From: an uncultured Acholeplasmatales bacterium
GTDB lineage: Bacteria; Bacillota_I; Bacilli_A; Acholeplasmatales; Anaeroplasmataceae
Length of the DNA stretch: 41,319 nt
Direction of reading: 5' to 3'
NCBI GenBank assembly: GCA_944324725.1
Contig: CALUXJ010000004.1
Location: 1 to 41,319, forward strand
Part shown: one piece after another, positions 1-41,319 of the stretch
Layout of the letters: every line of letters begins with the position of its first letter
How positions within the stretch are numbered: position 1 is the first letter of the stretch
Notes under the pieces: model-generated
The model's input: the letters and a program-made list of their open reading frames with translations, nothing else
Told to the model about the DNA's origin: nothing
The model's database searches: none
Program-made: the position numbers and the translations under genes

Positions 1-427
1 CCTCACTATTAAAACCAACCAATAGTGAACCATCAATCATTAAAGCCGTTAAGCTATTATCACTAGATAGTTCTTTAAGTGTTAGTTTCAAATTATAAGC
101 AGTCGTACTTTGATCTTCGGCAATACAAGTTAAGGTAACTTCATAGTCCATTTTTTCCGGGTTAACGGTAATGATTGTATTACCATCAACGACGGCTTTA
201 CTAGAACTAGGTGTACCTTCTACTTCAATTGTGCTAGCATAAGTGATTTCCCACTCATAATTTGTAACTTGCGGATTAAAATCCGTCATTGTTTCGCCAT
301 TTATCTTGATACTAGCCAAACTGGAATCACTATCCTTATTTGATTCTACTTGGGTAGTTGTACACGCTACTAAAGCGCTTACTAAAAAGACAAAAAGCAA
401 AACTAATAAATTTTTCCTTCTCTTCAT
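1..427 (-). CDS. Lipoprotein with cadherin-like beta-sandwich domains, partial (C-terminus off the left edge)
   Basis: The reading frame opens at ATG 427 after an AAAGGAGC ribosome binding site and stays open to the window edge, giving 142 codons. The N-terminus is a basic stretch (MKRRKN), a hydrophobic core and a lipobox ending VSALVAC. This predicts signal peptidase II cleavage and a lipid anchor on the outer face of the membrane. From about residue 38 the sequence resembles the Cadherin-like beta sandwich family (PF12733): a start like LASIKINGETMTDF, then paired beta strands, then a close like TAYNLKLTL. A second copy begins near residue 125 (LTALMIDGSLLVGF). Such domains are common in exported Bacillota proteins and act as spacers or in adhesion. 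No catalytic domain is visible in the part present, so the job of the whole protein cannot be stated. It has its own -10 box and follows the degV terminator, so it is probably a separate transcription unit. Confidence 0.8.
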   Translation of the reverse strand, partial: MKRRKNLLVLLFVFLVSALVACTTTQVESNKDSDSSLASIKINGETMTDFNPQVTNYEWEITYASTIEVEGTPSSSKAVVDGNTIITVNPEKMDYEVTLTCIAEDQSTTAYNLKLTLKELSSDNSLTALMIDGSLLVGFNSE

Positions 428-449
428 TATTTTTTGCTCCTTTGGCGTA

Positions 450-455
450 ATTATA
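450..455 (-). promoter_or_regulatory. Extended -10 promoter of the lipoprotein gene
   Basis: On the minus strand a perfect TATAAT is preceded by TGC, an extended -10 element, about 20 bases upstream of the start codon. No good -35 hexamer is present, because the degV terminator T-tract occupies that place. Confidence 0.5.
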
Positions 456-471
456 GCATATTACAAGTTTT

Positions 472-501
472 AAAAAAAGGTATCAAACCAACTTGATACC
501 T
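472..501 (-). terminator. Intrinsic terminator after degV
   Basis: Arms AGGTATCAA and TTGATACCT form a perfect 9-bp stem with a 6-base loop. On the minus strand this is followed by seven T. It starts 11 bases after the degV stop codon. Confidence 0.9.
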
Positions 502-512
502 AATAAATTCAA

Positions 513-1376
513 TCATGCATGATAGTTTTCAATGTAGCCTAAGCTAATCGTTCCTGGACCAGCATGGGCTCCAACTACTGGCGTTAAAGGATAAACATTA
601 ATATCTTTATACTCTGGATGAACCGCCAAAACCTTTTCCTTTATTTCAGCAATTACTTCTGGTTTCGCATTAGCATGAATAATACATGGCGTAACATCCT
701 TATCCTTAACTTCCTCAAGGAAAAGTTTAATCATTTCCTCTCTAGCCTTTTTTGTAGTTCTAATCTTAGCTAAGGTTTCAACCGCTCCGTATTTATCTAA
801 ATGTAGTAAAGGTTTAATTTGCAATAAATTAGCAATACCTCCAGCCACTTTAGATAAACGGCCATTTTTAATTAAATATTCGAGAGTTTCAACACAGAAA
901 ATTAAATGATTATGATCTCTTATAAAATCTATTCTTTCTAAAACTTCATCTAAGTCTTTACCTTCGTTAAACATCTTGCTAGCCGTTAAAGCCATTAAAG
1001 CTTGTGGATAAGCTATTGTTCTCGAATCATAAACAATGATATCTAGTCCCTCATAATCCTGGGCTATCATTCTAACGGTTTTAGCCAAACTAGATAACTT
1101 TTCTGAAATTAAAATACATAGAACCCGTTCATAGCCCTTACTTTTCATCTCATTAAAAATTTCTTCCATTTTACCTGGACTGACAAAGGCTGTATGGGGG
1201 AAAGATGACTTATCTGTCTCTAGTCTTTTATAGAAATCTTCTGCTTTAATTTCTGTATAATCATCATATTTTTCATTTTCGTTAAATATTACTACTGATC
1301 TAAATACTGGAATATATTCATCATGCGGAATATAATCAAGGGCAGCATTAGAACATACTATTACACCCGTTTTCAC
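513..1376 (-). CDS. DegV family protein (fatty-acid-binding, FakB-like)
   Basis: The 287-residue product has the length and two-domain layout of the DegV family. The opening TGVIVCSNAALD corresponds to the usual IVTDSTADL start. The FVSPGKMEEIF and YDSRTIAYPQALM segments sit at the lipid-binding cleft, ETLEYLIKNGRLSK is the characteristic family motif, and the C-terminus has VVGAHAGPGTISLGY. Family members bind one fatty acid, and in Bacillota the FakB members present it to the kinase FakA for incorporation into phospholipids. No FakA/DhaK-like kinase gene is in the window, so the partner is unknown. The first residues carry Ser where many members have Asp-Ser. The start is GTG at 1376 with an AAGGAGA site about 10 bases upstream. 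The gene has its own promoter and terminator, so it is monocistronic. Confidence 0.93.
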   Translation of the reverse strand: MKTGVIVCSNAALDYIPHDEYIPVFRSVVIFNENEKYDDYTEIKAEDFYKRLETDKSSFPHTAFVSPGKMEEIFNEMKSKGYERVLCILISEKLSSLAKTVRMIAQDYEGLDIIVYDSRTIAYPQALMALTASKMFNEGKDLDEVLERIDFIRDHNHLIFCVETLEYLIKNGRLSKVAGGIANLLQIKPLLHLDKYGAVETLAKIRTTKKAREEMIKLFLEEVKDKDVTPCIIHANAKPEVIAEIKEKVLAVHPEYKDINVYPLTPVVGAHAGPGTISLGYIENYHA

Positions 1377-1402
1377 AATTCTCTGTCTCCTTATTTTTTT
1401 TG

Positions 1403-1431
1403 ATTATAGCATAATTATTAAAATCTTTCAA
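1403..1431 (-). promoter_or_regulatory. Promoter of the degV gene
   Basis: Minus-strand TTGAAA (1431-1426), a 17-base spacer ending in TGC, then TATAAT (1408-1403). The AAGGAGA ribosome binding site follows closely, which fits a short 5' leader. Confidence 0.75.
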
Positions 1432-1436
1432 ATAAG

Positions 1437-1451
1437 CTTTACTAAGTAAAG
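1437..1451 (-). terminator. Weak palindrome after the ABC operon
   Basis: The sequence CTTTACTAAGTAAAG is an inverted repeat just past the end of the ABC operon, but no T-tract follows it on the minus strand. It could be a weak terminator. Read-through into degV is possible. Confidence 0.25.
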
Positions 1452-1462
1452 TATTTGTGAAA

Positions 1463-3256
1463 TTAGGCATAATTTTTAAATTGTGAGTCATACATCTCAT
1501 GATAAATTGGACAAGTATCATATAAGTCCTTATGTTGACCACGGCCAACAATTATTCCGTTATCTAAGACAATTATTTCATCACAATCCTTAATAGTTGA
1601 TAGACGGTGCGCAATGATAAAGGTTGTTCTATTTTTACAAACTACATCCATCGCATGCTTAATCTTATTTTCGGTTTCAGTATCAATATTAGCTGTAGCC
1701 TCATCTAAAACTAAGATTTTGGGATTGCGCAGTAAGATTCTCGCAAAGCTAATTAATTGCTTCTCCCCAAGAGAAAGGTTTTCACCTCTAAAGGAAATTG
1801 GCGCATTAATGCCTTCCTTAGATTTAGCTAAAAGATCCGCTCCCCCTACCTCAAGAAGAACCTGTTTAATTTGTTCATCTGTATAAAGATCACGTTCCAT
1901 AGTTAAATTAGATTTAATCGTACCTGCAAATAAAGCCGGGGTTTGTAAAACAATACCTAGATTTTGCCGGTAGCTTTGTTTATTGTAGGTTTTAATATCT
2001 ACACCATCAACTAATATTTGACCACTATCATAATCATTATAAGCCAGTAATAAATTCATAAGACTAGACTTACCAGAACCTGTATGACCGACGATACCAA
2101 TATTCTTACCAGCTTCAACCTTTAAGTTAATTCCCTTTAGAACTGGTTTACCTTTGACATAAGCAAACCAAACATCTTTAAATTCCACATTACCAGCAAT
2201 ATCTGTAGGAGCCATATTACCATCTAAAACTCTAGTATCGTTAGGCTCATCCATGAATAAATATACCCGGTTAGCCCCAACCATACTATCCTCTAATTCA
2301 TTTAGATTATTAAAAATAGCATTAACAGGGTTAATCATTCGCGTTAAATAATCTGTGAAGGTAGTAATTAAACCAACTGTAATAACTGTGCCACCTAAAC
2401 TTAAATACTGAAAACCAAAATAGACTAGAATGCTAACTTCAGCTAATCTTTTAATAAGCATTAAAAGCTCCCAACCAAAGTAAGCAGCCACTGTATTAGC
2501 CTTTTTATCATTGTAATTATAACGATTAACTAATTTTTTATAATCACCAAGCATCGCATCTTCCTGGTTAAAATCTTGAATAACTAGGGCTCCAGTAATT
2601 AACTCATTTAATTTACCTGTAATCCGGGAACCAGTTTCTCTTAAGTCTTGGTAGTAACCATGAACACGCCGTCTATAAATAGTTACCCATACTAATAAAA
2701 TTGGCACTAAAACTAAAAGGATTAGACCTAATGATGGCATTAAAACAATAATACCAACATATACAACAACAATATTTACTAGGGCTTGGAAAATAGAAAA
2801 CATCGTCTCAAAAAATACTCTAACGCCATTACTATCATTAGTGATTTTAGAAACTATTTTTCCATCTGGCTCTAGTGAATAATAATCAACTGGCAGGTAA
2901 TCGATTTTTCTTATCGCATCATTACGTAGCTTTCGCTCAATATTCATACCCGTTAAGGACATAAAATATTGCATAAAGTAACGCGAAATAACCATTACCA
3001 CGGTTAAAAGCCCATACTCAATTAAAAGATTACGAATAGCTAAAAGCTTATCACTATTACTAATCTTATCGTTAGTAATATAGTTATCAATAATACTCTT
3101 AGTTAAAAGAGGAGTATAGGTTTGTAAAAAAGCAATAACAAATACTAAAACAAAGGCAATTAAAAATGTCTTCCATTCTTTTTTGATGTACGGCAAGGTT
3201 TTCTTTAATAATTCAGACTTACCATAGGTTAATTCTTCTTTTTTCTTTTTTGCCAT
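1463..3256 (-). CDS. ABC exporter half-transporter, consensus Walker B / degenerate signature partner
   Basis: This is a fused membrane domain and ATPase of about 597 residues. Roughly residues 25-320 hold six membrane segments of the type I ABC exporter fold. The ATPase has Walker A GHTGSGKSS near residue 390, a Q-loop in VLQTPALF, signature LSLGEKQ near 491 instead of LSGGQ, Walker B ILVLDEAT with the catalytic Glu near 517, and an H-loop in IIAHRLST. It is the second gene of a pair. It supplies the competent Walker B Glu, while its altered signature would form the non-hydrolysing site with the partner. The start was set at ATG 3256 (MAKKKKEE), one base after the partner's stop. An in-frame ATG at 3268 directly abuts the GGAGG site and is less likely. 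The substrate cannot be read from sequence; multidrug or lipid export is typical of relatives (BmrC/BmrD, LmrC/LmrD, TM287/288). Confidence 0.93.
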   Translation of the reverse strand: MAKKKKEELTYGKSELLKKTLPYIKKEWKTFLIAFVLVFVIAFLQTYTPLLTKSIIDNYITNDKISNSDKLLAIRNLLIEYGLLTVVMVISRYFMQYFMSLTGMNIERKLRNDAIRKIDYLPVDYYSLEPDGKIVSKITNDSNGVRVFFETMFSIFQALVNIVVVYVGIIVLMPSLGLILLVLVPILLVWVTIYRRRVHGYYQDLRETGSRITGKLNELITGALVIQDFNQEDAMLGDYKKLVNRYNYNDKKANTVAAYFGWELLMLIKRLAEVSILVYFGFQYLSLGGTVITVGLITTFTDYLTRMINPVNAIFNNLNELEDSMVGANRVYLFMDEPNDTRVLDGNMAPTDIAGNVEFKDVWFAYVKGKPVLKGINLKVEAGKNIGIVGHTGSGKSSLMNLLLAYNDYDSGQILVDGVDIKTYNKQSYRQNLGIVLQTPALFAGTIKSNLTMERDLYTDEQIKQVLLEVGGADLLAKSKEGINAPISFRGENLSLGEKQLISFARILLRNPKILVLDEATANIDTETENKIKHAMDVVCKNRTTFIIAHRLSTIKDCDEIIVLDNGIIVGRGQHKDLYDTCPIYHEMYDSQFKNYA

Positions 3257-3257
3257 A

Positions 3258-5000
3258 TTATTCACCATCCTCCATTTGTTGAGATAAATATTGGTGATAA
3301 TACCAACCCTTAGCCTTCATTAATTCCTCATGGGTACCTTCCTCAACAATAATACCATCATCAAGAACAATAATATGATCAGCTGCCATAACCGCACTTA
3401 AACGGTGTGCAACAATGATATTGGTTTTGTTTTTACGATACTCCTTTAAGGATTTAATAATATTGGCTTCCGTCGTGCCATCAACCGCACTTAAGCTATC
3501 ATCTAAAATTAAAATATCGGAATTTTTAAGGAAGGCTCTAGCAATGGCTAATCTTTGTTTCTGCCCACCAGATAAGGTAACGCCGTATTCACCAACTATA
3601 GTATCAAGACCATAAGGTAGGGCATCGATATCCTTGGCAAAATCAGCTAACTCAATAGCGTGTCTAATTTCTTCATCGCTAGTAGCATCCGCTTTACCAA
3701 GCGCAACATTTTGATAAACGGACCGACTAAATAAAATGTGTTCTTGCGGTACGTAAGAAATCATACTTCTAACACTCTCTTGATTAAAGTCTTCAATAAA
3801 TTTGCCATTAACAAATAGCTCACCCTTACAAATCGGTAATTGCCGAACTAATTGTCTAACTAGGGTTGATTTACCAGACCCTGTTCTACCAACAATACCT
3901 AAAGTTTCACCTTTTTTAATAGTCAAATTAATATTTTTTAAAACATAGAAGTTATCATTTTCATATTTAAAACTAAAGTTTCTAAATTCTACGGTATCAA
4001 TATGATTAACTGGTTTAGCATCGGCACTATCTAAGACACTAGATTTAGCATCATACACTTCATTAATCCGGTCAGCAGAAATTAAACTTTGATAGAAATT
4101 ATTTAGCAAGTTACCAATATTAGTTAAAGGAGAGGCAAACATCGTTAAATAGATACTAAATTGAACAAATTTTTCTAGAGGCATTCCTTTTTCTAAAATA
4201 TAGTAAGAACCTAAGGCGTAGGCAATAATTGTCGCAATAGCTGTAATACTATTAAAGATTGGTTGGAAAACAACATTAAGCTTTAAATTGCGCCGTTCTA
4301 TTTTATAAACCTGATCAGAATATTTTAAATTCTTTTGGTAGTTTTCTTCTTCTTTAGAAAAGGCTCTAATTGTCCGGACATTAGTAATACTTTCTAATAC
4401 GACATTACCCATTTTAGAAGCTTCTTCTCTAACCTCTCGCCAATTACGCTTAACCTTTTTCTTCAAATAGAAATTAACAAAGAAAATTATTGGTAAAGGA
4501 ATAACACTAAAGAGGGTCAAAGGTATAGAAATAAAGAGCATAGCCACAAAGGTTACTACAATCGTAATAAACTCAGAAAAGATATTTAAAAGTCTAGTTG
4601 AACCACTGAAATTAACCGACTTAACATCACCAAGGGCTCTAGTTAAAAGATCACCAGCCTGAAAATGTTCAAAGAAACTAGCATCTTGAACTAAAATATT
4701 TTCCATATATCTAACCTGTAGGGCATAGTATAATCTGACCTTTAATCTGTTTTGTAGGACTCTTTTAGTTGTTGATACCAAATAAATTAAAAACATTATT
4801 AATAAATAATATAGTAATATGTTTTTCAAGATAAAGCCTTTAGTTATGCCATTATTTTCAATAGCATCCGTTAAGCTTGATACGATAGTAGCTGGTAACA
4901 AATTGGCTAAAGAAATACTTATGCCAACTAAAATAATAGCCACATAAAAGTACCAGTTTTTCTTGATAAACCACATCATACTTTTAACAAAACTAAACAC
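3258..5000 (-). CDS. ABC exporter half-transporter, degenerate Walker B / consensus signature partner
   Basis: This protein of about 580 residues is the first gene of the exporter pair. Six hydrophobic segments in about residues 15-300 form the membrane domain. The ATPase has Walker A GRTGSGKST near residue 370, a Q-loop in SYVPQEHILF, a perfect LSGGQKQR signature near 473, and Walker B ILILDDSLSAVD near 500, where Asp replaces the catalytic Glu. An H-loop follows in IVAHRLSA. The Asp substitution is the hallmark of the degenerate-site half in heterodimeric exporters. The start is taken as GTG 5000, eight bases after AAGGAAG. An in-frame GTG at 5009 overlaps that site. The stop is one base before the partner's ATG, so translation is probably coupled. 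Its own -10 box lies just upstream. Confidence 0.92.
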   Translation of the reverse strand: MFSFVKSMMWFIKKNWYFYVAIILVGISISLANLLPATIVSSLTDAIENNGITKGFILKNILLYYLLIMFLIYLVSTTKRVLQNRLKVRLYYALQVRYMENILVQDASFFEHFQAGDLLTRALGDVKSVNFSGSTRLLNIFSEFITIVVTFVAMLFISIPLTLFSVIPLPIIFFVNFYLKKKVKRNWREVREEASKMGNVVLESITNVRTIRAFSKEEENYQKNLKYSDQVYKIERRNLKLNVVFQPIFNSITAIATIIAYALGSYYILEKGMPLEKFVQFSIYLTMFASPLTNIGNLLNNFYQSLISADRINEVYDAKSSVLDSADAKPVNHIDTVEFRNFSFKYENDNFYVLKNINLTIKKGETLGIVGRTGSGKSTLVRQLVRQLPICKGELFVNGKFIEDFNQESVRSMISYVPQEHILFSRSVYQNVALGKADATSDEEIRHAIELADFAKDIDALPYGLDTIVGEYGVTLSGGQKQRLAIARAFLKNSDILILDDSLSAVDGTTEANIIKSLKEYRKNKTNIIVAHRLSAVMAADHIIVLDDGIIVEEGTHEELMKAKGWYYHQYLSQQMEDGE

Positions 5001-5025
5001 CCGAATCACTTCCTTATATTAGGTA

Positions 5026-5031
5026 ATTATA
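5026..5031 (-). promoter_or_regulatory. -10 element of the ABC exporter operon
   Basis: A perfect TATAAT on the minus strand lies about 25 bases upstream of the first ABC start and just after the preceding terminator. The expected -35 region is only T/A-rich, so the assignment is moderate. Confidence 0.45.
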
Positions 5032-5072
5032 CAACATTTTATTATTAAATAAAAGGAAAGATTAGCACAAAT

Positions 5073-5095
5073 AAAAGGAGTTTAAAACTCCTTTT
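5073..5095 (-). terminator. Intrinsic terminator after the two-gene hypothetical unit
   Basis: Inverted repeat AAAAGGAGTTT / AAACTCCTTTT with almost no loop. On the minus strand it ends in TTTTATTT. It starts 13 bases after the stop of the 342-residue gene and separates it from the ABC operon. Confidence 0.8.
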
Positions 5096-5107
5096 ACTAC
5101 TCAGCAA

Positions 5108-6136
5108 TTATTTGTCTTCATACTGCATTGCTAGATTATACATATAATTAGTATCTTGCATTAATTTAGTAGATGGTGTGTTAATCTTAGCTATTAAAGC
5201 TAAACTAATCGTTTTTTGGGTAGTTAACAAAAAGTGCACATAATCAGGTTTTGGATTTAGATTGCTAAGCTTGATATTATACTTTTCGATAATTATTTGA
5301 ATCTTTTTATTTTCACTACTAATTTGACTAGCTAAATGATTAAAACAGCTACCTAAAAAACCTGCTAATTTAGCAGTGTTATTAGAAATAGTATCTTTAA
5401 CACTATTGCTAGCTGTGATAATAAGACCTTTTATTTCTTCTAGGTCCTTTTTACGATCAACTAATTGTAGAGCTTCCTTTAAGCTATCAGCTCGTTTCGT
5501 TTCCAAAAAATAAATAACTAAGTCTAAATTTTCCCAATCTCTTTTATCTAAAAATTCATAGTAATTACTAGATATAGCTAGATACGTATCTTTAGCCTTT
5601 AAGGCTAAGTTAGCAATAAAAATTAATTGATCATTAATACTACGTACTACGTCAAGCCTTTTAAAAGCTAGACTAGTACTTTTAGTAGAAAGACGATTTT
5701 TTTCTTTTTCGAACTTTTCAATTTCTTCATCTATTTGTTCAATGATTTTATCTTCAAGCAGTTCTAAATATTTAGCCTTTTCTTTAAGCATATTACGATA
5801 CAATTTTTTACTAGCTCTCAGTTCTTTCTTATTTTCTTTATATTTTGTGGTAAAGTTCCGTCTTATTTTAAGTAAAAGTTTTACTAATATTATTCCTAAT
5901 AAACTAACTAGGGCTATTCCTCCAAGAACTAAACAAATGTAGCTAACAATGCCCTGTAATCTCGTCGCAAAGGAATCCGTAGAATTATATTTATAATCCC
6001 ACCATAAAACAGCTCCAATAACACAACCTATAATTGCCGTTATAATTAATATTTTGATTAGTTTGCGAAAAGGTCTTGAAGCAGTTGTTTTGTATTTATT
6101 CTTTAAATGAGCAATTTTTTCTTTTAGCTCCACCAA
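5108..6136 (-). CDS. Two-helix membrane protein with coiled coil, function unknown
   Basis: I do not recognise a named family. The 342-residue product starts with a basic stretch. Two membrane helices follow at about residues 27-48 and 63-91, separated by a short polar loop. A long, highly charged coiled coil covers about residues 92-150. The C-terminal half is mostly helical and soluble. It contains WENLDLVIYFLETKRADSLK followed by EALQLVDR, which I recall as a recurrent stretch in uncharacterised membrane proteins of Clostridia and Erysipelotrichia. With both termini inside, the coiled coil and C-terminal domain would be cytoplasmic. The start is TTG at 6136 or the adjacent GTG at 6133. No good ribosome binding site precedes either, and the frame overlaps the end of the upstream small gene by 13 bases, suggesting translational coupling. 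Confidence 0.7.
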   Translation of the reverse strand: MVELKEKIAHLKNKYKTTASRPFRKLIKILIITAIIGCVIGAVLWWDYKYNSTDSFATRLQGIVSYICLVLGGIALVSLLGIILVKLLLKIRRNFTTKYKENKKELRASKKLYRNMLKEKAKYLELLEDKIIEQIDEEIEKFEKEKNRLSTKSTSLAFKRLDVVRSINDQLIFIANLALKAKDTYLAISSNYYEFLDKRDWENLDLVIYFLETKRADSLKEALQLVDRKKDLEEIKGLIITASNSVKDTISNNTAKLAGFLGSCFNHLASQISSENKKIQIIIEKYNIKLSNLNPKPDYVHFLLTTQKTISLALIAKINTPSTKLMQDTNYMYNLAMQYEDK

Positions 6137-6378
6137 TTTTTTTCATATTGAGCAATAACTAGCTTATCAACATTAATATCTTCTTCCTCTTTAATCTTAT
6201 TTTCTAAACTATCAATACTTGCTTGAATAGCACTTATTTCCCTATCTATATTGGCTATAGTTTCCTTATTTTTAACTATTACACTATTCAATTCGTCGAC
6301 TTTATTCTTGTCTAAAAATATTAAAGATAAGCCAGCTCGAAGACTATATAACTCGCTTAGAATTTCCATTTTTCCCAT
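6124..6378 (-). CDS. Small coiled-coil protein, function unknown
   Basis: The product has 84 residues. After a short hydrophobic helix (LYSLRAGLSLIFL) it is almost entirely a heptad-like coiled coil, with segments such as IVKNKETIANIDREISAI and DSLENKIKEEEDI, ending in NWWS. The start ATG lies eight bases after AAGGGA. It overlaps the start of the following membrane protein, and the two coiled-coil proteins share one transcript, so a direct interaction is a reasonable guess. No signal peptide is seen, so it is probably cytoplasmic or membrane-associated. It has no recognisable family and is too short to assign a function. Confidence 0.65.
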   Translation of the reverse strand: MGKMEILSELYSLRAGLSLIFLDKNKVDELNSVIVKNKETIANIDREISAIQASIDSLENKIKEEEDINVDKLVIAQYEKNWWS

Positions 6379-6424
6379 TTTTCATTCCCTTTTTTAAATA
6401 AGATGAAAAAGTACTTAAAATATT

Positions 6425-6480
6425 CAAAAAAATATCTCTAAAATAGAGTTTTGCTATTTAGCTTCTACTTTAGAGATATT
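6425..6480 (-). terminator. Intrinsic terminator after the giant surface protein gene
   Basis: Arms AATATCTCTAAA and TTTAGAGATATT form a perfect 12-bp stem. The loop of about 26 bases can itself partly pair. Seven T follow on the minus strand. It begins 6 bases after the stop of the giant gene. Confidence 0.9.
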
Positions 6481-6486
6481 TATATA

Positions 6487-9400
6487 TTATTTAGCCTTCT
6501 TAACTTTTAAACCAATAGTTAGTGGATCTTCAATCCATCTAGCGTATAAGATTAAGTTTTCATTTGGCATTGTCTTAATATTAGCTGGATATTTAAATTC
6601 TTGATCTAAATACCAACCAACGAATTTATAACCGATTCGACTTGGTGTAGGTAAGGTTACACTCATGTTCTTCCGGTATTTAATTTCTTTAACTTTGACA
6701 TTACCCTTAGAAATAAATCTAATCTTGAATCTTCTTGTCTTAATTATCACAATAATGATAACTTGAACTAATAAGAAACCAGCAACGCCAAGGACTATCC
6801 ATAACCACGTAAAGTCAATTGCCTTATCGGTTACTACAATAGCGTAATAACTGAAGTGAGTTGTGAAGAACTCTAGATTACCATCTTTTAAGTAAGATTC
6901 AATTTCTTGCCAATCAGACAAGTCATCCTTGATATTTACAATGCTATAAGTCTTATCAACAGTTATTTCTTCATTAGGTAGGGATAATGTTACTCTAACT
7001 TCTGATGAAGGCGCTATTTCATTGCCTTTTGCATCTACTAATTTAATATCGTAGAAACGAGATACTTGTCCATATTCTTGTAACAAATCAGCAACTTGAT
7101 TGTTACTTTCTTCTTCTACAACTAATTCAATAACAATATGAGCATCAGCTGGTAAGCCTTTACCATCAACTGATGTAACGACAACCTTAACAGTCTCATT
7201 GTTCATAACTGTTTCGGTGCTTACTTCCATAATCCGGTACATAGCTACGAGAGTTAAATTGCCTGTAACTGGAGTATTGAAGTCATATTTTGCACCATTT
7301 AGATACCAAGCATCAAAGATATAACCATCCTTAGTTGGAGTAAATAATTCAGCTAAGCTATCATAAGCTACATTATTAACTGTCTTAATCACTGTGCCGT
7401 CAATATCTTGATAAGTAATTGTATAGCGACTTACTTCATATTTTGCGTATAAAGTTAAGATGCCATTAGTTGAGTTAGCAAGGATAGCTGGGGAAATTTC
7501 TACCACTGCTTCTCCACCGAAACTACTATCTAAATACCAACCGACAAAGCTATAACCTGTCTTGCTAGGGGCTAATAATACTAATGGTTTTTCGGCCATA
7601 GCTAAAGCTGTAACAGTAGTTACATTGCTAGAATGATTAATACCACCATTAGTCTCATAAACAATGTTAAAGGCTGTTGTTGTATATTGAGCTTTTAAAG
7701 TAATATCAGTTGTTAAATTAAAGATTGAGTCTTTAGTAATATTAACAACTTCACCATCTGTTGTTTCATAATACCAAGTTACAAAGCTAATACCATAAGG
7801 CATCTCTAATACTGGTAACTTAGAACCATAAGTTTCATAATAGTTCATTGTTATTTCTGGTACATTAATACCTAATTCACCAGTTAAGAAGGAAACCTTA
7901 TATGAATTAATTTCCCACTTAGCATATAATACTAAATCTTTTGCATAACCTGTAGTATCACTAATTTTTGTCGTATAATCGCTATCTAAGTACCATGCTA
8001 CAAATGTATAACCGGTCTTAGTTGGATTTTTAAATTCTACTACTTTTTCTACCGTATAGCTTGTTGGATTTTCCTTACTATTTGTACCACCATCTAGATT
8101 ATAAACGATACTATAGTTAGTTACTTCCCAATTTGCTACTAAAACTAGATTTTCAAATCTTCCATCTGTTGATGTAATTTCTTGACCATTATATGTCCAA
8201 TTAACAAAGGTGTATCCTTCTCTTGTAGGACTAGCGAAGGTAATGTTAGCTAAAACTGAATAACTATCCTTGTTAGCTCTGTTATTAGTACCATCGTTTA
8301 AGTCATATGTAATAGTATAAGTTATAACTTCCCATTTAGCTACTAAACTTATATCACCAGTTGAACCTTTTTCAATTGTTTCAACCCGAGATTGACCATT
8401 ATACCAACCAAGGAATTTATAACCTAATTTTTCAGGTTCATTTAAGGTTATAGTTGCAGTTTCAACATTATATGTACTTGGATTTGCAGAAGCTAAAGTA
8501 CCTTCATCTAAATCATAATTAATATTATAAGTTATGATTTTCCAAACTGCCGTAACAGTTATATCACCAACTAAGCCATTTGTTGATGTAATATAAGTAC
8601 CTTCATAATCCCAACCAACAAACTTATAGCCTGTCTTTGTAGGAGTCTTAAATACTACATTAGATTCAACGGTATAGCTTGTAATACCATCATAATTATC
8701 AACATTTGCATAAGTGATTGTATATTCATCTTCTAAAACCCATTTTGCATGTAATACTAAGTTACCAATTCTTCCCGTTGTATCCGTTATCTGATTCTTG
8801 TAATCAGCATCTAAATACCAACCATCAAATACATAACCAGCTCGCATTGGGTTAGCAAATTCAACAATATTCTCAACATCATAACTATTAGGATTATTAT
8901 TCTCAATGTCATCATTTAAAACATATGTAATTTGATAAGTATTTTTGTTCCATTTTGCATATAATTCAAGATTTTCAGCATAACCAGCTGTAGAAATAAT
9001 AGCTTCGCCTGTGTATTCTTCATTTAAATACCAGCCACCAAAACTATAACCATTTCTACTTGGAGTTTCTAATACTTTATTCTCTTCAACATTATAGCTC
9101 AATGTTCCTGTTAAATTATTATACATATAATTATAAGTGACTTGATATTCTAATCTATCATATGCAGCTACTAATATAATATTATTTGCTGGCATTAAGA
9201 ATGTAGATAAATCAACTTTTTTACCCTCATATGTGAAATGTGAGAAGTCATAACCTGTCTTACTTACAATTTGTGTAGGTATTAAGCCTTTATACTCAAC
9301 ATAGATTGGATTAATATAATTGCCACCTGCTGTATCAAATTCAACTAAATATCTATTGATACTATATTCAGCAGTAATTATTAAATCACTAGCTGGTAAG

Positions 9401-12400
9401 CTTGTTACATCTACTGACCAATTAGTAAATGTATAACCTTCCTTTTCTGGCTTTTTCAAGCCACTTAATAAAGCAGTAAGAGAAATTTTACCATACTCAA
9501 ATGTAGTTGGGTTAGTGCCTAAAGTGATGCTACCACCATCTAATTCATAGCTAATATTATATGTATTAGCATTCCAAACAGCTGTGAAAGTAATATTAGA
9601 TGATGTCATTTCATAATCAGCTAATAATAACTTTCCTTCACCACTTAAATAATATTCAATACCATTAGCGGTAAAGTGTGAGAAAGTATAACCTAATCTT
9701 TCTGGATTAATACTAGATATATCAATATGTCCACCATAAGATACATTTTGACTAGGAATTTGATTACCTCCAGCCATATCAAAGGTCACATTATAAGTAT
9801 CCTTATCCCACCTTGCTGTTAATGTAATATTAGAGGTATAGTCATAAATCATACCGTTAATTACTTGTCTACCATCAGCATCATACCAACCAATGAAACG
9901 GTACCCAGCTAATGTTAAAGTAGGAATGTCAGAAATATACTTATCGTATTCAATTTGGATACTAGAAACAGTTTGCTCATATTCATCATTATTGACTGCA
10001 AAACTAATCGTATAATCGTTTTCTTCCCATAGTGCATATAATGTAACTGAATTAGTGATATTTTGCGTAAACTCATCACAATCATCATAATCTTTTGGAC
10101 CATTTGGAGTTTTTGCCCAACCGATAAATGAATATCCAATCTTACTAAATTGTTGCGCATTTAATTCTAATGTTTCGTTATATTTAATATCCTGATTTGG
10201 CATATTACCAGTACCACCATTGCCATTGAAGACAATTTGATAAGTATTAGGACTCCAAATAGCATACAAATTAACTACATCATCTTGTTTAGTAGATAGA
10301 TTAATTACCATATGTTGATCAGTATAAACAACATCACCATTACTAGTTGTAGCCCAGCCAATAAATGTATGACCAGTGTATTCAAAGCCATTAGGTGTTA
10401 ATTCATTAGATTCATCATAAGTCAATGTCTGATTAGACATAGAACCACTACCACCATTAGCGTTAAACTTTACATAATAGTTAATTGGTAACCATTTTGC
10501 ATATAGTGATTTTGATGTATTCTCCGTATCACCAAAGTTATACTCAGTATTATAATTAGAATCTATGTACCAGTCGCCTAAAACATATCCTTCCTTTGAG
10601 AATAATGTGTCTAATTCTACTTCATTAAGTGTATATGTTGCGTTTTCTAATGTAGGAGTAATTGTCATTACACTTTCACCCTCTACATATAAGAATACTC
10701 TAATCTTACTTGTAATAAATTCACCAGTTGCACTAATATCAGTACTTGGCATATCAGCAGTATCAGTGAACGAATAATCAAAACCAGCAAATCTATAATC
10801 AAAATCTCCCACTGTATATTCTTTACTACTAATTAATTTATCTAATGATCTAATATCTGCTTCATATGGAACGTCAATTATAACTATAATACTGTTAGTA
10901 TTTTCTAAATATTCAACACTATACCTATAACCTTTTAAGTTAGTAGATATTTCACCAATAATAGTGTTACTTAAACCCATTGGAATATTATTAATTGTTA
11001 GTTCAACATTATATATATTTTTTGTAAATTTTGGTTTGATTGTAATACCACTTGTATAAGTATATATATCACCTGATACAACTTGTTTTCCAGATTCATC
11101 AAACCAACCAACAAATGTGTAGCCTGGTAGATCTAAGGTTGTTAAATTTGGAATATTTGCACCATATGTAATATTTATACTTTCTGGTAAATCATTATCA
11201 TAAAGACCTTCATCATCAGCAACAAAACTAATTGTGTATGTCTTCTCTATCCATTTTGCAGTCAAAGTAATTATATTTTGCTCGTTAGCAAGCTTGATTA
11301 TATTTACATCTACCATTGATACTTCTTTATCATCCTTATCAAACCAGCCAATGAAGCTATAACCAATCTTATATATAGAATCTTTTGAAGGTAATTCTGG
11401 TAATTGACTTATAGTGAATGTAATACTATCAATATCGTCACTAATACCACCGGATAAACTAAATAGAATAGTATATGTTTTTTCAGAAAAAACAGAATAT
11501 AATTCTAATATGACATTATCATTTGGATCAGAAACACTTTCCATATTTATTAATACTTTATCCAAGTTAGAATATATTACTTGACCACCTTCTATATTTG
11601 ACCAACCTTTAAACAACTTTCCTTGAATTGGTTCAAAAGATAATAAAGTAACAAGTTCTCCATAAGTTACTGTTTGAAGTATTACTTCACTATCATAATG
11701 ATATTTAATTTTGAAAACATCACTAATAGGTGTCCACTCAGCTTTTAAAACAATATTTGTAGTAACTTTATAGGTTTCGTCAGTATTAGAAATGTAAATC
11801 GTATTATCTTTAATTACATAGACGCCACTACCATTAATTGTAAAATGACTAAAATTATAACCAAAACGGCTTGGCATACTACTTAAAATAATTTCTGAGC
11901 CATATGAGAGATTATATAACGGACTAATTGAATCGCCACCATTCATATCAAAGTTAACTTCATAACCTTCACTTGATAATGGGCTAAATCTAGCTTTTAA
12001 CTCTAAATCAAAAGCATAATTATAAATAGAACCAAATACCACTTGTTTTCCAGATTCATCAAACCAACCAACAAATGTATAGCCTGGTAGATCTAGGGTT
12101 GTTAACTTTGGAATAATTGCACCATATGTAATATTTATACTTTCTGGTAAATCATTATCATAAAGACCTTCATCATCAGCAACAAAACTAATTGTGTATG
12201 TCTTCTCTATCCATTTTGCATATAATACTAAATCTTTTGCTAAACCAGCTGTAGATACAATCTTTTCACCAGTGAATTCTTCATTTAAATACCAACCATC
12301 AAATTCATACCCTTCTCTTTGTGGTTTAATGGCTGATGTTTCATCATATATAAATGTTACGTTAGTATTAATTGTATAACTTGTCCTATCGCTATAAGTA

Positions 12401-15400
12401 CCACCATTAGTAACATATTTAATGTTGTACTCTACAGGAGACCAATTTGCTTTTAAAGTTATATTACGATTTTCTTTGCCAATCAAACCAAGCAATGAAT
12501 TTTTATCTATTGTAGCTAATTCATCACATGACCATCCGGTAAACTCATTACCAAATAGTGAATATCCTAGAGCAAAATTTATTTGAGCAGTTGATTTTAA
12601 GTCACTATAACTATAGCTAATAGAATTCATTGTTCCAGTAGCATCATTATTATTCTTATCGAAGATAATAGTTAAAATATAATCTCTTCTTACAGCATAT
12701 AAATTGACTATATTTTGCTCATTTACATATTGAACTAACAAATCTACCGCATCAGATGCCATGAAATTAATTACTTTACTATCACTTTCTAGTGACCAAC
12801 CTATAAACTGACTTCCTAAAGCATTATTGCTAGATGAACTGATAGTACTAGAATTTCCATAAGTTACACTTTGACTAGGTGTACCATCATTGTAAACAAT
12901 TGTAAAGCTAATAGGCTCATAATTTAACACCAATGTAATCGGAGTTGAAACAACCATATCAGAATAATTATTTTCTTCATATTTCCAAACTGGAGTACTA
13001 TATCCTATTATTGTTTGTTCATAATGTTCTAGCATATCCAAAGTCAAAATATCTCCACTTGATAATGCTATATAAGCAAATTCTGTAGGTGTGTTATTAC
13101 CAAATTGCTTTTGTAAAGTAACCAAAATATCCTTCATAAAAGTAGAATATAATGGTTCGTTTATTACAAATGTAGTATCCGCATTTTGTAATTCTATATT
13201 CTTAAAAGAATATTTCTCGTTTCCTTGGCTATATGAGTAATCTTGCGAAAGAACTTCATTAATAAATTCTCGACTACCCTCATATTCGGTTAAAACTTCT
13301 ATCGTTAGTTTACTACCAACTAAAGTAATATTAACTGTAATATTTTCACCATTACGTGTAGTACTAATACTACTAGTATCATCTATATCTTCTAAACTAA
13401 TTTCTAATTCTTTTGCAAATCGCTTTAATAATTCTGATTTAAAATCATAGCCACTAGGTACGTTATTAATTTCTATTATTGTTGCAAACTGCTTTTTAGT
13501 AAAACGTGCATAGTATTGTTTATTACCAAATTCCCCACTTGAAATACTATTTATAGCATCGCCTTCAAAAGTTGGATTATCATACCAACCTGCAAAAGCG
13601 TATCCTGTTTTAGTTACATCAGCTAATAGATTTAATCCCTGTGAATAAGTATATTTATCTACATCAATAAGCTTATCACCATCAAAATAACTAACACTAT
13701 AACTTTCCGGTTTCCAAATTGCATACAAAGGTTTATCTAAAGAACTATATATTGTACCTGGTAGGAAATAATTACCTCCATTTGGATCAGCATTCCTATC
13801 GGTTGACCAACCCAAGAATATGTAGTGTTCCTTTGAGAAACCATTGCTTGGCAAAACAATGTTGAAATCAGTGGAATTAGTGTTTGTTAACAATCCACTA
13901 ATTGGAGAAACTTCTCCATTACCACCATTACCATCGAAAGTAATATCATATCTATAATATGCTGTTAATTGAATTTTTTCTTCTATTGTTAAACTTATAA
14001 CTCTTTGTCCAGCTTGATATTTATTTCCATTAGCATCTTGCCAATACACAAATTCGTAACCTGTTAAAGTACTATCTTTTAAAACAATAAACTCATCATA
14101 ATCATATTCACTAGTTTCAGTAGTTGTACCATTTTCACTGTATATTATCGTATATTTTGTCGGATTATAAACAGCATATAGGCTAATTTCTCCCTCTTGA
14201 TTGCTACCAGATAAGTTGGCATATTGAGCCACATCTTCCATATTACTGATAACATTACCACTAGCATCTTCATAATGATCTATGATATATCCTGCTTTAA
14301 TAGACTCATAGTCATTCTTAAAATTAATAACATCATCAACCGTCTTATCATTTAATAAAAGAGGATTAGAATCATTATTATATGTGCCACCATTGAAATT
14401 TAAAGTAATGTCGTATTTTATCAAATCCTCAGAAACATATAATTCTAATATTTTATCATTTGATAATTCCTCTAATGTGGCAAAATCGATACCCGTAATA
14501 ATATCTTGACTGTCACCATCTATGAACCAACCTTTTTTATAATAACCAGGATGAAAATAAATATTAAGAAGATTAATATTTCCGTTAGAAAAATCATTAA
14601 TAGTTAAAGCTAAATCTAAGTTTTCTAAATGATTATTTGCATCATAGAATTTAATGGTATATGTGTCTATCTCATATTTTGAAACAAATATAGTTGTAGA
14701 TGTTATTACGTTACTTGAATCATTTGCGAGCAACTCTATATTATTCGGAATAGAATACCATCCATCAAACGAATATCCTTGTTTGCTCATACTATGAGAG
14801 ACCATGTCATACAAGTCACCAAATGTTGTATTATAATTAACAGTTACACTAAAATAAACGTCTCCATCATTATAGAAAAGTACATCATATTTCTTTGGCT
14901 CATATTTAGGAGTTACAGTAATGCTATTATTATCATCAACGTTATTTAGTAACTCACTAACTGGTAAATAATCAACATAAGCTTTACTATTTTCAGGAAT
15001 TAACCAACCATTAAATGTAAATCCTTCTAGTTCATCAGGTTTAAGATTTGGTGCAGCTATAGCTTGATCGTTTATAGTAAAGTAATAAACTTCTGTATAA
15101 ACTTCATCAAATTTAAAGGTTATAGTATATTTTATTGGCTCATAAATCAATGTTACTTCTTGAATTGTTTGATTTGGACTACTAAACAATTCAATTAAAG
15201 TTTTAAAATCATAGCTTTCCTGGGCATTAACGATTATATCATTACCTATACCAAAACCTATAAAGTTATAATGTGATACTTCCTTAACATCAATTTTAAT
15301 TGAATTACCACTATTAATACCAAAAGTAACATCCGCAATTATTTCAGTTTGAACATTTGAGTTAACAAAGTGCAATGTATATTCTTTTGGTGTAGCTACT

Positions 15401-18400
15401 AATTCTATAGTAATAATATATTTTGAGCCATCTTGGCTAATACAATACCCATAATCATTAATCAAACTACCTAAATTTGGCATTAACAAATTATCACCAA
15501 ATATGGTCGTCCATGATGTTGTAGTTCCATTTAAATAATAATTCAAATTGTAATATGGTTTGTTTGTCTCATCTATACTATTAATATTTTCTATAGTAGG
15601 CTGATTAGTAATATGAGCCTGATATTCATATGTAGCTGATTTGATAGAACTACCATTTGTTACATACCGAATTTCATATTCAACTGGATTCCACTTTGCA
15701 ACAACACCCGTAATATTATACGTGACTACCATATTTGTAACATCATTGCCATTGATTTCCCAATTGCTAAATGTGTAACCTGGCCTGCTACTAACAATTT
15801 CTGCTAAAGCATCTTCAATCGTGGTTCCATATTGTACATTTAAAATGGTATCTGATACTATTTGACCTTCATTATATGTTTGGTAAGTAATTGTGAATTG
15901 TGAAAATTCTTCCTTCAATGTTAAATTACCAAATATTGTTGTCGCCACTGTAAACTTATGTTCCGTTATGTTGCTAATTGGAGTTAAATCATTACTAAAG
16001 TACCAGTCACCAGTAAAATCATACATTTCTAACGTTGGTTTTACATAATCTGTTATCACATAATAACCATCTTCAGTACTTTCAGCAAGATAGACTAATG
16101 TATAAATAGTATTATTATTGTATATTAAGTTAGCAATAATTTTGATTACTCCTGAAGTTTTAATAGAAGCATTGACAGACACATTAGCAGCTGGCATCGT
16201 ACTAAATATAACTTTTTCTTCTTTTCCTTCAGTGTTCTTGGTATAAATCAAGATACTATTTTCTTTTCCGATATTATTTAAACTACTTATATCTGTTTTA
16301 TATGGTATATAAAATATATTATCACTAGGCCATTTCAAATATTTATTCTCATTGGAATTTAAAGCTTCATTTATAGCCTTCATAATGGCATTCTTATATG
16401 AGTCATCAACATCATTAACATTAATTGTTAATTGATATTCATTAGGTGTCCATATAGCTTCTAGCATAGCATTAGAAGTGATAGTATATGTGCTTGTATA
16501 GATTTCATCAGTAATTCCAACTACTCTCCAACCACTAAACGTATAATTTTCTCTTTCTTCTGGAGTATATCTAGTAAGATCAATTATATCGTTATAGAAC
16601 CCTTCAATTTCTACTGGAACTATTGTCTCACCAGTTAATGTAACATTGTATTTATCTTTTTGATAAATAGCTGTAAAAGTAGTATTTTGGGTCAATGGCG
16701 TTTGAATATAAATATTGGTCGTTTCACATTGGAAGTTTGAATAAGTATAACCATCTTTAGTTGGACGCGCTGGCAAATAATTATTTGCGGTTGAATAATA
16801 CATTGCATGCACAACATAGTATCTTAAAGTCTTTTCTTTAGCATCTACTTCTAATTTAATGTGTTTATTAGAATCATCCAAATCAGCTAAATTTTCTAGG
16901 TAAAAACCATCCTTCGCATCATCTTCATCAAATGTAAAACTACCATCTTCTGTCGCATCAAATATAATATAAAATTTAATAACTGCAAATTCCACAGAAA
17001 TAGTAACAACATTATCAACGGCATTATCTAACACATATTCGTTGTTTATTGTAATTTCCGGGCTCTTCATTTCATATCCTTCAAAGTTAAAGAACTCACT
17101 ATCTATACTTTTTGATTCACTATTAAAGGTGTATGTAATAGCCGTTTTTTCTGGTTTTTGACCCCATAATTCATTGCCTGTAAAACTTATGTCAAATTCA
17201 ATTAGATATGTTTTTTCACGATAACTAGCTGTTAATGTCACTGTTTTACTACCACTATCATCTTCTCCTGTTAAATCTGGTAGATATATCGTACCATCAA
17301 CAACAATATTACCATCTATTAACCAGCCAACAAAATCATAACCAGATTTTGTAGCAGTTGGCCATAAACTTGTATCAATAGGTGTATTATAGTATAATTT
17401 GTGTCCTTCTGCATTACCATCTAGTGTCGCACCAGAACCCGGGTCAAATGAAATTTGGTATGCTTCTGGTTGTAATGTAATTGAAATTATCGTGTAACCA
17501 GTGACTATTATCTTCTCATCACCTGTACCTGAGCCATCATATTGAAGTTCATTATTAACAGTTATTTTAAAACTATCATATTTATCTTGATAACCCTTTG
17601 GTCTATTGTATGAACTACTAGTTAATATAGTGCGTAAATCGGATTTTAATTTATTTACAACAATACGATTGTCACTATACCAGTCAACATTTATGTCGTT
17701 TGTAAAATATTGTGTAATAAAATTGCCTACTGAATCAAATACGGAAATAGTGTATGAACTTTCTCTCCATTTTAATGTAATAGTCGGATTAGTAGCATTG
17801 TTATCTAATCTAACATTAATATAATTGAATGTTTTTATACTATCCCCAACATAATAAACTGCATTATATCCCGCAAAATTATATATAGATTCAAATAAAG
17901 AAGGGTTATTATGGATAAGTAATGTTTTAACATGCTCTAGAGCTTCTGTTAGTTCGGAGCCATAAGTAGCTTTAAGAATCAATTGATTTTTTTCAATATC
18001 AAATGACAAATTATAATCACTATTTGCATATGAACTATTAAGAGTCCCCTGTTCAGTTTGAATAATAATATCATACGTAGTTATTCCATAGTAAGCATAG
18101 ATTGTGACATCATAAGCAGGCATAAGCATGTCTTCTATTTCAACATTATCCACACTGTGTAATGAGAAAGAAATAAATTCTCTACCAGCAGGTGTAGATA
18201 TATCTGAAATAGTTATATTATTTACAAAATTGATTGGTTGACCATATTCGATTTCTGTTACCCATAAACCAGCTTCATTGCGTTCGAACGTATATTCACC
18301 AATTGTATATCTACCATTGGTAACATTATTAAATGTACCACCATACAAATTTATTAAAAGTTCATAAGAATCAACTTCAAAGTAACCATAAATTGTAATA

Positions 18401-21400
18401 TCTTTTAAACCATCAATTGTCAATTCAGTTATAAGATCACTAATCGTTATAAATTCGAATTCCCTATTATCAATTAATACATACCAATATTGGAATGTAT
18501 AACCTGTACATGTTGGAGATACTAATCCAAATGTACTATTGATTGTATATACCACTTGTTCACTATTAGGATTTGTTATATTACTACTATTTTGAATTAC
18601 TTGGCCTTCACTATCTTTAAAAATGTAGTCATATGTAATATCAAATTTTTTTGTATCACATAACAACGTAAATTCAAGGTTCATCAAATTAGAAAGTGGG
18701 ACTTGTTGTTGAGATTCTTTAATAATATCATAGAAGCTTAATAGATAACTACCTCCAGTTTGAGCAATTATTCTAAAGCTTGTCATATAATATTTTTCAC
18801 CACTAATGGTTGTAATCCAATATTTAAATTCATATGCATTATTTTCTTTAATTGTTGGAAGTTGAATATTTTTACCGCCATTAGTTGTATCGTTAATTGT
18901 ATAAATTATTACATTATCAGAGCTATCTAATTCCACATTGCCATTAGCATATTGTTGCAAACCAGTTAAAGTAATTCTATATTCTATTGGTTCCCATTTA
19001 GCATATAAAACCTCATCACTAGAAGAAATATAGCCATCAAACTCTTCATTATATGCAGAATCTCTATACCAACCTGCAAAATAATAGCCAGGGTATGATA
19101 AGTGTTCAACCACATTAGATAAATCTAATGCTAGGTCTTTACTAGAAACATAGTTAACATTAGCAAACCATACATTATTAATATTATCAAAATTAAACGT
19201 AATGTTATCATTTACTTCAATAGAATTTACATCGCTTATTATACCATTAGCAAGATTAAGTTCTATTCTAACACTATGAGTATCAGTGACAGGGCCATTA
19301 TCAATATTACTCAACTGAACCGCAATTTTTGATAGGTTTCTAATTTCATCACCATTTAATCTAAGCGTTTCATTAACGAATGTTTGTAATTGAGGATAAT
19401 AGTAATATGCATCCTCATCGTATGAATTCCAACTCCAACCTGATTCAAAGAAAGTAGAGTTTAAACCAAATGGTTTTTGATTATTTGTTTGACAAATCAA
19501 ATGAGAGGATGAAAGTTTAATACTTGAATTTGTATTTGCCTCATAGCCTAAAGTTTCTACGGCATTAGCATTTCCAATAGCTTGAATAATTGAATCTGTA
19601 TAACCAGAATAGAAAATATCGCCGTCAAATACAGATGTGCTTGTCAAATTAGCTGCTACACCTAAACCAACTAATGCACCAGCAAAGGCATACTCATTGC
19701 CATCAAATAATAATTCCCCATTGGCAATCACAGAGCCAACATTCATAGCATATGATAATTCTGAGTAAGCAAAAATACCAGCAATACCACCAACATGACT
19801 CCAAGCTTCTATAGTACCAGTATTAATAACATTTCTTAAATCCTTGTTGCCGCCTTTCCAACCTTGATCAGTACGCTCAATTGATGTTTGACCAACAATA
19901 CCACCGGCACCACGAGCACCAATAGAATGTGATTCAGTTAAACTTGAATCTGACTCTTCACTAATTTGGTCTTTATGAGTAAATACAACATTAGTCATAT
20001 CATTATATGAGAAGGAATTTTCATATATGCCTTCCCATGTAGCTGAAACATTCCCAACATTCATTGAGTTCGACAACGTTGAAGCACCATTTATTCTACC
20101 AACAATACCGCCAACATAGGCGTTAATTTGAATTGTTGTTATAATATTGTTTCCTACACCATAATTATAAGTTGTAGCCAAACCTGAAGTTGCAATTATT
20201 GTACCAATATTAAATCCTGTAGTTATTGTATTGTCTGTCTTGGTTGTATCGTTTTCACTAATCATAGTTCCTACTAATCCGCCAACACCAAATCTGGCCC
20301 TAATAGCACCACTATTATACGCTTCTTCTAGAATTATGTGATAGCCTTGACCCATAATACCACCAGCTCTACTACCATAATAAGATTTCATAGTAGAGCT
20401 TTCACTCCAACTAACATCTTTTTCAATATCTGTTATAGCTGGTATTACAATCGTATTTTCTGAATCGTCACTTGCGACGACTATATTCGGATTATATGTA
20501 ATAGTACCTTCATTAATAACACGTGTTATTTGACCATTTTGATAAGTATTTGTGTTTGTGTCATAATGGCGATAATATGTACCAAATATACCACCAGCAT
20601 TAACTCCGTAGAATGAAATGTCTGCTGTATTTCTTATATTGTAATATGTTCCACCATAGGAAAGTCCTACTAAACCACCAACACTAATTCGGCCACTAAC
20701 ATCACCAGCAATTACAACGTTTTCTATGCTAGCATCCTTTGTATAACCAAATAAACCAATAAAATCATCACCACTAATATCAACCGTAATTGTCTTATTA
20801 TTACCATCGAAATTACCACTAAATGGCATTGCTCCACTTAGTATTGTTTGTGATTGTATAGGTAAGTTGTCATTACCAAAAACATCCTGAGTAATTTTTG
20901 GCACACTAGCAATTACTTGACTCATTGGATTAGAACTATTATTAAAATCATCGCTTAACTTAAAATAATAGTTAGAATAATCTATGTATTCAAAGCCTAA
21001 ATCACCACTCACCAAAAGACAATTAAAGTATTTGTAAGATTTTCCTTCTATTTCAACTTCAAAGTTCTCAGTCGCAATAGACGAATTTGAACTATTAATT
21101 GTTCTTGCAAGCATATTTAATCCATTTGTATCATTTATTATAAATGGATCACTACTAGTACCTAAGCCACTATTATAATTAGCAGAATACTCTTCACCAG
21201 TAAAGATTGATGCCCATTGAGCCTCAAAAGTAAAGCTTGTTGATTCAGTAGAATTTTTAATTGTATCTATATAAGAATTACTAGCTAAATCTGCTTCATC
21301 CTCAAGAACTAAATCTTCACCATTTACTTGAACATAGCCAGTACTTATTTTAACCTTCCAACCTAAGAAAACAAAACCAGTTGCATAATATCCTAGAGGA

Positions 21401-24400
21401 TTTAGAGTTGAAGATAAAATAGGACTATTAGTTGTTTCACTTTCATCAGCAGGAGTACTTATAAAGGCCTCATAGGACATTTCTTGCATTTCCATTGTGC
21501 CTTTAACAGTCTCTAAACCACCATTATCAAATGTAATTGTATATGTATTTGCTTGATAGAGAACACCAAGATAAATATGACTTTCGTTGTCACTATAGTC
21601 TTTGGTTGAAATTGTACTAGTTAAGCCATAATATTTAGTAGCATCCGCAGTATCGTTTTTTTCAGCATCACTGGCATGTAAAATAAATCCAGCTATAGAA
21701 AAGCCATTACTAACAGATAAATCTTTTAATTTCTCTAAATTTAATGGTGTTATAGAATCAATGTAGAAAATGATAGTCTTAGTAGCACTATGATAGGCAG
21801 GCATATAATTGTTTATGTCGGATATTAAACCTAAATCTATAGCATACTCTTCTAATTCTAAGTTAGAATTAAAATTTTCATCACTAACTTGAATTTTTTG
21901 AGTATTATCTGTCTTTTCATAAATTGTTGTTGTAGAACCACTTGGTGTAACATTTTCCCAAATATCTTGAATACTGATTTCAATGGCTAATACCATACTT
22001 AAAACTGTATCATAATTAGTATTTGATTTTTTTAGCATATCATAATTAGGAACATGCGCTAATATCAATGTAAAATGACTAGTATAGTCAATCTCACCAG
22101 CTACTAATGTTTGATCAGTATCAGACGTTTTCATAGAGTATACTATTGTATTATTACGATAATATTGTTGATCTCCAACAAAAACATTAATTGGTGTAGA
22201 GTTTGAGAATGTTCCAGTTGCGTTAATTTTACATGAACCTATCTTACCAATGACTCCAATTTCACCAGAAAATGATTGTAAATTAAAAGTACCACCTTCA
22301 AGCAAGACATCTAAGTCATAATTATCTAGATCATAATCACTTCCCAAATACTTTGTACCTGTAATAATAGCATTGCTACCAATATTTATTATAGACGTAC
22401 TGTAAACTGAATATATTGCACCATAGTAACCCTCATTACTTACAATATTACCATTAATATTAGTAACTGTATTACCTCTACCAATTTCAATAACACTAGC
22501 ATAGTCAGATGTTCCTCTATTATTTTGGATAGTAGCATTTTCTCCTAGTGTAAATGTACCATTATTTTCAACAATAAGGTTACCACCATCTTTAGCGCCA
22601 CTTACTACTCTTTCCTTATTACCATCTATAATTATATTATTTAATGTCAATTCTGCATCTTTTTCGACAGTGAATAATGTTTCACCAAAGGCAAAATTCT
22701 CACCTAAAGACAATGTACATATATTTGAAGGATCACTGCTAACAATTGTAACATTACTATTACTTGGAATAGTAACACTATCATTTATTACTATAGTGTC
22801 TTCCATTACATCTGTGGCATCTTCGGTCGTATCATTACTATCTTCAATGCTTAAGCTTCTATTTTTGTGAATAATTACTGCAATTTCTTTTCCTTCTTGT
22901 TGAAGTAGAATAAATTCATCACTCTTAATAGCTTCTGATAGACTTGAATAATATGTATTGTCTTCTTCTTTCTTTATAGAACCACCTTCATAGTAAGACA
23001 AAGAGATAAATTTATCATTATCTCTATCTTGTTCAGTATTTTTTGCTACTGAATCAATAAATAAATATTTCTCATATATACTTTCATCATATTTTACTTC
23101 GTAATCAGCTGTATCCAATAAAAACTTATTAGGTTGTGGTTCTATATCACCAAAATATCCAACTAATATATTATTATTGGCATATAAGTCATTAGCAGCA
23201 TAAGATATTAGGCCAACTATACCTGTTGCAGTAAGATTATTTGTAACAACAATAGGAATTTGTTTTTCCGTAAATGGAGCATCAACTTCTATTTTAGTAA
23301 TTCTAGCTGATCTATTATCATTAGTGTTAACCAGGCTATATATTTTTCCAGCTTTTAATTTATATATTCCATCACTTGATGCATCCACTATCGTAACATT
23401 TGTAGATTCTCCGTAATTAACAGAATATTCTTTATCATCACTTTGATATATAGCCATTTCATTATACTTTATAGTTTGCCAATACCATTGCCGTTCTTCG
23501 TAAAACGTTAATTTTATGCTACAATCCTGTTTAGGCATTAAAACGAAATATGATGAATTATTATTAGTCAATTCTAAATAATTGTCTTCAATATTCAAGT
23601 TTTTAACTTTGTAGAATAGACTACCTATGTTATGTGTTATACCATTATCGTTCGTATTTTCCCAAAAATTCCAACCATTTCTATTACTTTCTTCAACATT
23701 AGATAAAGGTATTTGACTATATGCGGTATCATCTGCTACTAAACCAGAAAAAACAATATTATTAGATGTATCTATTTGAATGTTACCTGAAAGTTCCACC
23801 ATATAATTTGTACCGTTATAACTTACACCTTCACCGTAAACAACTTCATCAGATATGCAATATATACCATTACCCTGATTATTATTTCTTGCTCTATTTT
23901 CAGCAATATAACCACCATTTAATACAAGCTTATTATTGCCAATTGCCCCAGTCGAATATACTGAAATTCCACCACCAAATTCTGCAGTATTGTTAGTAAT
24001 ATCAGCATCATTTAAAGTTAGCGTTTGATTAGTAATAAATTGAGAATTACCTAGAGCTAAACCACCACCATAACCTGTTACTCTTCCATCCGTAGTCTGA
24101 GGAGTATAAGCAGTATTATTATAAATCTTGGTATTGCCTAAAGTAGACTCATTTAAGGTTATGGATGCTTCTGTGTTAGCTGAAGTCGCAATACCTCCAC
24201 CATATGTTGCTCTATTTCCATAAACATTACCACCTGAAATAGTAACATGGGAATTCCATACGCAAATTCCACCACCAAAACCATAGGTAAAGTTATAGGC
24301 AATGTCACCACCATGGATATTTAAAGTAGAGTTGGATCTAACCATAACACCAGCCCCATCGGAATCATAGGCACTACTACCATGGTTATAACCTATTAAA

Positions 24401-26199
24401 CCACTATACATATTTAACTTTGACTGCATTACTAAAGAAATACCAGCGCCATCAGCAGATTTATTTGTAGAATTAAAATTACCTGTTTCATACACAGAAT
24501 TATGTATTATATTGCCATCATACATATTAATTGTAGCATAACTAGCTCTTATACCAGCACCACCAGTACTATTATTTATATTTGTTAAAGCATTATATTG
24601 AATTGTAGCGCCAAAAATATTTAATATTACGTTATCATTGCTAAATACATTAGCGTTTTGACTATCATCCTTTTTATCGCCGTATAGTCCAATTGCACCA
24701 CCAACATTATTTAAATTCTGATCATCACTAAATGATGATGCCTCATTTAATCTATTTTGAAGAGTGGCACCCTTGAACAAGTTAATATTTGATGCATAGT
24801 AACCATAAACAATTGGTTGACTACCAGCACTACCATTTTCAACACTATACATTTTTCTGCCATAATCTTCCACATTTTCATTTAGTTCTGGTTCATAAGG
24901 CTCAGTTATAAAGTAATAACTGCCATTAACATCTTCTTCCCAAACGGAACCACCATCAAGGACTATTTCATTAGTTCCATTAGTATAAATTGTACTTTGT
25001 TTTGAATTGGTAGAATTATAAACCTCTAAACCTCCAATAGATAATGAACCATTAACTCTTATACTAGCAGAAGTGGCAAGTTTTACTTTTACATCACCAA
25101 AACTAAAGAGATTTAAGGCATTTGAAGCACTTATGTTTATATTAGATGCTATTTCGTAGGAAGAGTTTGAATATGATGATGTCTTTAAAATGTAATTACC
25201 CTCACTTGGAAAACTTTGAGTGGTAGATAATAAACTAAAATTGTATTTCTTTTCAACATTACTATCAAAATAATTGTCATATCCAGAAGATGCATTAGTA
25301 ACAAAAATACTCTTTTTAGTTTTTTCCATATTATCATTTTCATCGTTAGGCGTATCATCAGGATAATTAATGGTTGAGAAACTACCTTCAATTACACCAT
25401 TAATTATTGTATTAGTAGAATTACCTACTAATAAAATAACGGCTGCTTCAGATCCTAACTTAATAGGTGAGTAAGGAGTTATAGGCGCAAAAGTATTATC
25501 TGAGCTAGAAGTATAAGTTCCATAATTAGATGTTATAACATTGTTATTTTCACTTGATACATTTAAAGCCCCATTAATTTCAAATGTATTAAAATAAGTT
25601 GAATTTAGAGTCCCACCATCTAGTGTCAAACTGTCATTAACATAAAGTTGAGCATAGAAATCATTTGAATCAGAATTATATTCATTAGCTTTAATACTAG
25701 AATTATTTGTTAAAACAAAATTAGTTTCTAGTGTTAAAGTTGATTGTCTATCCAAAATAATATTCAATCCAGATAATGTAACAGTATAACCAAGAAATTC
25801 TTGACCGATTGTTACACTAGCAGGTTCTTGTGATTTAATTATGATATTTTGACCAGACTGGATTTGAATATCCGTTGCTGATGTCTGATTTCCTGAAAAT
25901 GATTCATTACCTTGAGATTCTTCAGTTGAAGCCTGACCTTTAGATAAAGATATATCAGACTTTAACTCAATTGTTGTAACTGTCTCATTATCAGCACTAG
26001 CATTAGTAATAGCATCAACAAGTTTAGAATAATAAACTGTATTTTCATCTGATGTTGTACCGCTAGGACCAACCACAAATGTCATTTCCTTACTTGGTTC
26101 ATTATCAGCACTAACCTTATATCTCGTGCTTGTTAAGCCAAATACAAATAATACTAAAAGTATTAACATACCTGAAAAATAACAAATTTTCTTTCTCAT
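6487..26199 (-). CDS. Giant secreted, membrane-anchored InlB B-repeat protein (6570 residues)
   Basis: One uninterrupted frame starts at ATG 26199, seven bases after GAGGAGG. Residues 1-31 are a signal peptide (MRKK, hydrophobic core, VSA|DN). About 50-790 look like a right-handed beta-helix, with recurring GGAGI, GGGI and IxGGxIxxN turns; a second short beta-helix-like stretch covers about 1180-1290. One InlB-type module lies near 1550-1620. About 1790-2190 are GLUG-type repeats (VGGLVG, AGGIFG, VGGIVG). About 2310-6330 are roughly fifty InlB B-repeat / Listeria-Bacteroides repeat modules (Flg_new, PF09479) anchored by G-Y-x-F-x-G-W-Y and ending L-x-A-K-W. About 6330-6460 form a separate beta-rich domain. 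Residues 6463-6486 are a membrane helix followed by KTRR. The last 84 residues contain one more InlB-type module. No LPXTG motif and no catalytic motif were seen. Adhesion or surface-coat function is inferred from the families. Confidence 0.93.
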   Translation of the reverse strand: MRKKICYFSGMLILLVLFVFGLTSTRYKVSADNEPSKEMTFVVGPSGTTSDENTVYYSKLVDAITNASADNETVTTIELKSDISLSKGQASTEESQGNESFSGNQTSATDIQIQSGQNIIIKSQEPASVTIGQEFLGYTVTLSGLNIILDRQSTLTLETNFVLTNNSSIKANEYNSDSNDFYAQLYVNDSLTLDGGTLNSTYFNTFEINGALNVSSENNNVITSNYGTYTSSSDNTFAPITPYSPIKLGSEAAVILLVGNSTNTIINGVIEGSFSTINYPDDTPNDENDNMEKTKKSIFVTNASSGYDNYFDSNVEKKYNFSLLSTTQSFPSEGNYILKTSSYSNSSYEIASNINISASNALNLFSFGDVKVKLATSASIRVNGSLSIGGLEVYNSTNSKQSTIYTNGTNEIVLDGGSVWEEDVNGSYYFITEPYEPELNENVEDYGRKMYSVENGSAGSQPIVYGYYASNINLFKGATLQNRLNEASSFSDDQNLNNVGGAIGLYGDKKDDSQNANVFSNDNVILNIFGATIQYNALTNINNSTGGAGIRASYATINMYDGNIIHNSVYETGNFNSTNKSADGAGISLVMQSKLNMYSGLIGYNHGSSAYDSDGAGVMVRSNSTLNIHGGDIAYNFTYGFGGGICVWNSHVTISGGNVYGNRATYGGGIATSANTEASITLNESTLGNTKIYNNTAYTPQTTDGRVTGYGGGLALGNSQFITNQTLTLNDADITNNTAEFGGGISVYSTGAIGNNKLVLNGGYIAENRARNNNQGNGIYCISDEVVYGEGVSYNGTNYMVELSGNIQIDTSNNIVFSGLVADDTAYSQIPLSNVEESNRNGWNFWENTNDNGITHNIGSLFYKVKNLNIEDNYLELTNNNSSYFVLMPKQDCSIKLTFYEERQWYWQTIKYNEMAIYQSDDKEYSVNYGESTNVTIVDASSDGIYKLKAGKIYSLVNTNDNRSARITKIEVDAPFTEKQIPIVVTNNLTATGIVGLISYAANDLYANNNILVGYFGDIEPQPNKFLLDTADYEVKYDESIYEKYLFIDSVAKNTEQDRDNDKFISLSYYEGGSIKKEEDNTYYSSLSEAIKSDEFILLQQEGKEIAVIIHKNRSLSIEDSNDTTEDATDVMEDTIVINDSVTIPSNSNVTIVSSDPSNICTLSLGENFAFGETLFTVEKDAELTLNNIIIDGNKERVVSGAKDGGNLIVENNGTFTLGENATIQNNRGTSDYASVIEIGRGNTVTNINGNIVSNEGYYGAIYSVYSTSIINIGSNAIITGTKYLGSDYDLDNYDLDVLLEGGTFNLQSFSGEIGVIGKIGSCKINATGTFSNSTPINVFVGDQQYYRNNTIVYSMKTSDTDQTLVAGEIDYTSHFTLILAHVPNYDMLKKSNTNYDTVLSMVLAIEISIQDIWENVTPSGSTTTIYEKTDNTQKIQVSDENFNSNLELEEYAIDLGLISDINNYMPAYHSATKTIIFYIDSITPLNLEKLKDLSVSNGFSIAGFILHASDAEKNDTADATKYYGLTSTISTKDYSDNESHIYLGVLYQANTYTITFDNGGLETVKGTMEMQEMSYEAFISTPADESETTNSPILSSTLNPLGYYATGFVFLGWKVKISTGYVQVNGEDLVLEDEADLASNSYIDTIKNSTESTSFTFEAQWASIFTGEEYSANYNSGLGTSSDPFIINDTNGLNMLARTINSSNSSIATENFEVEIEGKSYKYFNCLLVSGDLGFEYIDYSNYYFKLSDDFNNSSNPMSQVIASVPKITQDVFGNDNLPIQSQTILSGAMPFSGNFDGNNKTITVDISGDDFIGLFGYTKDASIENVVIAGDVSGRISVGGLVGLSYGGTYYNIRNTADISFYGVNAGGIFGTYYRHYDTNTNTYQNGQITRVINEGTITYNPNIVVASDDSENTIVIPAITDIEKDVSWSESSTMKSYYGSRAGGIMGQGYHIILEEAYNSGAIRARFGVGGLVGTMISENDTTKTDNTITTGFNIGTIIATSGLATTYNYGVGNNIITTIQINAYVGGIVGRINGASTLSNSMNVGNVSATWEGIYENSFSYNDMTNVVFTHKDQISEESDSSLTESHSIGARGAGGIVGQTSIERTDQGWKGGNKDLRNVINTGTIEAWSHVGGIAGIFAYSELSYAMNVGSVIANGELLFDGNEYAFAGALVGLGVAANLTSTSVFDGDIFYSGYTDSIIQAIGNANAVETLGYEANTNSSIKLSSSHLICQTNNQKPFGLNSTFFESGWSWNSYDEDAYYYYPQLQTFVNETLRLNGDEIRNLSKIAVQLSNIDNGPVTDTHSVRIELNLANGIISDVNSIEVNDNITFNFDNINNVWFANVNYVSSKDLALDLSNVVEHLSYPGYYFAGWYRDSAYNEEFDGYISSSDEVLYAKWEPIEYRITLTGLQQYANGNVELDSSDNVIIYTINDTTNGGKNIQLPTIKENNAYEFKYWITTISGEKYYMTSFRIIAQTGGSYLLSFYDIIKESQQQVPLSNLMNLEFTLLCDTKKFDITYDYIFKDSEGQVIQNSSNITNPNSEQVVYTINSTFGLVSPTCTGYTFQYWYVLIDNREFEFITISDLITELTIDGLKDITIYGYFEVDSYELLINLYGGTFNNVTNGRYTIGEYTFERNEAGLWVTEIEYGQPINFVNNITISDISTPAGREFISFSLHSVDNVEIEDMLMPAYDVTIYAYYGITTYDIIIQTEQGTLNSSYANSDYNLSFDIEKNQLILKATYGSELTEALEHVKTLLIHNNPSLFESIYNFAGYNAVYYVGDSIKTFNYINVRLDNNATNPTITLKWRESSYTISVFDSVGNFITQYFTNDINVDWYSDNRIVVNKLKSDLRTILTSSSYNRPKGYQDKYDSFKITVNNELQYDGSGTGDEKIIVTGYTIISITLQPEAYQISFDPGSGATLDGNAEGHKLYYNTPIDTSLWPTATKSGYDFVGWLIDGNIVVDGTIYLPDLTGEDDSGSKTVTLTASYREKTYLIEFDISFTGNELWGQKPEKTAITYTFNSESKSIDSEFFNFEGYEMKSPEITINNEYVLDNAVDNVVTISVEFAVIKFYIIFDATEDGSFTFDEDDAKDGFYLENLADLDDSNKHIKLEVDAKEKTLRYYVVHAMYYSTANNYLPARPTKDGYTYSNFQCETTNIYIQTPLTQNTTFTAIYQKDKYNVTLTGETIVPVEIEGFYNDIIDLTRYTPEERENYTFSGWRVVGITDEIYTSTYTITSNAMLEAIWTPNEYQLTINVNDVDDSYKNAIMKAINEALNSNENKYLKWPSDNIFYIPYKTDISSLNNIGKENSILIYTKNTEGKEEKVIFSTMPAANVSVNASIKTSGVIKIIANLIYNNNTIYTLVYLAESTEDGYYVITDYVKPTLEMYDFTGDWYFSNDLTPISNITEHKFTVATTIFGNLTLKEEFSQFTITYQTYNEGQIVSDTILNVQYGTTIEDALAEIVSSRPGYTFSNWEINGNDVTNMVVTYNITGVVAKWNPVEYEIRYVTNGSSIKSATYEYQAHITNQPTIENINSIDETNKPYYNLNYYLNGTTTSWTTIFGDNLLMPNLGSLINDYGYCISQDGSKYIITIELVATPKEYTLHFVNSNVQTEIIADVTFGINSGNSIKIDVKEVSHYNFIGFGIGNDIIVNAQESYDFKTLIELFSSPNQTIQEVTLIYEPIKYTITFKFDEVYTEVYYFTINDQAIAAPNLKPDELEGFTFNGWLIPENSKAYVDYLPVSELLNNVDDNNSITVTPKYEPKKYDVLFYNDGDVYFSVTVNYNTTFGDLYDMVSHSMSKQGYSFDGWYSIPNNIELLANDSSNVITSTTIFVSKYEIDTYTIKFYDANNHLENLDLALTINDFSNGNINLLNIYFHPGYYKKGWFIDGDSQDIITGIDFATLEELSNDKILELYVSEDLIKYDITLNFNGGTYNNDSNPLLLNDKTVDDVINFKNDYESIKAGYIIDHYEDASGNVISNMEDVAQYANLSGSNQEGEISLYAVYNPTKYTIIYSENGTTTETSEYDYDEFIVLKDSTLTGYEFVYWQDANGNKYQAGQRVISLTIEEKIQLTAYYRYDITFDGNGGNGEVSPISGLLTNTNSTDFNIVLPSNGFSKEHYIFLGWSTDRNADPNGGNYFLPGTIYSSLDKPLYAIWKPESYSVSYFDGDKLIDVDKYTYSQGLNLLADVTKTGYAFAGWYDNPTFEGDAINSISSGEFGNKQYYARFTKKQFATIIEINNVPSGYDFKSELLKRFAKELEISLEDIDDTSSISTTRNGENITVNITLVGSKLTIEVLTEYEGSREFINEVLSQDYSYSQGNEKYSFKNIELQNADTTFVINEPLYSTFMKDILVTLQKQFGNNTPTEFAYIALSSGDILTLDMLEHYEQTIIGYSTPVWKYEENNYSDMVVSTPITLVLNYEPISFTIVYNDGTPSQSVTYGNSSTISSSSNNALGSQFIGWSLESDSKVINFMASDAVDLLVQYVNEQNIVNLYAVRRDYILTIIFDKNNNDATGTMNSISYSYSDLKSTAQINFALGYSLFGNEFTGWSCDELATIDKNSLLGLIGKENRNITLKANWSPVEYNIKYVTNGGTYSDRTSYTINTNVTFIYDETSAIKPQREGYEFDGWYLNEEFTGEKIVSTAGLAKDLVLYAKWIEKTYTISFVADDEGLYDNDLPESINITYGAIIPKLTTLDLPGYTFVGWFDESGKQVVFGSIYNYAFDLELKARFSPLSSEGYEVNFDMNGGDSISPLYNLSYGSEIILSSMPSRFGYNFSHFTINGSGVYVIKDNTIYISNTDETYKVTTNIVLKAEWTPISDVFKIKYHYDSEVILQTVTYGELVTLLSFEPIQGKLFKGWSNIEGGQVIYSNLDKVLINMESVSDPNDNVILELYSVFSEKTYTILFSLSGGISDDIDSITFTISQLPELPSKDSIYKIGYSFIGWFDKDDKEVSMVDVNIIKLANEQNIITLTAKWIEKTYTISFVADDEGLYDNDLPESINITYGANIPNLTTLDLPGYTFVGWFDESGKQVVSGDIYTYTSGITIKPKFTKNIYNVELTINNIPMGLSNTIIGEISTNLKGYRYSVEYLENTNSIIVIIDVPYEADIRSLDKLISSKEYTVGDFDYRFAGFDYSFTDTADMPSTDISATGEFITSKIRVFLYVEGESVMTITPTLENATYTLNEVELDTLFSKEGYVLGDWYIDSNYNTEYNFGDTENTSKSLYAKWLPINYYVKFNANGGSGSMSNQTLTYDESNELTPNGFEYTGHTFIGWATTSNGDVVYTDQHMVINLSTKQDDVVNLYAIWSPNTYQIVFNGNGGTGNMPNQDIKYNETLELNAQQFSKIGYSFIGWAKTPNGPKDYDDCDEFTQNITNSVTLYALWEENDYTISFAVNNDEYEQTVSSIQIEYDKYISDIPTLTLAGYRFIGWYDADGRQVINGMIYDYTSNITLTARWDKDTYNVTFDMAGGNQIPSQNVSYGGHIDISSINPERLGYTFSHFTANGIEYYLSGEGKLLLADYEMTSSNITFTAVWNANTYNISYELDGGSITLGTNPTTFEYGKISLTALLSGLKKPEKEGYTFTNWSVDVTSLPASDLIITAEYSINRYLVEFDTAGGNYINPIYVEYKGLIPTQIVSKTGYDFSHFTYEGKKVDLSTFLMPANNIILVAAYDRLEYQVTYNYMYNNLTGTLSYNVEENKVLETPSRNGYSFGGWYLNEEYTGEAIISTAGYAENLELYAKWNKNTYQITYVLNDDIENNNPNSYDVENIVEFANPMRAGYVFDGWYLDADYKNQITDTTGRIGNLVLHAKWVLEDEYTITYANVDNYDGITSYTVESNVVFKTPTKTGYKFVGWDYEGTYITSTNGLVGDITVTAVWKIITYNINYDLDEGTLASANPSTYNVETATITLNEPEKLGYKFLGWYNGQSRVETIEKGSTGDISLVAKWEVITYTITYDLNDGTNNRANKDSYSVLANITFASPTREGYTFVNWTYNGQEITSTDGRFENLVLVANWEVTNYSIVYNLDGGTNSKENPTSYTVEKVVEFKNPTKTGYTFVAWYLDSDYTTKISDTTGYAKDLVLYAKWEINSYKVSFLTGELGINVPEITMNYYETYGSKLPVLEMPYGISFVTWYYETTDGEVVNITKDSIFNLTTDITLKAQYTTTAFNIVYETNGGINHSSNVTTVTALAMAEKPLVLLAPSKTGYSFVGWYLDSSFGGEAVVEISPAILANSTNGILTLYAKYEVSRYTITYQDIDGTVIKTVNNVAYDSLAELFTPTKDGYIFDAWYLNGAKYDFNTPVTGNLTLVAMYRIMEVSTETVMNNETVKVVVTSVDGKGLPADAHIVIELVVEEESNNQVADLLQEYGQVSRFYDIKLVDAKGNEIAPSSEVRVTLSLPNEEITVDKTYSIVNIKDDLSDWQEIESYLKDGNLEFFTTHFSYYAIVVTDKAIDFTWLWIVLGVAGFLLVQVIIIVIIKTRRFKIRFISKGNVKVKEIKYRKNMSVTLPTPSRIGYKFVGWYLDQEFKYPANIKTMPNENLILYARWIEDPLTIGLKVKKAK
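11081..11260 (-). repeat. 180-bp near-identical direct repeat, copy 1
   Basis: This segment matches 12041-12220 with four mismatches in 180 bases by direct reading. It encodes the module containing SINITYGANIPNLTTLDLPG and FVGWFDESGKQVV. Confidence 0.95.
12041..12220 (-). repeat. 180-bp near-identical direct repeat, copy 2
   Basis: Second copy of the repeat at 11081-11260, exactly 960 bases (320 codons) away and in the same frame. The 60 bases at 12121-12180 are identical to 11161-11220. The sequence diverges sharply on both sides. Confidence 0.95.
19640..20830 (-). repeat. Coding region of GLUG-type repeats
   Basis: The protein segment repeats a Gly-rich strand such as VGGLVGLSYGG, AGGIFGTYY, AGGIMGQGY, VGGLVGTMI, VGGIVGRING and VGGIAGIFAYS. 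These alternate with strands such as NTGTIEA or NVGNVSA. This is the pattern of the GLUG motif (PF07581), also found beside peptidase M26 domains. No HExxH protease motif was seen here. Confidence 0.75.
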
Positions 26200-26297
26200 A
26201 ATAGCTCCTCCTCTATTTTTTAAAAAACGTTTATAATTTAACAAAATACTTGTACTTTTATTTTAAAAATTGCAATTAAATAATTATATTATTTACC

Positions 26298-26314
26298 TGT
26301 ATAAAAATTATACA
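26298..26314. promoter_or_regulatory. Perfect palindrome overlapping the giant-gene -10 box
   Basis: TGTATAAAAATTATACA is a 7-bp inverted repeat with a 3-base centre, placed over the -10 hexamer. It could be a repressor operator, but the extreme AT content means chance is possible. Confidence 0.4.
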
Positions 26315-26336
26315 ATGAAAAGGCTTTTACAGGCAA
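26307..26336 (-). promoter_or_regulatory. Proximal promoter candidate of the giant gene
   Basis: Minus-strand TTGCCT (26336-26331), an 18-base spacer, then TATAAT (26312-26307). The start codon is about 100 bases downstream. Confidence 0.6.
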
Positions 26337-26394
26337 TAAAATTGTAACCTAAAAAAGCGGCTTTTATTAAAAAACTTACACTTTTTCATTATTT

Positions 26395-26423
26395 ATTTTA
26401 CGTTTTTAGTAGTATAAAGTCAA
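26395..26423 (-). promoter_or_regulatory. Distal promoter candidate of the giant gene
   Basis: Minus-strand TTGACT (26423-26418), a 17-base spacer, then TAAAAT (26400-26395). A transcript from here would pass through the proximal promoter and the palindrome. Confidence 0.5.
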
Positions 26424-26580
26424 TTGGTTTACATATGGTTAAAAAGTTAAATTATGCCTAAACAACAATGTTTTTTACATGAATATGTCATTATTTACAC
26501 GTATGCTTATGTAATGTTTTTTGCATTAAAATTTATGTTTATATCGACATATTTAAATAATTAAGGAAAATGTCTCAATT

Positions 26581-26604
26581 AAAAAAATCGCTTATTAAAG
26601 CGAT
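26581..26604 (-). terminator. Second intrinsic terminator downstream of rpoC
   Basis: ATCGCTT / AAGCGAT stem with a 4-base loop, followed on the minus strand by seven T. It lies about 125 bases beyond the rpoC terminator. It may be a back-up terminator or the end of a short untranslated RNA. Confidence 0.75.
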
Positions 26605-26727
26605 AAATTATTTCTTTATTTAAATTTACCTTGACTAATTTTATCTGTAAAATGAATATAATATAAATCATTTTGTTAGCCTATGTTTTTTTTAGAAAAG
26701 TTCACTTTTTATAGTGAAAAAATGGTT

Positions 26728-26755
26728 AAAAAAAGAAGTTGCTTAGCAACTTCTT
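26728..26755 (-). terminator. Intrinsic terminator of rpoB-rpoC
   Basis: AAGAAGTTGC / GCAACTTCTT stem with a tiny loop, followed on the minus strand by a run of seven T. It starts about 8 bases after the rpoC stop. Confidence 0.92.
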
Positions 26756-26763
26756 AATTTTTA

Positions 26764-29700
26764 TTATTCTTCAGAATCCTCATCATCAAAGTCTAGGTCA
26801 TCTTCAATAGCTTCTTCTTCAGGGATAACATCATTATCTTCCGCAGCTATATCATCAGAATCATTTTCGTCTTCTTCGTCTTCTGGATTATTATAATCTA
26901 AATTTTCTTCATCCTCTTCTTCATCTTCAAGTTCTTCAACTGGAGCATGATGACAGCTAAATGAAGTATCATGTAATAGACCTGTACCAGCAGGGATTAG
27001 ACCACCTATGATAACATTTTCCTTTAAGCCTTTTAATTCATCTTTCTTACTTGCTATAGCTGCAGCAGTTAAGATACGTGTTGTTTCTTGGAAGGAACAT
27101 GCAGATAAGAAGGAATTAGATGCTAAAGCGGCTTTAGTAATACCAAGTAAAGTTTGTTTTGCTTTTGGTAATTCGCCACCAATAGCTAAAGCACCCTTAA
27201 CGGCTGTCTTGAATTCTTCAATAGAAACATCACGACCTGGTAATAAGTCAGATGAACCCTCATGATTAACATGAAGCTTACGAAGCATTTGTCTAACAAT
27301 TAACTCAATATGTTTATCAGAAATTTCAACACCTTGAGAACGATAAACCTTTTGTACTTCTTCAACTAGGTATTTTTGAACAGCTTCTGTTCCTTTAATA
27401 CGTAGTAATTCTTTTGGATGAATAGGACCTTTGATTAAACGATCACCACGGTTAACGTGATCACCAATATTAACACAAAGTTCAGATGTAACTTCTACTA
27501 TTTCTTTTTCTTCATCGAAATCAGCATTATCTGGTTTAACAGTAATTTCTAGACCAGATTTAGTTCTTTCAACATTAGTAATTGTACCATCATTTTCAGC
27601 TAAGGTAGCCTTACCTTTAGGTTTACGCGCTTCAAATAGCTCTTGAACTCTTGGAAGACCTTGAGTGATATCAGCCGTTGAAGCAACACCACCAGTATGG
27701 AAAGTACGCATTGTTAATTGGGTACCGGGTTCACCGATTGATTGAGCGGCAACGATACCAACTGCTTCACCAACTTCTACTAATTTATTAGTAGCTAAGT
27801 TACGACCATAACACTTCATACAAACGCCGTTTGTACAATTACATGTTAAGTTGGTACGCATGTAAACTTTCTTAATGCCACAAGCTTTAATCTTAAGTGA
27901 CATTTCTTCATCAACCATTTCGTTACGTGGACAAATTACTTCGCCAGTTTCTGGGTTAACAATATCACGTGCTGCGAAACGACCAATTGCTCTTTCATAG
28001 GCTGGGTAAATAACCTTACCATCATCACCTAAAACATCAGTTAACCAGAAACCTTTTTCAGTACCACAATCTTCAGTTGAAATAATAACATCTTGTGATA
28101 CATCGACCAGTCTTCTTGTCAAATAACCTGATTCAGCTGTCTTTAAGGCTGTATCAGTAGAACCTTTACGAGAACCATGGGTAGAAATGAAGAACTCAGA
28201 CACAGACAAACCTTCACGGAAGTTAGCCTTAACTGGCACTTCAATTGATTCACCGGCAGTATTAGCCATCAAACCACGCATACCGGCTAATTGGGCAAAG
28301 TTAGATGATGAACCACGGGAACCAGAATCAGCCATCATGAAAATAGCGTTATCTTCATGTTTTTGTAATTCAGCCCAAACACCATTTTCAATATCAGAAC
28401 GTGCCTTAGTCCATTCAGCCTTAACTTGAATCTTTCTTTCTTGTTCAGTTAATAAACCAAGTTCGTAAGCTTCTTGAATTTGGTCAACCTTCTTATCAGC
28501 TTCTGCAATTCTTTCATCCTTACCTTTATATAAAAGGACATCAGACATAGAGATTGTAATACCTGATTTAGTTGAATAATGGAAACCTAAATCCTTTAAT
28601 CTATCAACCATGGCTGAGGTTTCTGTTGTTTGATGACGCTTGAATACTTCAGCAATGATATTAGCTAAGAATTTTTTCTTAAATGGTTTTACCTCATCAA
28701 AGGCTAAGAAATCTTTAATCTTATCTGTCTTTGGTGAGAATAAATATTTAGCTGGAATTTGATGAGTTAAATTTTCATCAGTAGCTTCATTTAAGTATGG
28801 GAAATCATCTGGGATGATAGTGTTAAAAATCATTTTACCAACTGTTGTGAAAAGGTATTTACCTTTAATGTCAACACCTGTGAAACGTGTAGCTGGTAAG
28901 TAAGCTGGGTCAACGAAAATTCTTGTATGAAGAGTAATATCACCATTCTTATAAGCTAAATAAGCTTCATTATAATCACGGTAGAAATGACCTTCATTCT
29001 TTTCGTCAACTCTTTCAATAGTTAAATAATAGTTACCTAAAACCATATCTTGTGATGGTGTAACAACTGGTTTACCATCCTTAGGGTTTAAGATATTATT
29101 AGAAGCTAACATCAATAAACGTGCTTCAGCTTGAGCCTCTAAAGATAGAGGTACGTGAACTGCCATTTGGTCACCATCGAAGTCGGCATTGAACGCTGTA
29201 CAAACTAGTGGGTGAAGTCTAATAGCCTTACCTTCAATTAGAACTGGTTCGAATGCTTGAATACCTAAACGGTGTAAAGTAGGGGCACGGTTAAGTAATA
29301 CTGGATGCTCAACAACTACCTTCTCTAGTAATGGCCATACACATTCTTCTTGTCTTTCACATTTTTTCTTAGCTGATGGAATTGATAATGATTTATCATT
29401 AGCGATTAATTCTCTAATAACATATGGTTTAAATAAAGTTAAAGCCATTTCTCTTGGAATACCGCATTGATACATCTTTAAGCTTGGACCAACGACAATA
29501 ACAGAACGACCAGAATAGTCAACCCGTTTACCTAGTAGGTTTTGTCTGAAACGACCTTGCTTACCCCTTAACATATCAGATAAGCTCTTTAAATGATGAG
29601 CCTTATCATTTGTGTTTTTACGTTTAGAGTTATCAATTAAAGCATCAACTGCTTCTTGAAGCATACGCTTTTCATTTTTAGTAATTAAGTGTGGTGCACC

Positions 29701-30516
29701 TTGTTCAATTTGTTTCTTTAAACGGTTGTTACGGTTTAAAATACGACGATATAAATCGTTTAAGTCAGTCGTTGCGAAACGACCACCATCTAATTGAACC
29801 ATTGGTCGTAAGTCAGGTGGAATAACTGGTAAAACTGATAAGACCATCCACTCTGGCTTATTAGTTGAATGCAAGAATGATTCAACAATTTCTAGTCTTT
29901 TAATAACACTATCCCGCTTTTGTTTAGAATGAGTCTTTAACATCCGGCGAAGATTGTGTTCTTCTTTTTGTAAATCAAGATCTTGTAATAACTTTTTAAC
30001 AGCTTCAGCACCAGTTAAAGCTACAAAGGCATTACCGTATTTTTCATACATTTCAGAATATTTAGCTTCATCTAAAATTTCTCTCTTTTGTAGAGGAGTT
30101 TTACCTGGATCGATAACGATATAGGAAGCAAAATAAACAATACTTTCAAGATCTTTATTCTTTATATCTAATAAGATAGCTAAAGGTGAAGGTGAATTTT
30201 TTAAGAACCAAGTATGAACAACGGGACTTGCTAAAACAATGTGACCCATTCTTTCTCTTCTTACTTTAGATTCAGTTAGTTCAACACCACATTTTTCACA
30301 AACTTTACCTTTATCGGCACTTCTTTTTGATTTACCACAATAGCATTGGTAATCCTTAGTTGGTCCGAAAATTTTCTCACAAAATAAGCCATCTGGTTCT
30401 GGTTTTAAAGTACGATAGTTAATAGTTTCGTGTTTTTTAACCTCACCATGAGACCAAGAGAGAATTTCTTCTGGAGAAGCCAAACCAATTTTAATATATT
30501 TATAGTGTTTTGCCAT
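26764..30516 (-). CDS. rpoC: DNA-directed RNA polymerase beta' subunit
   Basis: The product has 1250 residues. The N-terminus ([18 protein letters not shown]) and the first zinc site (CYCGK...VCEKCG) are typical. The active-site Mg motif [12 protein letters not shown] is intact, so the catalytic Asp triad is present. [20 protein letters not shown], which marks the clamp/bridge region, and the second zinc site ([14 protein letters not shown]) follow, along with [16 protein letters not shown] of the trigger-loop region. The last 57 residues, about 1194-1250, are an acidic tail with 36 Asp/Glu and no Lys/Arg, beyond the usual end of Bacillota beta'. The start ATG follows a GGAGGG site. It begins 11 bases after rpoB stops, is co-transcribed with it, and ends at a strong terminator. 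Confidence 0.98.
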
Positions 30517-30527
30517 CTTGACCCTCC

Positions 30528-33500
30528 TTACATTCTATATTTAGAAATAACATCTTCAATACCTAAATCAACGATTGATTGATTTGCTTCATCTTCGCCA
30601 TCTTCATTGATTAATTCAACATGGATAGCTAAAGATTGTAATTCACGTGTCAATACTCTAAATGATTCTGGAATTGATGATTCAGGAATAGATTTACCAT
30701 CAGTAATAGCACTAAATACTTTGTTACGACCAACGATATCATCAGATTTAACTGTTAACATTTCTTGTAAAGTATGAGAAGCACCATAAGCTTCAAGAGC
30801 CCAAACTTCCATCTCACCGAAACGTTGACCACCATTTTGGGCTTTACCACCCATTGGTTGTTGTGTTACTAAAGTATAAGGACCAACTGAACGAGCATGT
30901 AATTTATCATCAACCATGTGACTTAACTTAACGAAGTACATGATACCAACATTGACTTTATTTTCAAATGGTTCACCAGTACGACCATCATATAAAACTT
31001 GTTTACCATCAATTGGTAAGTTAGCCTCACGCATGATAGCCTCGATATCTTCAATAGAAGCACCATCAAATACTGGAGTAGCAACCTTACAGCCTAGTTT
31101 TTGAGCTGCAATACCTAAGTGTAATTCAAGAACCTGACCGATATTCATACGAGATGGAACGCCTTGAGGGTTAAGCATAATATCAATAGGACGACCATCA
31201 GCTGAATATGGCATATCTTCAAGTGGTAAAATGTTAGAAATAACACCTTTGTTACCATGACGACCAGCCATCTTATCGCCGACTTTAATCTTACGTTTTT
31301 GAACGATATATACTCTTACTACTTCATTTACACCTGGATTTAATTCATCGCCATTAGATTTCTTATAGTGCATGATAGATTGAACAATACCACCACCACC
31401 ATGAGGAACACGTAACGAACTATCTCTAACTTCTCTTGATTTTTCACCAAAAATTGCATAAAGAAGCTTTTCTTCTGGAGTAGGATCTGTTTGACCCTTT
31501 GGCGTAATCTTACCAACTAAGATATCGCCTTCTTTAACTTCTGTACCAGGAATAACTATACCATTAGCATCAAGGTGACTAATCATATCAGCTGAAACGT
31601 TTGGAATTTCTGTCGTAAATTCTTCTTTACCAAGCTTTGTATCACGGGCTTCAATAGAATATTCATCAATATGTAAAGATGTATAAACATCATCATAAAC
31701 CATCTTTTCAGACATGATAACGGCATCCTCATAGTTGTAGCCATCCCAAGTCATGAAGGCAACACGAACGTTACGACCTAAAGCTAGTTCACCATTTTTC
31801 ATTGATTGACCATCAGCAATAATATCACCACGATCAACCTCTTCACCAACAGAAACAATTGGTCTTTGCATTACAGCGGTTGCAGAGTTAGAACGTAAGA
31901 ATTGATATAGCTTATATTCATGTAAGTAACCATTATCTTCTCTTACTTTGATAACCTTAGCATCAACATATTCAACATAGCCGTGTAATTCACAAATTAA
32001 AGCACTACCACTATCCTTAGCTGCCCGGTATTCCATACCTGTACCAACAATTGGGCTTTCTGGATTAATGATAGGTACTGCTTGACGTTGCATGTTCGCA
32101 CCCATTAAGGCACGCGTAGCATCATCGTGTTCTAGGAATGGAACGCAGGCAGCCGCAACAGAAACAATTTGCTTTGGAGAAATATCCATATAGTCTACTT
32201 CTTCTTTTAAACACATTTCTGTTTCACCATCACGTCTAGCGATAACCTTTTCTGGTACGATATGACCAGCATCATCTAATTGAGTAGAAGCTGAAGCAAT
32301 GACAACGCCATTTTCTTCATCAGCTGATAAATATCTAATTTCATCAGAAACATATTTTTGGCCATCGGCTCCCATCTTTACTACGAAATATGGAGATTCA
32401 ATGAAACCAAAGTCATTAACCTTAGCATAAGTTGCCAAAGAAGTAATTAAACCGATAGAAGGACCTTCAGGAGTTTCAATCGGACACATTCTACCATAGT
32501 GAGAATTGTGAACATCACGAACCTCAACGCCGGCTCTATCACGGGCAATACCACCAGTACCTAAGGCAGAAATACGACGTTTTTGTGTAATTTCCGCTAA
32601 TGGGTTAATTTGATCCATGAATTGTGATAATTGGCTTGAACCAAAGAATTCTTTTAATGATGAAGTTAAAGGCTTAATATTAATTAAAGATTCTGGTGTA
32701 GCTTCAGCTACATCAACAATACTCATTCTATCTTGAATATTCTTCTCTAATTTAGCAAAGCCAATTCTAAATTGGTTCTTTAATAATTCACCGATTAATC
32801 TTAAACGACGATTACCTAAATGGTCGATATCATCAAGAGTACCAATACCTTTATATAGGTTAAAGTAATAAGATAGAGAAGCCATGATATCAGACATAGT
32901 AATATGTAATACTGTTTCACTATGTAAGTTACCAATAACCTTAACTACTTCTTCAGTCTTTGGTGAATATACATATAAGATTTCACAAACTGGGTCTTCA
33001 CATAAAGTATTACCTAAATCGATAACCTCTCTAAAGGCATCACGACAGTTTTCTAGTTTTGTTAAAACATCGCCTTCAATTACGCTACCCTTAGTAGCAA
33101 TAACTGTACCAGCTGGAATCATCTCACCAGTTGCTTCATCGGCGATATCTTCTTTAGCAATAACATCTTTTGCTAAAACTAAACCCTTTACTCTTTGGAA
33201 AACATCAAGTTTAACATTATATTTATAACGACCTACCTTTTGTAAGTCATATCTTCTTGCATCAAAGAAACGTTCTCTTATTAAACGTCTAGCGCCATCC
33301 GTCGGAACATTTTCTTCCCCAACTCTTAATTTTGCATATACTAATCTAACTGCATCCTCACTATTAGTTGAGTCATCTTTTTCAAATGTAGCTGTGAAAT
33401 GTTCATCCTCACCAAATAAATTAGTGATTTTTTCATTCGTATCTAACCCAAATGCTCTTAAAATAGTCGTTAACGGTATCTTTTTAGAACGGTCTAATTC

Positions 33501-34049
33501 TCCATACCAAACATCGCGACTACCCATTTCGTAGTTAATCCACGCACCACGAGTAGGAATTATTTGACCAGCATATTTAACCTCGCCAGTCTTCTTATCT
33601 ACTTCTTTAGAGTAATAAGCTCCTGAAGAACGAACAATTTGTGAAATGATAACTCTTTCAGCACCATTAATAATGAAAGTACCTACTGGTGTCATGTAAG
33701 GAATATCTCCCATAAACAACTCTTTTTCTGTTTGTTCGCCAGTCGCTGTCTTTTCTAGACGTACTTTGACCTTTAATGGACGTGCATAATTAACATCACG
33801 TAGTTTTGATTGAACAATATCATATTTTGGATCTTCAAAATGATAATCATCAAAATAAATTTTTAAAGCTCCGTTAAATGATTCAATAGGAGAAATATCT
33901 TCAAATAATTCTTTTAATCCATAATTAACAAACTGATCAAAAGACTTAGTTTGAATCTCTACTAAATCAGGAATTTCAACGTCTGTTCTAATCTTAGAAT
34001 AATTTCTACGTTCTGATTTTTTACCGTATTTAACGATTTTATAATTCAT
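30528..34049 (-). CDS. rpoB: DNA-directed RNA polymerase beta subunit
   Basis: The 1173-residue product is full length for Bacillota. Recognisable blocks are [15 protein letters not shown] at the N-terminus, the rifampicin region [20 protein letters not shown] at about 471-490, [55 protein letters not shown], and the C-terminal [20 protein letters not shown]. At the position of E. coli His526 there is Gln489 (codon CAA at 32583-32585), and the following LGPGG is LGTGG. The start ATG 34049 follows GAAGGGG. It has its own promoter and a structured leader. Upstream is the ATP synthase operon rather than rplJ-rplL, which is unusual for this gene. Confidence 0.98.
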
Positions 34050-34073
34050 AGATACACCCCTTCAAGTTTCTAA

Positions 34074-34107
34074 AAATGGTAGTTAAGGCGCACTAACCCC
34101 ACCATTT
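34074..34107 (-). promoter_or_regulatory. Hairpin with T-tract in the rpoB leader
   Basis: AAATGGT and ACCATTT form a 7-bp outer stem, with inner GTTA/TAAC pairs. On the minus strand five T follow, just upstream of the rpoB ribosome binding site. It could be an attenuator or an mRNA stability element. Confidence 0.5.
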
Positions 34108-34119
34108 ATGCATTTTGAT

Positions 34120-34148
34120 ATTATACTACACCTTTGTCAAATAGTCAA
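34120..34148 (-). promoter_or_regulatory. Promoter of rpoB-rpoC
   Basis: Minus-strand TTGACT (34148-34143), a 17-base spacer, then TATAAT (34125-34120). It lies between the atp terminator and rpoB, about 70 bases before the start codon. Confidence 0.85.
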
Positions 34149-34172
34149 TATTTCTAATAATATTTTAGTAAG

Positions 34173-34203
34173 AAAAAAGCGTAAATTTATTACTAAATCT
34201 ACG
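34173..34203 (-). terminator. Intrinsic terminator of the ATP synthase operon
   Basis: CGTAGATTTA / TAAATTTACG form a 10-bp stem (one G-U) with a 4-base loop, followed on the minus strand by CTTTTTT. It starts 10 bases after the atpC stop. Confidence 0.9.
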
Positions 34204-34212
34204 ACTTCTTTT

Positions 34213-36888
<2,676 letters not shown>

Positions 36889-36899
36889 TTTGCCACCTC

Positions 36900-38408
36900 C
36901 TATAGGAGTTTCTTCTTTTGTTCTGTGATAAAGGCTTCTAGTAGTCCTAAATCTGGTAAGTCCTTCGTGTTATATATAACATCCTTTAGTTGCTTACCCT
37001 TTTCACTATATTTGAGGTTCGAACAAAAATTAGCTAATAAATCTGGAATTTTAGCTAAAGGCACATCATCTAATAAACCTTTAGTTAAAGCATATAGAAT
37101 GACACTTTCCTCGTAAAAAGCATAAATCTTATGGATATCTTGCTTTAAAACTTCAACAGTCAACATTCCGCGAGCTAAGCGTTTTTTCGTTTGTTCATCT
37201 AAATCTTGACCAAATTGGGAGAAAGATTCTAATTCCCTATAGCTTGCTAAATCTAGTCTTAAAGTACCAGATACCCGTTTGATAGCCCGTGTTTGAGCGG
37301 CACCCCCAACCCGCGAAACAGATAAACCAGCATTAACAGCAGGTCTAATTCCCTTATAAAAATAATCCGTTTGTAAAAAGATTTGCCCGTCCGTAATTGA
37401 AATGACATTAGTTGGAATATAAGCGGAAATATCCCCATCCTGGGTTTCAATAATCGGTAAAGCAGTAATAGACCCACCACCTAAGCGTTCATTAAGCTTA
37501 GCACTTCTTTCTAGAAGTCGTGAATGGAGATAGAAAACATCGCCGGGATAGGCTTCTCTTCCTGGTGGGCGATGAAGCAATAAAGATATCTCCCGGTAAG
37601 CAATGGCGTGCTTAGATAAATCATCATAAATAATTAAAACATCTCGCCCCTTAAGCATGAAATATTCTGCTAGAGTAACCCCAGCATAAGGAGCTATATA
37701 TAATAGGGAACTCGGATAGCTAGCACTAGCATCTACAATAATCGAATACTCAAGGGCTTCGTGAGCTTTAAGGGTTTCGTACACATTTTTAACTGTACTT
37801 TCCTTTTGGCCGATAGCTACATAGATACATATAACACCTGTATTCTTTTGACTAATAATCGTATCAACCGCAATACTAGTTTTACCGGTTTGCCTATCCC
37901 CAATTATTAATTCTCTTTGTCCCTTACCAATAGGTATTAAAGCATCAATGACTAAAATGCCGGTTTGGAGAGGCTCGTTAACGGGCATTCTATCAACAAC
38001 ACCATATGCTTTACTCTCAATAGGTCTTGTTTCATGAGCTTCAATCGGACCTAAGCCATCTTGCGGAACACCCAAGGGATTAATAACCCGTCCTAAAAAG
38101 TTTGGACCTACTGGAATTTCTAAAATCCGTCCGGTCGTATAGACCAAATCGCCTTCCTTAACGGCACTAGGATCTCCTAATAAAATAACCCCAACATGAT
38201 CACTTTCTAAGCTTTGGGCTATGCCGTAAAGATCATCATTAAACTTAACTAGTTCATTTAGCATAACATCATCAAGTCCAGAAACTAAGCAAACTAAATC
38301 ACCAACCACAAGTACCTTGCCAACAACATCCTTTTTCAGTTCGGCTTGATAGTTTTTTATGGTTTCTTTAATTAAAGAAGATATTTCTGTTAAATCAATT
38401 TTGGCCAT
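36900..38408 (-). CDS. atpA: ATP synthase F1 alpha subunit
   Basis: The 502-residue product has the alpha-type P-loop [11 protein letters not shown], the [12 protein letters not shown] stretch, [13 protein letters not shown] and [20 protein letters not shown]. The arginine-finger region is [15 protein letters not shown]. The N-terminus contains the beta-barrel domain, and the C-terminus ends in a Lys-rich [11 protein letters not shown]. It forms the non-catalytic nucleotide sites and supplies the arginine finger to beta. AGGAGATAATT precedes the ATG, and atpH ends two bases upstream. Confidence 0.97.
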
Positions 38409-38410
38409 AA

Positions 38411-38929
38411 TTATCTCCTTTCTAAAATAGTTTTTAAATCATCTAATTGTCCAATGATACTTAAATCTAGTATCTCATCATCTTTATAAATTTTTAAGCC
38501 CCCAATTAAGTCTTGATCCTGAAGGTTTAAAAGCTTAATTTGTTTGTGGGGATATTTAGTGGCTAAGATTTTTTCTAATTTAGATAAGCGCTCTTTTTCT
38601 AATAATTGTGGACTATAAATAGTGAAATGGATAATGTGGTGCTTTTCTTCATCTAACCTTTTGAATTCTACTTCAATTTCTTCTAGTAAAAAGAATCTAT
38701 CCTTATCAATTAATAAACATAAAAAGTTGGTAAAGAGCGTTGAAAAAGAAAATTTTTGTACAAGCCCTTTTTTAACATTATTTGCAATGTTATAAGAAGC
38801 AAAAAAAGCCTTAGTTTCTTCATTTTTTAGCAATTCTAGCATAGTTGCTAATTCTTGTTCAAATACCTTAGTTTGCTTGGTTTCTAGACCAAGATCATAA
38901 AGAGCTTTAGCATATTCTAAACTAATCAT
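38411..38929 (-). CDS. atpH: ATP synthase F1 delta subunit
   Basis: The 172-residue product is of normal delta/OSCP length, starting [11 protein letters not shown], equivalent to the common YAxAL(Y/F) opening. The C-terminal half includes the conserved [10 protein letters not shown], as in the family's D.xLIGGxxI motif, which marks the delta C-terminus. Delta links the b stalk to the top of the alpha/beta hexamer. Its ATG overlaps the atpF stop as ATGA, so translation is probably coupled. Confidence 0.94.
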
Positions 38930-39492
38930 AGGCTAGCCTCTTTAATAATATTTTCGACTAACTCTAAATATTCCGTCGTATTAATTTCTTTCTCAATTAT
39001 TTTACTAGCAGCCATGAAAGCCACATCCACAATTTCCTTTTTAATTTTATCCTTAACATCAGAAACTTCTTTTTCAATTTCTTGATGAGCTTGCTTTAAA
39101 CGATTTTCCGCTTCAATTTGCGCTTCCTTTAAAATAGCTTCCTTTTCTAAATTGGCTTCATTTTTAGCTTCATCTAAGAGCTTAACAATTTCTAATCTAG
39201 CATTTTGATACTCTTCTTTAGTTTTATTAGCTAAAAGAGTAGCTTCTTCCTTTTGGTTTTTAGCCGCTACCAGTTCTGCATCTATTGCTGCTTGGCGCTT
39301 TTCTAAATAATCAGTTAAAGGTTTCCACAAGAAAAAACGCACAATTAAAAACAAAATGATTGTTGAAGCTAATTGAATTAAAAAGTCTCTAATATTGTCA
39401 AATGTAAATCCTTCACTACCTAGAGGTCCTAGACATTGGTTAACAATCTCAGCTATTTTATTTAAGGCATCCTCTAAGGAATAGATATACAT
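38926..39492 (-). CDS. atpF: ATP synthase Fo b subunit
   Basis: The 188-residue product has a short N-terminal extension, one membrane helix at about residues 37-56 (FLIQLASTIILFLIVRFFLW), the conserved KPLTDYLEKRQAAID that follows it, and then a long charged, Ala/Glu/Lys-rich helix. This is the peripheral stalk that connects subunit a to delta and alpha. Only one b-type gene is present, so a homodimer is expected. The ribosome binding site AGGTGAT is modest, and the gene sits 8 bases after atpE. Confidence 0.94.
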   Translation of the reverse strand: MYIYSLEDALNKIAEIVNQCLGPLGSEGFTFDNIRDFLIQLASTIILFLIVRFFLWKPLTDYLEKRQAAIDAELVAAKNQKEEATLLANKTKEEYQNARLEIVKLLDEAKNEANLEKEAILKEAQIEAENRLKQAHQEIEKEVSDVKDKIKKEIVDVAFMAASKIIEKEINTTEYLELVENIIKEASL

Positions 39493-39500
39493 AATATCAC

Positions 39501-39791
39501 CTATTTATTAGCTAACATAATAGCCATTATAAAACCATAAAGCGCTCCGGTTTCGGTAATAGCTTGACCAACAACCATGGTCATTGTAATTTTACTAGAA
39601 GCTTCAGGTTGTCTACCTATTGCCTCAACGGCTTTAGCTGCGGTGTAGCCTTCAGCTAGACAGGAACAGGCTGGAGCTAGACAACAAATACCAACACCAA
39701 TATAAGCCAATCCTCGACTATAGAACTCGGTTTGACCACCCTCAACTAAAAAATTCGTAATTACTGATAATAATTGCATTAAAAAATTCAT
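39501..39791 (-). CDS. atpE: ATP synthase Fo c subunit, two-carboxylate variant
   Basis: The 96-residue product is longer than the usual 70-85 because of about 25 extra N-terminal residues, partly hydrophobic. The first ring helix contains Gly-Tyr-Thr-Ala-Ala-Lys before the conserved polar loop GRQPEA (59-64), and the second helix carries the ion-binding Glu80 in GQAITETGALYGF. Aligned by eye to the Ilyobacter Na+ rotor, Glu80, Thr81 and Tyr85 match Glu65, Ser66 and Tyr70. Glu47 sits where Gln32 is. The Gly-rich packing motif of helix 1 is replaced by Pro40-x-Cys42-x-Cys44-x-Ala46, with further Cys at 36 and 37. TGGAGGAAG precedes the ATG. Confidence 0.95.
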   Translation of the reverse strand: MNFLMQLLSVITNFLVEGGQTEFYSRGLAYIGVGICCLAPACSCLAEGYTAAKAVEAIGRQPEASSKITMTMVVGQAITETGALYGFIMAIMLANK

Positions 39792-39806
39792 TTTATACTT
39801 CCTCCA

Positions 39807-40487
39807 TTATGTATAGATTTTTTCATCATCATTTATTTTTTGCGAAACAAATATAATACTTAAAATAATAAATACTACAGCTTGAATAATTCCCGAAAAA
39901 ATATCTAAAATTCCATTAACTATTGGCATGATAGCTATACTGGCAAAGCCAAAGCTATTCATGACTAAAGCAGATATAACATTACCAGCCATCATATTAC
40001 CGGTAATACGCAAACAAAGGGCTAAAGGAAATGATAATTCACCCACAATATTAATTGGTAGTAAAATCGGAATCGGGCTGATAAAGCCTTTTAAATAGCC
40101 CTTAAAGCCATTCGAAACAATACCTGTAACTTGAATAATGAAAAAAATAACTATTGCCAGCGTAGCATTAACCATAATATAACTAGTCGGTTGCGTAATT
40201 CCCCAAATACTAGCCGTATTAGAAACTAATAGATAGATGGCTAAAAAGAAAAAGAATGGGGCATAACTTTTCCATCTTTTACCGATATTAGTCTTAACAA
40301 AATTATTAATGAGCTTTGTAAGAGCTAAAAGCGGAACCAACCACTTAGGGGTTTTACCAACTGGATTCAGCTTTTTCAGTCGCCAATTAATAATAATAGC
40401 CAAAAGCGCTAAAATTATTGTCAAACAAATCGTTGATTTAATTGCACCTGGCAAGGCCCTAATTTCTTCATAAATGCTAAAAATCAA
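39807..40487 (-). CDS. atpB: ATP synthase Fo a subunit
   Basis: The product of about 226 residues has five or six membrane segments. The conserved LCLRITGNMMAGNVI carries the essential stator Arg (family pattern LRLFGN), and the C-terminal helices with GIIQAVVFIILSIIFV line the ion half-channels. It holds the c-ring interface. The start is taken as TTG 40487: it follows GGAGAGG with good spacing and overlaps the atpI stop as TTGA. Another in-frame TTG at 40517 has no ribosome binding site. Confidence 0.93.
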   Translation of the reverse strand: MIFSIYEEIRALPGAIKSTICLTIILALLAIIINWRLKKLNPVGKTPKWLVPLLALTKLINNFVKTNIGKRWKSYAPFFFFLAIYLLVSNTASIWGITQPTSYIMVNATLAIVIFFIIQVTGIVSNGFKGYLKGFISPIPILLPINIVGELSFPLALCLRITGNMMAGNVISALVMNSFGFASIAIMPIVNGILDIFSGIIQAVVFIILSIIFVSQKINDDEKIYT

Positions 40488-40906
40488 TATACCACCCTCT
40501 CCTTTAACACTAGACAAGAGGCAATGACAATGACTCTAGTAATAGTATAACCAACGGCTAAAAAGATTAAGCTATAACCAGCCTTCTCTAAAATAAATTC
40601 GTTATAACTAACAATGAAGACTAAAGCCACTAGAAAAACGATTTTTAAAAGCATATATAGCCAAAAATGATTGATTGGTTTAGCTCCTTCTTTTAAAATC
40701 TTTGTTTGCCTAATTAGAGATTTTCCATTTTGCAGTAAAATGGAAAAGGTAATAATACCACCTAAAAAGCCTAAAATTAAGCTGAAAACCTCTTCTCTAA
40801 AGGCTGTGAAATAAAAGATTACTGCCAAGATAGCTCCTAAAACGATAGTAGCTATGTTGACAACAATGGCTAATTTATATAGTTTTTCTATTGTGATCCC
40901 CTCCAT
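40484..40906 (-). CDS. atpI: ATP synthase subunit I (AtpI-like, Fo assembly)
   Basis: The product of about 140 residues has four hydrophobic helices and no soluble domain, in the place where atpI (subunit I, helping c-ring assembly) is found in many bacteria. Identification rests mainly on topology and position, since AtpI sequences diverge quickly. The ATG at 40906 has no ribosome binding site upstream; instead GGAGGGG lies directly behind it, inside codons 2-3. ATA at 40891 would have ideal spacing but is not a usual start. The 5' end overlaps the end of the previous gene by 32 bases, and the stop overlaps the atpB start. Confidence 0.75.
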   Translation of the reverse strand: MEGITIEKLYKLAIVVNIATIVLGAILAVIFYFTAFREEVFSLILGFLGGIITFSILLQNGKSLIRQTKILKEGAKPINHFWLYMLLKIVFLVALVFIVSYNEFILEKAGYSLIFLAVGYTITRVIVIASCLVLKERVVY

Positions 40907-41096
40907 AATTCAAAATTAGCTTGATAAAGACAACAAGTCCCATAAAAATTCCTAAAACAGCTAAAATAGCAGCCAAATAGTAGCTATCTTTAATGAGATA
41001 ACGACCTAAAAAATAACCGCCTACCCCTAACATAGCCATTAAAAAAATTCCTTGGGAGGTAATTACATAAAAACGAACGTACTTAGCTAGCTTCAC
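40875..41096 (-). CDS. atpZ: AtpZ/AtpI-family small membrane protein
   Basis: The product is a protein of about 73 residues with two membrane helices separated by a short loop. The first contains the AMLGVGGYFLGRYL stretch, which resembles the G.xxxGxxLGxxLD pattern of AtpZ proteins. AtpZ works with AtpI in ion handling and assembly of Fo. The start is taken as GTG 41096, eight bases after AGAAAGGA. An in-frame ATG at 41105 directly touches that site. It is the first gene of the operon, about 100 bases after the promoter. Confidence 0.72.
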   Translation of the reverse strand: MKLAKYVRFYVITSQGIFLMAMLGVGGYFLGRYLIKDSYYLAAILAVLGIFMGLVVFIKLILNYGGDHNRKTI

Positions 41097-41119
41097 GCCA
41101 CCCATCCTTTCTCTTAAAT

Positions 41120-41161
41120 TTTGGATTATATAAAAAAAGTTATTTGTAAATATATCCCAAA
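41120..41161 (-). promoter_or_regulatory. Possible hairpin in the atp operon leader
   Basis: TTTGGGATATAT and ATATAATCCAAA can pair with one bulge across a loop of about 18 bases, within the 5' leader of the atp transcript. It is AT-rich and may be accidental. Confidence 0.3.
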
Positions 41162-41200
41162 GTAAAATCTTACTAAAGCGTTTTCTTAATTCTTGTTTTA

Positions 41201-41229
41201 ATTATAGCAAATTACGACACTTTTGACAA
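41201..41229 (-). promoter_or_regulatory. Promoter of the ATP synthase operon
   Basis: Minus-strand TTGTCA (41229-41224), a 17-base spacer ending TGC, then TATAAT (41206-41201). This is a near-consensus promoter with an extended -10. A second TTGTCAAAAA lies 16 bases further upstream, touching the intron end. Confidence 0.88.
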
Positions 41230-41245
41230 TACGAGTTTTTGACAA

Positions 41246-41319
41246 ATAGGGTAGAGAAAAAGTTTTAACTTTTGTCCCTCCCATTGCACCGTACGTACGG
41301 GTCTCGTATACGGCGCTAC
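41246..41319 (-). mobile_element. 3' end of a group II intron (domains V and VI), partial at right edge
   Basis: On the minus strand, 41316-41286 folds as a domain V hairpin: an 8-bp basal stem GCGCCGTA/TACGGTGC, a 2-base CG bulge, a 4-bp distal stem and a 5-base loop. The AGC/CGC-type triad near the base reads CGC, the form known from group IIC introns. A 3-base linker (AAT) follows, then a domain VI-like hairpin starting GGGAGGG and closing with CTACCC. The element ends in TAT, matching the usual AY 3' end. Any reverse transcriptase/maturase frame would lie beyond the window. The class IIC label is tentative. Confidence 0.8.

Follow-up and report, generated by a model that had tools for sequence, protein, structure and literature searches.

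The question raised by this locus is whether a repeat module of the InlB B-repeat (Flg_new) type, described so far from secreted and surface proteins, lies inside the cell at the very end of a giant surface protein, and what such a module may do there. The window, i.e., the whole stretch of 41,319 nucleotides that was analyzed, is one contig of an uncultured Acholeplasmatales assembly of 1.4 Mb in 96 contigs.

Locus and architecture of the giant protein

The gene encoding the giant occupies positions 6487-26244 on the minus strand and is open throughout, with 6,585 codons from the first TTG and 6,570 residues from the likely ATG at 26199. It is flanked by rpoC on one side and a pair of ABC transporter genes on the other. 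From its N-terminus onwards, the protein is composed of a signal peptide, a long N-terminal region, the array of modules, an all-beta stalk domain, one helix, the KTRR cluster and a complete module (Table 1), and its translation ends in ...AIDFTWLWIVLGVAGFLLVQVIIIVIIKTRRFKIRFISKGNVKVKEIKYRKNMSVTLPTPSRIGYKFVGWYLDQEFKYPANIKTMPNENLILYARWIEDPLTIGLKVKKAK*. The N-terminus is predicted to be exported by the signal peptide, with cleavage after SA as a guess. Sequences matching Pfam PF09479 were detected in 28 stretches of the C-terminal half, and only Flg_new families exceeded the Pfam cutoff in the parts of the giant that were scanned. The predicted fold of the stalk domain was weakly similar to ankyrin ZU5 (Foldseek 4d8o, prob 0.97; 3ud1, TMq 0.32; E-values 0.008 and 0.06).

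Table 1. Position and supporting evidence of the features recognized in the giant protein (window coordinates).
Feature	Position	Strand	Evidence
Signal peptide MRKKICYFSGMLILLVLFVFGLTSTRYKVSA	26107..26199	-	Sequence; octanol-scale window -12.9
Extracellular array, 36 detected Flg_new-type modules, all acidic	7234..19230 (limits approximate)	-	Own-repeat HMM and charge table
Membrane-proximal all-beta stalk domain	6820..7224	-	AF2 model, Foldseek
Single membrane-spanning helix	6736..6810	-	AF2 helix 139-163 of the 245-residue C-terminus; octanol-scale window -13.6
KTRR stop-transfer cluster	6730..6741	-	Flank charges: +6 after the helix, -1 before
Flg_new/InlB B-repeat module, predicted to be cytoplasmic; the basic pair peculiar to tails (YRK) follows strand 2	6541..6729	-	Pfam, 2Y5P profile and fold match, charge
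Conserved C-terminal peptide IEDPLTIGLKVKKAK	6490..6534	-	Alignments; lower model confidence (pLDDT 65-74)

Downstream of the giant, two genes occupy positions 5108-6378 of the window, one for a membrane protein of 342 residues and one for a coiled protein of 84; congeners carry other genes there, with a protein of about 245 residues common to three of them. Among congeners, the length of the giant itself lies between about 5,280 and 7,500 residues, with 28 to 51 modules detected. It is an accessory protein of the genus, since only 6 of the 8 genomes, including that of the window, carry the helix plus tail, and the giant is absent from the matching locus of a 95% complete congener (G001), which reads rpoC, repeat protein, endonuclease IV and ABC pair. 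No match to the giant was found in another genome, G006; rpoC was not found in that assembly either, so this absence is uncertain.

Neither sortase (PF04203) nor penicillin-binding transpeptidase (PF00905) was detected in the eight genomes of the genus, and control genomes were positive for both. The genus is probably wall-less. With no sortase, no cell-wall transpeptidase and the genus taken as wall-less, a helix is the anchor to be expected. No LPxTG-type motif was present in the last residues of the giant, which thus differs from sortase-anchored fibrillar adhesins both in lacking the sorting signal and in the lack of a sortase in the genome.

The tail as a complete InlB-type module

A first-pass annotation had placed, at positions 6487-6741, a complete repeat module of the same kind as those of the array, within a tail of 84 residues following KTRR. 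Translation of the reading frame returned the same coordinates and the same tail; its length was off by four, the 84 residues being KTRR plus 80. The tail matched the Pfam Flg_new profile (PF09479) from position 1 to 64 of 65 (E 2.7e-13), and at 50.3 bits against a cutoff of 27, over nearly the whole profile, the match is not due to chance. NCBIfam TIGR02543 matched the tail at 2.2e-8, and a profile of helix plus tail retrieved the InlB B-repeat 2Y5P from the PDB sequences at 3.7e-5.

An AF2 model was built for the last 245 residues (mean pLDDT 83; 78-94 in the module and lower in the C-terminal peptide), in which strands 166-171, 181-183, 199-205 and 224-232 followed the helix, the strands of the repeat beginning directly behind it. 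When this model was compared to the PDB using Foldseek, the top match was again 2Y5P (E 5.7e-5, TM-score by target 0.80, rmsd 2.2), a result that is not independent of the sequence match, since the input alignment was shallow and consisted partly of the giant's own repeats. The tail therefore agrees with Flg_new both in passing the sequence cutoff and in the beta-grasp-like fold of 2Y5P shown by the predicted model, and its description as a complete module of the array's kind stood.

Conservation of the tail among congeners

The annotation had suggested comparing the tail with the extracellular modules and looking for the helix-plus-tail arrangement in other genomes; five congeners carry the arrangement, and the comparison set the tails apart both in phylogeny and in charge. 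The C-terminal 164 residues shared 58-63% identity with four congeners and 34% with the fifth (G005), a conservation in five genomes that rules out an assembly artefact. A tree was built of about 230 modules taken from six giants, and in it one clade, with a support of 0.98, united all six tails with the module of a 407-residue protein from G005 (see below); for the same seven sequences, support was 0.757 in a larger tree with added sequences. The tails, according to these trees, share a single origin.

The tail was the best conserved module in four out of five congener comparisons, with identities of 69% (G007), 73% (G003), 68% (G002) and 61% (G004), against 64%, 61%, 51% and 55%, respectively, for the best outside module, and a mean of about 39% for outside best matches. 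Conservation was lower for the G005 tail, and in that genome the window tail matched another module best. The loop that follows strand 2 held a basic pair in 5/6 tails vs. 6/191 outside modules by an alignment-free count, which was preferred over the 0/222 outside modules with a dibasic pair given by MAFFT columns, as these are doubtful in that region. The C-terminal peptide EDPxxIGxxVK was likewise present in 5/6 tails (the window and four of the five congeners). The G005 tail departs from the others in all these features (net charge of only +2, neither dibasic pair nor C-terminal peptide), and thus high charge, dibasic pair and peptide are not universal among tails. Nevertheless, a real function is more likely than a leftover in view of the strong conservation, the tail-specific basic pair and the C-terminal peptide, and, the tail being specialised, the best explanation of its origin would be derivation from a surface-type repeat.

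In G005, the gene located just upstream of the giant (G005:C9:50938-52158; L034, L065) overlaps the giant's start by 4 bases and encodes the 407-residue protein mentioned above. Its short N-terminus leads into a helix and KKHKIRF, followed by a module of the same type as the tail, then an unnamed middle domain and finally a ribosomal L15-like domain (PF00828, E 1.7e-11). Such a helix-module-L15 protein was found in G005 only and in none of the other congeners. Paralogues of the middle and L15-like parts occur in the genus as membrane-anchored proteins without the module and as helix-less, apparently soluble ones; because the latter are among its relatives, the part behind the module is most likely cytosolic.

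Related architectures outside the genus

Profile searches with helix plus tail covered the order, the class and the phylum (395 class and 392 phylum genomes, a partial sampling that includes metagenome-derived genomes), and the spread of the helix-plus-module arrangement, read from the best matches listed, is a lower bound. A separate family of single-pass proteins of about 120 residues was found in another family of the class, and was sampled as four close members plus two more distant ones, G274 and G230. In these proteins the N-terminus is acidic, the helix is followed by a basic flank (RYGIFRKLRVRF or similar), and the whole inner part is made up of a Flg_new module; two of them exceed the Pfam cutoff (30.3 and 38.1 bits vs. 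27). They share with the giant's tail the predicted layout of N-terminus outside and module inside. Their inner part is not strongly basic overall (net charge -1 to +3), so that inside modules need not all carry a high positive charge. No well-supported clade joined these modules and the tails, and because the joint nodes were weak (0.195 and 0.661) no common origin is claimed. In the five neighbourhoods viewed (L106-L110; the family also includes L116), each gene overlaps the end of an upstream gene encoding a helix-less protein of about 250 residues.

The profile gave many other matches; in most of those examined outside the genus, the match fell on a signal-peptide or lipoprotein N-terminus with outside repeats behind it, and these were not counted as inside modules. 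Two membrane proteins, L085 (G367) and L117 (G222), showed a helix and a Flg_new module together with a long coiled tail rich in lysine; the helix is flanked by basic residues on both sides, and the module may lie on either side of the membrane. A more ordinary relative, L024, ends in repeats, a helix and KKRKNKSL, with no inner module.

Membrane topology

Topology was judged by hydropathy scales and charge rules. On the octanol scale, the signal peptide and the C-terminal helix stand alone in the whole giant (Table 1), every other window reaching at most about -7 in strength. The net charge across the helix changes from -1 in the 15 residues before it to +6 in the 15 after, and from 0 to -2 before to +4 to +5 after in the five congeners (flanks of the same length). 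The tail module carries a net charge of +9 (as cut, it takes in RR of KTRR; without RR it is still +7), vs. a mean of -5.9 (sd 2.6, maximum -1) for the 36 outside modules. Congener tails showed values of +11, +6, +6, +8 and +2, vs. outside-module means of -4.2 to -6.7. As evidence for an inside location, this reversal is largely independent of the helix flanks.

Based on the presence of only two strong hydrophobic segments, the charge reversal, the L15-like fusion and a second family with the same layout, we infer with high confidence that the tail module sits in the cytoplasm, as the first-pass annotation had held. The extracellular location customary for described Flg_new members is thus not that predicted for the tail, yet its membership by sequence and fold holds despite the predicted inside location.

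Possible function and alternative explanations

The reading that we put forward, at about an even chance, combines a basic cytoplasmic membrane foot with a docking role. The signal peptide would export the giant and the C-terminal helix would stop transfer, so that the last 84 residues would stay inside, where the tail would form a folded InlB B-repeat domain. In its beta-grasp hairpin, strand 1 would set out from the helix end and strand 2 would return, bringing the YRK pair beside KTRR near the membrane; KTRR, the basic residues of strand 1 and the YRK pair could then form a patch of positive charge facing the anionic inner leaflet, as deduced from strand order and not from model coordinates. 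Such a folded foot would resist pull-out of a single helix that bears about 6,400 outside residues in a wall-less membrane, while the conserved far surface and the C-terminal peptide would probably be a docking site for an inner partner.

An adaptor role of the tail is plausible, and it may be the main one: the inside module would then connect the surface fibre to an inner structure by binding one particular protein in the cytoplasm, which might be a further copy of this module, with no mechanical or lipid-binding role. The G005 gene upstream of the giant, which combines a helix and the same module type with an L15-like domain, points in this direction, as do the conservation of the C-terminal peptide in most tails and the case of M. 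genitalium, in which the cytoplasmic C-termini of MgpB and MgpC are homologous and each protein stabilises the other (PMC4575044). On the other hand, the other congeners lack the helix-module-L15 protein and no co-varying partner was found, and the purely adaptor reading is possible but rather doubtful. The inside module could also be a passive leftover that simply stays folded, the helix and stalk having come into the array by insertion or copying, with array sequence continuing past the anchor; an array origin is indeed likely for a tail of the same family. Leftover sequence should, however, drift as the array does, whereas the tail exceeds every outside module in conservation in four congeners, and the tails form a single clade with reversed charge and a basic pair of their own, all of which makes this explanation improbable.

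The first-pass annotation had also allowed for a mistaken topology, in which the helix does not span the membrane, or another segment spans it too, and the tail lies outside. The candidate for a second span is a weak hydrophobic stretch in the array (residues 3079-3097, TTG numbering), which was rejected given its value near zero on the octanol scale (-0.4), the acidic modules on both sides and the fact that congeners have nothing corresponding to it at a shared position. Considering, in addition, that the C-terminal helix is strong and has a classic charge step, that module charge points inside as do hydropathy and flank charges, and that the L15-like fusion and the family of small proteins both agree with an inside location, this alternative is very improbable. 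Beyond the combined foot and docking role of the giant's tail, it is conceivable, at somewhat less than an even chance, that a distinct cytoplasmic InlB-type class exists in wall-less Acholeplasma relatives and others of the same class, with a helix before strand 1, a basic pair after strand 2 and at least three architectures, which would serve membrane-adjacent docking to cytoplasmic partners of giant fibres or small membrane proteins.

Comparison with known systems

The tail is like the InlB B-repeat/Flg_new family (PF09479, TIGR02543, 2Y5P) in being a complete module by Pfam, NCBIfam, PDB profile and predicted fold. Described copies are secreted or located at the surface, whereas the giant's tail is basic and predicted to be cytoplasmic, directly behind a membrane helix. 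Structural work on the InlB B-repeat treats InlB repeats as secreted or surface modules (PMC8900821), InlB is named solely as a relative of surface proteins in another study (PMC9239101), and Flg_new is treated as a stalk domain of fibrillar adhesins (PMC9210967). The annotation had known of no role for an intracellular InlB repeat, and a literature search, mostly without subscription papers, likewise found no published cytoplasmic Flg_new/InlB copy. As far as found, fold and family are known, while the inside place and the charge-reversed subclass are new, a surface stalk module having apparently been recruited to the cell interior. Flg_new is counted as a surface stalk in searches for adhesins; if the inside class is genuine, the domain alone would carry no location information.

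With fibrillar adhesin-like proteins bearing Flg_new stalks, the giant shares a very long repeat stalk, a distal N-terminal region and a C-terminal surface anchor; the anchors sought in that work were sortase motifs and cell-wall anchor domains (PMC9210967), whereas the giant is anchored by a helix followed by a repeat module. The tail also offers a handle on the way in which very long surface fibres are held in the membrane, and linked to the cell interior, in wall-less bacteria that lack sortase.

The predicted layout of the giant, with signal peptide, extracellular body, single C-terminal helix and short inner tail, is that of MgpB/P1-type proteins. P1 of M. pneumoniae is an adhesin grouped with the MgpB/MgpC layout. 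MgpB of M. genitalium has one C-terminal helix and a lysine-rich cytoplasmic end of about 70 residues, located inside by antibodies; the end of MgpC is homologous to it, and a possible role in interaction was suggested by the authors (PMC4575044). Like MgpB and MgpC, the giant is a large surface protein of a wall-less bacterium with a single C-terminal helix and a short, in its case predicted, inner tail, and the neighbouring G005 genes with a common inner module are similar in layout to the MgpB/MgpC pair. The MgpB tail, however, is rich in proline and lysine and is not described as an InlB repeat, so that the likeness is one of layout only and homology is not claimed.
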